Part shown: piece by piece, positions 1-64,000 of the stretch
How the letters are laid out: the number at the start of each line of letters is the position of its first letter
How positions within the stretch are numbered: the first letter of the stretch is position 1
NCBI RefSeq assembly: GCF_014323725.1
Contig: NZ_JABVED010000008.1
Coordinates: forward strand, 124,001 to 188,000
Source: Actinokineospora xionganensis
GTDB lineage: Bacteria > Actinomycetota > Actinomycetes > Mycobacteriales > Pseudonocardiaceae
Length of the DNA: 64,000 nucleotides
Direction: 5' to 3'
Translations under genes and position numbers: made by a program
The notes under the pieces: model-generated
Databases searched by the model: none
Told to the model about the DNA's origin: nothing
Seen by the model: only the letters and a program-made list of their open reading frames with translations

Positions 1-563
1 CCGATCCGCTTGGGCCTGCCGCCGTCGGTGAAGCGGGTCAGGTACCACTCGACTTCCAGACCGACCACGAATTCCAGGTCGCGCGCGGCGAGCGCGTCGA
101 CCTGGCGGCGCAGCGCGGCGCGGCTGGACAGCGGGTGCGGGGTGCCGTCGCGCAAGTATTCGTCGCCGATCACCCAGCCGGTCGGGCGCCCGGTGTGCGG
201 AAGGACGCGGAAGGTCGTCGGGTCGGGCACGACGATGAAGTCGCCCGCCCCGGTCAGTTCGTCGACGCCGATGCCGCCGCCCGAGGCGAAGAAGTCGATC
301 GCGACCGCGTGCCCGGTGTCGAAGACGAACGGGCCGGGGCTGAAGTCCATTCCGTTGCGCAGGACCGTGGCGAACACGGGGGCGCTGATCACCTTCGATC
401 GGGCGATGCCGTGCGGGTCGCCGAAGACCACGCGCACGAACTCCAGCGACTCCAGGCGCGCGAGCACCTCGGCGGCGGCCTCGCGCTGGGCATCGGTCCA
501 GAGTCCGTGTCTGGCAACGAAATCGACGCTGCCGGTCGCGGAGGTCAGGTATGTCTCGCTCAC
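1..563 (-). CDS. Glutamine synthetase-like ligase, partial (cut by window start)
   Basis: About 187 N-terminal residues are visible. They include an FGDPHGIARSKVIS stretch and EVEWYLTRF, which read like the N-terminal beta-grasp and the start of the catalytic domain of the glutamine synthetase superfamily. These enzymes join an amine to the gamma-carboxyl of glutamate using ATP. The GTG start at 563 overlaps the stop of the upstream amidase (GTGA) and has an AAGGACAAGG ribosome site. In the company of an amidase, GNAT and adenylosuccinate-lyase homologue, the likely role is gamma-glutamylation of a small amine such as hydrazine, as FzmN does in fosfazinomycin biosynthesis, rather than ammonia assimilation. 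The family call is firm; the substrate is inferred. Polyamine or amino-sugar gamma-glutamylation is the alternative. Confidence 0.8.
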   Translation of the reverse strand, partial: MSETYLTSATGSVDFVARHGLWTDAQREAAAEVLARLESLEFVRVVFGDPHGIARSKVISAPVFATVLRNGMDFSPGPFVFDTGHAVAIDFFASGGGIGVDELTGAGDFIVVPDPTTFRVLPHTGRPTGWVIGDEYLRDGTPHPLSSRAALRRQVDALAARDLEFVVGLEVEWYLTRFTDGGRPKRI

Positions 564-1933
564 CGTCGCACCTTGTCCTTTCGGGGATCGCGGCCACGCC
601 ATGGCCGGTCTGCTTCGAACTGCTCGGCCACTCGCAGGAGGTCTTCGTCCGCGCCGCGCCGCGCCACGAGTTGGAGGCCGACCGGATATCCGGCCGTGGT
701 GAATCCGGCGGGCAGGGAGATGGCGGGATGCCCGGTGAGGTTGAAGGGATACGCGGCCCGGCACCAGGCCAGCCAACCCAGGTCGTCGCCGGGATCGGGG
801 CGCCACGCGTCGACCGGGAAAGGCTCGATCCACACGGTCGGCATGGCCAGGATGTCGAACTCGGCCAGCAGTCGGTCCACCGCCTGGCACAGAACAGTTC
901 GCCGCGATATCGCCCGAGCGAGGTCGGCCGCGGTCAGCGTTCGCCCGTGGGCGACCACGCGCATCCGGTGCGGGTCCGACAGCGCGTCGTCGGCTTCGTC
1001 CTGACCGGCATCGAAGCCTGCCAGGATGGTCACCAGAACGTCGTACGGGTCCGCGAACGGGATGTCCACTTCGGACATGTCCCCGGCCAGCGCGGACGCC
1101 GCGGCGTGGGCGACGCGTTCGGGCTCGGTGGAGTCCACCGGCCAGCGCAGCCAGGCCACCCTGGCCGTGTCGGAGAAAGCCGCGGGGACCGGCGGCACGG
1201 TCGAGAGCGGATCGTCCGGATGCGGACCGCTGATCACCCTGGCGACCAGGCCCGCCGTGGCCACGTCGCGGGCGAGCGGTCCGATGTGCGACAGGCCCTC
1301 GGGACTGACCGGAACATAGGGTGCCCGGCCGAATGTCGGCTTGTACCCGACCACGCCGCAGAACGCGGCGGGCACCCGGATCGACCCGGCGCCGTCGGTG
1401 CCCAGGGCGGCGACGCCGATCCCGGCCGCGGTGGCCGCGGCCGCGCCCCCGCTTGAGCCGCCCGCGCTGCGGGTGGGATCCCACGGGTTGGCCGCGGCCG
1501 GCCCGACCTGGTTCACCGTGCCCGCGCTCCAGCCGCCCTCGGACGTGGTGGTCTTGCCCACCAGCACCGCGCCCGCGTCCTTGAGCCGGGTGACCGCGGG
1601 GGCGTCGACCTCGGGAATCCACCGCGCCGTGCGGAGCGAACCGCGCGTCGTGCGCACTCCGGCGGTCGGCGTGAGGTCCTTGACCGACACGGGGACGCCC
1701 AGCAGCGGACGGCGGTCCCACGCCGCCGCCCCGAGTTCGCGGATCCGCCGCTCGGCGCGACGGGCCTGGTCCATGGCCAGGTCGGCCGTGACCGTCACGA
1801 ACGCGTGCAGCACGGGTTCGCGCTCCGCCAGCAGGGCAAGGGTCGCACGGGTGAACTCGGTAGGGGAAAGCTCACCGGCGGCATACCACGCCCTGATCTC
1901 GGCCGCCGTGGCGTGCCGCAGTGCCTCATCCAT
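560..1933 (-). CDS. Amidase (amidase-signature family)
   Basis: A 457-residue amidase-signature enzyme (GatA/FmdA/AtzF-like). The Ser-cisSer-Lys triad is visible: Lys85 in PVSVKDLT, Ser160/161 in the AGGSSGGA glycine/serine motif, and Ser184 in GAGSIRVPA, so it should be catalytically competent and hydrolyse a C-N amide bond in the cytoplasm. It overlaps the gene upstream by 8 bp and the glutamine-synthetase homologue downstream by 4 bp. In the hydrazine pathways of fosfazinomycin and kinamycin an amidase sits next to a glutamine-synthetase homologue and deacetylates acetylhydrazine before glutamylation; the same job is the best inference here. No signal peptide is seen. Confidence 0.9.
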   Translation of the reverse strand: MDEALRHATAAEIRAWYAAGELSPTEFTRATLALLAEREPVLHAFVTVTADLAMDQARRAERRIRELGAAAWDRRPLLGVPVSVKDLTPTAGVRTTRGSLRTARWIPEVDAPAVTRLKDAGAVLVGKTTTSEGGWSAGTVNQVGPAAANPWDPTRSAGGSSGGAAAATAAGIGVAALGTDGAGSIRVPAAFCGVVGYKPTFGRAPYVPVSPEGLSHIGPLARDVATAGLVARVISGPHPDDPLSTVPPVPAAFSDTARVAWLRWPVDSTEPERVAHAAASALAGDMSEVDIPFADPYDVLVTILAGFDAGQDEADDALSDPHRMRVVAHGRTLTAADLARAISRRTVLCQAVDRLLAEFDILAMPTVWIEPFPVDAWRPDPGDDLGWLAWCRAAYPFNLTGHPAISLPAGFTTAGYPVGLQLVARRGADEDLLRVAEQFEADRPWRGRDPRKDKVRR

Positions 1934-3617
1934 GGACGCGCTGATACCAGTCCTTCCCGAAGTCCGTCACGATCGGCTCGTAGCGGGCCATCGCCTGGTA
2001 CAGGCCGCGCAGCACGTCGGCGGCCGCGATCGCGCCGCGCAGGTCGGCCACGGTGAACGCGGGCGCGGTGGTGCGCATGAGCCGCAGGTCGTAGAGCCCG
2101 GGCAGCGCGCGGCCGTCATAGGTGATGCCGAACGGCGCGCGGATGGCATAGCGCACACCGAAGACGACGTGTCCGGTGTGGTGCTGGTCGGACCACTCGG
2201 TGACGTCCGGCATCGTCGGGGCGAAGAACCAGTCGTCGCGCCCAGGCTCGCGCTCCACGATGCCCAGGGTGTGCGGGAGGTAGTGCCACGTGTTGAACCG
2301 CATCCGCGCGCTGTAGGCGGCCAGCGCCTTGGCCAGGCCGGCGCGGTCCTGGCCGAACCGGTCCACGAAGGCCTTGCGCGGTGTCACGCAGCAGTAGAAG
2401 GCGCCGGTTCCCAGGCCCAGCGGATCGACATCGCCATGGTCGACCCGCAGGGGGTCGAACCGCTGCGGCCCCCGGCTCATCGACACGTCCGCGTCGAACG
2501 CCTCCGCCGTGGCGGTCAGCAGACCGTGCAGGGCGCACTCCAGCGCCGTGCCGAACGGCTCGACGGTGGGCGCGCCGACCAGGCTCGCGGCGAAGTCGCT
2601 CCACAGTGGACCCAGCGCGTCGATCCGCTCGGGAAGCGGGTCGCGCAGCAGGTCCGCCAGGTGGGCGCGCAGGCGGTCGGGCAAGTCGGCCAGCAGGGCG
2701 GGGGTGTCCATCAGGTGCTCGACCTTGTGCAAGGTCAGACCATTGATGACCCGGTACGGCCGCTTTCCCTGGGCGATCGCGTCCTGCCGCGATCCCGCGC
2801 ATTCCCGGGCGCGGGACTCCAGCTCGGTCAGGTCGGCGGCGGGGGCGGCGGGCGCGGCACAGCCGTACGCCTCGATCCGGGCCCGGAGGAACGCGTCCAC
2901 AAGGGACGGGAGCAACTGGGCTCCGTTGAACTCCTCGGCCCGCACGGGCGGACCGGACTGCAGCACAGCGGCGAGACAGGCGACGAAGCACGCGTCCTCC
3001 GGCGCCCACTCGGCCACCGGGACCCCCCGCAGCCGGTTGAACAGCGAGTTCTCATCTCCGATGCCCATGGACTTGCCCGGCAGGGTGCCGCGCTTGCCGA
3101 GGTTGGTGTACACGCGGTCGTTGACGTGGATCAACACCGGCGCCATGTGCACGAGGCAGTACTCGATGCGGTCGACGCGTTCGAGAACCTCCTCGCGCGG
3201 GAGCGCCGCGAGTTGCCGGTGGACCGCGGCCACGCTCGCCGCGACGGCTTGCGCCTGAACCTGAGCAGCCGCCTTGACGGCGGGCGCATCCAGCGCGCCC
3301 CAACGTAATGCGCCCAGCGGGTGGAGGTCGGCGGGTTCCTCCGCGCCGTCGAGCCGCACCGCGACCCGGCCACTGCCGGTCAGCACCAGTCGGTCGGGGC
3401 CGTTCTCGCCGACCGCCACCGCCACCGATCCGGCGCGCACGAGGTCGAGCACGATCCGGTCGGCCGAGGTGACGGCCAACAAGCCGACCCGCTCGTCGAG
3501 CCGGTCATCGAGGGTCAACGCGATTCGCACGAGTTTGCTGCCATCACTGGCTAATCGCGCACGGTCCGCGACGTCGGCGACAAGGCCGACGAAGCCTTCG
3601 GTCTTCAGCGAAAGCAT
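1926..3617 (-). CDS. Uncharacterised 563-residue biosynthetic protein
   Basis: I do not recognise the family. The protein is soluble-looking, with no signal peptide or membrane segments. It has an acidic N-terminal domain (about 1-105) rich in beta-type residues and a longer helical domain. Conserved-looking stretches are RVDRIEYCLVHMAPVLIHVND (about 150-170), NTWHYLPHTLGIVERE (about 435-450) and the histidine-rich SDQHHTGHVVFG, which could bind metal. It begins at an ATG with a weak AGGA site and overlaps the amidase start by 8 bp. Its position between amidase and ATP-grasp genes matches that of the unassigned hypothetical gene (fzmP type) in the shared fosfazinomycin/kinamycin hydrazine cassette. 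That equivalence rests on context only. Confidence 0.65.
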   Translation of the reverse strand: MLSLKTEGFVGLVADVADRARLASDGSKLVRIALTLDDRLDERVGLLAVTSADRIVLDLVRAGSVAVAVGENGPDRLVLTGSGRVAVRLDGAEEPADLHPLGALRWGALDAPAVKAAAQVQAQAVAASVAAVHRQLAALPREEVLERVDRIEYCLVHMAPVLIHVNDRVYTNLGKRGTLPGKSMGIGDENSLFNRLRGVPVAEWAPEDACFVACLAAVLQSGPPVRAEEFNGAQLLPSLVDAFLRARIEAYGCAAPAAPAADLTELESRARECAGSRQDAIAQGKRPYRVINGLTLHKVEHLMDTPALLADLPDRLRAHLADLLRDPLPERIDALGPLWSDFAASLVGAPTVEPFGTALECALHGLLTATAEAFDADVSMSRGPQRFDPLRVDHGDVDPLGLGTGAFYCCVTPRKAFVDRFGQDRAGLAKALAAYSARMRFNTWHYLPHTLGIVEREPGRDDWFFAPTMPDVTEWSDQHHTGHVVFGVRYAIRAPFGITYDGRALPGLYDLRLMRTTAPAFTVADLRGAIAAADVLRGLYQAMARYEPIVTDFGKDWYQRVHG

Positions 3618-3659
3618 GGCGTCCTGTTCGGAAAGGTAGCTGGAGCGAGGCGGACGGCC

Positions 3660-4907
3660 TCAGCGGGGAGACGGGTTCGAGACCCGGGTGATGAACGAGA
3701 TACCGGCGACGGCCCGCTGCGCCAAGCCAACCGCGTCCGGCGCGGTGTCGGCGACGCATCGGGCGGACGCGGGTCGCGAGTAGGAGCTGACCAGGCCTTG
3801 GAACACCGCGCCGGGTAGCACGGAGACACCGATGACGGCATCGGACCCGGACTCGGGCTGGATCACCTCGACCAGCTCGCCGATCGGTGGCGGGGTGGCG
3901 AACCAGATCGCGGCCGCCTTCGGCGGTCGCGGCTCGGCCAGCGCCGCCCGGACCTCGGGCAGGACCTTGTGGCCGAGGGACTGTCGCAGCTGCGCTTCGA
4001 TCAGGTCGACGCCGACGGCGTCGTGCACCAGTTCCCAGATCTCGTCGCCGCCCATGCGCACGTGGGTCTCGATGATCCTCGGCCCGCCGGGGGTGAGGAT
4101 CATCTCGGTGTGCGAGGCACCGGTCCGGACGCCGATCGCGTCGAGCACTCGCAGGGCAAGGGCTTCGCACTCGACCCGGACGTCGTCGGCCAGCGGGGCC
4201 GGGATGACGTGACCGAGTTCCACGCGGGTCGCCGGGTCGGTGTACTTGGCCGTGACCGCGAGGACCACGTGTTCCCCATCTTCCGACAGGGCCTCGACGC
4301 TGTACTCCGGACCGTCCAGATAGGACTCGGCGAACACGCCAAGGCTGCGGTGCCACCCGTGGTCGGACGCGTTGTGGGCCCGGTCGAACGCGCCCTCGAC
4401 GGCGGCCTCGTCGCGCACGACGGACACGCCGAAGCTGGCCAGGCCCCCGACCGGCTTGACCACGACCGGGAAGCCGTGTCGCTTGGCGAAGTGCCGCAAC
4501 GCATCGACGTCCTGGACGATCTCGGCAGGCGTGTCATCGATGCCCGCCTCGGCCAACCGCAGCCGCATCGCGTCCTTGTGGTGGGCCAGCCGCACGGTCT
4601 GCACGCTGTGGGTGGCCACACCGAGCGCCTCGCCGACCGCGGCCGCGCGATCCTGGTCGTGTTCCCCAAGTGTCGCGATATGGGTCACCGGGTCGCCGCG
4701 GTGCACGACTTCGGCCAGCCCCACGCACTCCTCAGTGGTCAGATCAGCCGACAGCACCAGCAGGCGCGCGTGGTGCTCCGGGTCGACGAGCCGGTGCAGA
4801 TGGTCGGGTCGGCACACCAGAGTGGTGCGCACGCCCTCTTCGAGGCCGCGGATTCGGCTGGGTAAGTCTCCGTTGCCGCTGCCGAAGATCATGACGTGTT
4901 TGGTCAT
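3660..4907 (-). CDS. ATP-grasp carboxylate-amine ligase
   Basis: A 415-residue ATP-grasp protein. The N-terminal part resembles a pre-ATP-grasp fold (MIFGSGNGDLPSR). The ATP-binding core has FPVVVKPVGGLASFGV and a FAESYLDGPEYSVEA segment, and the metal-binding end is HTEMILTPGGPRIIETHVRM, typical of amino-acid/dipeptide ligases of the BacD type. Such enzymes activate a carboxylate as acyl phosphate and couple it to an amine. The ATG at 4907 overlaps the MFS stop (ATGA), which fixes the start; a longer upstream reading would run inside the MFS gene. In this operon it is a candidate for joining a hydrazine or amine to a carboxylic acid. The substrate is unknown. Confidence 0.88.
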   Translation of the reverse strand: MTKHVMIFGSGNGDLPSRIRGLEEGVRTTLVCRPDHLHRLVDPEHHARLLVLSADLTTEECVGLAEVVHRGDPVTHIATLGEHDQDRAAAVGEALGVATHSVQTVRLAHHKDAMRLRLAEAGIDDTPAEIVQDVDALRHFAKRHGFPVVVKPVGGLASFGVSVVRDEAAVEGAFDRAHNASDHGWHRSLGVFAESYLDGPEYSVEALSEDGEHVVLAVTAKYTDPATRVELGHVIPAPLADDVRVECEALALRVLDAIGVRTGASHTEMILTPGGPRIIETHVRMGGDEIWELVHDAVGVDLIEAQLRQSLGHKVLPEVRAALAEPRPPKAAAIWFATPPPIGELVEVIQPESGSDAVIGVSVLPGAVFQGLVSSYSRPASARCVADTAPDAVGLAQRAVAGISFITRVSNPSPR

Positions 4908-6133
4908 GTCGATGCCTTTTCGTCGTCGTGATCGGGTACATAACCCTTGACAGCCACCGAGGTGACCACGGCCGCCGCGACGAAGAGGCCGATGACGACC
5001 AGCACGCCGGGCATGCCCCACGGCAGCACCACAGCCGTCATGAGGACCGGTCCCACGATGTGCTGGCCGGTGTAGCCGAGGCTGAACAGGCTGAGGTACT
5101 GCGCGCGCTTCTCCGGATCGGACAACAGGAACGACAGCTCCCAGCCCGCGACCGCGTGCAGGTTCTCGCCGACCGTGAGCAACGCGACCGCGCCCGCCAG
5201 CAGAGCGATCAACTGCCATTTCTCACCGTCGTCGGTCAACCCGAGCAACAGCCCCGCGGCCGCCAGCGCCACGATCGACCACCGCAACATCCGCATCGCG
5301 CCGTTGATGCCCCTGGCGTACTTGGCCACGTGCACCTGGACGAGCACGGTGATCACGGTGTTGAGCACGAGCAGTGTCGAACTCGTCGTCGCCGACAGCC
5401 CGCTGCGCTGCACCACCCACAAGGGAATGAGGATGAACAACATCGAGTCGTGCATCATCAGGACCGCGTTGGCTATGGCCACGGTGATGAAACGGCCGTC
5501 CCGGTAGACGGAACTCGCGCGCCGCTCCCGGATCGGGGCGCTGACGTCCTTGCTCACCGCTCCCTTGGTCGCGCGCACCGTCACCACCGCGACCAGAGCG
5601 AAAGCCGCGCCGCACAACGTGAACAGCACCAGGTACCCGGCGTGGGTGTGCATCATCTGCACGAGGCCCGCGACCAGGAAGCCCAACGCGAGACCGATGT
5701 TGTTCACCGTCCGCATCGAAGCCATCGTCCTGGTGCGATCCGCCTCGCCCTCCATCTGCCCGATGAGGACCTGCAGCAGCGGCAGCGCCGCCCGGCTCGC
5801 CATCGTGAACACACACGTCACGACCAAATAGCGCCAATAGTCGTCGGCCAGGACGTAGGCGGCCATCCCGACGCCGCGAACGGCGAGCAGGGCGATGTAG
5901 ACGCGCGTCACGCCCAGCGACTGGGTCAGGCGGGCCACCGGCATCGGGACCAGCAGGCCGAATATGTTGGCGATCGCGATGGCCACACCCACCGAGGTCG
6001 CCGGAATCCGGACGTACTCGACGAAATAGAGCGTGGCGACGGCGAGGTACACACCGGTGGCGCCCGCGTCGATCAGGGCGCCCAGCGCCAGGACCCGGCC
6101 GCGGCGGCTGTGCGGGAGCAGTGCCTTCAACAT
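4904..6133 (-). CDS. MFS transporter, probable product exporter
   Basis: A 409-residue integral membrane protein with about 12 hydrophobic helices and a short cytoplasmic loop in the middle (around residues 195-215, RATKGAVSKDVSAPIRERRA), the usual 6+6 layout of the major facilitator superfamily. The ATG at 6133 overlaps the preceding gene's stop by 7 bp. Placement inside a biosynthetic operon suggests export of the product or self-protection; direction and substrate cannot be read from sequence. Confidence 0.9.
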   Translation of the reverse strand: MLKALLPHSRRGRVLALGALIDAGATGVYLAVATLYFVEYVRIPATSVGVAIAIANIFGLLVPMPVARLTQSLGVTRVYIALLAVRGVGMAAYVLADDYWRYLVVTCVFTMASRAALPLLQVLIGQMEGEADRTRTMASMRTVNNIGLALGFLVAGLVQMMHTHAGYLVLFTLCGAAFALVAVVTVRATKGAVSKDVSAPIRERRASSVYRDGRFITVAIANAVLMMHDSMLFILIPLWVVQRSGLSATTSSTLLVLNTVITVLVQVHVAKYARGINGAMRMLRWSIVALAAAGLLLGLTDDGEKWQLIALLAGAVALLTVGENLHAVAGWELSFLLSDPEKRAQYLSLFSLGYTGQHIVGPVLMTAVVLPWGMPGVLVVIGLFVAAAVVTSVAVKGYVPDHDDEKAST

Positions 6134-6843
6134 CGGGCACCCGCCGCGTGGACGAACGCCTTGAACAGGCGGGAATCGCCACCCACCTCGGGGTGCCACT
6201 GCACACCGACGACGAAGTCGCGCGTGCTGTGCTGCACGCTCTCCACACCGCCGTCCGCGCACCAACCCGTCGCGACCAGGCCCGCGCCCAACCGCTCGAC
6301 GCCCTGGTGGTGGTAACAGGAGACCTCGGTGGCCGCGCCCATGAGCGCGCCCGGCATCAGCCGCTCGTCGAGGGTGACCTCGACCGAGCCGAACCTGCTG
6401 CCCTCGGGCTGGTGACCTGGCCTGCCGATCTCCTGCCGCAATGTCCCGCCACACACCACGTTCAGCAGCTGAAGTCCCCGACACACGCCCAGAACCGCCA
6501 GATCCGCGTCGAGCGCGGCATCGGCGAGGGCGATCTCCCACGAGTCACGGTCGCCCTGCGCGTCGCCGGTCCCGCTTTCCCGTTCGCGGCCGTAGCGCCC
6601 CGGGTCGACGTCCGGACCACCGACGAGCAGCAGCCCGTCGAGCCACGCGACCAGATCGTGCGCCGCGGCCCGGTCGCCGTCCGGCGGCAGCAGGATCGGC
6701 AGTCCGCCCGCGTCGGCGATGGGATCGAGAAAGTCCCGCGGCACCAGGGAAGCCCGACGGTTCCACCCACGCCAGGACGCGTCCTCCTGGTAGGTGGTCA
6801 CGCCGATCCTGGGGGCTCGCGAGACCCGTACCGGTGTGCTCAT
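6127..6843 (-). CDS. Class-I glutamine amidotransferase / gamma-glutamyl hydrolase (peptidase C26, PuuD-like)
   Basis: A 238-residue stand-alone class-I glutaminase fold. The nucleophile elbow GVCRGLQLLN places the catalytic cysteine at Cys121, and QWHPE supplies His217 and Glu219, so the Cys-His-Glu triad is complete. PuuD-type members cleave gamma-glutamyl amides. With a gamma-glutamyl ligase (glutamine-synthetase homologue) in the same operon, the pair suggests a load-and-release shuttle in which an amine or hydrazine is carried on the gamma-carboxyl of glutamate and freed here. It could instead be a glutaminase partner for the ATP-grasp ligase. It overlaps both neighbours (7 bp and 4 bp). 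Confidence 0.88.
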   Translation of the reverse strand: MSTPVRVSRAPRIGVTTYQEDASWRGWNRRASLVPRDFLDPIADAGGLPILLPPDGDRAAAHDLVAWLDGLLLVGGPDVDPGRYGRERESGTGDAQGDRDSWEIALADAALDADLAVLGVCRGLQLLNVVCGGTLRQEIGRPGHQPEGSRFGSVEVTLDERLMPGALMGAATEVSCYHHQGVERLGAGLVATGWCADGGVESVQHSTRDFVVGVQWHPEVGGDSRLFKAFVHAAGARC

Positions 6844-7247
6844 GGGGTCAGCGCATCCATGACCCAGGCCGAGTTGTGCCTGGTGAACCCGATGTGCGGG
6901 TAGTAGTCGACCGCGGCGGGCGCCGACAGCAGCACGATCTTGGCGCGCGGGTGGGCCTGGCGGGTCGCCTCGATCAGGTCCCGCCCGATGCCCTGCCGCT
7001 GGAACTCCAGATCCACGGCGATGTCCGACAGGTAGGTCACGTACGCGCCGTCGGTGATCGACCGGGAAATGCCGACCATGCGGTCGTCGATCCTGGCCAC
7101 GACGACGAGGTTGGCGTTGCGCACCATGTCGGCGAACCGCTCGGCGTCGTCCACCGGACGGCGCTCGGCGAGAGTCGAGGCGCGATAGAGCGCGGTGACC
7201 TCGGCGACGTCGAGCGCCGCGCCATCGACGATCTCACATTTCCACAT
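6840..7247 (-). CDS. GNAT-family N-acetyltransferase
   Basis: A 135-residue single-domain GNAT. Motif A is visible as DLEFQRQGIGRDLI (Q-R-Q-G-I-G, about residues 80-92), the acetyl-CoA pyrophosphate loop, followed by DYYPHIGF near the end, typical of motif B. The ATG at 7247 (MWKCEIV) lies 14 bp inside the end of the lyase gene; longer upstream readings would overlap that gene heavily and are not needed. In the fosfazinomycin hydrazine route a GNAT acetylates hydrazinosuccinate just before a lyase releases acetylhydrazine, and here the GNAT is directly next to such a lyase. The substrate is inferred. Confidence 0.85.
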   Translation of the reverse strand: MWKCEIVDGAALDVAEVTALYRASTLAERRPVDDAERFADMVRNANLVVVARIDDRMVGISRSITDGAYVTYLSDIAVDLEFQRQGIGRDLIEATRQAHPRAKIVLLSAPAAVDYYPHIGFTRHNSAWVMDALTP

Positions 7248-8526
7248 CGAACATCTTCTCCATTCGGTCGCGCACCACGTGCGCGCGGGACAGGAACCGG
7301 GCGGGCCGGAACTGGTCGTCGGTGGTCGCCACATCTCGGTCGGCGAGCGTCTCGCTCAGGTGCCTGCCGGTCTCGGCCGTCTCGGCCGCGGCGTCCTGCA
7401 CCACGCGGTATGCCTTCTCCCGGTCCATCCCGCCGTCGACGAGATCGAGCAGGATGTCGGCGCTGTAGATCAGCCCGCGCGTTGATTCGAGATTCGCCAG
7501 CATCCGCTCCGGGAAGACCGTCATGCCGTCGACGATCTCCGCGGCCTTGGTCACCTGGTAGTGGGCGATGGTGAACGCGTCAGGGAAGACCACGCGCTCG
7601 ACCGGCGAGTGGGCAAGGTCCCGCTCGTGCCACAGCGCGACGTTTTCGTACCCCGCGTCGGCGTAGGCGCGCAGAAGTCGGGCCAGCCCACAGATTCGCT
7701 CGCTCGACGTCGGGTTGCGCTTGTGCGGCATGGCGCTGGATCCCTGGTACGCGCTGGTCCTCGGCTCCTCCACTTCACGCACCTCGGTGCGCTGCAGCAG
7801 CCTCAGCTCCAGCCCGATCTGCTCGACCACGGCGCCCAGGACGGCCAGCACCGAGAGCATCTCGGCGTGCCGGTCGCGGGCGACGACCTGGCTGGGGATC
7901 GGCTCGACGCCCAAGCCCAGTTCGGCGCACACGGCGGCCTCGACCATCGGGTCGATCTTGGAGTACGTCCCGACCGGGCCGGAGATGGTGCCCACCGCGA
8001 CCGCGGACCGGGCCGCGACCAGCCGGGTCAGGCAGCGGTCGACGGCGGCGGCGTGCAGTGCCATCTTCTGGCCGAAGGTGGTCGGTTCGGCGTGGATCCC
8101 GTGCGTGCGCGCGACACAGACGGTGTCCCAGTGCCGCAGCGACCGTCGGACCAGGACATCCCGCAGTCTGGTGGCCGCTTCGATCATCAGGTCGCACGAC
8201 CGCGCCAGGGTGTGGCCCAGCGCGGTGTCGACCAGGTCGTAACTGGTCATGCCGTAGTGCACCCAGCGGCCGTGTCCACCGGGAATCGTCTCGGTGTAGG
8301 CCTCCAGGAAAGCCAAGATCTCGTGGTCGCGGGTGACCTCGCACTCGCGGACCCGCGAGACGGTCGGGACGCGGCCCTGCTCGATGGCGGCGATCGCCTC
8401 GCGCGGGATCACCCCGAGGTCGGCCTGCGCCCGGCTCGCGAGCACCTCGACCCGAACCCACGAGGCGTACTTCGCCTCGTCGGTCCAGAGGTCCCGCATG
8501 ACGGGCAGGCAGTATCTGTCGATCAT
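7234..8526 (-). CDS. Adenylosuccinate lyase-like enzyme (fumarase/aspartase superfamily)
   Basis: A 430-residue protein with the superfamily signature SSAMPHKRNP (residues 261-270, flexible catalytic serine loop) and the ASL-type RTHGIHAEPTTFGQK around His142. It therefore performs a fumarate-releasing beta-elimination. The usual ASL block is MTS-(S/T)-D; here it reads MTSYDLVDTA (residues 93-102), a tyrosine beside the substrate serine that may hint at altered specificity. The ATG at 8526 overlaps the methyltransferase stop (ATGA). Embedded in a biosynthetic operon beside a GNAT, it more likely cleaves an N-succinyl intermediate such as N-acetylhydrazinosuccinate than serves purine synthesis. 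A true PurB remains the alternative. Confidence 0.88.
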   Translation of the reverse strand: MIDRYCLPVMRDLWTDEAKYASWVRVEVLASRAQADLGVIPREAIAAIEQGRVPTVSRVRECEVTRDHEILAFLEAYTETIPGGHGRWVHYGMTSYDLVDTALGHTLARSCDLMIEAATRLRDVLVRRSLRHWDTVCVARTHGIHAEPTTFGQKMALHAAAVDRCLTRLVAARSAVAVGTISGPVGTYSKIDPMVEAAVCAELGLGVEPIPSQVVARDRHAEMLSVLAVLGAVVEQIGLELRLLQRTEVREVEEPRTSAYQGSSAMPHKRNPTSSERICGLARLLRAYADAGYENVALWHERDLAHSPVERVVFPDAFTIAHYQVTKAAEIVDGMTVFPERMLANLESTRGLIYSADILLDLVDGGMDREKAYRVVQDAAAETAETGRHLSETLADRDVATTDDQFRPARFLSRAHVVRDRMEKMFDVEM

Positions 8527-9254
8527 TGCGGTCGACGCCCCCACAGGACCAGGCTCCGCAGGTTCGCGGTCAGCGGGCCCGCGGCGAGGTCGGCGTCGAG
8601 CGCGGCCAGGCCGTCGGCGAACTCGTCGTCGCCGATCAAGTGCAGGCACGAGTAGGACTTGTCCCGAAAGCGGGTCGAGTCGGCGAGTTCGTACTCGCTC
8701 TCCACGACGTGTTCGTTCAGGTCGCCGAAACCGGCGAGCGCGAGGTCCCCGGACAGCCGCGGGATCGGGTGGTACCGGTCCGCCTCGGCGTCGATCGTGC
8801 CGGGGAAGTAGCGCGCCATCGGGATCCTGTTGCGGATGATCCAGTCCGAGTCGGTGACGGTGACGAAGTACCCACCCGGCTTGAGCGCGCCGAACGCGCG
8901 CCGGAAGTACTCCAGCGGCTCACGAACGTAATGGATCATGTCGACCGACATGATCAGGTCGAACGTCGCGGCCGGGAAGTCCAGTTCCTGCGCGTAGCCC
9001 TGACGCAGATCCAAGTCCTCCGGCTGGGTGCGCGCCACGGCCAGCATCTGCTCCGACGGCTCGACCCCGAAACACTTGGCCCCGGTCTCGCGACGCACCG
9101 CCGCGACGTGGTTCGCGGTGCCGCACCCGACTTCCAGCACGGTGTGCTCGGCGGTCACGCCCGCGCGCCGCACGATGTGCTCGATCAGACCCGGGTAGGT
9201 GCGACGGTGGCGCGCGTACTCGGTGGCCAGGTCGTCGTAGTTGAGCGTGGTCAC
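8523..9254 (-). CDS. SAM-dependent class-I methyltransferase
   Basis: A 243-residue methyltransferase with motif I VLEVGCGTANHVAAV (about 38-52), an acidic residue after beta-2 (GVEP), DLIMSVDMIHYV as motif II/III and LKPGGYFV. The start is GTG at 9254 (VTTLNYDD), which overlaps the kinase stop (GTGA) and has AAGGGAAAGAAGGATTC upstream as ribosome site. It may N- or O-methylate an intermediate of the operon's product. The acceptor cannot be predicted. Confidence 0.88.
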   Translation of the reverse strand: MTTLNYDDLATEYARHRRTYPGLIEHIVRRAGVTAEHTVLEVGCGTANHVAAVRRETGAKCFGVEPSEQMLAVARTQPEDLDLRQGYAQELDFPAATFDLIMSVDMIHYVREPLEYFRRAFGALKPGGYFVTVTDSDWIIRNRIPMARYFPGTIDAEADRYHPIPRLSGDLALAGFGDLNEHVVESEYELADSTRFRDKSYSCLHLIGDDEFADGLAALDADLAAGPLTANLRSLVLWGRRPQ

Positions 9255-10711
9255 GAATCCTTCTTTCCCTTGGAAAAACCGTCTTCCCAAACCTCGCGTG
9301 CCATGCGCAGGTACCAGCCCACGTACGCGAACGTGGCCAGCCACGCCTGCGGGCTTCGCAGCGAACGCAGGTATTTGAGCCATCCGGCCAGCGATGTGGC
9401 CGCGCCGATGTAGAGCCTGGCTGTGGTGTGCGCGCGCGGCTCGTCGTGCGGGAGCGCGCGCAGCATCCGCTCGATCAGCGCGTCGACGCTGCCGGGGAAG
9501 CGCAGGGGGAGCCGCAGGGAGGTCAGGTCGAGCACACCGTCGACCGGCCGCACGTCGTCCACCAGCCGGTCCTGCGTGCCCTCCTCGGCGGCGCGCAGGA
9601 TCGCGGCCATGGGGAACACCCCGTGCAGCAGCGTGGCGAAGTCGAAGACGGGGTCGCCGTACCCGACGTCGGGGCGGTCGCGGCCCTCCCAGACGGTCCT
9701 GGGGTCGATCAGCACCGGGCTCCCGTCAGCGCGCAGCAGCATGTTGGCGGCGTAGATGTCGCCGTGTACCGCGCTTCCCTGGTTCGGCAGCAAGTCCGGC
9801 GCCACCTGGTCCAGCCACGAGACCGCGGCTCGGTAACCGTCCATGACGGTCCCGCCGGGCAACACGATCCGGGCTTCGAGCATGTCGTCGAGTCCGGTTT
9901 CGGGAAAGAGCGCCGCGAACGTGGCGAGAAAATCGGTTTGCCCACACAGGATGTGGTAGCGCTCCCGGTAGAGGTAGTCGGCGACGGTCGGACGTTGCGT
10001 GCCCGCGGTGAGCCGGTACCAGGCGCCGACCTGATCGAGGTGCGGTTCAAGCTGGTCCAGGGCCGCGGCCGCCAGCGTGGTGCGCTCGTCGTCGGCGAAC
10101 AGCGGCGACAGCGGCAGCGGCAAACCCGCCTCCATCAGGCTCACCGCCTGCGTTCCCTCGTGGTGCACGCCGTGCACCTCCGGGAACAACCCCCGCCTGC
10201 CATCCTTGGCCAGCAACGCGTTCACCTCGCAGGCGAACGCGACCTCCCCCGCGATCGCGGCGGCGTCACCGACTTTCGCCACGATATCGGCGCCGTCCAC
10301 TCGAAACTGGACCACACCCCGCGAGTCGGACCCGGGTTTGTGCATCTTGGTGAACTCGGGCCGAGCCATGGCACCCGCCCATTCCCGCAGGCGGGCCGCC
10401 ACGGCGAAGTCGACGACGTCGGCGATGCGGCCGTTCGGATCAACGTCCAGTGGAAACCAGGTGCCGTGCAGGGTTCCACCGACGATCAGTGCGCCCACAC
10501 CACAGGGACAGTCGCGTTCGACCACGGTGAAACCGAACCTGCGCAACCGTTCGACCTGCTCGGGCGCGGGCTCGACCCCGGCGAAGAGAACTGACGGGAC
10601 AGCTGTGTCGAACGCGCCGTCGCGATCCGCGAGCGCGGTGTAGACCTCAGCCAGTTCACGGGCGTTCACCTGTCGCGAACGCGCGCGCACCACTTCATCC
10701 ACGATTGTCAT
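9251..10711 (-). CDS. Aminoglycoside-phosphotransferase-fold kinase, first gene of the operon
   Basis: A 486-residue protein. Residues 1-130 form an N-terminal domain I do not recognise. Residues 130-440 are an APH/choline-kinase-like kinase, with a probable ATP-contacting Lys146 (DIVAKVGDA), the catalytic loop AVHGDIYAANML (Asp318) and metal-binding Asp336 in LIDPRTVW. It may phosphorylate a hydroxyl of an intermediate, or provide self-resistance by phosphorylating the product. The first gene of the run starts at ATG 10711 behind GGGGAGTTTCAGGGGCC. The 313-bp gap upstream must carry the operon promoter. Confidence 0.82.
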   Translation of the reverse strand: MTIVDEVVRARSRQVNARELAEVYTALADRDGAFDTAVPSVLFAGVEPAPEQVERLRRFGFTVVERDCPCGVGALIVGGTLHGTWFPLDVDPNGRIADVVDFAVAARLREWAGAMARPEFTKMHKPGSDSRGVVQFRVDGADIVAKVGDAAAIAGEVAFACEVNALLAKDGRRGLFPEVHGVHHEGTQAVSLMEAGLPLPLSPLFADDERTTLAAAALDQLEPHLDQVGAWYRLTAGTQRPTVADYLYRERYHILCGQTDFLATFAALFPETGLDDMLEARIVLPGGTVMDGYRAAVSWLDQVAPDLLPNQGSAVHGDIYAANMLLRADGSPVLIDPRTVWEGRDRPDVGYGDPVFDFATLLHGVFPMAAILRAAEEGTQDRLVDDVRPVDGVLDLTSLRLPLRFPGSVDALIERMLRALPHDEPRAHTTARLYIGAATSLAGWLKYLRSLRSPQAWLATFAYVGWYLRMAREVWEDGFSKGKKDS

Positions 10712-11024
10712 GGCCCCTGAAACTCCCCGTCAGGGCAACGATCGCGCCCTTGCTCCTCCGCTCGCCGCCCGAGCACGGGCGGACAATACGCCCTCCGTCA
10801 CCGACTAGTCGATGAGTCGCCACCTGTTGTTACGCCATCCATAGTGGACATTTGGGCGGGCGCACCGCCTCATCCCCCGGCCCATTCCCGGCGACGAATC
10901 GCATCCGGCCGTGCCACTACTCCTGTTGGTTCACAGGTGGACGTCGAACGGACCAGTCGAACGACGCAGCGGCGTGCGATCACGGCGACGCATAGCGCAT
11001 CGACAGGCCGAACGAAAGGTCCAA
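10712..11024. promoter_or_regulatory. Intergenic region with probable promoter of the biosynthetic operon; CGACTAGTCG palindrome at 10802-10811
   Basis: No gene is supported here. It separates the operon starting at 10711 from the nitrate-reductase genes ending at 11025, all on the minus strand. A perfect 10-bp palindrome CGACTAGTCG lies at 10802-10811, about 90 bp before the kinase start, a reasonable place for an operator. A -10-like TATTGT (minus strand) lies nearby. Neither is proven. Confidence 0.35.
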
Positions 11025-12461
11025 TCAGCTTGCGCCATTCACAGTGGCCGCCGCGAGACTGGCAAAAGGATCTTTCGCGGACGCCCGCGTGAGCAAGGCC
11101 GCGACATCCCCCGCGCACCCCCCGCAACCGGTCGTCGCCCTGGTTCGGCGGGCGACTTCGGAAACCGTGCGTCCCTCGCAGGCGAGGATCGTCTTGGCGG
11201 TGACCCCGTTGCACCGGCACACCACCTGCTCGGTGGAATCGCCCGACGTCGCGAGGTCGAACAGCAACGCGGCAGGGTCGGCCGGGGCCGGGCGGGCGCG
11301 ATCGAACAGGTCCGTCACCGTGCCCATCGTCCCCGTGTCACCCATGAACACCGCGCCCACGATCACCCCGGCTCGCAGGACGAGTTTTTTGTACCGGCGT
11401 CGGGCCGGGTCCGCGAACACGACGACTTCCGTGGCGGGGTCGTCCACTTCGTCGACGACCGCGCTGTCCCCCATCGCGGCCAGGTCGATGTCCTGCGCCT
11501 TCAACCGCAGCACCGGCAGCACCGGCCGGTCCCGAGGTTCGGGCGACCACCCGCCGATGTCCGCGGCGGCGCGCGACGCCTGCTCCCAAGCGGGTTCCAC
11601 CAAGCCGTGGACCACGCCGCGGTGTTCGGCGCAGTCGCCGACCGCGTACACCGCCGGATCGGTGATCGACCGCATCCTGTCGTCGACGACGACACCGCCG
11701 TTCACCGCCAGTCCGCACGCGCGGGCCAAGGCGACCTCCGGCCGGGTGCCGCAGGCCGCCACCAGCAGTTCGCAGCTCAGTACGGTGTCGTCGGTCAGCC
11801 GAACCGCCGACACCCGCTCCTCGCCCGACACCGCCGTCACCGCGGTGTCGAGGTGCACCCGCACGCCGTGCGCGGTCAAGGCCATCGCCAGGATCCGGCC
11901 CGCGACCGGGTCGAGGTGTCGTTGCAGCAAATGCGTCTGCTGGTGCACCAGGTCCACCGCCATGCCCCGACCGGCCAACGCCCTGGCGGCCTCGACGCCC
12001 AGCGGGCCGCCGCCGAGCACGACCGCGTTGCCACCCGGCCGCGCCGCGGCCAGGATCGCCCGACAATCCGATGCCGTACGGAACGTGAACGCACCCGGCG
12101 TGAGCCCGGCGGCCCCACGCAATCCGGGAATGGGCGGCACCACCGGTGTGCTGCCCGTGGCGAACACCAGCACGTCGTATTCGGTGGCCCCGTTCTCGGT
12201 CCGCACCACCCGCGCGGCCCGGTCCACTTCGGTGACGGACCGTCCCACCCTCATGTGAACGCCGTCCGGCGCGGCGGGCAGGGCGATGTCGCGCAGTGGA
12301 AACGTGTCGGCGAGCACGCTCGACAGCAGGATCCGGTTGTAGGCGGGCTCGGGTTCGGCGCCGAACATGGTGATCTCGTGACGGAACCCGGGATCTCCCG
12401 CCCGCAGGTCCGCCGCGAAGCGGACGCCCGCCATCCCGGTGCCGATGACGACGATCCTCAT
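11025..12461 (-). CDS. Assimilatory nitrate reductase electron-transfer subunit (FAD + [2Fe-2S] BFD)
   Basis: A 478-residue flavoprotein. The N-terminal FAD dinucleotide fold is MRIVVIGTGMAGVRFA, a second NAD(P)H-binding fold is AVVLGGGPLGVEAA, and YAVGDCAE is the FAD-contact motif. The C-terminal cysteine cluster (VCRCNGV ... TGCGGCAGD) is a bacterioferritin-associated-ferredoxin-like [2Fe-2S] domain. This matches NirB-type N-terminal regions and NasB-type electron-transfer proteins that pass electrons from NAD(P)H to nitrate reductase. The ATG at 12461 overlaps the stop of the catalytic subunit (ATGA), so the two are translated together. It lacks the sirohaem part of nitrite reductase. Confidence 0.88.
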   Translation of the reverse strand: MRIVVIGTGMAGVRFAADLRAGDPGFRHEITMFGAEPEPAYNRILLSSVLADTFPLRDIALPAAPDGVHMRVGRSVTEVDRAARVVRTENGATEYDVLVFATGSTPVVPPIPGLRGAAGLTPGAFTFRTASDCRAILAAARPGGNAVVLGGGPLGVEAARALAGRGMAVDLVHQQTHLLQRHLDPVAGRILAMALTAHGVRVHLDTAVTAVSGEERVSAVRLTDDTVLSCELLVAACGTRPEVALARACGLAVNGGVVVDDRMRSITDPAVYAVGDCAEHRGVVHGLVEPAWEQASRAAADIGGWSPEPRDRPVLPVLRLKAQDIDLAAMGDSAVVDEVDDPATEVVVFADPARRRYKKLVLRAGVIVGAVFMGDTGTMGTVTDLFDRARPAPADPAALLFDLATSGDSTEQVVCRCNGVTAKTILACEGRTVSEVARRTRATTGCGGCAGDVAALLTRASAKDPFASLAAATVNGAS

Positions 12462-14539
12462 GACGCTCTCTCCCCTGCCCGATCCACTCTGGCAGCGCAC
12501 ACTTTGAACGCGGGCATCCCGGACACGGGGTCCAACTTCGGGTCCGTCAACAGATTCGCCCGTCCATCACCGGCCCAGTGGAACGGCATGAACACCGTGT
12601 CGACCGGAACGTCGTCGGTCACCCGGGCCGCCGCGATGGCCGCACCCCGGCGAGTGCGAACCCGGACCATGTCACCGTCGCGGACTCCGAGCTCCGCCGC
12701 GTTGGCCGGGTTCAGCTGCACGAACACCGCGCCCTCCGCCGCGGCGAGCTCATCGATTCGCCGGGTCTGCGCACCACTCTGGTAGTGGGCGAGGACCCGG
12801 CCTGTGGTGAGCCTGAGCGGAAACTCGGCGTCGGGGCGCTCGGTCACCGGCGCGTACTCGACCGGGTGGAAGACCGCCCGACCGTCCAGGGTGGCGAACC
12901 GCTCGGCGAACAGCCGGGGGGTACCGGGATGGTCGGCGGACGGGCATGGCCAGAAGACACCGTCGCCTTGGTCGAGGCGGTCGTAGGTGATGCCTGCGTA
13001 GTCCGCCCGGCCGCCGCTGGAGGCCGCGCCGAGTTCGGCGAACACCGTCTCCGGGTCCGCGTCGAAGCCGGGGGCGCCGAGTCTTCGGGCCAGGTCGGCC
13101 ACAACGTCGAGTTCGTCGCGCACCCCGGGCGGGGCCGGGCGGGCGCGCCTGCGCCGGATCACCCGCCCCTCCAGATTGGTGATCGTGCCGCTCTCCTCCG
13201 CCCACTGGCAGACGGGCAACACGACGTCGGCGATCGCGGCGGTCTCGGACAGCACGAAGTCGGCCACCACCAACAAGTCCAGGCCGCGAAGGGCGCGTTC
13301 GATGTGCCCGGCGTTCGGCGCGGAGACCACGGGATTGCTGCCGAAGACGAGCAGCGCCCGGGAACCGTCCGCCGTACCGAGCCCGTCGAGCAGCTCGTAC
13401 GCGGACTGCCCCGGACCTGGCAGGTCGTCCGGGCGGACTCCCCAGACCGCGGCGACGTGGGCACGGTCCGCGTCGTCGCGGATGGACCGGTAGCCCGGAA
13501 GCTGATCGGCCTTCTGGCCGTGCTCGCGGCCGCCCTGCCCGTTTCCCTGGCCGGTCACACAGCCGTACCCGGACCCAGGGGCACCCGGGAGGCCAAGCGC
13601 GAGCGCCAGGTTGATCCAGGCTTGGACGGTGTCGGTCCCGTTGCTGTGCTGTTCGGTGCCGCGGCCGGTCATGACCAGGGCTGTCCGCGCCCCCGCGAGC
13701 GCGGCGGCGGCCGCGCGCTGGGCCGCCACCGGCACCCCGGTGACGCGTTCCACCCGTTCGGGCCAGTAGTGCGCCAACACCCGCCGCAGCGCGTCGAAAC
13801 CCGTCGTGCGCCGTTCGATGTAGTCCAGGTCGTGGTGGCCGTCGGCGATCACCAGATGCGCCAGCCCGCAGGCGAGGGCCAGGTCGGTGCCCGGGTGGGG
13901 CCGCAGGTGCAGGTCGGCCAGCCGCGCGGTGGCGGTGCGCCTGGGGTCCACCACGATCAGGGTTCCGCCCTTGGCCCGCTGCGCGTTGAGGTGTCGGGTG
14001 ATCGGTGGCATCGTCTCGGCGACATTGCACCCGACCAGCAGGACCGCGCCGGCGTCGGCGATGTCCGCCACCGGGAACGGCAGGCCGCGGTCGATGCCGA
14101 ACGCTCGGTTCCCCGCCGCGGCGGCCGACGACATGCAGAACCGCCCGTTGTAGTCGATGCGGGAGGTCCGGAGCGCGACGCGGGCGAACTTCCCCAACTG
14201 GTAGGCCTTTTCGTTGGTCAGTCCGCCGCCGCCGAACACCGCGACCGCGTCGGGTCCGTGCTCCGCGCGCAAGGCGGCGAGCCGGGCGGCGATCAAGCTC
14301 AGTGCCTCGTCCCACTGAGCGGGGCGCAGCGGCCCGTCACGGCCGTCGCGGATCAACGGCGTGGTCAACCGATGCGGCGAGTCCAGCAGCGAACCCGAGG
14401 TCCAGCCCTTGACGCAGAGCCCTCCACCAGCGGGAAACGGCCGTGGCCGCACCGTGGCGTCCGGACGCACGGTCATCGCGCACTGCAGAGCGCAGTACGG
14501 ACAATGCGTGGCGACGCCCGCGGCGACCGAGTCCAGCAC
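12458..14539 (-). CDS. nasA: Assimilatory nitrate reductase catalytic subunit (Mo-bis-MGD)
   Basis: About 693 residues of the molybdopterin oxidoreductase family. The N-terminal [4Fe-4S] ligands are HCPYCALQC plus a later cysteine (GLCVKGW), and NGRFCMSSA carries the likely Mo-ligating cysteine (about Cys135). The C-terminal molydopterin dinucleotide-binding domain includes LTTGRVLAHYQSG and PFHW. I place the start at GTG 14539 because AGGGGAG lies 7 nt upstream; a GTG 27 bp further out is possible but has no such site. There is no Tat signal, so the enzyme is cytoplasmic and reduces nitrate to nitrite. It is divergent from narK. Confidence 0.92.
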   Translation of the reverse strand: MLDSVAAGVATHCPYCALQCAMTVRPDATVRPRPFPAGGGLCVKGWTSGSLLDSPHRLTTPLIRDGRDGPLRPAQWDEALSLIAARLAALRAEHGPDAVAVFGGGGLTNEKAYQLGKFARVALRTSRIDYNGRFCMSSAAAAGNRAFGIDRGLPFPVADIADAGAVLLVGCNVAETMPPITRHLNAQRAKGGTLIVVDPRRTATARLADLHLRPHPGTDLALACGLAHLVIADGHHDLDYIERRTTGFDALRRVLAHYWPERVERVTGVPVAAQRAAAAALAGARTALVMTGRGTEQHSNGTDTVQAWINLALALGLPGAPGSGYGCVTGQGNGQGGREHGQKADQLPGYRSIRDDADRAHVAAVWGVRPDDLPGPGQSAYELLDGLGTADGSRALLVFGSNPVVSAPNAGHIERALRGLDLLVVADFVLSETAAIADVVLPVCQWAEESGTITNLEGRVIRRRRARPAPPGVRDELDVVADLARRLGAPGFDADPETVFAELGAASSGGRADYAGITYDRLDQGDGVFWPCPSADHPGTPRLFAERFATLDGRAVFHPVEYAPVTERPDAEFPLRLTTGRVLAHYQSGAQTRRIDELAAAEGAVFVQLNPANAAELGVRDGDMVRVRTRRGAAIAAARVTDDVPVDTVFMPFHWAGDGRANLLTDPKLDPVSGMPAFKVCAARVDRAGERAS

Positions 14540-14740
14540 CCTGTGTCTCCCCTCGCTGATGCCCACCCAGTCGGGCGACGATACGCAGCCCCCGCCCCCG
14601 CGGGATCATCCAGCCCCACCAAGCCGTCAATGTCCTAAAAGGACCATCGGTGGACTTTCCCCATTGCTCCATTTGGGTCTTGGCGGCCACGCCGGAAACC
14701 GTCAAGCTCGCCAGTCGGGCGAGCATAGGAGACGAACGGC
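14540..14740. promoter_or_regulatory. Divergent promoter region between nitrate reductase and narK; GTCCT-AAA-AGGAC palindrome
   Basis: This 201-bp gap must hold the promoters of both nitrate operons. A 13-bp interrupted palindrome GTCCTAAAAGGAC lies at 14632-14644 and could be a regulator site. I did not find a convincing GlnR or nitrate-regulator box by eye. Confidence 0.4.
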
Positions 14741-16111
14741 GTGACGATGGCGTCATCGGTGGAGTCCGCGCCACAGCATGGACGATGGATCGATGAATGG
14801 GAACCAGAGGATCCTCGGTTCTGGGAGACCCGGGGGCGGCGAGTGGCCACCAGGAACCTGATCTTCTCGATCTTCACCGAGCATCTCGGATTCTCTGTAT
14901 GGATCTTGATGAGCGTAGTCGTGGTGTCCCTCCCCCAAGCGGGCATCACCCTTTCGGTGAGTCAGACGTTCTGGCTGCTGATCGTCCCGAACCTGGTCGG
15001 CGCGGCGCTGCGCATCCCCTACACGTTCGCCATTCCCCGCTTCGGCGGCCGCGGGTTCACCACGTTCAGCGCGCTGATCCTGCTGGTCCCGACCGGCATG
15101 CTCGCGGTGGCCGTGACCATCCCGGATCCGCCGTACTGGTTCTTCCTCGCCACCGCGGCGGCGATGGGACTGGGCGGCGGGAACTTCTCGTCATCCATGG
15201 CCAACATCTCGTTCTTCTTTCCCACGAGCAAGAAGGGATTCGCCCTGGGACTCAACGCGGCGGGCGGCAATCTCGGCGTCGCGGTGACCCAGTTCGCGGT
15301 GCCACTGGCGATCAGTGCGGGGACCGGGATCAACCTGGTCAACGCCGCGCTGATGTGGATGCCGGTGATCATCCTGGCCGCGGCGTGCGCGTGGTGGTTC
15401 ATGGACAGCCTCACGTCCGCCAAGTCCGACGGCGAGTCCTACGCCGAGGCGATGCGCGAGGGCCAGACGTGGATCATGTCGGTGCTCTACATCGGCACGT
15501 TCGGCTCGTTCATCGGCTTCTCCTTCGCTTTCCCAACGCTGCTCAAGGCCTTGTCCGACGGCCGTTCGAGCTGGGTGGGCGCGGCGTTCACCGGCGCGCT
15601 GATCGGGTCGGTGTCGCGACCGCTCGGCGGCTGGCTGGCCGACCGGATGGGCGGAGCCAAGGTCACGATCACCGTGTTCGGCTGCATGGCGGCCTGCACG
15701 TACACGACCATCACCGGGCTCGCCGCCAAAAGCGTCCCGGTGTTCTTCGCGTCATCGGTCGCACTGTTCATTCTCGCCGGAATCGGCAACGGCTCGACGT
15801 ACCGGATGATCCCGCTGATCTTCTCCGCGGCGGTCGGGACCGGTTCCGAGCCGGGCAGGCTCGACGAGGCCATGAAAGCCGCGAGGCGCAAGGCCGCGGC
15901 CGCCGTCGGAATCGCCGGGTCGGTCGGAGCCTTCGGCGGTGTCGCGGTGAACCTGGTCTTCAAGAGCTCCTTGGAGAGCGGATCACTTCAGCCCGCCCTC
16001 TGGTCCTTCCTCGGGTTCTACATCGTGTGCTGTGCGCTGACGTGGTGGTGCTACCTCCGCAAGACAGTGGCCATCGAATGGTCACCGAGTCTGGCCTACG
16101 CCAACGTTTGA
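14741..16111 (+). CDS. narK: Nitrate/nitrite transporter, NarK family
   Basis: A 456-residue MFS protein with about 12 membrane helices. It shows features of the nitrate/nitrite porter family: an aromatic-rich N-terminal stretch (DPRFWETRGRRVATRNL), GLGGGNFSSSMANISFFFP as a nitrate-signature-like glycine-rich helix, GLNAAGGNLG as the second, and RPLGGWLADRMGG between helices 8 and 9. It brings in nitrate or exports nitrite for the divergent nitrate reductase. I prefer the GTG at 14741, since AGGAG lies 9 nt before it; the ATG two codons later is too far from that site. Confidence 0.93.
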   Translation: MTMASSVESAPQHGRWIDEWEPEDPRFWETRGRRVATRNLIFSIFTEHLGFSVWILMSVVVVSLPQAGITLSVSQTFWLLIVPNLVGAALRIPYTFAIPRFGGRGFTTFSALILLVPTGMLAVAVTIPDPPYWFFLATAAAMGLGGGNFSSSMANISFFFPTSKKGFALGLNAAGGNLGVAVTQFAVPLAISAGTGINLVNAALMWMPVIILAAACAWWFMDSLTSAKSDGESYAEAMREGQTWIMSVLYIGTFGSFIGFSFAFPTLLKALSDGRSSWVGAAFTGALIGSVSRPLGGWLADRMGGAKVTITVFGCMAACTYTTITGLAAKSVPVFFASSVALFILAGIGNGSTYRMIPLIFSAAVGTGSEPGRLDEAMKAARRKAAAAVGIAGSVGAFGGVAVNLVFKSSLESGSLQPALWSFLGFYIVCCALTWWCYLRKTVAIEWSPSLAYANV

Positions 16112-16138
16112 GGAGTCGGTCTACTCCGACAGCGCAGA

Positions 16139-16460
16139 TCACCCCGCCCGGACCACGTCCGCGAAGTAGTCCTCCCACCGGCACTCGATCAGCCGCGCCG
16201 TCACCCGTCGAGATCCGGTGTCGACACCACGCCCTTCGTCAGCCGCATCGGGGAGAGCTTGCGGTACGGCTCCCCGTCCATGGCCGGGTTCGTGAACAGC
16301 CTGCCAGCCGCATCCCGCACCTGGGCCGTTTCGTCGGGCTCGCTGTAAGCGCCCCCAGCATCCCAGCACGACAGCCACCGCGTCCCCGAACAGCCGGGGA
16401 TTCTCCGATACGAGGTAGTCCCCCTCACCGCATCGAGCTGATGATCATGACGAACTCGTC
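16139..16460 (-). pseudogene. Decayed gene of unknown family
   Basis: Coding-like sequence can be followed on the minus strand but only by changing frame several times: ISSMR, then GDYLVSENPRLFGDAVAVV, then AYSEPDETAQVRDAAGRLF through LTKGVVSTPDLDG, then RLIECRWEDYFADVVRAG ending at 16139. Each segment has native-looking amino-acid order and G/C-rich third positions, so this looks like one short protein gene broken by at least three indels. I do not recognise the family. The rest of 16112-16571 shows no gene; only a weak 5-bp stem follows narK. Confidence 0.4.
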
Positions 16461-16571
16461 CCTATGAGGTCTTTCGCATCTGCCGATCAAATCACGACGG
16501 AGATCCACGCAAGGTCGCGCCGCCCCAGGATGGACGGTGGCACGGAGACCGGGTCGTGGCCGTTTGTGTTG

Positions 16572-17171
16572 TCAGGGTGCGTGTTCGGTCGGCCGGTCCG
16601 CGGGGTCGGGTGGCGTCTCGGCGGCGATCAGGCGGGTCAGGACGGTGTGGACGTCGTCGAGCGGCTGGGTGGATTTCGCGCTGCGGCTTTGGGCGATGGC
16701 GCCTTCGATCGAGCTGACGGCCAAGCTGGCCACGGCGCGGGCGCGGGTCGGGTCCCTGTTCTGATCGGCGATGGCGGCGGCGATCTTGTCGACCCAGGTG
16801 GCGAACACGGCGCTGGATGCGACCTGCACCTCCGGCTCGGTCGCGGCCTGCGCGGCAGCGAGGATCGGGCAGCCCATCGTGTACCGGCTGCCCGTGAGGA
16901 CCTGCTTCCAGTAGTCGATCATGCCGGCGATCGCGCTGGCGGGTGAGCGCGTGGCGAGCAGATCCTCGAGCATGGCGCTGATCGTGCGTCCGGCCGCGTA
17001 GGTCGCTTCCGTCATGAGCTCGGATTTGCCGTCGGGAAAGTGCTGGTAGATGGAGGCGCGGGCGGTCTTGCTATGGGTGAGCAGATCGGTGAGACCGGTC
17101 GCGTGAACACCGCGCTCGCACATGAGGGTGATCGCACTGAGCACTAGTCGCTGCCGCGGGCTGTTGGCCAC
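16572..17171 (-). CDS. TetR/AcrR-family repressor
   Basis: A 199-residue regulator with an N-terminal TetR helix-turn-helix (residues about 5-50, ending TARASIYQHFPDGKSEL) and a helical ligand domain of the type with a MGCPILAAAQAATEPEV segment, which suits the TetR C-terminal family found in YxaF/LfrR-like repressors. It is transcribed away from the thioesterase operon, and the 100-bp gap holds two copies of a matched operator. Autorepression plus repression of the operon is the natural reading. The inducer is unknown. Confidence 0.93.
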   Translation of the reverse strand: MANSPRQRLVLSAITLMCERGVHATGLTDLLTHSKTARASIYQHFPDGKSELMTEATYAAGRTISAMLEDLLATRSPASAIAGMIDYWKQVLTGSRYTMGCPILAAAQAATEPEVQVASSAVFATWVDKIAAAIADQNRDPTRARAVASLAVSSIEGAIAQSRSAKSTQPLDDVHTVLTRLIAAETPPDPADRPTEHAP

Positions 17172-17271
17172 AGTCGGATCCTTCCACAGACATTCTATAG
17201 ACCGATCAGTCCATCGCCTGTAGTGTTACCGCGAGTATAGACCAATCAGTCTAGATCGACGGAGGGTCGAG
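17172..17271. promoter_or_regulatory. Divergent promoter with two TetR operators (AGACCRATCAGTCY) at 17199-17212 and 17239-17252
   Basis: AGACCGATCAGTCC and AGACCAATCAGTCT share 12 of 14 bases and are interrupted inverted repeats (AGAC...GTCT). They lie exactly 40 bp apart, close to four helical turns. A TATAGA hexamer on the right-hand copy and its mirror on the minus strand by the left-hand copy look like -10 boxes overlapped by the operators. The plus-strand GGAGGG at 17261-17266, 5 nt before TTG 17272, sets the thioesterase start. Confidence 0.75.
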
Positions 17272-17727
17272 TTGACTACCACCGAATTGCCCAGCGGGGT
17301 CGAACTGCTGCGCGCGATCGCGGCGACGAAGCAGTCCACGGGAATCTGGACCCTGCTCGGTATGGACGCGACCGAAGTCGAGGAGGGCCGCGTGTCGTTC
17401 ACGATCACCACTCGCCCGGACTTCGCCAACCCGCTCGGTGCCGTGCACGGCGGGATCTGCGCGACCTTGCTCGACTCGGTCATGGGTTGCGCCGTGCATT
17501 CGACGCTCGGCCCCGGGGTCGGCTACAGCACGCTCGAGTTGAAGGTCAACTACATCCGCACCGTGCCCACCGACGGCACCCGACTGGTCGGCACCGGCAC
17601 GGTGCTCCATTCCGGTCGCAGCACCGCCACCGCCGAGGGACGCATCGTCGACGAGCGTGGCCGTCTGGTCGCTCACGGCACCACGACCTGCCTGATCCAC
17701 CAGCCTCAGCGAGGAGCCCACCCATGA
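17272..17727 (+). CDS. Hotdog-fold (PaaI/4HBT-like) thioesterase
   Basis: A 151-residue single hotdog domain with NPLGAVHGGICATLLDSVMG (about residues 63-82), the helix motif of PaaI-type acyl-CoA thioesterases, followed by ELKVNYIRTVP. It hydrolyses an acyl- or aryl-CoA. It starts at TTG 17272, supported by GGAGGG 5 nt upstream; no better ATG/GTG start lies near. Its stop overlaps the ATG of the oxidoreductase. First gene of the operon controlled by the divergent TetR. Confidence 0.88.
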   Translation: MTTTELPSGVELLRAIAATKQSTGIWTLLGMDATEVEEGRVSFTITTRPDFANPLGAVHGGICATLLDSVMGCAVHSTLGPGVGYSTLELKVNYIRTVPTDGTRLVGTGTVLHSGRSTATAEGRIVDERGRLVAHGTTTCLIHQPQRGAHP

Positions 17728-19442
17728 GCGACTGGGACGCGATCGTCGTCGGAAGCGGCATGGGCGGAATGACCGCCGCCGCGTACCTGGCGGCCAACGG
17801 CAGGCGCACGTTGGTACTGGAGCAGGGCGACGTGCTCGGCGGGTGCACGCACGTGTTCCGCCGCAAGGGCTACGAGTTCGAGGTCGGCGTGCACTATCTC
17901 GGCGACTGCGGACGCCCGGAGGGCAACATCCCGACCATGTTGCGCGGCGTCGGGGTCGACAAGCGCGTCGACTTCCGGGAAATCGACCCCGACGGGTTCG
18001 ATGTGCTGGCGTTCCCGTCGGTGACGTTCAAGGTGCCCCGCGGCTGGGACGCCTACCGGGACCGACTGATCGAGACCTTCCCGGATGACGCCGCGGCACT
18101 GCGGCGCTATGTGCGCGTCATTCGCAAGATCGCCGACGCGGTCGACCGCGCGACCACGCCCGCCTCCAACCGGAACATGGCGGCCATGGCGGTGCGCGCC
18201 GGGTGGGCCGCGCCGTTCGCGCTGATGCCGCTGACGACCTTGCTTGACGTGTGCCGGGTCGGGCCCGCGCCGCGCCCGGTGTTGTGCGGGCAGACCCCGG
18301 CGTACGCGGCGCCTGCCAGCCGTGCTCCCGCGATCGTGCAGGCCGGGTACCTGAAGAACTATGTCGAGGGCGGCGCGTACTACCCGGTCGGCGGCGGGCA
18401 GGTCCTGTCGGCGAGCATGGCCGAGGTCGTGCGCGCCAACGGCGGCGACTTCCGGCTCAACTCCCGCGTTCGCGGGATCGTCGTCCAGGACAATCGGGTG
18501 CAGGGGGTCGAGGTCGACGGCGGCGAGTTCATCAGCGCGCCGGTCGTGGTGTCCAACGCCGACCTCAAACGCACCTACCTCGAACTGCTCGACCCGTCGG
18601 CCGTCTCCACGCTCAAGCGCAAGCAGGTCTCCGGGTACCGGATGGCGTGGCCGCTGTTCAACACCTACCTCGGTCTGGACATCGACCTGAGCCAAACCAT
18701 GACCAGCGGCCAGATCTGGAAGTTCCGCACCGATGCCGACTTCGGCCCGATGCAGCAGGCCATCAGCTGGGAAGGCGCCGGGCGCGACCGCGAGCGCTGG
18801 CTTGCCGCGGTGCGCAAGAACATTTGCGCGATGATCCACGTCGCCACCAACAAGGACCCGGACACCGCGCTGGCACCCGAGGGCCACTCCGTCGTCGAGA
18901 TCATGACCTACCTGCCGCCCGACCACGCCCTGTGGGGACTGCGCGGCGGCGGCCCGGTGGACGGTGAGAAGTACCGCACCAACTCCGAGTACGTCGCCGT
19001 CAAGGACGCGGTCACCGAGATCCTGATCGACCTGGCCGCCGAGGTCATCCCCAACCTGCGCGACCACATCGTGTGGAAAGAGGCGGGCACACCCATCACC
19101 CAGGAGCGCTACACCCACTCCACCGCGGGCGGCTCCTACGGCATCGAGATGAACCTGCGCCAGATCGGCCCCCTGCGCCCCCTTCCCAAGACCGGGATCA
19201 ACGGGCTGTATCTGGCAGGCGCGAGCCTCGGCTGGGGTCCCGGCGTCGAAGGCGTGATGCTCTCCGGCGTCGGCGCCGCCAGTGCCGTGCTCAAGCGCGA
19301 CCTGTTCACCGAGATCCGCGACGGCGCCGTCTTCGGCAATGCCGACGCCGTCGCAGAGCACGACACGGACTGGGATCCCCTCGCCGTGGCCACCGACACC
19401 ACGCTGCGCGGCAAGAAGGCCCGCGCGAACCAGCGCGGTTGA
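17724..19442 (+). CDS. FAD-dependent oxidoreductase, phytoene-dehydrogenase/retinol-saturase-like
   Basis: A 572-residue flavoprotein. The N-terminal Rossmann motif is DAIVVGSGMGGMTAAAYLA, then LEQGDVLGGCTHVFRRKGYEFEVG, which matches the GG-doublet and substrate strand of CrtI/retinol-saturase-like amine-oxidase-fold enzymes. Near the C-terminus NGLYLAGASLGWGPGVEGVM is the FAD-closing motif. It probably desaturates or saturates an isoprenoid or lipid-like substrate. It is coupled to the thioesterase by an ATGA overlap. The exact substrate is unknown. Confidence 0.88.
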   Translation: MSDWDAIVVGSGMGGMTAAAYLAANGRRTLVLEQGDVLGGCTHVFRRKGYEFEVGVHYLGDCGRPEGNIPTMLRGVGVDKRVDFREIDPDGFDVLAFPSVTFKVPRGWDAYRDRLIETFPDDAAALRRYVRVIRKIADAVDRATTPASNRNMAAMAVRAGWAAPFALMPLTTLLDVCRVGPAPRPVLCGQTPAYAAPASRAPAIVQAGYLKNYVEGGAYYPVGGGQVLSASMAEVVRANGGDFRLNSRVRGIVVQDNRVQGVEVDGGEFISAPVVVSNADLKRTYLELLDPSAVSTLKRKQVSGYRMAWPLFNTYLGLDIDLSQTMTSGQIWKFRTDADFGPMQQAISWEGAGRDRERWLAAVRKNICAMIHVATNKDPDTALAPEGHSVVEIMTYLPPDHALWGLRGGGPVDGEKYRTNSEYVAVKDAVTEILIDLAAEVIPNLRDHIVWKEAGTPITQERYTHSTAGGSYGIEMNLRQIGPLRPLPKTGINGLYLAGASLGWGPGVEGVMLSGVGAASAVLKRDLFTEIRDGAVFGNADAVAEHDTDWDPLAVATDTTLRGKKARANQRG

Positions 19443-19469
19443 CCCGAAACCATGAGGAGGCCGGACTCG

Positions 19470-19574
19470 ATGACCACGACCACCGCGCCGACGGCCCCTG
19501 GCCGAGCCCACCCGCTGATGGCGGTCGGCGGCCCCCAGTGCCAGGTGCCCAGCACGATCGGAGCAGTCACATGA
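19470..19574 (+). CDS. 34-residue ORF coupled to enoyl-CoA hydratase
   Basis: A short ORF (MTTTTAPTAPGRAHPLM...) starts at ATG 19470 behind a strong GAGGAGG site and ends in an ATGA overlap with the hydratase start at 19571. The hydratase has no good ribosome site of its own, so this ORF may serve to deliver ribosomes to it. Alternatively it is the stump of a deleted operon gene, since MTTTT-type N-termini are common on larger enzymes. No domain is recognisable. Confidence 0.45.
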   Translation: MTTTTAPTAPGRAHPLMAVGGPQCQVPSTIGAVT

Positions 19575-20539
19575 AGGCCCGCGAACTGAACCTGGAGACG
19601 CTCCGGCTCGACCAGCGCGGCCGGGTCCTGACAGCGTTCTACTCCAGTCCTCCGCTGAACTTCGTCACCACGGCCTTCCTCCGCGATCTCGACCAACTGA
19701 CCCGCGCCGTGGATCGAGACCGCGGGGTGGGCGCCGTCGTACTGGCAAGTGATGTCGCCGGGCGGTTCCTCACCCACGCCGACGCGGGCGAACTCGGTGC
19801 GATGGCCGAGCTACCGCTCCCTGAGCTGCCGGCCGGGGTCGTGCTCGCGTTCTGGAAGGTGGTGAACCGAGTCATCGGCCTGCCGGGTGGCGCCGCCACC
19901 GCGCAGCGCCTGGGACCGATGGGGATCGGCCTGCTGTGGGGACATCGGTGGAAGAAGACGATTCTGCGGATGAATCGCTCCGGAGTCGTTTACCTCGCCG
20001 CGATCAGCGGACCAACCCTCGGCGGTGGGCACGAGATCGCCCTGGCGTGCGACCTGCGGTACGCCGCCGATGATCCGCGGGTGGTGCTCGGCCAGATCGA
20101 GATCCTGGCAGGCATCATTCCCGGTGGCGGCGGCACCCAGCGACTCCCGCGCCTGATCGGCACCGGACGGGCCCTCGAACTCATCCTCGAGGGAGCACCT
20201 GTCGACGTTCACCGGGCTCACGAGCTCGGCCTGGTCCATCGGCTCGTCGCCGCTGACGAGCTGTTGGAGCAAACCCAGGCCACGGCCGCACGACTCGCGA
20301 ACCGCTCGCGGTCAGCGGTGGCGGCAGCCAAGAGCTGCGTGTATTCCGCCACGGACCGCCCGCTGAGCAGGGGCCTCGACCGCGAGCTCGCCGCCTTCCT
20401 CGCCACCGGCACGACCGCGTACGCCCGGCGGGCGTTCCAGGAGTTCGCCACGGACTTCCACACCCACGCCGACACCCCGTTCGTGGCCGCCCCTGCGGAA
20501 TGGGTCGACGGCACCCGCATCCCCCAGGCAGACAGCTGA
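19571..20539 (+). CDS. Enoyl-CoA hydratase/isomerase-family protein
   Basis: A 322-residue crotonase-fold protein, longer than the usual 260 because of an insertion at about residues 75-130. The oxyanion-hole region reads AAISGPTLGGGHEIALACDLRYAA and the second-site region is GIIPGGGGTQRLPRLIG, a classic crotonase pattern; the glutamate positions of hydratases seem kept (EILAGIIPGGG). It acts on a CoA thioester, consistent with the thioesterase and FAD enzyme in the same operon. Precise reaction (hydratase, isomerase or hydrolase) is not predictable. Confidence 0.88.
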   Translation: MKARELNLETLRLDQRGRVLTAFYSSPPLNFVTTAFLRDLDQLTRAVDRDRGVGAVVLASDVAGRFLTHADAGELGAMAELPLPELPAGVVLAFWKVVNRVIGLPGGAATAQRLGPMGIGLLWGHRWKKTILRMNRSGVVYLAAISGPTLGGGHEIALACDLRYAADDPRVVLGQIEILAGIIPGGGGTQRLPRLIGTGRALELILEGAPVDVHRAHELGLVHRLVAADELLEQTQATAARLANRSRSAVAAAKSCVYSATDRPLSRGLDRELAAFLATGTTAYARRAFQEFATDFHTHADTPFVAAPAEWVDGTRIPQADS

Positions 20540-20555
20540 TCACCCCTGGCGCCCC

Positions 20556-20700
20556 GAGATCCACGGCGACAAACAGCATCCGGCCCCGACCGGCCACACC
20601 TGCGAGAAAGCACTGCGGCTCGACCATTACCGGAACGGTCGCGACCGCATCACCTCCCCGCTGCGCCTCGCCGACGACGCGATCAAGGAGGAACACAGCG
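20556..20700 (+). pseudogene. Fragment of a molybdopterin oxidoreductase gene
   Basis: In one frame the sequence reads EIHGDKQHPAPTGHTCEKAL then RLDHYRNGRDRITSPLR, which resembles the region after the [4Fe-4S] motif in actinobacterial formate-dehydrogenase-like molybdoenzymes. Both ends are missing and the frame is lost after about 20695. A further scrap resembling the same family (AIAQEKASEMRVDG) reads on the opposite strand around 20790-20830, which would mean a small inversion. The remaining sequence to 20978 shows no supported gene. Confidence 0.45.
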
Positions 20701-20978
20701 GCCTTCTATGCCGGGGGCGGCAGCGCGACCACGTCCCGGCCGCCAACGGCCAATCACTTCGCGCCGCATACGGCGGGCCATCCACCCGCATCTCGCTGGC
20801 CTTCTCCTGCGCGATCGCCTTGGAGCAGTGGCGCGATCCCAAATCCTTCGGCACGCTCAGTTCTCGGTCACAGTGCAGGCCTCGTGTCGGACGACACGAC
20901 GCGGGAGGCGCTGCGGAGGCTCGGTGACAGCCTCGACGGCTGAGGCCCACTGCTGTACTTCGCTGCCGCACATATGTC

Positions 20979-21019
20979 GGCGACACTGGGACCGATCCAG
21001 TGACCCCTTCGGCGTGAAC
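20979..21019 (-). repeat. Degenerate 3' half of tRNA-Val(CAC), possible distal attachment site
   Basis: These 41 bases match 37 of 41 positions of 56388-56428, the 3' half of the intact tRNA-Val(CAC), in the same orientation. The match includes the T-arm and the CAC anticodon and stops beyond it. The 5' half is absent, so it cannot be a working tRNA. A 3'-half tRNA direct repeat is what tRNA-targeting integrative elements leave at the far end. Confidence 0.7.
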
Positions 21020-21456
21020 TATGCCGGAATCTGCCCTGAACTGTGGAAACACGACTTTCGCAGGTCGGGGTTGGTCCATTGAGGAACGTTCAGCGCGGAT
21101 CAATGCCGTTCGACGCACACAAGGGCTCCCAGATTGCTCCCAGGCGTGCTTCCAAGCCAAACGTATGGGTGTTCGATTTCGACCCCGGTCGAATCGAACA
21201 CCCGAAGGACAAGTCGCGCCGATCGGAACTGGACGCCTGGAGCTCAGTCGTCACACTCGGCGAGAAGGTGACGCCACAGGAATGGCTGAGCGCCGGGAGA
21301 TCGGGCGAGTAGTCGGAGCATCCGGGCCAGCAGGCGGGCTTGATCTAGGCCGAGAGAGCACTGCCCGGCTTGGTGAGTTCGGCGACCGCATCGATGGCGG
21401 GTGTGAATGCCATGGTTCGACTTCTTCCAGAAGAGACTGTCCGCACCCCGACGGGC
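21020..21456. other. Region without a supported gene
   Basis: Short readings exist, for example 21043-21312 on the plus strand (89 residues), but none shows a recognisable domain, good ribosome site or clear coding bias. It probably consists of decayed DNA next to the putative attachment site. Confidence 0.5.
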
Positions 21457-21486
21457 CACGGCCCGCCGGGTCACCGGCGGGCCGTG
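21457..21486 (-). terminator. Hairpin terminator after the GH13 amylase
   Basis: A perfect 13-bp stem, CACGGCCCGCCGG / CCGGCGGGCCGTG, with a 4-nt loop, lies 33 bp past the amylase stop. There is no T-run, which is common for actinomycete terminators. Confidence 0.7.
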
Positions 21487-21519
21487 GAGTCGTGCGTTGT
21501 CGGATCTCGATCCCGCTGT

Positions 21520-23739
21520 CTACGGCTGTTCGAAGACGTTGGGCGCGGGCGCGGTGCGGTCGACGGTGTGAACGACCTTGTCGGACACCGACACCCTTCC
21601 CGAGCTGTCGGTCGTGATGGCCTGGAAGGTCACCTCGGTGCCGTCAGCCAGACCCTTGGTGTCGTAGAGCACCTTGTAGTCCGGGTTGTCGTCGGTTCCG
21701 ACGTGCGTCCACTTGCCGTTCTTGCCGACCTTGACGGCGAAGCTGACCTCGTGGAATCCCTGGCCGTGCACGGTCGCCCGGACGAACGGCCGTCCGTTGA
21801 TCTTGCCGCCCTGAGCGAGGTCCAGGGTGGTGGCCGCGGCCTTGCCGCCGTTGACGTCGGCCAGCGGCACGGCTGCCCGGTACACGACCGCCGACAGCGG
21901 CGGCACGGTCACGGTGAGCTTGCCCCCGGCGTCTGTGTTGTGTGTGCCGTCCGGTGTCGGGTAAAGCCGCACGAACGGCGCGTTCGGCGAGTACGTCGCG
22001 ACACTGGCGGTCTTCTCGGCCTCGCTGTTGTTCAGCGCGACCACGTACTCCACCTTCTCGTCGCGGTCGATGCGGGAGAAGGCGTAGACACCAGGTCCGT
22101 TGTCGGCGTACCGGTGGATCTGCGCGCCGTCGCGCAGGGCGGGGTGCTCGGCGGTGAGCTGGTTGAGCCGCTGCAGGTACCGGTACATCGGGTGGTTCTG
22201 GTCGAAGTTGGACGTCGCGGTGGTCGCGTCGGTGCCCAGCAGGTCGTTGTCGTTGTAGCTGCTCACCTTGCTGGGGAACATGTCCTCGCGGGCGTCCTGG
22301 TCGTTGCCGTCGCCGGTGAAGCCCTGCTCGTCGCCGTAGTACACCACGGGGTTGCCGCGGGCGAAGTACATCAGCTCGTGCGCCAGCTGCGACCGGCGCA
22401 GCGTCTCGGAGTTCGCGATGCCCGGGTTGTCGGCCTGGATCATCCAGCCGATGCGACCGCGGTCGTGGTTGTCGACGAACGTGGGCAACTGGTAGGCGTT
22501 GGAGTCGCTGTCGGTGTACATGTCGTCGGTCTGGAAGAAGGTGGCGAGGTCCGCCGCCGACGCCGACTTCGACGCGAAGTTCCGCGCGTTGTCCTGGAAG
22601 GTGAAGTCCAGCACGGACTGGTACTTGCCCTCACTGGTGTAGGCCGACAGCTCGACGGGGTCCTCCACCGCGGCCTCGCCGAACATGTAGAAGTCCGGCC
22701 TGCCGTTGGCCCTGGCGTAGTCCAGCACACCGGTGATGAACTGCTGCCAGAACGCCATGTTGACGTGGCGGGTGGTGTCGATCCGGTACCCGTCGATGTT
22801 GTACTGGGTGATCCAGTCCTGGAAGATCTTCGTCATCCCGGCGACGACCTCGGGCCGCTCGGTGAACACGTCGTCGAGGCCGAAGAAGTCGCCGTAGAGC
22901 GAGTTCTCGCCTTGGAACGTGGTCTCGCCACGGTTGTGGTACATCGTCGGGTCGTTGAGCCACGCGGGCGACTTGACCGACTTGTCCGCCTCGGTGCGGA
23001 ACGTCGGGTTGTAGGGGAAGCTGGTTTCGGGGTCCAGCTTCGGGAAGACCGCGGCGGTCTCGTAGTCGCGGTCGTCGAACTCCTTGCCGTCGGCGTCCTT
23101 GTAGGGTTGATCGGTCTTGGAGCGGTAGGGCTGCTGCTCGCCTTCCTCGTAGCTGATGACGTCGCCGGTGTGGTTCACCACGATGTCGAAGAAGACCTTC
23201 ATCCCGCGGGCGTGCGCCTGCCGGACCAGTTCCTTGAGGTCCTCCGCGGTGCCGACGTGCGGGTCGACCTGATCGAACTTGGTGATCCAGTACCCGTGGT
23301 AGGACGCGGTGGTGTTGGTCTCGCCGGTCGGCAGCTTGCCCTCGAAGAGCCAGTCGTTGTACATCGGCGGGGTGATCCAGATGGCGGTCTGGCCGAGCTC
23401 CTTGATGTAGTCGAGCCTGCTGGTCAGTCCTTTGAGGTCACCGCCGTGGTAGAAGCCCTTGTGCGTGGGGTCGTATTCGTTGACCGCCTCACTGCTGGCC
23501 TGGTCGTCGTTGGTCGGGTCGCCGTTCTCGAACCGGTCGGTCATCAGGGAGTAGATGCGCTCCCTGGTGAGCGGGCTGCGCAGGCTCGGCTGGGCGAGTT
23601 GCTTGGCGTTGCCCGCCTCGTCCGGCGCGGGGGCCGCCGCGGCACCGGAGGGCGCCAGGGCCAGGGTCGCGCCGCACGTCCCGGCGAGGGCGGCTGCCAC
23701 CCAGCGCCGCCGGGCGCGGGTGTCGCTGTGTTTGGTCAT
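21520..23739 (-). CDS. Secreted GH13 alpha-amylase-family glycoside hydrolase
   Basis: A 739-residue protein. The N-terminus carries a twin-arginine-like signal (TRARRRWVAAALAGTCGAT, cleavage around AAAAPAP at 35). The catalytic TIM barrel spans about 58-560: FFDIVVNHTGD (region I), DGYRIDTTRHV with nucleophile Asp321, FGEAAV with acid/base Glu355, and FVDNHD for the third acid. A beta-rich C-terminal domain follows, then a domain ending KVVHTVDRTAPAP. It is about 200 residues longer than a minimal amylase. Extracellular cleavage of starch-like alpha-glucan is likely; the exact linkage is not certain. Divergence from a downstream hairpin suggests it ends the operon starting with the GH31 gene. 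Confidence 0.92.
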   Translation of the reverse strand: MTKHSDTRARRRWVAAALAGTCGATLALAPSGAAAAPAPDEAGNAKQLAQPSLRSPLTRERIYSLMTDRFENGDPTNDDQASSEAVNEYDPTHKGFYHGGDLKGLTSRLDYIKELGQTAIWITPPMYNDWLFEGKLPTGETNTTASYHGYWITKFDQVDPHVGTAEDLKELVRQAHARGMKVFFDIVVNHTGDVISYEEGEQQPYRSKTDQPYKDADGKEFDDRDYETAAVFPKLDPETSFPYNPTFRTEADKSVKSPAWLNDPTMYHNRGETTFQGENSLYGDFFGLDDVFTERPEVVAGMTKIFQDWITQYNIDGYRIDTTRHVNMAFWQQFITGVLDYARANGRPDFYMFGEAAVEDPVELSAYTSEGKYQSVLDFTFQDNARNFASKSASAADLATFFQTDDMYTDSDSNAYQLPTFVDNHDRGRIGWMIQADNPGIANSETLRRSQLAHELMYFARGNPVVYYGDEQGFTGDGNDQDAREDMFPSKVSSYNDNDLLGTDATTATSNFDQNHPMYRYLQRLNQLTAEHPALRDGAQIHRYADNGPGVYAFSRIDRDEKVEYVVALNNSEAEKTASVATYSPNAPFVRLYPTPDGTHNTDAGGKLTVTVPPLSAVVYRAAVPLADVNGGKAAATTLDLAQGGKINGRPFVRATVHGQGFHEVSFAVKVGKNGKWTHVGTDDNPDYKVLYDTKGLADGTEVTFQAITTDSSGRVSVSDKVVHTVDRTAPAPNVFEQP

Positions 23740-23753
23740 GTCTCCGCCTACCG

Positions 23754-26237
23754 TCAGAAGTGGACCTTGACCGCGGTCGCGGCCGCTGGCGCGGTCACCG
23801 TCGCGATCTTGGTGTTGGGGTCGTAGGACACGGTGGCCGCCGTCGCGCCCTTCGGCGCGGGAACGTCGTGCAGGCGCCAGGTCACGGTCGTGACCGTCGA
23901 GTCGTACCCGTCGTGGGCCATCCGCTTCTCCAGGGTGATGTCCTGGCCGGAGCGGGTCGCCGAGAACTCGGTCTCGTCGTACTCGCCCTTCTGGTGGTCC
24001 TTGGTGGCGCCGTCGTCCTCGTAGAAGGTCGACTTCGCCGCGGTGTCCACCCACGCGTCGAGCACCAGATCGGTCAGCGGCTTCTCGTCGTGGAACTGCT
24101 GGACCGCGCGGTTGGCCACGATCGAGTTCGACTGGACGTAGATCGGCAGCACGTCGAGCGGGGCCGCGGCGGTGATCGTCTGGCCGCCCTCGAAGCTCTT
24201 GCCGGTCCACCAGTCCGTCCACTTCGAACCCGCGGGCAGGTACACCTCGCGGCTGGTGGCGCCCTGCTGCACCACCGGCGCGACGAGCAGGTCGTCGCCC
24301 CACATGAACTCGTGGTCGAGGTCGCGGACCTTCGGGTCGTTCTGGAACTCGTAGACCAGCGGCCGCTGCACGGGCGCGCCGGTCACCGAGGCCTCGTGGA
24401 AGGCGGTGACGAGGTACGGCATCAGCTGGTACCGCAGGCTGACGTACTTCTTGGCGATCGCCTCGACCTCGGGCCCGAACGACCAGGGCTCCTGGGAGTA
24501 GCCCTCGTTGCCGTGGCCCTGGTAGTGGACGCGGGCGTGCGGGTAGAACGCGCCCGCCTGCAGCCAGCGGGCCATCAGCTCCGGCGTGGCCTGCCCGGCG
24601 AAGCCGCCGATGTCGCTGCCGACGTGCGGGACGCCGGAGAGGCCGATGTTCATCTGCATCGGCAGGGACATGGCCAGGTGGTCCCAGGTGCTCACGTTGT
24701 CGCCGGTCCACAGCGCGGCGTCGCGCTGCGAGCCCGCGTACATGTCACGGGTCAGGATGAACGGCCGCTGGTTGGGTTGGAACTGCTCGAAGCCCTGCGT
24801 GGTCGCGTGGGTCTCCAGCATCCCGTACAGGTTGTGGATCTCGGTCGCCTGCTGGGTGCCGTGGTTGAACTCGGTGTCGTTGGGGATCGTGTGGTACTCG
24901 TTGTCGAAGACGGCGGGCTCGTTCATGTCGAGCCAGATGCCTTCGACACCGCGGTCGAGCAGGGTGCCGTGGTGGTTCGCCCACCAGTTGCGCACGTCCT
25001 GTCGGGTGAAGTCGGGGAACTTCGACGGGCCGGGCCAGACGGAGCCGACGTAGTCCGAGCCGTCGGGGTTGGTCGCCCACGCGCCGATGTCGTTGCCCGA
25101 GTCGTAGACGCTGTAGCCGTCGTCGACCTTCACCGCCGGGTCGTTGATCGTCACCGTGCTGATGCCCATCGACTCCAGCTGCGCGTCGAGCGCCTCGGGG
25201 TTCTCGAACCCCTCGCCCCAGGTGAACACACGGAACTCGTCCATGTAGTCGATGTCGAGGTTCATCGTGTCCAGCGGGATACCGCGGTCGCGGTAGCCCT
25301 TGGCGACATCGACGATCTTCTGCGCGGGCTCGTAGCCCCAAGAGCTCTGCTGCCAGCCCAGCGACCAGTTCGGCGGCTGCTGGTAGCGGCCGGTGAGCTC
25401 GGTGTAGCTCTGCAGCACGTGCGGGATGTCGGGACCGTTGAAGAAGTAGTAGTTCAGGTCGCCGCCGTCGGCGTAGAAGTAGTAGTAGTCGTCGCGCTCA
25501 CTGGCCATCTCGAAGTACGACCGGTGCGTGTTGTCGAAGAAGACCCCGTACGCGTGGCCGTTGGGCTTGAGGCCCATGAAGAACGGGATGCTGGCGTAGA
25601 GGTACTTCTCGGTGGGCGAGTAAGCGTAGTTGTCGGTGTTCCACATGCGGATGCTGTCGCCCCGCTTGTTCAGACCCCTGGTCTGCTCACCGAAGCCGTA
25701 GAAATCCTCGCCCGGCTCGGTCTTCTTGAACACGTAGGGCTTGCCCGCCTCGTAGCCCGACCCGTACGCCATGTCGTCGGCGTTGATCACATTTCCCTGG
25801 GGGTCCAGGACGCGGACGCCGAAACGGTCCATGGAAATCTCGACGGTGATCTTGTCGGTCTTCAGGGAGTAGTTCTTCTTCGACCGGTTGTGCTTGAACT
25901 TCGGGGTACCCCAGTCCTTTTTCTGAATCGCGGGCGAAAAGTATTCGGCTTTCCCCTTGGGTTGCACCGAGATCTTCAGGACGTCTTCGGAATAGAGCCG
26001 GACCAACCCGACGTAGCCGCCGAGGTCGAAGGTGGCGCCGTCCGAGGTCGGAGTCACCCCTTGGACCGTGAGGGTTTGCAGGTTGTTCTTGTCCAGCGGG
26101 ATTTCCGCATGCGGGGTGACCGCGTGAGCGAGCCCCGCGGTGAGCACGGAGGCGCCGAGCAGCGCGACGGTGGCCGCGGCGATGGTCCGCCGCTTTCGCC
26201 GCACCGCAGGGCGCACCCCTTGGAAGGTGAGGTTCAT
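23754..26237 (-). CDS. Secreted GH31 alpha-glucosidase/transglucosidase
   Basis: An 827-residue GH31 enzyme with an Arg-rich signal peptide (VRRKRRTIAAATVALLGASV, cleavage near AHA). The catalytic core carries IWLDMNEP with nucleophile Asp437 and WTGDNVSTWDHL with acid/base Asp513, and a C-terminal beta domain follows. Of two ATGs, the one at 26237 is preferred because AGGAG lies 7 nt upstream, while it would touch the outer one. It lies 14 bp upstream of the GH13 gene, so both are cotranscribed. It could be an exo-alpha-glucosidase or a glucosyltransferase; the complete catalytic dyad shows activity but not linkage choice. Confidence 0.92.
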   Translation of the reverse strand: MNLTFQGVRPAVRRKRRTIAAATVALLGASVLTAGLAHAVTPHAEIPLDKNNLQTLTVQGVTPTSDGATFDLGGYVGLVRLYSEDVLKISVQPKGKAEYFSPAIQKKDWGTPKFKHNRSKKNYSLKTDKITVEISMDRFGVRVLDPQGNVINADDMAYGSGYEAGKPYVFKKTEPGEDFYGFGEQTRGLNKRGDSIRMWNTDNYAYSPTEKYLYASIPFFMGLKPNGHAYGVFFDNTHRSYFEMASERDDYYYFYADGGDLNYYFFNGPDIPHVLQSYTELTGRYQQPPNWSLGWQQSSWGYEPAQKIVDVAKGYRDRGIPLDTMNLDIDYMDEFRVFTWGEGFENPEALDAQLESMGISTVTINDPAVKVDDGYSVYDSGNDIGAWATNPDGSDYVGSVWPGPSKFPDFTRQDVRNWWANHHGTLLDRGVEGIWLDMNEPAVFDNEYHTIPNDTEFNHGTQQATEIHNLYGMLETHATTQGFEQFQPNQRPFILTRDMYAGSQRDAALWTGDNVSTWDHLAMSLPMQMNIGLSGVPHVGSDIGGFAGQATPELMARWLQAGAFYPHARVHYQGHGNEGYSQEPWSFGPEVEAIAKKYVSLRYQLMPYLVTAFHEASVTGAPVQRPLVYEFQNDPKVRDLDHEFMWGDDLLVAPVVQQGATSREVYLPAGSKWTDWWTGKSFEGGQTITAAAPLDVLPIYVQSNSIVANRAVQQFHDEKPLTDLVLDAWVDTAAKSTFYEDDGATKDHQKGEYDETEFSATRSGQDITLEKRMAHDGYDSTVTTVTWRLHDVPAPKGATAATVSYDPNTKIATVTAPAAATAVKVHF

Positions 26238-26461
26238 GAGCATGCTCCTGCATGATCGGCGGCGCCGCGACCGCCCCGCGCGCGACGCCTGATAAACACG
26301 CGAGAATTCCTGGGCGAAATTCCTCGGGGCGAGAAGACTATGCGTGGGAGAATCGCGCGGAGTCAAGCCGACGCCCCCATTTTCCCAGTTGCGCAAATAG
26401 CGGCTCCAGAGTTGCGCAAATGAGCGGGGAAACAATTCATAAATGCTGGGATAATACGGTG
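26238..26461. promoter_or_regulatory. Control region with two TTGCGCAA palindromes (26389-26396, 26412-26419)
   Basis: The region lies upstream of the GH31-GH13 pair and just past the end of the LacI gene. Two perfect 8-bp palindromes sit in the longer direct repeat AGTTGCGCAAAT and are 23 bp apart. LacI-family regulators of sugar genes commonly bind palindromes with central CG, so these are good candidates for the neighbouring repressor's operators. Confidence 0.6.
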
Positions 26462-27499
26462 TCACACCGCCGTCGGCGCAAGGGCGCGCAGGTGTCCGCA
26501 CCCGCAGCTGGACCGGTGCATTATCTCCGCGGGGTAACGGTTGACCTGCGCGGGCGCGGCGCCGTCGTCGAGGCGCCGCAGCAGCAACTGGGCCGCCCTG
26601 GCCCCGATCGTCCCAGCGGGCTGGGCGACAGTCGTCAAACCAGGGTCGAAGTAGTCCGCCCACGGGAAGTCGTCGAACCCGACCACCGCCATCTCGTGCG
26701 GCACGTGCACACCGGCGGCGCGCAGCGCGGCGATCGCCCCGATGACCATGTTGTTGTTCGCGGCGAAGACCGCCGTCGGCGGCGGGTTCACCTCCAGCAG
26801 GTCCAACATCGCCTTGCGCCCGCCCTCGTAGCTGGACTCGCCGCAGGCCAGCAGCGCGACGTCGGTCGGCACCTGCCGGATCTTGTGGGCCAGTTCGTAG
26901 CCGCGCACGCGTTCCTCCGTGGTGGACAGACCACGCAGTCCCGCGATCATGGCGATCCTGGTGTGCCCGATGGCGAGCAGGTGGTCGACCACCGCGGACG
27001 CCGACGCCTCGTTCTCGACCCCGACCTGGTCGACCGGCAGTTCGCAGAACCGGTCGACCACGACGAACGGCACCGGCACATCACGCAGGACCGGGCACGG
27101 CAGGTCCCGCCAGCCGTGCGCGGGCGCGACGATCAACCCGTCCACACCGCGGTCGAGCAGCGTCGCCACCGCCGACGCCTCATGCCGGGGGTCGTCCCGG
27201 GTGTCGACCACGACCAGGCCCAGTCCCGCCGCCTCGGCCGCGGCACTCGCCCCGCGGATCAGGTCGACCCAGTACGCGTCCGACGCCGTCGCCGTCATCG
27301 CCAGGCCGATGGCCCTGGTCGCCGCCCTGACGGGCCGGACGCCGACGTCGCGGGCGTAGCCGAGCAGACGCATCGACTCGTGGACCCTGGCCCTGGTCGC
27401 GGGCGCGACGGACCTGGTCCCGTTGATCACATGCGAGACGGTCGTGATCGACACCCCCGCCGCGCGGGCGATGTCAACCATCCTGATCGAGAGGGTCAT
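26462..27499 (-). CDS. LacI-family sugar repressor
   Basis: A 345-residue regulator with the LacI helix-turn-helix MVDIARAAGVSITTVSHVIN and hinge (ARVHESMRLLGY), followed by a periplasmic-binding-protein-like sugar domain (DGLIVAP, VDRFCELPVDQVGVEN, VVGFDDFPWADYFDPGLTTV). The ATG at 27499 overlaps the ABC ATPase stop and has GGGGAG 8 nt before it; an ATG two codons upstream is possible but too close to that site. It likely represses the GH31-GH13 operon, and perhaps the shared ATPase, until an alpha-gluco-oligosaccharide appears. Confidence 0.92.
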   Translation of the reverse strand: MTLSIRMVDIARAAGVSITTVSHVINGTRSVAPATRARVHESMRLLGYARDVGVRPVRAATRAIGLAMTATASDAYWVDLIRGASAAAEAAGLGLVVVDTRDDPRHEASAVATLLDRGVDGLIVAPAHGWRDLPCPVLRDVPVPFVVVDRFCELPVDQVGVENEASASAVVDHLLAIGHTRIAMIAGLRGLSTTEERVRGYELAHKIRQVPTDVALLACGESSYEGGRKAMLDLLEVNPPPTAVFAANNNMVIGAIAALRAAGVHVPHEMAVVGFDDFPWADYFDPGLTTVAQPAGTIGARAAQLLLRRLDDGAAPAQVNRYPAEIMHRSSCGCGHLRALAPTAV

Positions 27500-28572
27500 C
27501 GCCATCGCTCCCCGCTGACGGTGTCGAAGAAGTGCGCCGCGCCTGGCCGAAGCACCAGCCACACCTGGGATCGCGGCCGCGGCGGGGTGCGTGGGTCGAC
27601 GCGGGCGACGATCTGCGGGCCGCCCGCGGTGGCACGGCCGTAGAGGAACGCGTCCGCGCCGAGTTCCTCCACGATCTCGACGGTGACGGGGAACGCCTGC
27701 CGCGTGGCCCCGGTGACCAGGTCCAGCGACTCCGGGCGGAAACCGACGGTCACCGTCCCCGAACGGCCCGGTGACGAGCGCGGCACCGGAATCTCCGCGG
27801 TTCCGGCGATGACCGCTCGGCCGTCGACGACCGGGCACTCGCACAGGTTCATCGCGGGCGAGCCGATGAACCCCGCCACGAACACGTTCGCCGGGGCGTC
27901 GTAGAGCTCGCGCGGTGCGCCGCATTGCTGCAGAACACCCTCCCGCAGAACCGCGACGCGATCGCCCATGGTCATCGCCTCCACTTGGTCGTGGGTGACG
28001 TACACCGTCGTCACCGCCAGCCTGCGCTGCAGCGCGGCGATCTGCGCGCGGGTCTGCACACGCAGCTTCGCGTCCAGATTGGACAGTGGCTCGTCCATGC
28101 AGAACACCTTGGGCGAGCGGACGATGGCGCGGCCCATGGCCACCCGCTGGCGCTGCCCGCCGGACAGGGCCTTGGGTTTGCGGCGCAGATAGTCGGTGAG
28201 ATCGAGCAGCCGCGCCGCTTCCGCGACCCGCTGGTCGCGCTCGGCGCGCGGCACGCCAGCGATCCGCAGCGCGAATCCCATGTTCTCCGCGACGGTCATG
28301 TGCGGGTAGAGCGCGTAGTTCTGGAACACCATGGCGATGTCGCGGTCCTTGGCCGCCAGCCCGGTCACCTCGCGGCCGTCGATGCGGATGCTGCCCGAAC
28401 GCACCGGCTCCAGCCCGGCGAGCATCCGCAGCGAGGTGGACTTGCCGCACCCGGACGGGCCGACCATGACCAGGAACTCGCCGTCCTGGATCGCCAGGTC
28501 CAGCGCGTCCACCGCGGGCTGGACGGCGCTGTCGTACTGGCAGGTGGCTGCTTCAAAGGTCACGGTCGCCAT
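27496..28572 (-). CDS. Sugar ABC transporter ATPase (MsmK/UgpC type)
   Basis: A 358-residue ATPase with Walker A GPSGCGKST (38-46), Q-loop VFQNYALYPH, signature LSGGQRQR (136-143), Walker B VFCMDEP and H-loop THDQVEAM. A C-terminal TOBE/regulatory domain is typical of shared ATPases for carbohydrate ABC importers. The binding protein and two permeases at 36338-39405 lack their own ATPase, so this protein probably powers them. It is coupled to the LacI gene by ATGA and lies 11 bp from the GH31-CBM35 gene upstream. Confidence 0.93.
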   Translation of the reverse strand: MATVTFEAATCQYDSAVQPAVDALDLAIQDGEFLVMVGPSGCGKSTSLRMLAGLEPVRSGSIRIDGREVTGLAAKDRDIAMVFQNYALYPHMTVAENMGFALRIAGVPRAERDQRVAEAARLLDLTDYLRRKPKALSGGQRQRVAMGRAIVRSPKVFCMDEPLSNLDAKLRVQTRAQIAALQRRLAVTTVYVTHDQVEAMTMGDRVAVLREGVLQQCGAPRELYDAPANVFVAGFIGSPAMNLCECPVVDGRAVIAGTAEIPVPRSSPGRSGTVTVGFRPESLDLVTGATRQAFPVTVEIVEELGADAFLYGRATAGGPQIVARVDPRTPPRPRSQVWLVLRPGAAHFFDTVSGERWR

Positions 28573-28583
28573 GGCGGCTCCTT

Positions 28584-31500
28584 TCAGAAGTCGACGACCA
28601 GGTGGTCGAGGTTGACGTTGCCGGAATCGGTGGGGCCGTAGGAGAAGGAGATCGTGTTCGCGCCCGCGGTGAGCGCGACCTGGCTGGTCTGGCTGGTCCA
28701 GGTGTCCCAGTCGGCCATGGCCGGGACGGTGAGGTGCACGGACTCGCCGTTGACGGTCCTGCTGAGCGTGCGGGCCCCGCCTGTGGCGTTGGCGAAGCGC
28801 GCGGTGAGCGGGTAGGTGCCCGCGGCGGGGGCGTGCACGGTGAACGTCACCGTCGCGCCGACGGCGGTGAACCGGTCGACAAAGCCGGTGCCGGAGTAGC
28901 CGACATGGTCGGCGACGCGCTGCGCGCCACCGGTCAGCACGCCGGTCTCCGCCTCGACCACCTGCCGACAAGGCGCCGCTCCTGGCAGCACGTCCAGGTG
29001 GTCGAGGTTGACGTCGCCGTCGGGCCCGTGCTTGTACGACACCGTGTTGGCGCCCGCGGCGAGCGGGAGCTCGACCCTGTGGTCGCCCCAAGTGTCCCAG
29101 TTGGGCAGCGCGGGCAAGGTGATCTCAGAGTGTGCGCCGTTCACGGCGAGGGTCAGCCGCTTCGCCGACCCGGTCGCGTTGGCGTAGCGCAGCGTCGCGG
29201 CGTGCGGTCCCGCCGTCGCCGCGTCGACGGTGAAGGTGGTCGTGGCGCCCGTGTTCCAGTACCCGTCGACGAACCCTCCGCCCGAATAGCCGACGTGGTT
29301 GGAAGCGCTGCGCGCCCCGCCCGAGTGGGCCGCTGCCTCCGCCTGGTGTCTGGTGCCGCAGCGGGGTGGGCCCGCCGAGAGCGTCAGCGAGTCGAGGTTG
29401 ACGTCGCCGCTGTCCGCGGGGCCACGCGCGTAGGTGATCGTGTTGGCGCCCGGCTGGAGGGAGACCTGGGTGGTCTGGGTGCCCCAGGTGTCCCAGTTCG
29501 CCAGCGGCGGCAGGGTGAGTTGGTCGCGCACCCCGTTGACGGTGATGCTGAGCGTGCGCGGCGCTCCGGTGGCGTTGGCGTAGCGCAGGATCGCGGCGTG
29601 GCGGCCCGCGTTCGCCGCGGTGACGGTGAACGCGGTGCTGGCGCCGACGTTCCAGTACCCGTCGACAAAGCCGGAGCCCGAGTGTCCCGCGTGGTTCGTC
29701 GCCCGCCCAGCACCGCCGGACAGGGCGGCATTCTCCGCCTCCACGGTCGACGTGGTGGCGGTTCCCGGCGCCGATCCGTCGATGACGACCTGCTTGGCCG
29801 TGCCCACGGCGACGCGCACCGCCGTGTACCCGCCGTACTGGTCGGCGCCGGTCGCCCAGCCCTCGCCGGGCGCGGCCTTCAGGGCGGCCAGGCTGTCGTA
29901 GCGCTGCGCCCCCGCCCCGTCGATCGTCGCCCCGGCGCCGGACCACTTGTTGACCTTCACGATGTGATGGGTCAACGGCGTGGCATAGGTTCCCGTCTTC
30001 GGATCGGTCGTCACCGTGACGGAGTCCGCCGACCGGCGCGCGGTCACCCGCTGCTTGAAGTACGACCCGGACTCATAGCCGTTGGAGACTCCATCATCGT
30101 CGTACACAGTGGACTCGGAGGTCGCCGAGCCAGGGAACACGTTGAGTTCCTGCTGCCGCACGACGCTCTCCCCGACGTGCTGCTGGACGTCCTGGGTGGC
30201 CACGATCCCGCCCTCCCGCACGAACAGCGGGATGTCGCGCCACGTCGACGCGTTCACCGGGTAGTCGATCGTCACCGGTCCGGTGTAGCTGGTCCCGCGG
30301 AACCAATCGGTCCACGTCCCCTCCGGCAGGTAAACCCGCTTGCTCGCCACATCCTGCTCGACCACCGGGGCGACCAGCAGGGAGTCGCCGAACATCCATT
30401 CGCTGGTCAGGTTCGCCGCGGTCGGGTCGTCGGGGAACTCGGCGAACAGGGGCCGTACCAGGCCGATCCCGGTCTCGTGGTTCTCCCGGTCGTGCGCGTA
30501 GATGTACGGCATCAACTTGCCGCGCAGTTCGATGGCCTCCTTGGCGGCCAGCTCCGCGGTCGGCCCGAACATCCATGGCTGCCGCTGTTTGTTGTGTGTT
30601 CCATGGACTCGGTAGAGCGGGACGAACGCGCCGAACTGCATCCACCGGGCGTAGGTCTGCGCGGTCGGGTCGCCGGAGAAGCCGCCGATGTCCATGCCCC
30701 ACTTGGTCTCGCCGAGATTGACCGCGGTGAGCATTCGGGTCCGCTGGTTCGCCATCGTCGTCGCGTCGGAGTCGATGTCGCCGGACCACATGCCGTAGCC
30801 GTAGCGCTGGCCGCCGAGGTAGAAGTTGCGGTTGAGCGACATGACCCGCTTGTCGGTCTGCAGCCGCTGTCCCTCATACAGGGACCGCTGCATGTTGACG
30901 TGCTGCAGGCTGTTGAACACATACCCGCCTGCCTCGTCGGCCTCGTCATTCCACCAGCCCGCGATGCCGGTGTCGGCCAACGGCTTGGAGTGCTGCCAGA
31001 ACCACTCCCGGCAGTGCTGCTTGGCGAAGTCCACGTCGTTCGCCAGCCGCTGGGAGAAGTACTCCGGGTAGTCGGCGCGGCCGGGGTAGAAGCAGTGGTT
31101 GTCCTTGCCCCACTGGCCTTGCACGGTGTTCCCGCCGCCCGCCTTCTCCACGATGACCCGCGGCTTCATGATGCCCATGAGCTTCACCCCCGCCGCCGCC
31201 ATGGTCGCCGCGAACGCCCCCGACGCGCCGTCGGGGAACTTGTTCGGATGGACGTTGCCCGCGCCGGACGTGGAGTTCCAGCGGAACTCGCCGTGGTCGT
31301 CCTCACCCCAGGCCTTGAAGTCGAAGTCCAGGGTGAACGCGTCGAGCGGGATGCCGCGGCTGCGGTAACCCTGAACGATCGCCTCGACCTCGGCCTGATC
31401 CGTGCCCCACTCGCTGTTGTTGAACCCGAACGCCCATTTCGGTGACATGGCGGGCTTCCCGGAGATCTCCGCGACCGCGCCCATGGTGTTCTTGGGCGCG

Positions 31501-32201
31501 CCGACAGTCACGTAGTACGAGACATTCACCGTCGACACCCCGCTGTACTCCAGCGCGGTGTCGGTGATCGCGAAGTCGCCGTCGACCGAGTCGACCAGCA
31601 GCCCGTACCGGCTCGTGTAGGCCAGCGGAGCACCGGCGTCGCCCTGCTGGTTGGCGCTCACCCGGCCGCCGTCGTTGCGCTGCATGCCCTCGGCGAGGTT
31701 CTGCTTCGGGTCGTTCTCCGCCCACGGCACCGGGCTGCTGGTGATGCCGTAGAACCGGTCACCCGCGGCGTGGGTGAACTTCACGCCGTCCGGGTGCACA
31801 CCTTCGGCGGCCTGCTCCCGCAGGACCAGCGCGCCCACGGAGTCGTAAATGGACAGTCGGGCCGGATTCTTGTCGATCTTGACCGTCAACCGGGAGGTCG
31901 TGACGACCATCGGGTCGGACGCGGTGTCGATCGAGGCGGTGTTGCCGCTCCCCCACGTCTTGGCCGGGTCGATCACCTGCGTGGGCGCCTCGAAGTCGCC
32001 GCCCGGCCGGTAGTCGACCTTGACGACGTCGGGCCGGAGCACCTGGACGACCAGTTTGTCGGCGCCCACGGAGATGTCGAGGGTGTCGCCGGTGACAGCC
32101 ACCCCGGTGACCGCGCCGAGTCCCGCCGCGTGCGCGGGAACGGTGGCTATCGCTGTGGTGGCAAGGGCAATGGCGGTGGCGAGCAGCGCTGCTCGGCGCA
32201 T
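28584..32201 (-). CDS. Secreted GH31 enzyme with three C-terminal CBM35 modules, probable 6-alpha-glucosyltransferase
   Basis: A 1,205-residue secreted protein: signal peptide 1-26, GH31 N-terminal domain, catalytic core with AGWWNDEADE (nucleophile Asp419) and MWSGDIDSD (acid/base Asp475), beta domains, then three CBM35 repeats at about 816-947, 948-1077 and 1078-1205, each with AEN/AEA-type start, GY/GFVDG and WDTW. GH31 proteins of this architecture include the 6-alpha-glucosyltransferases and isomaltosyltransferases of cyclic tetrasaccharide and cycloisomaltooligosaccharide synthesis. Only 12 bp separate it from the CITase-like gene upstream, which supports a joint role: converting alpha-1,4-glucan ends into alpha-1,6 chains. 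Plain alpha-glucosidase activity remains possible. Confidence 0.87.
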   Translation of the reverse strand: MRRAALLATAIALATTAIATVPAHAAGLGAVTGVAVTGDTLDISVGADKLVVQVLRPDVVKVDYRPGGDFEAPTQVIDPAKTWGSGNTASIDTASDPMVVTTSRLTVKIDKNPARLSIYDSVGALVLREQAAEGVHPDGVKFTHAAGDRFYGITSSPVPWAENDPKQNLAEGMQRNDGGRVSANQQGDAGAPLAYTSRYGLLVDSVDGDFAITDTALEYSGVSTVNVSYYVTVGAPKNTMGAVAEISGKPAMSPKWAFGFNNSEWGTDQAEVEAIVQGYRSRGIPLDAFTLDFDFKAWGEDDHGEFRWNSTSGAGNVHPNKFPDGASGAFAATMAAAGVKLMGIMKPRVIVEKAGGGNTVQGQWGKDNHCFYPGRADYPEYFSQRLANDVDFAKQHCREWFWQHSKPLADTGIAGWWNDEADEAGGYVFNSLQHVNMQRSLYEGQRLQTDKRVMSLNRNFYLGGQRYGYGMWSGDIDSDATTMANQRTRMLTAVNLGETKWGMDIGGFSGDPTAQTYARWMQFGAFVPLYRVHGTHNKQRQPWMFGPTAELAAKEAIELRGKLMPYIYAHDRENHETGIGLVRPLFAEFPDDPTAANLTSEWMFGDSLLVAPVVEQDVASKRVYLPEGTWTDWFRGTSYTGPVTIDYPVNASTWRDIPLFVREGGIVATQDVQQHVGESVVRQQELNVFPGSATSESTVYDDDGVSNGYESGSYFKQRVTARRSADSVTVTTDPKTGTYATPLTHHIVKVNKWSGAGATIDGAGAQRYDSLAALKAAPGEGWATGADQYGGYTAVRVAVGTAKQVVIDGSAPGTATTSTVEAENAALSGGAGRATNHAGHSGSGFVDGYWNVGASTAFTVTAANAGRHAAILRYANATGAPRTLSITVNGVRDQLTLPPLANWDTWGTQTTQVSLQPGANTITYARGPADSGDVNLDSLTLSAGPPRCGTRHQAEAAAHSGGARSASNHVGYSGGGFVDGYWNTGATTTFTVDAATAGPHAATLRYANATGSAKRLTLAVNGAHSEITLPALPNWDTWGDHRVELPLAAGANTVSYKHGPDGDVNLDHLDVLPGAAPCRQVVEAETGVLTGGAQRVADHVGYSGTGFVDRFTAVGATVTFTVHAPAAGTYPLTARFANATGGARTLSRTVNGESVHLTVPAMADWDTWTSQTSQVALTAGANTISFSYGPTDSGNVNLDHLVVDF

Positions 32202-32213
32202 CGGAGACTCCGC

Positions 32214-34850
32214 TCAGCTCGAGGTGACGGTCAGGTGGTCGACGTTGATCGCGTTGGTGTCCTGTGGACCGCGCCAGAGCACGACGGTGTGCAGCCCGGC
32301 CGAGAGCTGGACGGTCACCGCCAGGTCGGACCACGTGTCCCAGGTGCCCAGGCCACCGAAGGTGGGTCTGGTCTGGATCGCCCCGTCGACCGCCACTGTG
32401 CGGACCGCGGGCGCGCCGCCGTTGCCGTAGCGGAAGCTCAGCGTGTAGCTGCCGCTCGTGGGGGCTTGGACGACGAACGAGACGCCGCTGTCGGACGGCC
32501 CGAAGTTGTCCACGAACCCGGTGCCGGTGTAGCCGGCGTGGTCGGTGCCGACCGTGACCGCCGTCTTGGTCGCCGTCTCGGCCTCGTGCCGGTCGGCGGC
32601 GGGCGGGGAGAAGCCGCGCGGGATGTAGACCAGGTCCCAGTAACGCAGCGACGGCAGGGTGAACTGGAGGTACCGGCCCGCGGAGTCCGTGCCCGTGGTG
32701 TACGGGAGTGACGCGCTGACACCGCTGTTGGTGTCCGGGGAGGCGACGTAGACGCCGCTGGGGTTCATGTCCGGGCCGATGTAGTACTTGACCGGGATGT
32801 TGTTCAGCGTCGGCGCGGTGCTCGCCGCGTTGCGCCACACGTCGTCGTTGCCGATGAGGTTGACCAGGTTGATCACGTCGTGCGTCGAGGTCCGCGACAG
32901 GTTCGTCCACACCGTGTTGCCGGTGGCGTCCGGGCTGGTGGCGACGCCGGTGAGCTTGACGAACTGCGCCCCGGAGTCGGTGTTGACCGCGTCGAACAGC
33001 AGGTTCTCGTACGCGGTGGTGAAGTCGTAGTAGTCCTTCATCCACGCCGAGAGCGAGTTCGGCATCTGCTTGTAGTGGTTGGGGAAGTACGGGTGGGTGA
33101 GCATCTGCCCGCCCTCCCCCATCTCGATGTGGCTCGCGCCCATCGCCGCGAAGGCCGCGTTGGTCAGCCGCACCGACGCCTCGTCGAACGTGCCCAGCGT
33201 CAGGTTGTCGAGGTTGACCCAGCCCGCCGTGTCGACCCGCAGCCGCAGTGTGTGGGTGCCCGGGGTCAGGTGGACGACCTTGTACCCGTCGTAGTCCCAG
33301 GTGTCCCAACTGTTGTGCGTCGGTTTGAACGGGAACCGGACGGTCCCGGCGTCGACGCCATCCACGAGCAGGGTGCGCGAGACGGGGGCGCCGGTGGCGT
33401 TGGCGTAACCGAAGTTCAGCGAGTAATCGCGTTCCTCGGGGACGGTCACGCTGAACTCGACCCAGTCGCCGACATCGCCGTAGCCGTCGACGAACCCGGT
33501 CCCGGTGTAGCCGGTGTGGTTGGTGTTGACGCTGACACCGTTGCGCGTGGCGTTCTCCGCCTCATAGCGCGGGCCGAGGTTCTCGCCGTAGTTCATGTAC
33601 GCGGCCAGCACCATGGCCTTGCTCGCACCGTCGACCTTCGGCGCGTCGCGTCGCGCGGCGTGCACATAGTTCTTCAGCGACTGGTAGGTGGGCGCCGCGT
33701 CCCAGATCTCGGAGTAAAGGAAGTCGACGTCGGCGTTGGCGGTCACGTCGGCGACGCCGAAGCCGCCATCCGCACCGTCGACGAGGTTGAACGCCGTCAC
33801 CGCGCGGTTCGGGTCGTTCGCGGTGAGCGCCGCCTTGGCCGCGTCCACGATCCCGGAGAAGCCGCTGGTCAGCGGCACGGGGCTGCCGTCGTGGGCATAG
33901 TAAGTGCCCTGCCACTCGCCGAGCTGGTCCATGTGGACGCCGTCGAAGCCCATGGTGTCGACCTGGTCGACGTACTCGCCGACGATGTGGTCACGCCAGT
34001 TCGGATCCTGCGGGTTGAACATCCACAGATTCGTCTGCGGGTCCATGTCGCCGAAGTCGAACTGCCACTGCTGGGCGTGGGCGGTGTCGTTGAACAACCC
34101 CCAGGTCGGGGAGACGCCGGAGATCTGCTCGTAGTCCTGCAGACCCGCGTAGGTCATCGCGTACGGCATCGCGGCCACGCCCGCGTCGTGGGCGGCGTCG
34201 ATCTGGTTGACCACCGACTGCCGGGCGATCGGGATGCCGGACCAGTCGTCCCACGTGTCGGCGACAACCCCATTGATCCGCTTGATCGGCTTCTCGTGCC
34301 GCCACATCCAGTCGTAGAGCTGCACTGCGTTGAGGTGGTAGTCGCGCACGAGCTGCTGGACCTTGGCCCGTGCCTGCTCGGTCGTCTCACCGACCGGGAA
34401 GTCGTGCAGGTAGCCGTAGCGCGGATAGCGGGTCCACGTGCTGGAGACGTCGACCGCGGTGACCTCCTTCGAGCCGTCTGCGGTGACCTCGGCGAGGTAG
34501 CCGCGGAAGTCGGTCGAGGGGGCGGTCCAGTTCAGGGTGACCGCGACCTGCTGTCCCGCGGGGACGCTCGCCTGCCGCGCGACCGAGCCCGCGGCCTGGG
34601 CGAGGTGCGTCATCGACAGCTGCACCGGACCGGTCCAACCGGACCCGGAGTTGTTCTTCAACACGGCGACGACAGGCACTTGGGCGCCGGGCGCGTAGCG
34701 CGCCTTGTCGACGTACACGTCGGTGACGAAGACGTCGCCGACGGCGAGCGCGATAGGCGGCGTGGTGAGTGCGACGAGAGCCGCCGTGGAGAGGAGAGTG
34801 AGGCCAGTACGCGATAACCGGCGACGAACGACGGACGAGGTGGCTGGCAT
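32214..34850 (-). CDS. Secreted GH66 enzyme, probable cycloisomaltooligosaccharide glucanotransferase (CITase)
   Basis: An 878-residue protein: signal peptide 1-36, an Ig-like N-domain to about 140, then the GH66 barrel with LYDWMWRHE, nucleophile Asp308 (GVHMDQLGEW) and acid/base Glu381 (FLYSEIWDA). A complete CBM35 (about 428-555) is inserted after the acid/base and the barrel resumes at EASVRLTNAAFAAMG. An inserted CBM35 distinguishes CITases from ordinary GH66 dextranases. A second CBM35 ends the protein (about 752-878). Expected product: cyclic alpha-1,6-glucans. The ATG at 34850 has a GGAGGC site. The promoter overlaps the ROK-side palindrome. Confidence 0.85.
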   Translation of the reverse strand: MPATSSVVRRRLSRTGLTLLSTAALVALTTPPIALAVGDVFVTDVYVDKARYAPGAQVPVVAVLKNNSGSGWTGPVQLSMTHLAQAAGSVARQASVPAGQQVAVTLNWTAPSTDFRGYLAEVTADGSKEVTAVDVSSTWTRYPRYGYLHDFPVGETTEQARAKVQQLVRDYHLNAVQLYDWMWRHEKPIKRINGVVADTWDDWSGIPIARQSVVNQIDAAHDAGVAAMPYAMTYAGLQDYEQISGVSPTWGLFNDTAHAQQWQFDFGDMDPQTNLWMFNPQDPNWRDHIVGEYVDQVDTMGFDGVHMDQLGEWQGTYYAHDGSPVPLTSGFSGIVDAAKAALTANDPNRAVTAFNLVDGADGGFGVADVTANADVDFLYSEIWDAAPTYQSLKNYVHAARRDAPKVDGASKAMVLAAYMNYGENLGPRYEAENATRNGVSVNTNHTGYTGTGFVDGYGDVGDWVEFSVTVPEERDYSLNFGYANATGAPVSRTLLVDGVDAGTVRFPFKPTHNSWDTWDYDGYKVVHLTPGTHTLRLRVDTAGWVNLDNLTLGTFDEASVRLTNAAFAAMGASHIEMGEGGQMLTHPYFPNHYKQMPNSLSAWMKDYYDFTTAYENLLFDAVNTDSGAQFVKLTGVATSPDATGNTVWTNLSRTSTHDVINLVNLIGNDDVWRNAASTAPTLNNIPVKYYIGPDMNPSGVYVASPDTNSGVSASLPYTTGTDSAGRYLQFTLPSLRYWDLVYIPRGFSPPAADRHEAETATKTAVTVGTDHAGYTGTGFVDNFGPSDSGVSFVVQAPTSGSYTLSFRYGNGGAPAVRTVAVDGAIQTRPTFGGLGTWDTWSDLAVTVQLSAGLHTVVLWRGPQDTNAINVDHLTVTSS

Positions 34851-34892
34851 TGGGCGCCTCCGAGTCGGGAGTCCCGGAAGCGTGACACCATG

Positions 34893-34960
34893 AATTTCGT
34901 GTGTCAAGAAAGTGACGGAACGTGCATGACGTTCCGCCGATTTTCTTGACACACGAAATT
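34893..34960. promoter_or_regulatory. Nested palindromic operator/divergent promoter (CITase operon / ROK-transport operon)
   Basis: A perfect 19-bp inverted repeat (AATTTCGTGTGTCAAGAAA at 34893-34911 and its complement at 34942-34960) encloses a second palindrome, CGGAACGT-GCATG-ACGTTCCG (34916-34936), with almost the same centre. Each outer arm contains TTGACA pointing outward, so the arms double as -35 boxes; on the right GATGAT follows after 17 bp. It sits between the two divergent operons and next to the ROK regulator gene, its likely binding partner. Confidence 0.75.
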
Positions 34961-35014
34961 TCAGACCTGATGATGGCTCCACTCCGGACGGAGCGGAGGG
35001 ACTGAGAGGCAGCG

Positions 35015-36298
35015 ATGAACACCGACAGCCCCACCCCCGGCGGCCAATCCCGCGGCCGGAACACAGCACAGGCGACAACCTCGCCCACGCTCACCTTCCC
35101 CACCTACGGCAGGCCAGGCGGCGCGGCCGACGTCATCGGCGAGCAGACCCGGGCGCAGGTGTTCGCGGCGCTGCTCAGCGGCGGACCGCTCTCCCGCACC
35201 CAGCTGGCCCAGCGCACCGGGCTGTCGGCGTCCAGTGTCACCAAGGTCGTCACCCCGCTATTGGAGTCCGACTACGTGCTCGAAGTGGGCGTGGCACCCG
35301 CCGAGGGCGGGGCGGGCAGGCCACAACGGATGCTCGCGGTCAACCCGGAGCGGCACGCGGTCGTCGGGGTCAAGCTGCACCCGTCGCACGTGACGGCGGT
35401 GGTCACCGACATGGCCGCCAGGGTAACCGCCCGGGGCTCCCGCAAGCTGCGCAGCTCGCGGCCGGAGCTGGTCCTCGCCGCCGCGACGGAACTGGTCGGC
35501 GAGCTGCTGGCCGGCCGCGGACCCGAGGTCCCCACCGTCCTGGGACTCGGCGTCGGCGTCGGCGGGCACGTCGACACCGCGGCCGGTGTCTGTGTCCGCT
35601 CCGGCGTGCTCGGCTGGGAATCGGTCGACATCGCCGGCCCGCTGGCGAAGTCGACGGGACTGGGCACGGTCGTCAGCAACGACATGAGCACGCTTGTCAT
35701 CGCCGAGCACTGGTTCGGCAAGGGCCGCGACACCGCGTCCTTCGCGGTCGTCTCGGTCGGCGCGGGCATCGGCTGCGGGCTGATGATCGGCGGGAACCTG
35801 CACACCGGCACGTCCGGGACGGCGGGCGAACTCGGGCACATCCCGCTGTCGCCGCGCGGTCCCAAGTGCACCTGCGGCAACAGGGGCTGCCTGGAGGCGG
35901 TCGCCTCGACCGGCGCGATCCTGCGCGGGATCGAGGAGCGCGGCGGCCCGAAGTGCAAGACGCTGGCCCAGGCCATGCGGCTGGCGCACGACGACCATGG
36001 CGCGGGCGGGGCCGCCGCCAAGGCCACGTTCGAGAACACCGGTGAGGCGCTCGGCCGCGGCCTCGCCACGCTCTGCAACCTGCTCAACCTGGAAAAGATC
36101 ATCCTGTCCGGCGAGGGCGCGGTCGCCTACGACCTGTTCGGCCCCTCGCTGCAGGCCGCCTGGCGCGCGCACAGCTTCTCCACCGCCGCGCAGGACTGCG
36201 AACTGATCATCGACGTCGTCGATGACGACCTCTGGGCGCGTGGCGCGGCCTGCCTGGTCATCCAGGCCGCCGTCGGGGTGTCGCCCGCGAGCCGCTGA
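35015..36298 (+). CDS. ROK-family transcriptional regulator
   Basis: A 427-residue protein with an N-terminal winged helix (about 45-100: LSRTQLAQRTGLSASSVTKVV) and a ROK sugar-kinase-like domain containing the cysteine zinc motif CTCGNRGCLEAVAS and GAGIGCGLMIGG. The first 40 residues are low-complexity. It heads the transport operon and is divergent from the CITase gene, with the nested palindrome between. Expected role: sensing an alpha-gluco-oligosaccharide or its phosphate and repressing both operons. Confidence 0.92.
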   Translation: MNTDSPTPGGQSRGRNTAQATTSPTLTFPTYGRPGGAADVIGEQTRAQVFAALLSGGPLSRTQLAQRTGLSASSVTKVVTPLLESDYVLEVGVAPAEGGAGRPQRMLAVNPERHAVVGVKLHPSHVTAVVTDMAARVTARGSRKLRSSRPELVLAAATELVGELLAGRGPEVPTVLGLGVGVGGHVDTAAGVCVRSGVLGWESVDIAGPLAKSTGLGTVVSNDMSTLVIAEHWFGKGRDTASFAVVSVGAGIGCGLMIGGNLHTGTSGTAGELGHIPLSPRGPKCTCGNRGCLEAVASTGAILRGIEERGGPKCKTLAQAMRLAHDDHGAGGAAAKATFENTGEALGRGLATLCNLLNLEKIILSGEGAVAYDLFGPSLQAAWRAHSFSTAAQDCELIIDVVDDDLWARGAACLVIQAAVGVSPASR

Positions 36299-36337
36299 AT
36301 CCCGGCCTGTCTTGGCCGGTACTGGAAAGGACATGCC

Positions 36338-37591
36338 ATGACAGGCACGAAGGTGCTGGCGATGCTGGCCGCGACGGCGTTGGCCACCGCGGGCTGCTCG
36401 TCGGCGGACCCGGCGAGCAGCGGTCCGGTGACCGTCACCTACTGGCACGGATACAACGAGACCGGCGAGGAACTGCAGACGCTGCGTGACGTCGTGATCC
36501 CCGCGTTCGAGAAGGCCCACCCGAACATCAAGGTCAAGCAGGTCCCCTTCCCCGACGAGGCCCTGCGGCAGAAGGTGCTCGGCGCCGCGGCGGGCGGGGA
36601 GCTGCCCTGCCTGCTGCGCAGCGACATCGTCTGGGTGCCCGAACTGGCCAAGCTCGGTGTGCTGGAACCGCTCGACGCCAAGCTCAAGGACTTCGACGCG
36701 CTGGCCAAGCGAACGTTCCCCGGCCCGCTGGAGACGAACAAGTACCGCGACAAGTACTACGGCCTGCCGCTCGACACCAACACCCGGGTGCTGATGTACA
36801 CCCCCGCCGCGCTCAAGGCCGCGGGCCTGGAGAAGGCGCCGGAGACGTTCGAGGACGTGCGGGCGGCCGCGGCCAAGCTCAAGGGCTCCCCCGTCAAGGC
36901 GTTCGCCGACGGTGGCACCGACGGCTGGAACCTGCTTCCATGGATCTGGTCAGCGGGCGGCAACCTGCTCAATCCCGAGCTGACCAAGGCCTCCGGGCAT
37001 CTCGACTCGCCGGCGAGCGTCGCCGCGGTGCAGCTGCTCGTCGACCTCCGCAACGAGGGCCAACTGCCCGACATCATGCTCGGCGGCACCGGCGGCACCC
37101 CGACCGACGAGGGCATCGCCAAGGGCGAGTATCTGTCCACACTTGACGGACCGTGGACCTTCCCGATCTACGAGAAGCAGTTCCCCGGTGTCACCGTGGC
37201 CACCTCGAAAATGCCCGCGGGCCCCGGCGGCAGTGTCTCCGTCGTCGGCGGCGAGGACATCGTGATGACGAAGTCCTGCCCGGACAAGGAAGCGGGCGGT
37301 GAGTTCATCCGCTACCTGCTCTCCGACGAGGCACAGCTGGAGATGGCCAAGGTCGGCCAGATGCCCGTGCTGGCCGACCTCGGCGCGCGGCTCACCTCGA
37401 TCAAGCCCTACTACGGGATCTTCGTCGAGCAGCTCAAGACCGCCCGCCCACGCCCGCCGGTGCCGCAGTACAAGAAGATCGAAAGCCTGCTCTCCCAGCA
37501 CGTGTCGGAGGCGCTCAAGGGCACGGTCAGCCCGAAGCAGGCGCTGACCGACGCCGCCAGGGCCATCGACGCCGTGCTGGCCCAGGACTGA
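36338..37591 (+). CDS. Sugar ABC transporter substrate-binding lipoprotein
   Basis: A 417-residue family-1 solute-binding protein with a lipobox LATAGC (lipidated Cys20) and the typical start VTVTYWHGYNE of maltooligosaccharide/sugar binders. It captures oligosaccharides outside the membrane for the permeases that follow 4 bp downstream. In this locus its cargo may be isomalto- or cyclo-isomaltooligosaccharides; ligand choice is inferred from neighbours only. Confidence 0.93.
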   Translation: MTGTKVLAMLAATALATAGCSSADPASSGPVTVTYWHGYNETGEELQTLRDVVIPAFEKAHPNIKVKQVPFPDEALRQKVLGAAAGGELPCLLRSDIVWVPELAKLGVLEPLDAKLKDFDALAKRTFPGPLETNKYRDKYYGLPLDTNTRVLMYTPAALKAAGLEKAPETFEDVRAAAAKLKGSPVKAFADGGTDGWNLLPWIWSAGGNLLNPELTKASGHLDSPASVAAVQLLVDLRNEGQLPDIMLGGTGGTPTDEGIAKGEYLSTLDGPWTFPIYEKQFPGVTVATSKMPAGPGGSVSVVGGEDIVMTKSCPDKEAGGEFIRYLLSDEAQLEMAKVGQMPVLADLGARLTSIKPYYGIFVEQLKTARPRPPVPQYKKIESLLSQHVSEALKGTVSPKQALTDAARAIDAVLAQD

Positions 37592-37595
37592 CACC

Positions 37596-38561
37596 GTGTC
37601 GGTACTGGCTTCCGAAGCCACCGCGCGACCCGCTCCCGTTCCCGTACGCGGGAGCGGGCCGCGTGGCCCACGGCTGAGCACCAGACTGCGCGCGGCGCGC
37701 GTGCCCTACCTGTTCCTGCTGCCGGGGTTCGCCGTGTTCGTCCTGGTCATGGCCTACCCCATGGCGCAGGCGTTCCGGATCAGCCTGCACGAGTGGAACA
37801 TCCTGCCCGGCGCCGAGAGCACGTTCGTCGGCATCGCGAACTACCTGCGGGCCCTCGAAGACCCGGTGTTCTGGAAAGCATTGGTCAACACCGGGGTCTA
37901 CATGCTCGCCACAGTGCCCGCCCAGCTCGCGCTCGGCATGCTGGTCGCCCTGCTGCTCAACCGGGCCATCAAGGGACGCACCTGGTTCCGGGCGCTGTAC
38001 TACCTCCCCGTGGTGACCAGTTGGGTCGTGGTGTCGCTGCTGTTCCGCTACCTGTTCGTCACCGACGCCGGGCTGGTCAACTACGTGCTCGTCGACATCC
38101 TGCACGTGACCGACACGCGCATCGCCTGGTTGCAGAACCGGTGGACAGCGATGGTGGCGATCTGCGCGCTGGGCATCTGGAAGGGCGTCGGCTGGTCGAT
38201 GATCATCTTCCTGGCGGCGCTGCAGAACGTGCCCAAGGAGCTGACCGAGGCCGCCGAACTCGACGGTGCCTCCCCCACCCGGCGGTTCTTCTCGGTGGTC
38301 CTGCCGATGCTGCGCGCGGCTGTCGCATTCGTGACGATCATGCTGGTGATCGGCGGGTTCAACGCGTTCACCTCGATCTACCTGATGACCGGCGGCGGAC
38401 CGGGCAACGACACCCAGGTGCTGCTCACCTACATGTACGAGCAGGCGTTCGACTTCCTCGACTTCGGCTACGGCTCGTCGATCGCCTACATCCTCACACT
38501 GATCGTGTTCGCCCTGAGCGTCGTGCAGTTCCGCGTGTTCCGCTATTCCGAGGAGGATTAG
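37596..38561 (+). CDS. Sugar ABC transporter permease (MalF type)
   Basis: A 321-residue permease beginning at GTG 37596, with six predicted helices and the EAA loop TEAAELDGASPTRRFFSVVLP that docks to the ATPase. The first 40 residues are cytoplasmic and Arg-rich. It pairs with the permease 1 bp downstream. Confidence 0.92.
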   Translation: MSVLASEATARPAPVPVRGSGPRGPRLSTRLRAARVPYLFLLPGFAVFVLVMAYPMAQAFRISLHEWNILPGAESTFVGIANYLRALEDPVFWKALVNTGVYMLATVPAQLALGMLVALLLNRAIKGRTWFRALYYLPVVTSWVVVSLLFRYLFVTDAGLVNYVLVDILHVTDTRIAWLQNRWTAMVAICALGIWKGVGWSMIIFLAALQNVPKELTEAAELDGASPTRRFFSVVLPMLRAAVAFVTIMLVIGGFNAFTSIYLMTGGGPGNDTQVLLTYMYEQAFDFLDFGYGSSIAYILTLIVFALSVVQFRVFRYSEED

Positions 38562-38562
38562 C

Positions 38563-39405
38563 GTGTCTGTCCGCGATGACCGCACAACCCGGCGCGACCC
38601 GCTGGTCTACCTGGTGCTCGTCGCCGGGCTGGTGCTGACGATCACCCCGTTCCTGGTGATGATCTCGACATCGTTCACCGACCAGAGCCTCGTGCTGGAG
38701 CTGCCGCCCAAGCTGCTGCCTGCCGATCCGACGACCCGCAACTACACCGACGCGCTGAGCTCCAGCGGCTTCGCGCTGTACTTCGCCAACAGCGCGGTGG
38801 TCGCCGTGGCGACGGTGGCGGGGGTGCTGCTGCTGTCATCGATGATGGCGTTCGCGTTCGCCCGCTTCACCTTCCCCGGCAAGTCCGTGCTGTTCGGCGC
38901 GTTGATGGCGGCGCTGATGATCCCGGGGATGATTCTGATCCTGCCGCAGTTCCTGGTGGCCCGGGACCTCGGCCTGATCGACAGCAGGCTCGGGCTGGTG
39001 CTGTTCTACATCGGTGCGCAGCTGGCGTTCATCACGTTCCTGCTGCGCGGTTTCTTCCAGTCCGTGCCCAAGGAACTGGAGGAGGCCATGGAACTCGACG
39101 GCGCCGGGCCGTGGCGGGTGTACTGGAACCTGATGCTGCCACTGTCGCGCCCGGCGCTGGCGACCGCGGCGATCTTCACCTTCCTCGGCGCCTGGGACGA
39201 GTTCGCCTGGGCGCTGACCATCATCAACGATCCGGACAAGCGCACCCTGCCCATCGCCATCGCACTGTTCCAAGGCCAGTACTCGACTTCGTGGGGCCTG
39301 GTATTCGCCGCGTCGGTGATCGCGGTGGTCCCGGTGATCGTCATCTTCGTCTTCTTCCAGAGGCACTTCGTATCCGGGCTCCGCTCTGGCGCCCTGAAAG
39401 GCTGA
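38563..39405 (+). CDS. Sugar ABC transporter permease (MalG type)
   Basis: A 280-residue permease from GTG 38563, with six helices and the EAA loop EEAMELDGAGPWRVYWNLMLP. Together with the preceding permease, the binding protein and the ATPase at 27496-28572 it should form a complete carbohydrate importer. Confidence 0.92.
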   Translation: MSVRDDRTTRRDPLVYLVLVAGLVLTITPFLVMISTSFTDQSLVLELPPKLLPADPTTRNYTDALSSSGFALYFANSAVVAVATVAGVLLLSSMMAFAFARFTFPGKSVLFGALMAALMIPGMILILPQFLVARDLGLIDSRLGLVLFYIGAQLAFITFLLRGFFQSVPKELEEAMELDGAGPWRVYWNLMLPLSRPALATAAIFTFLGAWDEFAWALTIINDPDKRTLPIAIALFQGQYSTSWGLVFAASVIAVVPVIVIFVFFQRHFVSGLRSGALKG

Positions 39406-39414
39406 GACCACACC

Positions 39415-40503
39415 ATGACCGCTCTTGGGCAGCACTCCCACACCGCCGCCGACCTGGTCGCCGCGGGCATCAAGGTGATCCGCGACGGCCAACACCCGAG
39501 CGGCGGCTACGTCGCCTGTCCGACCTACCCGACCTACGGGTTCGCATGGTTGCGGGATGGGGCTTTCTGCGCCTACGCCATGGACTTGCACGGTGAGCAG
39601 GACAGCGCCGCCGCGTTCCACCGGTTCGTCGCGACCACCGTGCTCGACCACGAGGACCGGTTCCGCGCGGCGATCCGGCGGGAGTTCGGCTCCTCCGACC
39701 ACATGCCGCCCACCCGGTACACCCTGGCGGGCGAGATCGAGGCCGAGGGGACCGCCGACGAGGTCTGGCCGAACTTCCAACTCGACGGCTACGGCACCTG
39801 GCTGTGGGTGCTCGCCGACCACACCCGCCGCGGCGGGGTGCTCAGCGAACGTATGCGGCAGGCGGCGGAGCTGGTCACCCGATACCTGTGCGCCGCGGGC
39901 CATCTCGCCTGCTACGACTGCTGGGAGGAGTTCGGCGACCTGCGACACACCGCCACGCTGGGCGCGGTGATAGCCGGGTTGGAGGCGTTCGGCGATGAGG
40001 CCGCAGCGCGTCGGGCGGCGGAGCTGCGGAAGTTGCTGTATGCCGAACACGTTCGGGACGGGTCGTTCGTCAAGCACGTGGGCAGCTCCGCGGTCGACTC
40101 CAGCCTGCTGTGGCTGGCCCTGCCGTTCGGGGTGGTGTCGGTCGACGACCCGGTGATGGCCCGCACGGCGGCGCGGGTGGCCGCGGAGCTGACCGGGCCC
40201 TCCGGCGGCACCCGGCGGTACCTGGGCGACACGTTCTACGGCGGCGGCGAGTGGGTGCTGCTCACCGCGTGGCTCGGCTGGTTCCACGCCGAGTCGGGCG
40301 ACCGGGAGTCCGCGGCCCGGCTGCTGGCGTGGGTCGAGCGGCAGACCGTCGAGTCGGATCACCTGCCGGAACAGGCGATCACCGATCCGCAGGCGCCGGA
40401 GCGGGTCGCGGAGTGGGTGGACCGGTGGGGTCCGGTGGCGACTCCGCTGCTGTGGTCCCACGCGATGCACCTGGTGCTGGTCCACGCGCTGGGTGAGGGG
40501 TGA
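39415..40503 (+). CDS. Cytoplasmic GH15-type glucoamylase/glucodextranase
   Basis: A 362-residue (alpha/alpha)6-barrel enzyme resembling the catalytic domain of GH15: YGFAWLRDGAF near the start, DCWEEFGDLRHTATL with the acid glutamate (Glu171/172), and GGGEWVLLTAWLGWF plus PLLWSHA near the end. No signal peptide, so it acts on imported oligosaccharides, releasing glucose from alpha-1,4 or alpha-1,6 ends. It lacks the N-terminal super-sandwich domain of bacterial glucodextranases and is short for the family. Its stop overlaps the next start (GTGA). Confidence 0.85.
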   Translation: MTALGQHSHTAADLVAAGIKVIRDGQHPSGGYVACPTYPTYGFAWLRDGAFCAYAMDLHGEQDSAAAFHRFVATTVLDHEDRFRAAIRREFGSSDHMPPTRYTLAGEIEAEGTADEVWPNFQLDGYGTWLWVLADHTRRGGVLSERMRQAAELVTRYLCAAGHLACYDCWEEFGDLRHTATLGAVIAGLEAFGDEAAARRAAELRKLLYAEHVRDGSFVKHVGSSAVDSSLLWLALPFGVVSVDDPVMARTAARVAAELTGPSGGTRRYLGDTFYGGGEWVLLTAWLGWFHAESGDRESAARLLAWVERQTVESDHLPEQAITDPQAPERVAEWVDRWGPVATPLLWSHAMHLVLVHALGEG

Positions 40504-42089
40504 GCATGGAGATCTGGCCCACCCAGGCGACCTTCACCTCCGGCAGGCCGGTCGAGCTGGTCGTCTCCGCCGAGACCGCCGCGACCGTGGAAGTCGTGGT
40601 GACCAGGCTCGGCGAGCCGGTCGCCTCGCCGACCGCATCAGTACCCGCCGGCGTGTCCACAGTGGAGCTGGGAGTGCTCCGAGACGGCGGCTACGCGGTG
40701 ACCGCCGGGGACGCGAGCACCGCGTTCGACGTGCTGGCCACGCCGATGCTACGGCCCCGATACGGGTTCCTCACTGACTTCTCCCCTGGCCGCGCCGACG
40801 CAGAACACGCTGTCCTGGGTGTTCTGCGACTGCACCAGAACATCGTCCAATTCTACGATTGGATGTACCGGCACGCCGACCTGCTCGGCGCCGACGACGA
40901 GTTCACCGACACCTGCGACAGCCCCAAGTCGCACCGGACGACGGCCGACCTGGTCTCGCGGGTGCGGGCCGCCGGCGCGCTGCCGATGGCCTACGCGGCC
41001 ACTTACGGCGTGGGCAAGGAATACGCGGCGCTGCACCCCGAACAGCTGCTGTACCACGCCGACGGCTCGCCCCGGATGCTGGCGGACCTGTTGTATATCG
41101 CCGATCTCTCGGGTCCTTGGACGCCGCACATCGTCGCCGAGTACCGCGCGGCGGTCGACCGGCTGGGCTTCGCGGGCCTGCACCTGGACACCTACGGCAC
41201 CCCGAAGATCGCCTGGGACGCCTCAGGGGTGGCCGTCGACCTCGCCGAGCAGTTCCCGCCGTTCGTGCGCGCCGTGCGCGACGAACTGCCGTCATCGACG
41301 CTGATCTTCAACAACGTCAACGACTACCCGACGTTCGCAACCGGGACCACGCCGCAGGACGCCTGCTACATCGAGGTGTGGGATCCGCACCGTGAGTACA
41401 GCCACCTGGTGGGCCTCATCCAGCGAGCGAGGACGTTGGCTCCCGGCCTCCCGGTGATCCTGGCGGCATACCTCGTCCCGTTCGCCGAAGCCCCGGCGGC
41501 GGAAGCGGCGTGGGCCGCGCGCCTGTCGCTGGCGACCGTCTTCGCCCACGGCGGCCACTACCTGCTGTGCGGCGAGGGCGACGGCGTGCTGGTGCACCCG
41601 TACTACCCGAAGTTCGCCCGAGTCGACGCGGACGCCCAACTCGTGCTCCGCAAGTACTTCGATTTCGCTGTAGCGCAAGGGGATCTGCTCTACGACCCGG
41701 CCGCGCACGAGGTCACCCGGTCATACCTTGCGAGCGAGGAGAACGACGAACTGGCGGTATCGGCGGACCTGCCGGTGAGCGCGGACCCGCTGCCCGGGCA
41801 CCTGTGGGTGATCGTCCGGCGGAGCCCGCTCGGGCTGGTGGTGCACCTGATCGACCTGGGCGGGCAATCCGAGGTGGAGTGGAACCGTGCCAAGTCGGTC
41901 GGCGGGCCACGGGACGGTGTGCGGCTGCGGGTGCGGTGGCCGGTCGAGCGCGCGCGGGTCGGCTCCCCTGAGGACGGCCCGAACCTGTGTGAGACCACAG
42001 CCACCCGCGACGGCGACTACGTGGAGGTGGCCGTTCCCTCGTTCACCGCCTGGGCGGCGGTGCACCTGCCGTGGGAGGACGAGTCGTGA
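40500..42089 (+). CDS. Cytoplasmic GH66 enzyme, dextranase-like
   Basis: A 529-residue GH66 protein without signal peptide and without the CBM35 insertion: QFYDWMYRH, nucleophile Asp230 (AGLHLDTYG), acid/base Glu292 (CYIEVWDP), and a C-terminal beta domain. The start is GTG 40500 in a GTGA overlap, or ATG 40506 with GAGGGG before it. As an intracellular homologue of the secreted CITase it could linearise or cut imported cyclic or linear isomaltooligosaccharides, which GH15 would then finish. A separate dextranase function is equally possible biochemically. Confidence 0.88.
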   Translation: MSMEIWPTQATFTSGRPVELVVSAETAATVEVVVTRLGEPVASPTASVPAGVSTVELGVLRDGGYAVTAGDASTAFDVLATPMLRPRYGFLTDFSPGRADAEHAVLGVLRLHQNIVQFYDWMYRHADLLGADDEFTDTCDSPKSHRTTADLVSRVRAAGALPMAYAATYGVGKEYAALHPEQLLYHADGSPRMLADLLYIADLSGPWTPHIVAEYRAAVDRLGFAGLHLDTYGTPKIAWDASGVAVDLAEQFPPFVRAVRDELPSSTLIFNNVNDYPTFATGTTPQDACYIEVWDPHREYSHLVGLIQRARTLAPGLPVILAAYLVPFAEAPAAEAAWAARLSLATVFAHGGHYLLCGEGDGVLVHPYYPKFARVDADAQLVLRKYFDFAVAQGDLLYDPAAHEVTRSYLASEENDELAVSADLPVSADPLPGHLWVIVRRSPLGLVVHLIDLGGQSEVEWNRAKSVGGPRDGVRLRVRWPVERARVGSPEDGPNLCETTATRDGDYVEVAVPSFTAWAAVHLPWEDES

Positions 42090-42108
42090 GGCCGCGCAAA
42101 GATCACCC

Positions 42109-42320
42109 ATGATGTGCCCTGGGTTTCGCGGAGTCGGGTTACTGGACTTCATGCTGATCACCTCCAGGAGAGGTCAGCATGCGACCAGACGATCTACACC
42201 TGGCGCAGGCAGTCGCTCGTCGACGCCGGCAGGAGCCAGGGCTGACCTCGGTGGAGAAGGCCGAACTGGCCTCGGCCCGACGTCGGATCGCTGTATCCAG
42301 ATTAATCGCAGCAGATTCGA
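42109..42320 (+). pseudogene. IS3-type transposase OrfA remnant
   Basis: One frame reads DQTIYTWRRQSLVDAGRSQG and the next frame continues PGLTSVEKAELASARRRIAV, which together resemble the N-terminal helix-turn-helix region of IS3-family OrfA. The frame break, a stop and loss of both ends show it is dead. Nothing else supported lies between the GH66 stop and 42497. Confidence 0.6.
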
Positions 42321-42497
42321 CGGGCGGACGGTCAGCCTCTACCCCCATCCTCAACTCAGTATTCGACGATGCGGCGCCACGCGGTTACCGTCCAAGCCGT
42401 GTCGCAGGGCGAGCTCGGTCAGCCACCGCGAGCACGTAGACACCCGGCGTGCCGAACAACGCGGTCGGCAGCCGGTTTCAGCCGCGCCCGCGGCTGG

Positions 42498-45089
42498 TCA
42501 GTGCGGTCCCTGACCGCCCCCGGCCCCGGCCCCGGCCCCGGCCCCGAGATCACACGCGTGGCGCACCGGTACTCGGGACGGCTCACTGTCGGCGAGGTTG
42601 TCCCGCAGGGTGGCGTGGCGGAACTGGTACCGGGATCCGACCGTGCGGAGGATGTGCCGTTGGTGGGCGTCCTCGAGGAAGTGGACAAGTCTGCTGGGGG
42701 TGCGATACCTCAACGTCAGAAAGGCTTGGGCGGCGGCGGCGAGCCACGTCCGGGACAGGACAAGGCCCATGATGACGCCGAGCGCGATGCTGGCTTCGAA
42801 GTTGAACTGCTGGCCGGTGGTGAGGTGGAAGTTGTTCCCGGGGTTGAGGCCGGTCGCGATGCCTGCGACGAGTCCGATGGCGAGCCAGAAGGTGAGGTCC
42901 TTTCGCCAGGCCTGGATCGGGTTCACCGGTGAGGTGTCGTCGGCGTGGTCGGCGAACACACCGGTGACCCAGATGGCGACGCCGACGATGAGTGTTGTGG
43001 CGGCGAAGGTGAAGAGGACGAATCTGAGGATGTGGGCCGACCCGTGGTGCAGGAGCAGGAACAGCGGTGTGGAAAAGGCGGTGTTCGCGATACCGAACAG
43101 GAGTCCGGCGGCGAGCGCCGCGACGATGTTGCGAGGAGAGCGGAGCTGTCGCCACGTACGGATGTTGAGCGCGCGGGGCATGGCGGCGCCGCCGGGCTGA
43201 CCGGTGGCGAGCCAGTACGTGAGGACGAACGAGATGCCGGAGGTGGACAGGCTGGTGACACCTGCGGATTGGCCGAAGGCGGCCGCCTCCACCACGGCCA
43301 CGGCGATTCCGGTCGACAGACCGAGGATGTGGTGTGTCGCGATGCGCATCGGTGTGGTCGCGAGCGTTTCGGGGTGACCGGTCCGCAGGTTGTAGGCCAA
43401 CGCGTTCGCGATTCCGATTGGCGCGCAGAGGATGAGTGTGTGGATGACGGAGGTGTGCACCCAGACCAGCGGGTCGGCTGCGAGCCCGGTGGCGACCACG
43501 CACATCAGCACGAACGCGAGAAAGCCCGCGATGGAGCTGAACAGACCGCCGAGGATGATCCGCGCGGTGGCTGGAATCCATCGGGGGAACTGCCACCAGG
43601 AGATCTCCCGATCGTTGCACGACTGTCTGGCGATGACGCGGAGAGTGCGGCGAGCAGATTCCGGGGAGCGTGCGGGTAGGGGTTGTCCTGGCCGCGGTGC
43701 GTAGGCGGCGGTGATGGCGAGGTCGAGGAAGTGCCGGGAGATGGCGTCGCTGGTGGGGAAGCGGTCGGGATCGAGCAGTTCGGCGAGGTCGGCGGGCTTG
43801 GCGCACAGGTAGATGTCGGGGATCAGGGTGAGGTTGAGCGGGCTGGTGAGCGCCCGCGCTGCTGCGCTATCCGGGTTCTCGTCGATGGCGGCGACGAAGT
43901 CCTCCCACGGCGGCGGGGTGGGGTCGGGGAGCCAGCGCCGGAGATAGTCGCTGACGTCGCTCTGGGTGAGTGGTCGCAGTTCGATGGCGGCGGCACGGGT
44001 GAGGATCGCGGGGCGTCCGGTCGCGGCGCGCAGTTCGTTGGTTCGGCTGAGCAGGACCAGCCGGAACGTGGCTTGGTCGCTGAGCGCTTGCAGCGCGCGG
44101 GGCCGGGCGGCTTCGGGCAGGTCGTCGAGCCCGTCGAGGATGACCGCGATCCGGCCCCGGGTGAGCAGCCGGTGGGCGTCACGGCGGCTGTGTCGGCCGC
44201 GCAGGACCTGGAGTTCGGTGAGTTTGGCGGTGATCCAGTCGGCGACGGTCATCGTGTCAGGGTTCCAGTCCTGGAGGCCGAACAACACGGGGACCGGGAC
44301 GCCGGTCCGCTGGCGTTCGTCGAGGCAGGCGCGGTGGTTGAGGGCGTCGAGGAGCAGCAGGATGGCTGCCGACGTCTTGCCGTCGCCGGGGCCGCCGGTG
44401 ATGATCAGCCGTCCGGAGGCGAGTCCGCCGTACAGGGTGAGCAGGTCGGCGCGATCGCCGAGGTCCAGCGCGGCCGGGGTGACCTGGGTGATGCCGGGCA
44501 GGGGTGGGAAGGACGAGCCGTCGTCGTGGACGGTGCTGGCCTCCTCGATCCGTCCGGCCACCGGGTGATCGCTTCGACGCCACCGGATGGGCAGGTTGAC
44601 GTGCCCGACCAGGCGTCGCTCTCTGGCGGCGCCGAGCCACTGGGTCTGGACGGCGGTGGCCAGCATGTCGCTCAACAGGTCGAGTGGAGACGGTTCGAAC
44701 AAGCCGGGCACCGGATCGTCCGATGGCGCAGGCGCAGGCATTTGCCCGGGATCGACGGTGCGTTTCTGCCGGTAGGCGGCGGCGAAGAGTTCCCGGGCGC
44801 GTTGGGCGTCATCGGCCCCGCCACCGAGCGCCCTGGCCAGTTCGCCCGCCTGGTGATCGTCGGCGGGGAGCCGGTCGCCGCGCAGGATTTGGCCGACTCG
44901 TTCGGGGGAGGAAAGCCCGAGCCGGATTCCGCGCTTCCGGTGTTCCTCGGTGTTCAGAATCGCTCGCAGCGACGGCCAGCCGTGGTCATGGTGGATGTGC
45001 TCGTAATGCTCGAGCAATTGCCGGTGCGGGCCATCGTGCGGCCATCGTTGCTTGCTGATGGGTCGCCCCTGCCCCTTGCGCGTACCCAC
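42498..45089 (-). CDS. NACHT-type STAND NTPase with N-terminal HTH and C-terminal membrane domain
   Basis: An 863-residue protein. Residues 25-105 resemble an XRE-like helix-turn-helix (SPERVGQILRGDRLPADDHQ). The NACHT core has Walker A GGPGDGKTS (232-240) and Walker B IAVILDGLDDLPE (about 314-326), with LVLLSRTNELR as sensor-1 region. Residues about 510-810 contain a large set of hydrophobic helices, and RYQFRHATLRDNLA precedes a Gly-Ala-rich tail. Bacterial NACHT proteins can be anti-phage sensors; others are signalling proteins of actinomycete development. It starts at GTG 45089 with GGAGG close by. It is divergent from the RHS toxin gene, with a 240-bp gap between start codons. Confidence 0.85.
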   Translation of the reverse strand: MGTRKGQGRPISKQRWPHDGPHRQLLEHYEHIHHDHGWPSLRAILNTEEHRKRGIRLGLSSPERVGQILRGDRLPADDHQAGELARALGGGADDAQRARELFAAAYRQKRTVDPGQMPAPAPSDDPVPGLFEPSPLDLLSDMLATAVQTQWLGAARERRLVGHVNLPIRWRRSDHPVAGRIEEASTVHDDGSSFPPLPGITQVTPAALDLGDRADLLTLYGGLASGRLIITGGPGDGKTSAAILLLLDALNHRACLDERQRTGVPVPVLFGLQDWNPDTMTVADWITAKLTELQVLRGRHSRRDAHRLLTRGRIAVILDGLDDLPEAARPRALQALSDQATFRLVLLSRTNELRAATGRPAILTRAAAIELRPLTQSDVSDYLRRWLPDPTPPPWEDFVAAIDENPDSAAARALTSPLNLTLIPDIYLCAKPADLAELLDPDRFPTSDAISRHFLDLAITAAYAPRPGQPLPARSPESARRTLRVIARQSCNDREISWWQFPRWIPATARIILGGLFSSIAGFLAFVLMCVVATGLAADPLVWVHTSVIHTLILCAPIGIANALAYNLRTGHPETLATTPMRIATHHILGLSTGIAVAVVEAAAFGQSAGVTSLSTSGISFVLTYWLATGQPGGAAMPRALNIRTWRQLRSPRNIVAALAAGLLFGIANTAFSTPLFLLLHHGSAHILRFVLFTFAATTLIVGVAIWVTGVFADHADDTSPVNPIQAWRKDLTFWLAIGLVAGIATGLNPGNNFHLTTGQQFNFEASIALGVIMGLVLSRTWLAAAAQAFLTLRYRTPSRLVHFLEDAHQRHILRTVGSRYQFRHATLRDNLADSEPSRVPVRHACDLGAGAGAGAGGGQGPH
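42517..42546. repeat. GGCCCC hexanucleotide tandem repeat
   Basis: About four to five copies of GGCCCC in a row. It lies inside the 3' end of the NACHT gene and encodes its Gly-Ala-rich tail (GAGAGAGGG on the minus strand). Such a run can change length by slippage. Confidence 0.7.
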
Positions 45090-45329
45090 TCACCCTCCGG
45101 CTCGATGTCACCGCGGACCCCCGAACCGATGGTATGGGGCCGGCGGTTGTTGTCCACCAACTGTCCTGTGTGATGTTGGATCGCCGCAGGTCAGCGGGCA
45201 TGGACGAGAGTCGTGGACGCTGCCGGGCGGAGGGCGGGCGGCCGTGGGCTTGGCTCTGTCGTAGCGCGGGGCACGCACCCGTGTGATGACCCCTGTGCCG
45301 TGCTCCGCCAGAACGTCAGGAAGCCCACC

Positions 45330-48300
45330 ATGATTCTCCGGCTGGAAGACCGCGGCCCAGTCCGTTTTCGCCGCACCTGTGTCGTGCTGGCGGTGCTGGT
45401 CGCCCTGCTCGGGTCTGGGCTGGTCGTGCCGGAACTGTTCGGCCCGAGTCCCACGGCCGGTGATGCGAATTCCGCCGTGACGGCGCCCGAGCACCCCGAG
45501 GGCACGTCTTTCAACCCGAATCAGATCAAGGACATCAAGGCCGCTGATCCGGCTGCGAACGTGAATCTGATCGCGCCGCCGTCGGCGAACAATTCCGGCG
45601 ACGCGCGGTTGTCGTTTCCGTTCGAAGTCCCGAAAGGCCGGGCTGATCTGCAGCCGACCCTATCGGTCGCCTACAGCTCGGGAGGTGGGAGCGGCTGGAC
45701 CGGCGTCGGCTGGGACGTCTCCACCCCGGCTATCACCCTGGACACCCGATGGGGCGTGCCCAGGTATCACACCGGGCTGGAGACGGAGACGTACCTGCTC
45801 AACGGCGAGCAGTTGACGCCGGTGGCGCACCGTGGGGAGTTGCAGGCCCGCACGAGCGAGAAGGTGTTCCACACGCGGGTGGAGGGCCAGTTCGATCGGA
45901 TCGTGCGGCACGGCGACAGCCCGAAGAACTACTGGTGGGAGGTCACTGACAAGTCCGGCACCCGCTCGTTCTACGGCGGCGCGGCGGACACCACGGTGAC
46001 CGACGCGTCCGGCAACGTCGGCATGTGGGCGCTGCGTGAGGTGCGCGACACGCACGACAACTTCCGGCGCTACCACCACGCGAAGGTGGCCGACGGGGGT
46101 ACGGCGAACTCGGCGGTGCCGGGGACCAACCTCTACCCGGCCAAGATCACCTACACCGGCAGCGGCGCCACCGAGGGGCGCTACTCGGTCACGTTCATCC
46201 GGGACCGGGAGCGGGGTGAGCCGCGACGGGGTGATGTGCAGGTCGACGCCCGGCTGGGATTCAAGAAGGTGACGGCCGATCTGCTGCGCCGGGTCGAGGT
46301 GAAACTGGACGGCGATCTGATCCGGGCCTATGAGCTGAACTACCGCACCGGCGCGTACGCGAAGACGCTGCTCGCGTCCGTCTCGCAGTTCGGCGAGGAC
46401 AACCAGTTGTTCACCACACACACGTTCGACTACTTCGACGACGTGCGGGACACCGCGGGCAACTACAACGCTTTCGCCGCCGCCGCGGAGTGGGCGGTGC
46501 CGGACGACGACCTGGGCGTGAACATCCGCGAAGGCGAGGCGTCGGCGATCTCGGCGAATACGACCGCCGGGTTCGGCGCGCACCTGTTCGCCGGATACAA
46601 CGTGCAAGGGCTGCCGACCAAGGAAGGCTCGGTCGGGTTGAAGGTCGGGTTCAACGCGGGCCAGTCCGACGGACTGGTGGCATTGGCCGATGTGAACGGC
46701 GACAACCTGCCGGACAAGGTGTTCCGCAAGAACAACGAAGTGTTCTACCGGCCCAATCTGGCCAAACCCGGCGGTGAACCGAAGTTCGGCGACACCCCGG
46801 TCAAGCTGGCGAACCTGCCGGGAATCTCGACCGAACGCACGTTGTCCGGCACCATCGGCGTCGAGGCGTACGTGCTAGCCACGTCGGCACAGCTGGATTT
46901 CGTGGGCACCACGACCACGTCGGACCGGTTCTTCAGCGATGTCAACGGTGACGGCATCGTCGACCTGGTCAACAACGGCGGCGTGCTGTTCGGCTACCTC
47001 GACGCCAACGGCCTGCCCGCTTACAGCGCGGACTCCGGTCGGACCCCGGCGCCGATCGGGGGCGGTGCGGTGACCGGCGAGATCGTCGGTGACCAGACCG
47101 CGCAGGTCAACCAGCAGGTGGACAACTCGCCGCTGCTGGACTCGGTGCGGCGCTGGGTCGCGCCGTTCAACGGCACGGTGCGGGTCGATGGCCGAGTGCG
47201 GTTGACCGAGGACACGTCCCCGGCGCGGGCCGCCTACACCAAGGCCGACGGTGTGCGGGTCACCATCCAGCACAAGGACACCGAACTGTGGGCGCAGCGC
47301 ATCGGCCCGGAAGACCACATCGAGTTCGCCCCGGCCAACGTGGCGTCGATCCCGGTCAAGAAGGGTGAGGCGCTCTACTTCCGCACGCAGTCCATTCTGG
47401 ACGGCAAGTACGACACGGTGGCGTGGGACCCACAGATCACCTACACCGACATCGCCGCGAGCGCGGACGTGAACGGACTGGCCAACACGGTCTTCAAGGC
47501 GTCGAGCGACTTCACCTTCGGCGGCAGGCCGTCACTGGTGACGGTCCCGGTCACCGGCACGCTGCGGCTCACCGGCGACGTGGTCAAGAGCAAGGCCACC
47601 TCCGACGACGTGACCGTGGAGATCACAAAGGGCAACGGGGTCCACGCCCCCGCGACCGTGTTCACGAGGGTGCTGCCCGCCGCGTCGACCGGGACCACCG
47701 CGATCGACCTCAGCATCCCGGTCAGCATGTTCGAGAAGATGTCGTGGCGGGTGAGGTCCGACTCGCCGATCGACGCGTCCGCGCTGTCCTGGGTGCCCAA
47801 GGCCCACTACACGACGGCGCCCGGGGTGGAGCGGCTCGTCGACGACACGGGCCAGCCCACCCTGGTGATCAACCCCCCGTTCGACATGGACATGTTTCCG
47901 GCGAACACCCTCACCGCCCCGCAGCAGACCTACAAGGTGACCAAGACCGGCCAGTTGAAGGTGCGGCCGAAGGTCAGCTTCCACTTCGGCCTGTTCGGTG
48001 ACAGCAAGATCGCGTTCACGGTGAAGAAGCGCGGCGGGCAGTTGCTCGGCAAACGGGTCTTCGCGGCCAAGGACACCTACTTCGGCGGCCAGAACCTGGA
48101 CCTGACGGTTCAGGCCACCGCGGGCGACGAATTGTTCATCGACTACTCCACGACCGATTCCAGCCTGCTCGGCATGCTCACCGGGCAGTCCGCGTCGGCC
48201 ACCTACGACGTGTCCTCGCCGTGGCCTGCGTTCCACGCCGCGCCCAGCGCCATGCACGGCTCGGTCGCGCAGGGGGCGTTCGCCCAGCCCTACCGCGGGT

Positions 48301-51300
48301 GGGGTGTCATCGGTTACCAGGGCAACCGGGACCGCGCCACCCAGCCGATCAAACAGGCCGAACTGGTGCTGGACCAGAGCTTCAAGGACGCGCTGCCCAA
48401 GGAACCCAAGGAAGCCGACGTCGCACCGTTCGCCGCGAACCCGCGGGTGGCCATGCCGCGGCTCGCGGTGTTCGCGCCCATCCCCGCCAAGGGCGGCTGG
48501 GCCGCGCAGGACGACTCCTCCTGGGTCACCGCCGCGATGGCGACCAGTTCGCGTCTCGGCGCCGACACCATTGACGTCGTCACCGACGCCGACGTGGCGG
48601 GCGACCGGGCGGTGATGCGCCGCGGCGTCACCGGCCAGGTCTCCGCCACCCTCGCCGCAGGCCCGTTCGGGGGAACCGTGGTCGGCGGCATCACCGCGGG
48701 CTCGGTCGACTACCTCGACCTCAACGGCGACCGTTTCCCCGATGTCGTCGGCGCCAAGGAAATCCAGTTCTCCGACGCCACCGGTGGACTCGGCGGCGGG
48801 CGCGGCACCCTGGGTGGCAACGTCCGCGAAACGGACAACGTCTCCGGCAACGTGTCGTACTCGGCGGGCAGTGAGTCCGCCACCATCGCCAGCGCCCTGG
48901 GCATGTCCGCGCCCGACGCGGGCACCAGCGCCAACACCTCCTCCACCGGCTCGGTCCAACCCTCTCTCGGCATCGGCGGCAGTCTGGGGGGTGGCGAGTC
49001 CGACACCCGCCTCGAACTGATGGACATCAATGGCGACGGGTTGCCGGACAAGGTGTTCGGCAACGGCGACGCCCAGCTGAACCTCGGCTACTCCTTCGCC
49101 CCGCGCGAACCGTGGTCGCCCGGAGCGATCAACGACGCGTCGAGCCGCAACGTCGGCGTCAACCTCGGGTTCAACGTCGACCGCTACGGCTTCGCGGGCG
49201 GTGTGTCCGCCGAGTTGGGAACCTCGTTCACCAACGTGAGCATGGTGGACCTCAACGGCGACGGCCTCACCGATCGGGTGTTCACCGACGGCGCCAACGC
49301 GATCAAGGTCGCCATCAACACCGGCACCGGCTTCACCGCCCCCACCCCGTTCCGGGGCAGCTTCTCCGACATCGCCGTCGACAAGAACGCCAGCCTCGGC
49401 GCGGGCGTCTACTTCACCGTGGGCCTGCCCACCCCGGTCGGCGTGTTCGTCTTCAACCCCGGCGCCAACGCCTCCATCGGCATCGGCCGCGCGGAAGTCA
49501 GCCTCCAGGACATCAACGGCGACGGGCTCGCCGACCACGTCAGATCCACCCGCGACAACCAACTCACCGTCGCCACCAACAACACCGGCCGCACCAACCT
49601 CCTCCGCAGCGTGTCCCGCCCGCTGGGAGCGAGAATCGACCTCGACTACACCCGCACGGGCAACACCACCGACATGCCCGACTCCCAGTGGGCCATGACC
49701 AGGGTCGCCGTGTTCGATGGGCTCGCAGGCGACGGTGCGGACACCACGGTGACCACCGTCAAGTACGAGAACGGCAAGTACGACCGCTACGAGAGGGACT
49801 TCAACGGCTTCGGCACGGTCACCACCGAGATCCGCGACCCGGCCGCGAGCGAGGCTCTGTACCGGACCGTGACCGACGAGTACCGCACCGACGGGCAATA
49901 CACCAAGGGTCTGCTGACCCGGACGGTGACGAGGGACGGGGCAGGCAAGCCGTACAAGGAAACGGTCAACACCTACCAGCTGCGCGATGTCGCCACCGGT
50001 GGTGACGCCGCCCCGGGGTCCGGCACGGCGACCGCGGTGCCGTTGCTGGCTCGCACCGACACCCGCTGGTTCGAGGGCGATCCCACGCCGCGGAAGTCCA
50101 CCCATGTGGAGATGTCCTACGACGAGTACGGCAACCTGACCCGGTCGTTCGACGCCGCCGACGACGGCACCGCCGACGACGTGGAAGCCCATTTCGAGTA
50201 CACCGCGACGGACCAGGCCTGCCGCGACCGCAACATCATCGGCACCGCCCGCGTGGTGTGGGAGAACCGGGCAACCCCGTTCGAGTACCTGCGCTACCGC
50301 GATTCCACTGTGGACTGCTCTACGGGCGCCATGACCCAGCTGCGGGAGTTCCTCGCCGAGGACGTCTTTGCCACCACCGACCTGGAGTACTATCCGGACG
50401 GAAACCTGAAATCGGTGACCGGCCCGGAGAACAAGACCGGCCAGCGGTACAAGCTGGAGTACGGCTACGACACCGTGGTCGGTGTTCATATCGAGTCCGT
50501 CGTGGACAGTTTCGGCTACCGCTCCAACTCGACCCACAACCTGAAGTACGGGCTGGCGGACCGCACAGTCGATCAGAACAACCAGCAGGTGCTGCGCTCG
50601 TACGACACGATCGGTCGGCTGAAGACCGTCACCGGCCCGTACGAGATCGGCACCGGCCGGGTGACCATCGACATGGAGTACCACCCCGAAGCCGCCGTGC
50701 CGTACGCGATCACTCGGCATGCCGACCGCGCCGCGGCCAGCCTGCGCACCGACACCATCGACACGGTGTCCTTTGTAGACGGCCTGAGGCAGGTCGTGCA
50801 GACCAAGAAGGACGCCTCCGTCGCGGCCACCCCGGGAGCCACCCCGGCGGCGGTGATGATCGTCTCGGGTCGGACGAAGGTCGATCTCCTCGGTCGGATC
50901 GTGGAGATCTACCAGCCGGTCACCGAGGCGAAGGGCCCGGCGAACACCACGTTCAATCCGGCGTTCGATTCGGTGGCGCCGACCCGGGATTCGTTCGATG
51001 TGTTGGACCGCAAGACCAAGATGGTGCTGCCGGACAACACGACCACTCAGTTCGCGTTCGGGTTCGGGCAGGACCGTGGCGGGGTGACCCGGTTCGAGAA
51101 GATCGGCACCGACGCCAACGGCAAGCAGCGTCGCACGTACACCGATGTGCGCGAGTTGACCACGGCGGTGAAGGAGTTCAACCCGTCGGGCGGGCAGCCG
51201 GTCGTGTGGACCAGCTACGAATACAACCCGCTGGGCGAGCTGACCGCGGTGACCGACGACAAGAACAACGTCACCCGCGCCGAGTACGACGGGTTCGGTA

Positions 51301-54134
51301 GGCGCACCGTGATCGACAGCCCGGACAACGGGCGCACCGAGACGCGCTACGACATGGCGAACAACATCACCGCCAGGATCACCGCGAACCTGCGCGCCGC
51401 GAGCAAGCAGGTCGAGTTCGACTACGACTACACCCGGCTGAAGGGCCTGCGGTACCCGACGTTCCCGGCCAACAACGTGTCCTACACCTACGGCGCCCCC
51501 GGCGCGGCGGACAACACCGCCGACCGGATCTCGGAGGTGCGTGACGCGGCGGGCACGATCACCCGCGGCTACGGCGCGCTGGGTGAGCTCACCCGCGAGA
51601 CCCGCACGGTGTCCCTGCCCAATCAGGCCGCCAAGTCGTTCACCACCCGATGGACCTACGACTCGTTCAACCGGGTACTGCAACTGACCTACCCGGACAA
51701 CGAGGTGCTGACCTACGACTACGACACCGCGGGCCTGATCAACAAGGCCGCCGGTGTGAAGAACGGCACCAACTACACCTATGTGGCTCGACTGGACTAC
51801 GACAAGTTCGGGCAGCGGCTGCTACAGGAGACTGGAACCGGCGTCCGCACCACCTACACCTACGACCCGGCCGACCGACAGCTCGCCACGCTGAAGTCGA
51901 AGCTGGCCAACGGAACCAGCTTCCAGGACATCAGCTACACCCGCGACGCCACCGGCAACATCACGAAGCTGGCCAACGCCGCCCCGGCGGGCGCCATCGG
52001 CGGGCCGAGCACGCAGACCTTCGGTTACGACGAGCTCTACCGGCTCACCTCGGCGAGTGGTGAGTACATCGGCGGCGACAGCAAGCCGAACCGGTACACG
52101 CTGGCGATGGGGTACGACTCGATCCACAACGCCACGTCGAAGGTCCAGACGCACACCATCACCGGCAGCCAGTCGCAGTTCACCCTGTCGTCCTACGACA
52201 AGGGCCGGCCGCTGGGCCCGATCGAGCCGGTCGAGGACCCGTCGAACCCGACCGAGGTGCAGGACGCGACCAGCTACACGTATCCCTACACCTACGACTC
52301 CGGCAGGCCGCACGCGCCGAGCCAGGTTGGACCGATCGCTCACGGGTATGACGCGAACGGCAACCTGACCGACACCGTCAACACCGCGACGGCTCCGGCG
52401 AAGCGGCGCCAGTACGTGTGGGACGAGGACAACCGTCTCGCCTGCAACGACGACCACGCCACATCGACCCTCACGCAGGACCCGGCCGGGTGCGCGAACG
52501 CGACGGTGAAGTATCTGTACGACGCGAAGGGCGACCGGGTCGTCAAGCAGGGCGACGGCACCACGATCTACCCGAACAACAACTACAGCGAACGCGATGG
52601 AACCGGGTACAAGCACATCTTCGTCGGCGACAACCGCCTCACCACCAAAACCGTCGACACCAGCGGTTCGGTCGAGTCCGACCAGCACTACTTCCACGCC
52701 GACCACATCGGCTCAGCAGGCTACCTCACCGACAGCCAAGGCCAACTCACCCAGCACCTCGAGTACTTCCCCTTCGGCGAGACCTGGGTCGAGGAACACG
52801 CGGGTGGCTCGACCGGCGCACCAGTCCCCTACAAGTTCACCGGGAAGGAACAAGACGAGGAAACCGGCCTCAACTACCACGGCGCCCGCTATTACAACCC
52901 CAGAACCCAACTCTGGGCCAGCCCCGACCCCGCGCTGCCCGACTACTTCGACAGCGAGGCAGGCTCCGGCGGGATCCACGAACCCCGCAACCTCGCCGCC
53001 TACACCTACGTCCACAACGACCCGCTCGAGCTGATCGACCCGGACGGCAGACTCGGCATGCCCAAGATGCCGAAGATAAAGATGCCGTCGAAGCAAACCC
53101 TGAAGAACTTCGGCCACACCGCGCTCGACGTGGCAGGCATGGTTCCGGTGGTCGGCGAGGCGGCGGACGTGGCCAACGCGGGCTGGTACCTGGCCGAAGG
53201 CGACAAGACCAACGCCGCCCTGTCCCTGGCCGGAGCGATCCCCGGCGCGGGCAACGTCGCCACCGCCGCCAAACTGGCCAACAAGGCAGTCAACGCCGCC
53301 GACACCGTTTCCGACACGGCCAAAGCGACCGACAAGGCCGTGGACGCGGGCAAAGCCGCCCCGAATCCCCCGACAAAGGCGGGCGCACCGAAGCCCGACT
53401 CTCCGGGCCCGAAAACGGCAGCCGAGAGCTGTTCGTTCGCCGGCACCACGCTTGTCCTAATGGCAGACGGTTCACGCAAGCCCATTCAGGACGTCGCGGT
53501 TGGGGACATAGTCGTCGCCACCGACCCAGAAACCGACGCGCAAGAAGCGAGGACGGTAGAGCACGTCTTCGTGCATGACGACACCGTCATCGACCTGCTC
53601 GTCAACGGCGAGGTCATCACCACCACCGAAGACCACCCCTTCTGGTCGGTAACGGATCGGAAGTTCGAGCGTGCCGACGAACTCGAGTCCGGTGAGCTGG
53701 CCCTTGCCGCTGACGGTCGTGAAGTCACGGTGTCCGGCCTCCAGCGGGACACCGCGCACGAGGCGCCCGCCTACAACCTGATGGTGGAAGGGATCCATAC
53801 CTACCACGTCGGCGAGCACGACTTACTTGTTCACAACACATGCCGGAAACCGGTCAAGGCCACCCGGGACGCCGCCGACGCCAATGCCACGGACAGCAAC
53901 GGCAATATGACTTGCGGGTACTGCGGCCAGTCGATGACGACCACGGCAGGGTCGCCGAACTCCAGGGAGTTCGATCACCGGACGCCACACACGCAGGGTG
54001 GTGGGCGGGACATCGACAACATTGACGGTATCTGCCGCACGTGCAACCGGGGCAAGGGCCCGCTGACACCAGTAGAGTGGTTCGGGACGGGGCGCATGCC
54101 TTTGCCGAAACAGTGGCATCAAGGGACGATATGA
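45330..54134 (+). CDS. Giant SpvB/RHS polymorphic toxin with Hint and HNH nuclease end
   Basis: A 2,934-residue protein. A membrane/signal segment lies at about 13-35. SpvB-like region from about 90 (SFPFEVPKGRADLQPTLSV), FG-GAP/VCBS repeats (DVNGDNLPD, DINGDGLPD, DLNGDGLTD, DINGDGLAD), a TcdB-like middle, many YD repeats, and the RHS core end GKEQDEETGLNYHGARYYNP at about 2505. Then a pretoxin Hint domain (about 2700-2835: SFAGTTLVLMADGSRKPIQD to YHVGEHDLLVHNTC), and a C-terminal HNH nuclease (CGYCGQS ... EFDHRTPHTQGG ... ICRTCNRGKG). The Hint would autoprocess and free the nuclease. I place the start at ATG 45330, after AGGA; an earlier in-frame start at 45213 lacks a signal context. Confidence 0.93.
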   Translation: MILRLEDRGPVRFRRTCVVLAVLVALLGSGLVVPELFGPSPTAGDANSAVTAPEHPEGTSFNPNQIKDIKAADPAANVNLIAPPSANNSGDARLSFPFEVPKGRADLQPTLSVAYSSGGGSGWTGVGWDVSTPAITLDTRWGVPRYHTGLETETYLLNGEQLTPVAHRGELQARTSEKVFHTRVEGQFDRIVRHGDSPKNYWWEVTDKSGTRSFYGGAADTTVTDASGNVGMWALREVRDTHDNFRRYHHAKVADGGTANSAVPGTNLYPAKITYTGSGATEGRYSVTFIRDRERGEPRRGDVQVDARLGFKKVTADLLRRVEVKLDGDLIRAYELNYRTGAYAKTLLASVSQFGEDNQLFTTHTFDYFDDVRDTAGNYNAFAAAAEWAVPDDDLGVNIREGEASAISANTTAGFGAHLFAGYNVQGLPTKEGSVGLKVGFNAGQSDGLVALADVNGDNLPDKVFRKNNEVFYRPNLAKPGGEPKFGDTPVKLANLPGISTERTLSGTIGVEAYVLATSAQLDFVGTTTTSDRFFSDVNGDGIVDLVNNGGVLFGYLDANGLPAYSADSGRTPAPIGGGAVTGEIVGDQTAQVNQQVDNSPLLDSVRRWVAPFNGTVRVDGRVRLTEDTSPARAAYTKADGVRVTIQHKDTELWAQRIGPEDHIEFAPANVASIPVKKGEALYFRTQSILDGKYDTVAWDPQITYTDIAASADVNGLANTVFKASSDFTFGGRPSLVTVPVTGTLRLTGDVVKSKATSDDVTVEITKGNGVHAPATVFTRVLPAASTGTTAIDLSIPVSMFEKMSWRVRSDSPIDASALSWVPKAHYTTAPGVERLVDDTGQPTLVINPPFDMDMFPANTLTAPQQTYKVTKTGQLKVRPKVSFHFGLFGDSKIAFTVKKRGGQLLGKRVFAAKDTYFGGQNLDLTVQATAGDELFIDYSTTDSSLLGMLTGQSASATYDVSSPWPAFHAAPSAMHGSVAQGAFAQPYRGWGVIGYQGNRDRATQPIKQAELVLDQSFKDALPKEPKEADVAPFAANPRVAMPRLAVFAPIPAKGGWAAQDDSSWVTAAMATSSRLGADTIDVVTDADVAGDRAVMRRGVTGQVSATLAAGPFGGTVVGGITAGSVDYLDLNGDRFPDVVGAKEIQFSDATGGLGGGRGTLGGNVRETDNVSGNVSYSAGSESATIASALGMSAPDAGTSANTSSTGSVQPSLGIGGSLGGGESDTRLELMDINGDGLPDKVFGNGDAQLNLGYSFAPREPWSPGAINDASSRNVGVNLGFNVDRYGFAGGVSAELGTSFTNVSMVDLNGDGLTDRVFTDGANAIKVAINTGTGFTAPTPFRGSFSDIAVDKNASLGAGVYFTVGLPTPVGVFVFNPGANASIGIGRAEVSLQDINGDGLADHVRSTRDNQLTVATNNTGRTNLLRSVSRPLGARIDLDYTRTGNTTDMPDSQWAMTRVAVFDGLAGDGADTTVTTVKYENGKYDRYERDFNGFGTVTTEIRDPAASEALYRTVTDEYRTDGQYTKGLLTRTVTRDGAGKPYKETVNTYQLRDVATGGDAAPGSGTATAVPLLARTDTRWFEGDPTPRKSTHVEMSYDEYGNLTRSFDAADDGTADDVEAHFEYTATDQACRDRNIIGTARVVWENRATPFEYLRYRDSTVDCSTGAMTQLREFLAEDVFATTDLEYYPDGNLKSVTGPENKTGQRYKLEYGYDTVVGVHIESVVDSFGYRSNSTHNLKYGLADRTVDQNNQQVLRSYDTIGRLKTVTGPYEIGTGRVTIDMEYHPEAAVPYAITRHADRAAASLRTDTIDTVSFVDGLRQVVQTKKDASVAATPGATPAAVMIVSGRTKVDLLGRIVEIYQPVTEAKGPANTTFNPAFDSVAPTRDSFDVLDRKTKMVLPDNTTTQFAFGFGQDRGGVTRFEKIGTDANGKQRRTYTDVRELTTAVKEFNPSGGQPVVWTSYEYNPLGELTAVTDDKNNVTRAEYDGFGRRTVIDSPDNGRTETRYDMANNITARITANLRAASKQVEFDYDYTRLKGLRYPTFPANNVSYTYGAPGAADNTADRISEVRDAAGTITRGYGALGELTRETRTVSLPNQAAKSFTTRWTYDSFNRVLQLTYPDNEVLTYDYDTAGLINKAAGVKNGTNYTYVARLDYDKFGQRLLQETGTGVRTTYTYDPADRQLATLKSKLANGTSFQDISYTRDATGNITKLANAAPAGAIGGPSTQTFGYDELYRLTSASGEYIGGDSKPNRYTLAMGYDSIHNATSKVQTHTITGSQSQFTLSSYDKGRPLGPIEPVEDPSNPTEVQDATSYTYPYTYDSGRPHAPSQVGPIAHGYDANGNLTDTVNTATAPAKRRQYVWDEDNRLACNDDHATSTLTQDPAGCANATVKYLYDAKGDRVVKQGDGTTIYPNNNYSERDGTGYKHIFVGDNRLTTKTVDTSGSVESDQHYFHADHIGSAGYLTDSQGQLTQHLEYFPFGETWVEEHAGGSTGAPVPYKFTGKEQDEETGLNYHGARYYNPRTQLWASPDPALPDYFDSEAGSGGIHEPRNLAAYTYVHNDPLELIDPDGRLGMPKMPKIKMPSKQTLKNFGHTALDVAGMVPVVGEAADVANAGWYLAEGDKTNAALSLAGAIPGAGNVATAAKLANKAVNAADTVSDTAKATDKAVDAGKAAPNPPTKAGAPKPDSPGPKTAAESCSFAGTTLVLMADGSRKPIQDVAVGDIVVATDPETDAQEARTVEHVFVHDDTVIDLLVNGEVITTTEDHPFWSVTDRKFERADELESGELALAADGREVTVSGLQRDTAHEAPAYNLMVEGIHTYHVGEHDLLVHNTCRKPVKATRDAADANATDSNGNMTCGYCGQSMTTTAGSPNSREFDHRTPHTQGGGRDIDNIDGICRTCNRGKGPLTPVEWFGTGRMPLPKQWHQGTI

Positions 54135-54412
54135 GCGAGCTGATGCCCGGACTTGCCTACGGGACCAAATCTTACGTCTGCACTCATGTGTTCGCCGGTT
54201 CCCGGCCGGTGCTCTATGTGACCCGGCCGGACGGCTCCTGGTGTGCCTTGTGCGGAGATAACCACCCAGATGATCCGGCCTACTATCGCGTCGTGGGTCT
54301 TGGGCACGTCGTGGACCTGGATCCAACACTGTCGGCAGTCCTCGACCTGCAGCCAGACGAAGAGGCTGAGCGGCCTGACGTTGGCGGGCCGTGGACCAGA
54401 TCGCGTTGCTAA
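54131..54412 (+). CDS. Probable immunity protein for the HNH toxin
   Basis: A 93-residue protein whose ATG overlaps the toxin stop (ATGA). Position directly after a polymorphic-toxin C-terminus is the usual place for the cognate immunity gene. It shows YVCTHVF, PDGSWCALCGDNHPDDP with a possible Cys pair, and an acidic tail (LQPDEEAERPD), fitting a partner for a basic nuclease. I do not recognise the exact immunity family. Confidence 0.7.
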   Translation: MSELMPGLAYGTKSYVCTHVFAGSRPVLYVTRPDGSWCALCGDNHPDDPAYYRVVGLGHVVDLDPTLSAVLDLQPDEEAERPDVGGPWTRSRC

Positions 54413-54589
54413 CCCGGATCTTTCGCACGACCAGGAACCCGAAGGTCAGCTCATGTAGTTGATCTCTGGTCGTCAGCTCGTCGTCGCTTGTCGGTGTGGA
54501 TCAGGGTGAGCTGGACCCACGTACCGGGCAGGGTGGGCGAACGGGCACCAGACCTGACCCGACCCAGGCCGGCGTCGACCCCAGAGACC

Positions 54590-54730
54590 ACTGGGTACCG
54601 GCATCGTCGGTGAGTTGGGCCAGTTGAAGGCGCCGAGAGTGGGGTCGTAGTGGCGGGCGCCGATGTCGGTGAGGCCGGTGGTGGTGTTGGTGGGTTTGTT
54701 GAGGAAGCCGCGTGTGTCGGGCCACGGACT
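54590..54730 (-). pseudogene. RHS C-terminal core fragment
   Basis: On the minus strand DTRGFLNKPTNTTTGLTDIG followed by ARHYDPTLGAF is the hallmark end of an actinobacterial RHS/YD core. Nothing of the rest of such a gene is present. It differs from the neighbouring intact RHS sequence, so it derives from another RHS gene. 54413-55109 otherwise shows no supported gene. Confidence 0.7.
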
Positions 54731-55109
54731 GTCGTGGTTCGGTGCGGTCGAGCAACCGCAGGCACCTCGATCGAAGATCGTCATCCTGTAGTACCAGGGG
54801 GTCCAGGCACGGGGCTGCAGGCAGGAACACCTCCGTCAATGGCTCGCCGCGGTGCTCGCCGACCCAGGCGATCACGGAGTTGAGCAGCCGTGGGCCACGA
54901 CCAGGCGCGGCCCGCGATGATCGAGGACCGCAGCAGGCCTGTCGCCTTTCCGCAGCCGGTCCGCGGTCTCGACGCACCTGCCGAACCGCTGGCGACGCAG
55001 GAGCCGACCGATCCGATCGAGTCGCGCGTATCCCGGCACGCTGCCTGATCTGACGGGGTCGACGCGACCGGCACGGCGGGGTCGCCGTTGACACGGAAGG
55101 CGGCACCGA

Positions 55110-55441
55110 ACATTGTCTGAGCGTGTCGGATCAGACGGGTGGTCACCGGTTGCCTCGATCACGGACATGACCTGCCGCATCCGGGTCGCCCGGGGATCGC
55201 CGACTTCGCGGTAGAAGAGCAACCCGTCCACGCACAGCAGCAAGGCCGCAGGGTCAGCGCCGTCATGCGACCGGCGTGGCAGGCCAGTCGCAGCCACGGG
55301 ATCGGGTCAGCCGCCGGGTGGTGGTAGACGACGAAGAAGGCCCAGTCGAACGCCGTGTCGCCCAGCGTCGGCAACAGGTCGAGGAATACCGGGTCGCCGC
55401 GATCGTCGAAGGCGATGATCTCTCGGTAGAGGTCACCGTGC
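55110..55441 (-). pseudogene. Aminoglycoside phosphotransferase (APH(6)-like) fragment
   Basis: Reading leftwards from 55441: LHGDLYREIIAFDDRGDPVF, then GDTAFDWAFFVVYHHPAADP and, in a shifted frame, CVDGLLFYREVGDPRATRMR. The order matches the catalytic loop, metal loop and C-terminus of streptomycin-type 6-phosphotransferases. The N-terminal half is missing at an abrupt junction near 55441 and a frameshift breaks the rest. Confidence 0.65.
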
Positions 55442-56316
55442 AGCTGTCGACGCTCGCCAACGGCCACGTGATACCCGACGTTGGCGCGCCGAAACTGCGC
55501 AAGTTGTCCGCTGACGATGTGGACAAGTGGTTGGCCGAGAAGGCGAAGATCCTTTCGACGCGCACGCTGCAAGACGTCCGCCCAATCCTTCAACGCTCAG
55601 TCGCACGCGCTCAGGCCCGAGACAAGGTCAAGCGGAACGTCGTGCTGCTCCGCGACTTGCCGACCGGTCAGCCGGGGCGACCGTCGAAGTCGTTGAACTT
55701 CGACCAGGCGGAAGCCTTGTTGGCCGCGGCTGAGGTCAACGACTCGACTATTGGGTGCCTACATTGTCGTGTCTGCTGTCCGGGTGCGTACCGAGGAAAT
55801 GCGTCCACTCACATGGTCGCACGTCGACTTGGCAGGTAGCCCGAAGGCGGAACCGCCTGTTCCGCCTCACGTCATGGTGTGGCGGTCGGTCCGTGCGGGT
55901 GGGGATACCAAGACCAAGAAGTCCAAGCGGTCGCCGGCCCTTCCGCAGCGATGCGTGGACGCGCAGAAGGCGCGGCAGGCAGCAACGCGCGCAATCGCCG
56001 GGGCACGCTGGCAAGAGCACGGCCTGGTGTTCGCGTCCGAGGTGGGAACGGAGCTGGACGCTCACAACATCCGGCGTGCGTTCGCCGGGTCGCCACGCGG
56101 GCCGGTCTCTCGGCTGCGAACTGGACGCCTCGCGAATTGCGGCACAGCTTCGTCTCGCTGCTCTCCGATGGCGGTATACCGATCGAGTAGATCTCTCGCC
56201 TCGTTGGACACAGCGGCACGTCGGTGACCGAGCAGGTCTACCGCCATCAGATCCGGCCCGTCGTGCAAGACGGTGCGGACACTATCGACCGGCTGTTCCC
56301 CGGTTCGGCGGCTTAG
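55441..56316 (+). pseudogene. Tyrosine-recombinase (phage/AICE integrase) remnant
   Basis: Three frames are needed: DDVDKWLAEKAKILSTRTLQ (core-binding end), then VRVRTEEMRPLTWSHVDL (first catalytic Arg), then RELRHSFVSLLSDGGIPIE, an in-frame TAG, ISRLVGHSGTSVTEQVYRHQ (His-x-x-Arg, His and the Tyr nucleophile region), and the stop at 56314. The 5' end is missing at the junction with the APH fragment. It lies directly beside the 3' end of tRNA-Val(CAC), the usual place for an element's integrase. Confidence 0.85.
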
Positions 56317-56344
56317 TCAGGCAGTTAGTCAGGCAGGAAAGAAA

Positions 56345-56379
56345 TCAGGCCCCATCCGTCTTGCATGGATGGGGCCTGA
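56345..56379 (-). terminator. Terminator of tRNA-Val(CAC)
   Basis: A perfect 13-bp stem (TCAGGCCCCATCC / GGATGGGGCCTGA) with a 9-nt loop, followed on the minus strand by the pyrimidine-rich TTTCTTTCC. It lies 6 bp past the tRNA 3' end. Confidence 0.85.
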
Positions 56380-56385
56380 CCTGCG

Positions 56386-56457
56386 TGGGCGATACTGGGA
56401 TCGAACCAGTGACCCCTTCGGTGTGAACGAAGTGCTCTCCCGCTGAGCTAATCGCCC
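56386..56457 (-). tRNA. tRNA-Val (anticodon CAC)
   Basis: A complete cloverleaf: acceptor GGGCGAT/ATCGCCC with discriminator A, D-arm AGCTCAGCGGGAGAGC, anticodon stem CTTCG/CGAAG with loop TTCACAC, T-arm CTGGTTCGATCCCAG. The CCA end is not encoded. It is the probable integration site of the relic element to its left. Confidence 0.97.
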
Positions 56458-56506
56458 GCCGCGGCTGGGCCGCGTCGTTGGGGTAGACATTACAGGGTCG
56501 GGTGGA

Positions 56507-56917
56507 TCATCCAAAAATCGGGGATCGCAACCAGGGCCAGTCGATGCCGACCCAGCCGCCGATCAGGGCAAACCCGTTCAGCAGCCAGATGGTGACGACC
56601 ACGATCAGTCCCGTCAGCAGCAGGACGAGGATGCGGACCGCCAGGTTCTGGCGGCGCAGCCAGTCGGTCCAGGCGTCGTACTTGCCTCGGGCGTAGGCGA
56701 GGACTCGGTGGGCCCAGGTGAACTCGATGGCGAGGATCGCGAGGCCGCCGAAGACGACCAGCCAGCCGGGGCCGGGGTACGGGATCATGACGATGCCCGC
56801 GATCAGCACGATCCCGCCGACGACGCCGACGCCGACCCGCCAGATCGTGCGCGTGGTCGCGTTGCGGTCGGCCCAGTCGGGACGCATCGGACCGTCTTCA
56901 CGAGTGTCGCTCGTCAC
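56507..56917 (-). CDS. PGPGW-motif integral membrane protein (TIGR02611-like)
   Basis: A 136-residue protein with three hydrophobic helices and the IPYPGPGWLVVFGGLAILAIEF motif that defines this actinobacterial family of unknown function. The start is GTG 56917 with AGG about 8 nt before it; an ATG nearby runs straight into a stop. Membrane located. Confidence 0.85.
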   Translation of the reverse strand: MTSDTREDGPMRPDWADRNATTRTIWRVGVGVVGGIVLIAGIVMIPYPGPGWLVVFGGLAILAIEFTWAHRVLAYARGKYDAWTDWLRRQNLAVRILVLLLTGLIVVVTIWLLNGFALIGGWVGIDWPWLRSPIFG

Positions 56918-57294
56918 ATGATCCACCTTTCCGGTGTCGCCCCCAGTGTGCAAGACCGTCCGCGGGGCGGCAGGGTGACGCGCGTGACCTGCGGCGACGT
57001 GGTACTGCACACAGGGTCCTGGCGACGCGCAGGTCAGCCGCACATTCGAAAACTGGGAATTGTCAGTCGGCCAACAATCAGGTGTCGGGCGCTACCACCT
57101 GGGCCAAAAACCAGCCAGTATGGAGGGGCCTCGACAAAGTTCGTAACCGAACGAAGCGGCACGACCGCCCTGCGCGAACGACAGTGGCCCAGATGGGTGA
57201 CAAAGCTCCATCCGGCGTCCTAATCGTCGTGCTGGAGCGTCACATGTATGGGACTCAGTCGTTTGGCTGGGAAGGGAGCAGAAGGGTAGCGACG
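56918..57294. promoter_or_regulatory. Divergent upstream region, PGPGW gene / SsgA-family gene
   Basis: This 377-bp gap separates two divergent genes and must contain both promoters. I see no recognisable operator or RNA gene. A GGAATT hexamer about 57055 could be an ECF-type -35 element but no clear partner was found. Confidence 0.3.
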
Positions 57295-57720
57295 ATGCGA
57301 AACGATCATGTCACGCTTCGGTCGACAGCGGTGTTCGACCTCTTGGCGCCGAGGACCCCAGCGGTCCCGGTGAAGGTCGAGCTGCGCTACGACACGCGTG
57401 ACCCGTACGCCGTCGTCGCGGCGTTCCGCACCGGCCGCGCCGGTTGGGTCGAGTGGGTCTTCGCCCGCGACCTCCTGGCCGACGGCCTCATCGCCGAGGC
57501 GGGGGACGGCGACGTCCGCATCCGCCCGGCGGTCGACGACCCCGAGGTCGTGGTGATCGAGCTGAGCTCCCCGTCGGGCCACGCCGTGTTCGAGGCATCC
57601 GCCCAGGAGCTCGCCGACTTCCTCGACCGCACCTACGACGTCGTCGTCCCGGGCAACGAACACCTCTGGGTCGACGTCGACGAGGCGCTCACGCACTTGA
57701 TCTCCACCGACCTGACCTGA
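57295..57720 (+). CDS. SsgA-family sporulation/cell-division regulator (SsgB-like)
   Basis: A 141-residue protein of the SsgA-like family, found only in morphologically complex actinobacteria: LLAPRTPAVPVKVELRYD, DPYAVVAAFRTGRAGWVEWV, FARDLLADGL and the C-terminal LADFLDRTYDVVPPG-like segment (here LADFLDRTYDVVVPG). SsgB helps to recruit FtsZ to sporulation septa. The ATG at 57295 follows AAGGG at 8 nt. Small size and close match to the core domain favour SsgB over other paralogues. Confidence 0.9.
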   Translation: MRNDHVTLRSTAVFDLLAPRTPAVPVKVELRYDTRDPYAVVAAFRTGRAGWVEWVFARDLLADGLIAEAGDGDVRIRPAVDDPEVVVIELSSPSGHAVFEASAQELADFLDRTYDVVVPGNEHLWVDVDEALTHLISTDLT

Positions 57721-57844
57721 GGGAACAGGCCGAAGTAGACCCCCGATTTGGAAGGTCGAAGACGCGTCCGATAGAGTTCCACTCGTACCAAAGCGGAGGG
57801 AACAGGGCGCGAACAACGGCCCACAGTACCGAAAATTTGGGACT

Positions 57845-57917
57845 GCGGACGTGGCGCAGCTGGTAGCGCATCACCTTGCCAAGGTGAGGGTCGCGAGTTC
57901 GAATCTCGTCGTCCGCT
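57845..57917 (+). tRNA. tRNA-Gly (anticodon GCC)
   Basis: Acceptor GCGGACG/CGTCCGC, anticodon stem TCACC/GGTGA with loop TTGCCAA, T-arm GCGAGTTCGAATCTCGT. First of a Gly-Cys-Val cluster. CCA is not encoded. Confidence 0.97.
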
Positions 57918-58001
57918 CGCAAGTCGATCGGCCTCTGCGCCGGTACTCGAAAGTCTCTTTCGAGGTTCTGACGGAGTGGTCCTATCGGACAGTTCTGTCA
58001 T

Positions 58002-58073
58002 GGCGGAGTGGCCGAGTGGCTTAGGCAAGGGCCTGCAAAGCCCTGTACACGGGTTCGATTCCCGTCTCCGCCT
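58002..58073 (+). tRNA. tRNA-Cys (anticodon GCA)
   Basis: Acceptor GGCGGAG/CTCCGCC, anticodon stem AGGGC/GCCCT with loop CTGCAAA, T-arm CGGGTTCGATTCCCG. Only one base separates it from the next tRNA, so they share a transcript. Confidence 0.97.
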
Positions 58074-58074
58074 C

Positions 58075-58146
<72 letters not shown>

Positions 58147-58165
58147 CCAGTTTACAGCTGGTCAT

Positions 58166-58194
58166 AGGCCCTGTTCCTTTATGGAACAGGGCCT
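58166..58194 (+). terminator. Terminator of the Gly-Cys-Val tRNA cluster
   Basis: A perfect 12-bp stem AGGCCCTGTTCC / GGAACAGGGCCT with a 5-nt loop, followed by CAGCTGTTTTC. No gene is seen from there to 58403. Confidence 0.85.
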
Positions 58195-58403
58195 CAGCTG
58201 TTTTCAGGGGAGCTTGAGCGATGATCGTCGGTCAGGACATCCACATGGTCCCCCGCGACACAGTGACCGATGGCCGATAGGACCCGGACGATCCGCCGGT
58301 GCCGTCGGTGAAGCTCGGAAAGCTCCGGCGATAAGACCCAGATCCATAGCCGTTCCTGCCACTCCGAAAGTCGCGGCTTACGTCCACCTGATGGAGTGAG
58401 CGG

Positions 58404-59345
58404 TCAGGCGTATCGGCCGGCCAGTTCCGTGCCGATCCGGGCCAATTCGGCTTGGACGGCGGGCGGGTCGAGGACGTCGACCTGGGTGCCCCAGCCCGCG
58501 AGGTTGCGGGCGAGGTCCAGCGGGGTCGGCGCCGCGATCCGCATCCTGGAGCGGCCGTCGTCCAGGTCGGCTTCAGTTTCGCGGTGGCGGCCGAAGTGGT
58601 CGCGCAGGATCGGCACGTAGCGGGTCTCGATGAGAACCGTCGCCCAAGTGCGGGACCGCCGTTGTTCGACCTCGCCGACGACCTTGTCCCACGCGGTGGC
58701 GAGGGTGAAGTCGTCCGGGCGTTCGGCGGGCTGGTCGGTCGGCTCGGCCTCGACGATCCGGTCCACCCGGAACGTCCGCTGTCCGCGTTCGGTGCCCGCG
58801 AGCAAGTACCAGATGTCGTCCTTGTCGACCAGGCCCCACGGATCGATCAGTCGTTCCGAGCGCTCGCGGGCGCCGCTGGTGTAGATCAGGCGGACCTTGC
58901 GGCCGCGGACGACGGCCGACTGCAGCAGGTCGACCATTTCCGGTCGGCGCCGGTCGCGCTCGCCCCACCTGGTCGGGTCGATCATCGTGGCGCCCGCGGC
59001 GGCCTCGGCGTCCGCGCGGAACGTCGGTGGCAGCGCCCGGACGAGCTTGCGCAGCGCGGCTTTCGCCTTGTCGGACACAGCGGCGGCGGGGCCGACGAGC
59101 AGGAACAGAGCCTGCGCCTCGGTGGCGGACAGGCCGCTGAGGTCGGTGCGGGCTCCCCCGACGAGTGACCAGCCACCGCCGCGGCCGGGCTGCGGGTACA
59201 CCGGGACGCCCGCCGCTGACAGCGCCTCCAGATCGCGGCGAGCGGTGGCGACGGACACCTCCAGTTCCTCGGCCAGTTCGGCGGCGGTCACCCGTCCGCG
59301 GGACTGCATGAGCAAGAGGGTGGCTACAAGTCGGTCGGCTCGCAT
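58404..59345 (-). CDS. WYL-domain transcriptional regulator (YafY/DeoR-like)
   Basis: A 313-residue regulator with an N-terminal winged HTH (RVTAAELAEELEVSVATARR) and a WYL domain (DKDDIWYLLAGTERGQRTFRVDRI). It is divergent from the VOC/YdeI genes 91 bp away, a common arrangement in actinobacteria for a regulator and its target. The ATG at 59345 (MRADRLV) follows AGGTGGGGGA; an ATG seven codons earlier is possible. Confidence 0.9.
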   Translation of the reverse strand: MRADRLVATLLLMQSRGRVTAAELAEELEVSVATARRDLEALSAAGVPVYPQPGRGGGWSLVGGARTDLSGLSATEAQALFLLVGPAAAVSDKAKAALRKLVRALPPTFRADAEAAAGATMIDPTRWGERDRRRPEMVDLLQSAVVRGRKVRLIYTSGARERSERLIDPWGLVDKDDIWYLLAGTERGQRTFRVDRIVEAEPTDQPAERPDDFTLATAWDKVVGEVEQRRSRTWATVLIETRYVPILRDHFGRHRETEADLDDGRSRMRIAAPTPLDLARNLAGWGTQVDVLDPPAVQAELARIGTELAGRYA

Positions 59346-59436
59346 GTCCCCCACCTTCTCCAACAAAGTGCTCAGTGGATGAGCACTTTAGGCGGCAGGA
59401 TGGTTCTTGTCACCGAATGAGAGAAGGAAACCGCCG

Positions 59437-59855
59437 ATGCTGCGAGGACTCACCACCGTCAGCTTCTTCGCCGACGACGTCCCGGCCCGCCGTGGCCTGG
59501 TACACCAAGCTGCTCGGCGTCGAGCCGTACTTCGCCCGCCCGGTCGAGGGAACGCCCGTGTACGTCGAGTTCCGCATCGGGGACTACCAGCACGAACTCG
59601 GCATCGTCGACAGCCGCTTCGCCGTGCACACCAAGCCGGACGCGGCGGCGGGCCCGGTCACGTACTGGCACGTGGATGACGTCCAGGGCAGCTTCGGCCG
59701 GCTGCTGGCCCTCGGGGCGACGGTGCACGAGAAGCCGATCGAGCGTGGCCCCGGATTTCGTCACCGCGTCGGTCGTCGACCCGTTCGGCAACATCCTGGG
59801 CGTCATGTTCAACAAGCACTACCTGGCAGTCCTCGACTCCCGGACGGAGGCCTGA
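59437..59855 (+). pseudogene. VOC/glyoxalase-family protein, double frameshift
   Basis: MLRGLTTVSFFADDVPA in one frame, then AVAWYTKLLGVEPYFARPVE through VTYWHVDDVQGSFGRLLALG in the next, then FVTASVVDPFGNILGVMFN in the third. Removing one C near 59486-59488 and one G/C near 59749-59754 restores a complete gene of about 138 codons of the usual VOC type. Both extra bases are in short G/C runs, so sequencing error is as likely as true loss of function. AAGGA precedes the ATG, and the stop is 1 bp before the next ATG. Confidence 0.85.
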
Positions 59856-59856
59856 G

Positions 59857-60417
59857 ATGAACACCTTCACCGCGACCAGCGTCGCCGAGTGGCGGGCGTG
59901 GCTCACCGAGCACGGGCAGTCCGAGACCGAGGTGTGGCTGGTGATCCACCACAAGGACAGCGGCCCCCCGAGCCCCCGCTATCACGAGGCGGTCGAGCAG
60001 GCCCTCTGCTTCGGCTGGATCGACGGCCTCCACCGCAAGCGCGACGCGAACACCTCACAGCTGCGGTTCACGCCACGCAAAGCGCGGAGCACGTGGAGCC
60101 AGGTGAACCGGGACCGGGCGGCGGCGATGATCGCTTCCGGGAAGATGACCGCTCATGGGCAGGCGGTGATCGATAAGGCCAAGGTTGATGGGACTTGGGA
60201 GGTCGTCCTGGATTCGGGGCTGGCGGAGGCCCTTGTGCGCAACGCGGCGGCTCGGGAGAACTTCGAGAAGTTTCCGCCGTCTTCGAAGCGGTTGATCATG
60301 GAGTGGGTTGGTGGCGCCAAGCGGGTGGAGACGAGGGTGCGGCGGATTGAGCGGGCGGTCGAGTTGGCTGCGGTGAATGTTCGGGCCAATCATCCTGGGG
60401 TTCGTGCTCGCGGTTGA
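59857..60417 (+). CDS. YdeI/OmpD-associated-family protein
   Basis: A 186-residue cytoplasmic protein with SVAEWRAWLTEHGQSETEVW, CFGWIDGLHRKRD and FTPRKARSTWSQVNRDRA, the pattern of the YdeI/bacteriocin-protection-type family whose biochemical role is unknown. It lies 1 bp from the VOC gene, so both are cotranscribed and probably controlled by the divergent WYL regulator. Confidence 0.85.
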   Translation: MNTFTATSVAEWRAWLTEHGQSETEVWLVIHHKDSGPPSPRYHEAVEQALCFGWIDGLHRKRDANTSQLRFTPRKARSTWSQVNRDRAAAMIASGKMTAHGQAVIDKAKVDGTWEVVLDSGLAEALVRNAAARENFEKFPPSSKRLIMEWVGGAKRVETRVRRIERAVELAAVNVRANHPGVRARG

Positions 60418-60583
60418 TTGCTTCTCTGAGGCGGGATTCGGGTGGGGTGCTTGGTTGGGGGGGGTGGGGCGCGCTCCTGCGTCCGCCGTTCGGTTCTGCC
60501 ACTTGCGTTTCGAGAGGGGTGGGCCGTCTTCGGCGCGGGCCGTTCGGCTCTGTCCCCTTGGCGATTCTCGTTGGTCGATTTGG

Positions 60584-61720
60584 TCAGGTCATCGAGCGTA
60601 AGGGGGTTCGTTGCGAGGTGCCCTGCAAGGTTCGGCGGGCGGCAACAGTCACAACGTCGCTGAGGTTGCCGTGGGTGGCCAGGGTTCGGCGTTGCGAGGT
60701 GGCTCCGTTGCCTTGGGCCAGGACTTTCCGCAGGAGTTTTTCCACCTGTTGGCGTTCCCCGGATTCCTCCAGCTCATCCCGGATGTGCCTCATCAACCCC
60801 ACGAGGACCTGGTTCGGGGGCACTCGTTGTGAGGTGGTGACGTCCACCGCCGTTCCCTCCATGCCGTCGCGGGCGGCTCGCCAATAGGCGGCGCGCAGGG
60901 CTTCGGGGGGTATCGGCAGTGCCATGGTGCCCGCCTGGGTGGCTCTGGTCGCGGTGGCCACCAAGGCCCGGACTAACGCCGCCAGCAAGGTGGTCTCGTC
61001 GACTGTCGCCGGGACGTCGCTGACTCTGATCTCCACGGTCGGCAGGTGGTGTGACGGCCGGATGTCCCAGTACACCATGCCTTTGTCGAGCACCACGCCC
61101 GATTCCATCATCATCGCGACCAGTGAGTCGTAGTGCTCGGCCGAGGTGAAGTACGGGGGTGGGCCGCCGCAGGGCCAGCGGGACCACATGATCGAGCGCC
61201 AGCTCGCATACCCTGTGTCGCGGCCTCGGTGGATCGCGGAGTTGGCGGTCAGGGCGAGCAGGATGGGGAGCCAGGGACGAAGGTGGTTGCTCACCTGCAC
61301 CGCCGTCTCCCGGTCGGGGACCGCGACGTGGATGTGGCAGCCGCACACCGCGTGTTCCCGGGCCATGGGGCCGAACACGTCGGCCATCCGCGCGTAGCGC
61401 TGTTTGTCGGTCAGTGGTTGGTCGCGGTCGTCGCCAAGGCTGACTCCGGTGGCGACGAGCCGGGCCGACGAGCGCACGGCGGCGGCGCCCGCGGCGGCAC
61501 GGGTGGCCAGGACCTGGGCTCGGACCTCACGCATGCTCCAGCAGACCGCCGTCTTCGTCTCGACTTGCGCGCCCAGGAGTTCCAGGTCCAGTTCGACGCC
61601 GTGCAGGTGCGCCGACTCGACTACGGCCACGTTGCGTGGGAGCAGCTCCCCGGTTGTGGGGTCAACGAGAAAGAACTCCTCCTCCACCCCCACGGAGGGA
61701 CATGGAGCGGGAGATCGCAT
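60584..61720 (-). CDS. GCS2-family carboxylate-amine ligase (YbdK-like)
   Basis: A 378-residue protein of the glutamate-cysteine ligase type 2 family: SVGVEEEFFLVDPTTGEL at the start, CGCHIHVAVPD, and YWDIRPSHHLPTVEIRVSDVP. YbdK-like enzymes show weak gamma-glutamylcysteine synthetase activity; the physiological substrate is usually unknown. ATG 61720 is chosen since the family motif begins 10 residues later. It lies downstream of the universal stress protein gene in the same direction. Confidence 0.9.
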   Translation of the reverse strand: MRSPAPCPSVGVEEEFFLVDPTTGELLPRNVAVVESAHLHGVELDLELLGAQVETKTAVCWSMREVRAQVLATRAAAGAAAVRSSARLVATGVSLGDDRDQPLTDKQRYARMADVFGPMAREHAVCGCHIHVAVPDRETAVQVSNHLRPWLPILLALTANSAIHRGRDTGYASWRSIMWSRWPCGGPPPYFTSAEHYDSLVAMMMESGVVLDKGMVYWDIRPSHHLPTVEIRVSDVPATVDETTLLAALVRALVATATRATQAGTMALPIPPEALRAAYWRAARDGMEGTAVDVTTSQRVPPNQVLVGLMRHIRDELEESGERQQVEKLLRKVLAQGNGATSQRRTLATHGNLSDVVTVAARRTLQGTSQRTPLRSMT

Positions 61721-61811
61721 GATCACACCCGGCTTTCGCACTGGCGGCGAAGTCGCCGCGGTCTGTCCGACCCGACCTTCGTCCTGCCTTGGGTACCACT
61801 CGGGCGGTTTC

Positions 61812-62630
61812 CTAAACCGGCGCGACCACCACTGGGCAGGGCGCGTGGAACAGGGCCTCGTTGGTGACACGGCCGGTCCCGGCCTGACCGCGGGTGCCGC
61901 CACGACCCACGACGAGCAGGTCGGTGTCGGTGATCGCGGCGACGAACTCGTGGGGCAGGCAGCGCCGGGCGTGGATGTCGATCCGCACTTCCGGGTGCAG
62001 CTCCGTGGCCCGGGCCAGCGCCCAGGACATCACGTCGTCGTCCGGCCCGGTCTCCGCGTGGATGACGCGCAGGCCCGCGCCTTCACGAGCGGCCATCTCG
62101 ACTGCCAAGGCCAGCGGCACCTCATCGGTGAGGCGGCCGACGGCGACACTCACCGTCGCGTACCTGCCACGGATCGCGTCCGGGTGCCCCTTCACCACCG
62201 CCACCGGACACAGCGCCCGCGCGGCCAGGGGGCGCACCAGGTGGCCCAGGCCAAGGCCCGGGTGGTTGCGTCCGCGCGCGCCCACCGCGACCAGCCGGGC
62301 CGCCGTGCCCGCTTCCACCAGGGCCTCCAGCGGATCGGCCGCATCGATGAAATGGCGCTCCACCGAAAGATCCGGGTATGCGTGCACCACCTGGTTGACG
62401 CCGTGGGCGACCGCACCCGCGTGGGCGCCGGTCGACTGGTAGACGTGCAGCACGTCGCCGAGCATCGACGCGTGTCGCGCCGCCCAGGCCACCGCGCGGT
62501 CCCCCAGGTACGAGCCGTCGGTGCCCACCACCACGCCGGACCCCGGCATCGCCTCGCCCGCCGACCGCCGCGGCCCGGTCTGTTCCGGCAGGGGGACGAA
62601 CGGGCGGGCGTAGTGCAGGGTGTCTGGCAT
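61812..62630 (-). CDS. Universal stress protein, tandem UspA domains
   Basis: A 272-residue protein with two Usp domains: GVVVGTDGSYLGDRAVAWAA, then VGARGRNHPGLGLGHLVRPL (ATP-binding G-2x-G-9x-G type), and a second ending VVGRGGTRGQAGTGRVTNEA. Such proteins bind ATP and are made in stress or dormancy. ATG 62630 follows GAGGAATTC; a GTG four codons upstream is less well placed. Confidence 0.9.
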   Translation of the reverse strand: MPDTLHYARPFVPLPEQTGPRRSAGEAMPGSGVVVGTDGSYLGDRAVAWAARHASMLGDVLHVYQSTGAHAGAVAHGVNQVVHAYPDLSVERHFIDAADPLEALVEAGTAARLVAVGARGRNHPGLGLGHLVRPLAARALCPVAVVKGHPDAIRGRYATVSVAVGRLTDEVPLALAVEMAAREGAGLRVIHAETGPDDDVMSWALARATELHPEVRIDIHARRCLPHEFVAAITDTDLLVVGRGGTRGQAGTGRVTNEALFHAPCPVVVAPV

Positions 62631-62905
62631 CGAATTCCTCACGTCAGCAGAGGCTCGGCATCACCGGCATCAACTGTGTCCTATTCCGACAGTGATCGCC
62701 ATACCGCGAACCGGGAAATACCCCGGACGCGGGACGGTGGCCGGTGCCCGATCGGATGGTCTGTGGTCACCGGGTCGGGTGGTCTGTGCCCGGTGTCGGC
62801 CGCGACCGGGTCCTAATTGGGCATGGTGGCGTATCGAGGAAGCGTCGCCCACACAGGTGGCTCTGCCGAAGGGGCGACGCGCTTGGCTTTTCCCGGGAGA
62901 CTGCG

Positions 62906-63061
62906 ATGAGGCGCGCGGCACCGCAACCGAAGGACGACCCGTCGACGCAGGGACGCGACAGTGCGTCGGTTCTGGAACCCTACGAGGCGCCGGACCACGA
63001 CTGCCCGACGTGCGGAATGCCCACGACCGGTGTGTTGTGCACTTCCTGCGCGACCCAGTGA
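62906..63061 (+). CDS. 51-residue zinc-ribbon-like small protein
   Basis: The C-terminal half has CPTCGMPTTGVLCTSC, two CxxC pairs that would bind one zinc ion. GGGAG lies 6 nt before the ATG. The N-terminal half is polar and probably disordered. Function unknown; 62631-62905 and 63062-63294 show no other gene. Confidence 0.55.
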   Translation: MRRAAPQPKDDPSTQGRDSASVLEPYEAPDHDCPTCGMPTTGVLCTSCATQ

Positions 63062-63294
63062 CCTTCGGATCCGACTAACCCGATGTGGTGATCCTCGTCC
63101 GCGATGGGGTGACCCGGCTTTCGCCGCCGAGATCATTTAGCCACAGTGGACGCGCGCGGCCGAGGCGATCGGGAGTAGCGCGGGCCGTCTCGTCACTCGG
63201 AAATCCGGAATTCGGCACCCGAGCGGGCGACGTTGTCCGACCATCGCGTGACCCGGTGCGCTCAGAATTCGGATCGGAAAGAATAGAGCTGACT

Positions 63295-64000
63295 GTGCGC
63301 ACCGAGAGTCGCCGGACTCATCCCCGATCCACACTCCCCAAGTCCGACCGCATCGTGATCGACGATGTCCTCCCGACCGTCAGCCGCGGCAAAGCCCCGT
63401 CGAAGGCCGTCGTGGGCGAGCACGTTCCGCTCAGCGCGACGGTGTGGCGCGAGGGCCACGACGCGGTGGGCGCCACGGCCGCGTGGCGCGGCCCGAAGGA
63501 CCGGGGCTGGCGGCGGACCCGGATGACCGCGGGCGCACCGGGCCAGGACCAGGTGGTGGCCACCATCGTGCCGGACCAGGTCGGGCTGTGGTCGTTCAAG
63601 ATCGAGGCGTGGAGCGACCCGTGGACCACGTGGCGGTCCGCGGTCACCGCGAAGGTCGCCGACGGCCAGGACGCGGACGCGCTGGCGAACGACCTGGAGA
63701 TCGGCGCACGCCTGCTCGACCGGGTCGCCCGCCGCCCCGGTGTGGCGGACAGGCCGATGCTGACCGAGGCCGCCGCCACCCTGCGCGACACCGACCGTCC
63801 CCTGACCGAGCGGATCCGGCCCGCGCTCGGCGAGCCGGTCAGCGCCGCGCTCTACGACAACCCGATCCGCGACCTGCTGACCACCGGCGCGCCGCACCAC
63901 ATCTGGGTCGACCGCGACCGCGCCGCGTTCGGCTCCTGGTACGAGTTCTTCCCGCGCTCCACCGGCGGCGTCGACGAGACCGGCGCGCCCGTGCACGGCA
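63295..64000 (+). CDS. glgE: Alpha-1,4-glucan:maltose-1-phosphate maltosyltransferase GlgE, partial (cut by window end)
   Basis: The first about 235 residues are present. RIVIDDVLPTV, the N-terminal beta domain with GEHVPLSATVWREGHDAV, and GSWYEFFPRSTGGVDE are typical of GlgE (GH13 subfamily 3), which extends alpha-glucan from maltose-1-phosphate in actinobacteria. I place the start at GTG 63295; the catalytic barrel lies beyond the window. It is probably unrelated to the glucan-degrading locus 22 kb away. Confidence 0.9.
   Translation, partial: MRTESRRTHPRSTLPKSDRIVIDDVLPTVSRGKAPSKAVVGEHVPLSATVWREGHDAVGATAAWRGPKDRGWRRTRMTAGAPGQDQVVATIVPDQVGLWSFKIEAWSDPWTTWRSAVTAKVADGQDADALANDLEIGARLLDRVARRPGVADRPMLTEAAATLRDTDRPLTERIRPALGEPVSAALYDNPIRDLLTTGAPHHIWVDRDRAAFGSWYEFFPRSTGGVDETGAPVHG

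Follow-up and report, generated by a model that had tools for sequence, protein, structure and literature searches.

The 12-gene operon at the left end of the 64,000-nucleotide stretch of Actinokineospora xionganensis DNA analyzed here (hereafter, the window) very probably directs the formation of hydrazine on a glutamate carrier, and its gene content predicts a small hydrazine-containing metabolite as the product. The complete hydrazine cassette, consisting of a glutamine-synthetase (GS) homologue, an amidase, a KinJ-type protein, a GNAT and an adenylosuccinate-lyase (ASL) homologue, is included in this single operon. The cassette genes plus those for a kinase, a methyltransferase, a C26 hydrolase and a FemX-like protein, nine in total, were found together in seven other genomes, indicating that their grouping is beyond chance.

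Organization of the operon

Genes were assigned to families by Pfam and NCBIfam profile matches. Nine complete genes lie within positions 1-10711, together with the beginning of a tenth, and all are minus-strand genes. The genes named in the initial annotation, from the kinase through the GS homologue, were all present with intact reading frames, and the right edge that it gave (10711) was correct. Its left edge, position 1, is not the end of the operon, because two further overlapping genes follow the synthetase gene and the operon extends 3.0 kb left of position 1, ending at window coordinate -2997. In total, the 12 genes occupy about 13.7 kb, and adjacent genes overlap at 10 of the 11 junctions. 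In the following list, window coordinate 0 corresponds to C69:124000 and negative values lie on the same contig, left of the window.

9251..10711, minus: APH/fructosamine-kinase-like small-molecule kinase, 486 aa, first gene of the operon (Pfam APH, weak)
8523..9254, minus: class I SAM methyltransferase, 243 aa (Pfam Methyltransf_11)
7234..8526, minus: candidate N-acetylhydrazinosuccinate lyase (FzmR/KinM orthologue), 430 aa (Pfam Lyase_1/ADSL_C)
6840..7247, minus: candidate hydrazinosuccinate N-acetyltransferase (FzmQ/KinN orthologue), 135 aa (Pfam Acetyltransf_10, GNAT families)
6127..6843, minus: C26 gamma-glutamyl amidohydrolase, 238 aa (Pfam Peptidase_C26, 182 bits)
4904..6133, minus: predicted MFS exporter, 409 aa (Pfam MFS_1)
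3660..4907, minus: ATP-grasp ligase, L-amino-acid-ligase-like, 415 aa (Pfam ATP-grasp_4)
1926..3617, minus: candidate heme hydrazine synthase of the KinJ/FzmP family, 563 aa (nine active-site residues)
560..1933, minus: amidase (FzmO/KinK orthologue), candidate deacetylase yielding glutamylhydrazine, 457 aa (Pfam Amidase, 296 bits)
563 to -948, minus: GS homologue (FzmN/KinL orthologue), 503 aa, of which the window has the first 563 bases (PF00120)
-926 to -1936 (C69:122064-123074), minus: FemX-like double-GNAT transferase, 336 aa (Pfam Acetyltransf_6)
-1936 to -2997, minus: FemAB-like protein, 353 aa, last gene of the operon (Pfam FemAB_like)

Cassette enzymes and the KinJ-type protein

The operon was compared with 27 other KinJ-family loci, a set biased to near relatives and Streptomyces, of which 17 carry the full five-gene cassette. 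Identities across the cassette loci were 41-79% for four of the enzymes (GNAT, 53-79%; GS homologue, 48-75%; amidase, 41-70%; lyase, 47-76%, each against 17 counterparts) and 29-60% for the KinJ-type protein. The GS homologue shares at most 31% identity with any of the five further GSs encoded in the genome, and the lyase is 28.6% identical to the host PurB, both being distinct from the housekeeping GlnA and PurB. The cassette occurs also together with PepM/Ppd (the fosfazinomycin-type locus L053/L109) and with ketosynthase genes (L063/L112 and L064/L114). The proposed orthology of the five proteins with the hydrazine cassette of FzmN-R/KinL-M type was upheld by similarity to these loci, which were picked by context as stand-ins for the named FzmN-R and Kin sequences.

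At E 0.001, neither Pfam nor NCBIfam gave a family for the 563-aa protein. Its residues K298, C409, R438, M439, N442, H445, H483, R493 and R512 match the nine active-site residues published for KinJ, which are K356, C468, R497, M498, N501, H504, H541, R551 and R570 in KinJ numbering (PMC12154649; R496 and R550 also appear in the preprint). The spacing of these residues in homologues associated with type II PKS is the same as in the published numbering, and the nine positions are invariant in all 22 members compared. Relatives were found in loci of both kinamycin and fosfazinomycin type, in line with the initial annotation: the protein is 44% identical to its counterpart in the PepM/Ppd locus L053 and about 30% identical to PKS-associated homologues. 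By sequence, it is a member of the KinJ/FzmP heme hydrazine synthase family and a candidate enzyme for N-N bond formation. For most of residues 323-563, the structure model, built from five sequences, stayed below a pLDDT of 50; the published GAF-like domain was not apparent in it, and this low-confidence model gave no fold match at E 0.001.

The partner ferredoxin of KinJ is described as encoded either in the cluster or, as a 7Fe ferredoxin, elsewhere (PMC12154649, in part). The window protein and the L053 counterpart belong to a ferredoxin-less clade in the tree; no ferredoxin motif was detected in the 84 kb examined (the window plus 20 kb to its left) or at the loci of the other nine members. 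An actinobacterial ferredoxin is encoded elsewhere in the genome, on contig C28 (FdxA_Actino model, above cut-off).

Possible source of nitrite

Nitrate transporter and reductase genes, not mentioned in the initial annotation, are located directly to the right of positions 1-10711, upstream of the operon.

11025..12500, minus: FAD/BFD reductase, NasC-like electron-transfer partner, 491 aa (Pfam Pyr_redox_2, Fer2_BFD)
12458..14566, minus: assimilatory-type molybdenum nitrate reductase, NasA-like, 702 aa, second copy in the genome (Pfam Molybdopterin and Molydop_binding)
14741..16111, plus: NarK/NarU-type nitrate/nitrite transporter, divergent from NasA (NCBIfam, below cut-offs)

The best NCBIfam model for NasA, NF047855, scored 767 bits, below its cut-off of 1100; the core NasA on contig C8, to which it is 66% identical, likewise stayed below (754 bits). 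NasC, the gene of which overlaps that of NasA by 43 bp, is 46% identical to the core copy and aligns to the front of the NirB model alone (positions 1-472 of 794). The transporter scored 305 bits with NF011608 (cut-off 836) and 279 bits with TIGR00886 (cut-off 311.7).

The nitrite-forming partners had been expected possibly left of position 1, but no CreD- or CreE-like gene was found within 20 kb on that side. In the window plus these 20 kb, the sole match was the cassette lyase, which was also the best match in a genome-wide search for CreD (NF052556; 128 bits, cut-off 650, none above it); CreE was searched within the 84 kb. The second NarK-NasA-NasC set is a plausible source of nitrite for the operon, at chances close to even. 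It is known from published labelling that 15N-nitrate labels kinamycin to about 80%.

An equally balanced alternative is that the set is a chance neighbour and that the nitrite is supplied from outside or by the core locus for nitrate assimilation, where the NasA on C8 could also make it. The operon and the set are each located in accessory DNA that had no match in the stretches of relatives examined, so that two unrelated insertions are possible, and with 313 bp between NasC and the operon the two may be transcribed separately. NasA was found at none of the 27 other KinJ loci in the stretches examined, and second NasA copies elsewhere also occur without nitrite users. On the other hand, there is no nitrite reductase near the set, NasA and NasC face the operon on its strand, the genome has no CreD above cut-off, and some extra NasA copies elsewhere adjoin CreD or a diazotase-like gene. 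Among the eight hosts of this cluster type, five had a CreD match above cut-off. Streptomyces pinistramenti lacked both a CreD above cut-off and any NasA match with an E of 1e-150 or lower, and at these thresholds its nitrite must have another origin.

Proposed transfer of the hydrazine and other readings of the operon

The window operon and the seven others with the nine-gene set constitute a cluster type of eight members. The kinase (APH, 24.8 bits against a cut-off of 23.2) is present in all eight at 33-62% identity, with the invariant motifs H316-G-D-I and D336-P-R, and so is the methyltransferase (44-73%). The C26 amidohydrolase, with C121, H217 and E219 invariant in all eight and a profile match to the PuuD structure 6vtv, is a candidate releaser of the glutamyl carrier. 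The FemX-like gene is also common to all eight; for its L013 orthologue, a low-confidence model (pLDDT 63.5) matched FemX in Foldseek at E about 1e-10, with an rmsd near 10 A. The MFS exporter and the FemAB-like protein are 69-71% and 72-73% identical, respectively, to those of loci L013 and L018, and the latter had no match in the other 25 KinJ-family loci. Family and fold suggest for FemX and C26 a transfer logic of C26 release and aminoacyl-tRNA-dependent FemX-like coupling.

The initial annotation had the synthon fed to the ATP-grasp ligase, and it may be argued that this ligase is the main coupling enzyme of a genuine cassette, the FemX-like proteins serving something else. The gene is located in the operon, its best PDB match is the L-amino acid ligase 3vot, KinJ clusters, neg and fzm included, commonly have ATP-grasp genes (PMC12154649, in the text available), and ATP-grasp-like matches were found in seven of the 27 other KinJ loci, mostly in other kinds of cluster. 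Within the cluster type, however, it is inside the operon in the window alone: it is absent between the MFS gene and the 563-aa homologue in L013 and L018, L014-L016 and L055 gave no match in the stretches examined, and in L054 a gene of 30% identity lies outside the cluster, about 4 kb away. ATP-grasp feeding is therefore not the common logic of the cluster type, and this role as main coupling enzyme is unlikely.

FemX-like proteins such as VanK are members of van sets elsewhere. The genes vanH, vanA and vanX, with VanA above the D-Ala-D-lactate ligase cut-off, start 57 bp past the FemAB-like gene on the same strand, and the FemX-like genes could belong to this glycopeptide-resistance set instead of the hydrazine pathway. 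This is highly improbable: the first of them overlaps the synthetase gene by 23 bp and adjoins it in seven clusters without van matches in the stretches examined, and L013 and L018 have both FemAB-like genes, again without van matches.

That these are ordinary genes of purine and nitrogen metabolism (PurB, GlnA, amidase and acetyltransferase) can be practically dismissed, since TIGR00928 ('purB'), which calls the lyase an adenylosuccinate lyase (411 bits, cut-off 326), is above cut-off alike for the host's own PurB and for two other cassette lyases tested, one from a PEP mutase locus and one from a ketosynthase-gene locus. The identity as PurB was rejected, in agreement with the initial annotation, on the identities given above, which indicate that this model name misleads for the cassette lyase.

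Proposed pathway

The steps of hydrazine formation on glutamate are assigned as known for the homologues and carried over by orthology. A heme enzyme of KinJ type, paired with a ferredoxin whose gene lies elsewhere, would join nitrite to the amine of L-aspartate to form L-hydrazinosuccinate. The GNAT would acetylate L-hydrazinosuccinate, the lyase remove fumarate to leave acetylhydrazine, the synthetase homologue attach acetylhydrazine to the side chain of glutamate, and the amidase take off the acetyl group to give glutamylhydrazine. For the nitrite itself, the second NarK-NasA-NasC set next to the operon may be the supplier, in place of formation from aspartate via CreE/CreD.

The following steps are proposed for this operon only. 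With aminoacyl-tRNA as the donor, the FemX-like transferase may aminoacylate the hydrazine, the C26 hydrolase may strip the glutamyl carrier, and the methyltransferase and kinase may complete or mask the product ahead of its export by the MFS protein, with the ATP-grasp enzyme as a local additional tailoring enzyme. Coupling, release, finishing and export in this form have chances nearer to even. The combined proposal is tentative and rather doubtful as a whole: the Nas set, lacking a nitrite reductase, would supply a KinJ-type synthase with nitrite from nitrate in place of CreE/CreD, and FemX-like aminoacylation of the glutamyl-bound hydrazine with C26 release would lead to a new class of amino-acid hydrazides in Pseudonocardiaceae and Streptomyces.

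Comparison with known systems

The KinJ family represents a newly described route to the N-N bond, and the paper, in the text available, leaves open the nitrite origin in many clusters without CreD/CreE as well as most of the products (PMC12154649). Both questions should be testable in one strain, given the full cassette, the set common to eight genomes, the exporter and the adjacent candidate nitrite source. Membership of the window protein in this family is by sequence and active site, and the operon has an ATP-grasp gene as do many KinJ clusters. According to the same paper, the other cassette parts are typically missing from KinJ clusters, whereas the window operon has all of them, as do the 17 loci of the biased sample. 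The same text contained no description of a FemX-like/C26/kinase set with KinJ (PMC12154649).

Supply by nitrate reductase is already in print for alanosine: nitrate/nitrite reductases were proposed as the nitrogen source where CreD/CreE are missing (Wang and Ryan 2023, as cited in the available part of PMC11705231), and beside a KinJ operon such a set was encountered once, here. L-Alanosine, a diazeniumdiolate, is the product of different enzymes, while the nitrite user in the present case would be a KinJ-type hydrazine synthase. The GNAT-fold aminoacyl-tRNA transferases VlmA, DhpH-C, PacB and Orf11 (PMC12945691, in part) have the double-GNAT fold in common with the FemX-like protein, as judged by Foldseek on the low-confidence model; no such transferase with a hydrazine acceptor appeared among the literature listings searched.

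With the kinamycin, lomaiviticin and fluostatin systems (KinI-N, Lom and Fls), the operon has the five enzyme families in common and the KinJ active-site residues are kept, but a KinI-type ferredoxin motif is absent from the 84 kb and a type II PKS from the 12 genes. All members of the fosfazinomycin FzmN-R cassette (synthetase, amidase, KinJ-type protein, GNAT and lyase; PMC6133997, in part) are likewise present, whereas PEP mutase, phosphonopyruvate decarboxylase and the AsnB-type FzmA are not among the 12 genes; kinase, C26 and FemX-like genes are found instead, in a genome without CreD above cut-off. The predicted C26 release and FemX-like aminoacylation would differ from both the AsnB-type FzmA of fosfazinomycin and the AlpH-type enzyme of kinamycin.

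Organization of the probable hydrazine operon

All the genes listed for positions 1-10711 in the initial annotation of the window (C69:124001-188000 of a 6.8-Mb draft genome), which had proposed a new hydrazine cluster there, were identified on the minus strand with intact frames. By including the adjoining contig stretch (negative coordinates, left of the window), the operon was found to consist of 12 genes in the order kinase (start 10711), methyltransferase, lyase, GNAT, C26 amidohydrolase, MFS, ATP-grasp, 563-aa protein, amidase, glutamine synthetase homologue, FemX-like protein, and a second FemAB-like protein (end -2997). Adjacent genes overlap (1-23 bp) at 10 of the 11 junctions and are separated by 42 bp at the remaining one, a packing as tight as would be predicted for one transcription unit.

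10711 to -2997, minus strand, 12-gene probable hydrazine operon
1926-3617, minus strand, 563-aa protein, candidate heme hydrazine synthase of the KinJ/FzmP family
11025-16111, NasC and NasA on the strand of the operon, NarK divergent, second nitrate set
-7568 to -3055 (L007:12432-16945), vanH on the strand of the operon, vanRS-like pair and vanH-vanA-vanX

The van region adjoins the operon on its left side, with 57 bp between the last operon gene and the start of vanH, and VanA scores above the cut-off of the D-Ala-D-lactate ligase model. From the comparison of KinJ loci, the FemX-like genes were judged unlikely to be VanK.

The DNA carrying the operon and the nitrate set (-9491 to about 55.5 kb) showed no matches above 50% identity in the stretches of four same-genus relatives. 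Synteny with the nearest relative (G014) stops on the left at -9764, and the next match beyond the operon region is a 1.2-kb inverted block at 56507-57720. Since this block is short and inverted, we do not read these matches, obtained in a search of G014 for an empty site, as the borders of a single insertion. On the right side, positions 21520-45000 hold a run of large secreted carbohydrate-enzyme-like and transporter-like genes, as judged by eye from the translations.

Relationship of the cassette to known hydrazine genes

The published cassette consists of FzmN/KinL (glutamine synthetase homologue), FzmO/KinK (amidase), FzmP/KinJ, FzmQ/KinN (GNAT), and FzmR/KinM (lyase). As reference loci, stand-ins of the fosfazinomycin and kinamycin types were picked by gene context. 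The former (L053/L109) carries a phosphoenolpyruvate mutase match slightly below the cut-off (TIGR02320, 297 bits; cut-off 320), phosphonopyruvate decarboxylase above the cut-off, and, by eye, an adjoining AsnB-like gene, a gene content that conforms to the fosfazinomycin pattern. The latter (L112 and L114, adjoining the cassettes L063 and L064) carry ketosynthase genes by model match, in a type II PKS layout by eye.

All five cassette genes were found in 17 of the 27 other KinJ-family loci. Compared with its counterparts in these 17 loci, the lyase of the window operon shows 47-76% identity, the GNAT 53-79%, the synthetase 48-75%, the amidase 41-70%, and the 563-aa protein 29-60%. The initial annotation had named, as one case against its proposal, a lyase and GNAT closest to plain PurB and unrelated acetyltransferases. 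The lyase is only 28.6% identical to the host PurB (TIGR00928, 423 bits), and the synthetase homologue shares no more than 31% identity with any of the five further synthetases encoded in this genome. The reading of these two genes as plain PurB and GlnA was rejected on the low identity to the housekeeping proteins as against the cassette counterparts. Since the "purB" model (TIGR00928) fits PurB, the window lyase, and two tested cassette lyases alike, annotation of the lyase by name alone would mislead. Comparison of the sequences altogether gives good support to a hydrazine operon of known enzymatic kind.

Conservation of the candidate hydrazine synthase

At E 0.001, the 563-aa protein could be assigned to no family in Pfam or NCBIfam. 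In the available part of the 2025 KinJ preprint (PMC12154649), K356, C468, R497, M498, N501, H504, H541, R551, and R570 are given as conserved or mutated residues (R496 and R550 are printed in one place). All nine residues are invariant in 22 of 22 aligned members, including the window protein. Their spacing in five ferredoxin-linked homologues (L057, L059, L061, L063, and L064) agrees exactly with the KinJ numbering, for example 73 residues from C468 to H541 and K356 located 112 residues before C468; in a sixth homologue (L066), the position of the lysine deviates from this spacing by one residue.

In a tree of 28 sequences, for which the program warned of long branches meeting, the window protein grouped with those of L013 and L018 (support 100/99), inside a 10-member clade that includes the fosfazinomycin-type L053 and apart from a 15-member clade and three outlying rows. 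By motif scan, a two-cluster ferredoxin was detected in the stretches of all members of the 15-member clade (15/15) and in none of those of the 10-member clade or the outlying rows, one match in L018 looking spurious. The same split is described in the accessible sections of PMC12154649, in which FzmP and NegJ relatives are often without an in-cluster ferredoxin. An actinobacterial FdxA is encoded elsewhere in the window genome.

The structure model of the 563-aa protein lacks confidence in its C-terminal half, and the fold search gave no match at E 0.001. Sequence search of the PDB yielded one insignificant match (E 0.22) for this protein and nothing for the kinase profile (E 0.1) or the FemX-like profile (E 1).

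Possible source of nitrite

The initial annotation had placed CreE/CreD, the known nitrous-acid-forming route, perhaps left of position 1. No such genes were found in the 20 kb to the left, and CreD is missing by model, without a match over the cut-off, in the whole genome; at E 1e-30, this genome and G100, another host of the cluster type, gave no CreD match except the cassette lyase. Upstream of the operon on the same strand are located NasC, 313 bp away, and NasA, with NarK divergent. This set is a second copy, its NasA being about 65%, NasC 46%, and NarK 48% identical to the core proteins. In the nearest relative, the core set (contig C8) retains its location next to NirB, with 97-98% identity, and no NirB match was detected in the 26 kb searched around the second set. 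We infer that the second set may be the nitrite source of the operon. Since nitrate reductases feeding N-N chemistry have been proposed for alanosine (PMC11705231, in the part available) and nitrate is published to label kinamycin, the concept is not new; the direct pairing of a nitrate-reductase set with a KinJ operon would be new relative to the published accounts found. The nitrate set as an unusual neighbour makes the nitrite question testable.

CreD matches above the cut-off were identified in five of eight hosts of this cluster type, located 33 kb (G037) and 46 kb (G103) from the 563-aa homologue, on other contigs (G101 and G102), or far away (G470). The CreD score of G355 (558 bits) is under the cut-off of 650 and may represent a working enzyme, because the fosfazinomycin-type host G284 likewise scores 543 bits. 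In Streptomyces eurocidicus (L126:2342-14508) and S. albireticuli (L127:1-8542), a second NarK-NasA-NasC set is located directly beside CreD and a flavoprotein, which we take by eye to be CreE-like; it gave no NCBIfam match, and the L127 copy is cut by the contig end. NirB in both loci is reduced to the FAD half (457-458 aa), and a full-length NirB is present in the separate core nitrate locus of each species. In the trees of NasA and NarK, the window set does not cluster with these CreD-linked sets, and a shared origin was rejected.

In two actinomycete genera of different families (L091:1139-15865 and L155:1755-10415), NasA-NasC is located beside a diazotase-like AMP ligase and PabAB. The L091 ligase comes closest to the NCBIfam model of 3-aminoavenalumate diazotase, at 350 bits against a cut-off of 975; NarK and a DAHP synthase are also encoded in L091. 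Among 29 NasA loci (all those of at least 60% identity in the list used, including both own copies), a KinJ or diazotase-like gene was found in 3 of the 10 that gave no NirB match versus 0 of 19 with NirB (Fisher p 0.033), L092 being placed in the latter group on the front portion of NirB present where its stretch ends. The window, which itself prompted this test and has a longer stretch (26 kb versus 12-20 kb), contributes to this count; without it, the numbers are 2/9 versus 0/19 (p 0.095). L126 and L127, picked for CreD beside NasA, and L131, L132, L135, and L136, core copies of cluster hosts, were left out. A further 20 Streptomyces-group NasA loci (L159-L178), chosen from the listed matches with preference for two-copy genomes, showed no strong marker, the weaker matches being a 100-bit ligase (L163) and PabAB of 50% (L176). 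The association between NasA and N-N genes by these counts is weak.

Predicted late steps

All the reactions, the order of the last steps, and the product are predicted here from sequence. The hydrazine is freed from glutamylhydrazine by the AsnB-type FzmA in fosfazinomycin synthesis, and the whole glutamylhydrazine is coupled by AlpH in kinamycin synthesis. In the window pathway, glutamylhydrazine would need unloading, and the C26 amidohydrolase could do so. Its profile resembles the gamma-glutamyl-GABA hydrolase PuuD, and residues C121, H217, and E219 are invariant in 8/8 clusters. C26-like genes (39-49%) also occur at five other loci, and kinamycin-type cassettes are known to have a glutamine amidotransferase nearby, so the C26 gene is not unique to this cluster type.

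The initial annotation had assigned the coupling to the ATP-grasp ligase. The ATP-grasp gene between MFS and the hydrazine synthase is present in the window only, these two genes being about 73 bp apart in L013 and L018. ATP-grasp coupling as a step shared by the cluster type was rejected on this comparison, although among all 27 KinJ loci, 7 gave some ATP-grasp match.

The FemX-like protein is present in all the clusters of this type (8/8). In a Foldseek search, a low-confidence model of the L013 orthologue (pLDDT 63.5) matched FemX and aminoacyl-tRNA peptide synthases of the streptothricin type at E 1e-10 to 7e-9, yet the TM-scores were only 0.36-0.45 and the rmsd was near 10 A. As known relatives transfer tRNA-bound amino acids to small molecules (PMC12945691, in the part available), we propose from these fold matches that the FemX-like protein might catalyze aminoacyl-tRNA-dependent coupling to hydrazine. 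Methylation and phosphorylation may serve tailoring or self-protection. Among the literature matches listed, nothing relevant was found on hydrazine with FemX-like enzymes or on products of the named hosts.

Distribution of the cluster type

A scan of the contig collection gave five relatives only, and whole-genome searches were therefore used. The genes for the kinase, methyltransferase, lyase, GNAT, C26, 563-aa protein, amidase, synthetase, and FemX-like protein, nine in all, co-occur at 7 of the other 27 loci, the hosts being Umezawaea tangerina (L013), G037 (L018), Streptomyces pinistramenti, S. albireticuli, and S. eurocidicus (L014-L016), and the Streptomyces-group genomes G355 and G470 (L054 and L055). 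Among 392 sampled Streptomyces-group genomes, 28 gave some match and 24 a long match; the cluster type was identified in four (G100, G102, G355, and G470), a count based on the long matches other than those in G392 and G184. A match to the 563-aa protein was detected in 4 of 100 relatives, including its own genome, and tblastn of plasmids yielded eight records with relatives of 29-34% identity. We found no description of the cluster type in the literature covered. The available main text of PMC12154649 mentions neither Umezawaea nor albireticuli nor glutaminase; the 234 representative neighbourhoods of that study may include the cluster type. Published sources used, each in part, were PMC12154649, PMC6133997, PMC11705231, PMC12945691, and PMC10477347.

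In the same-genus genome G012, a KinJ homologue (39%) is followed by two ATP-grasp genes (L019:9075-13367); no other cassette genes were found in its stretch, and by gene content this is a different putative hydrazine cluster. Weak partial matches to the KinJ model, mostly in the C-terminal half, were observed for frames of 465-700 aa (L048, L049, L051, L052, and G101:C19:80285-80653), which possibly represent a distant heme-domain family.
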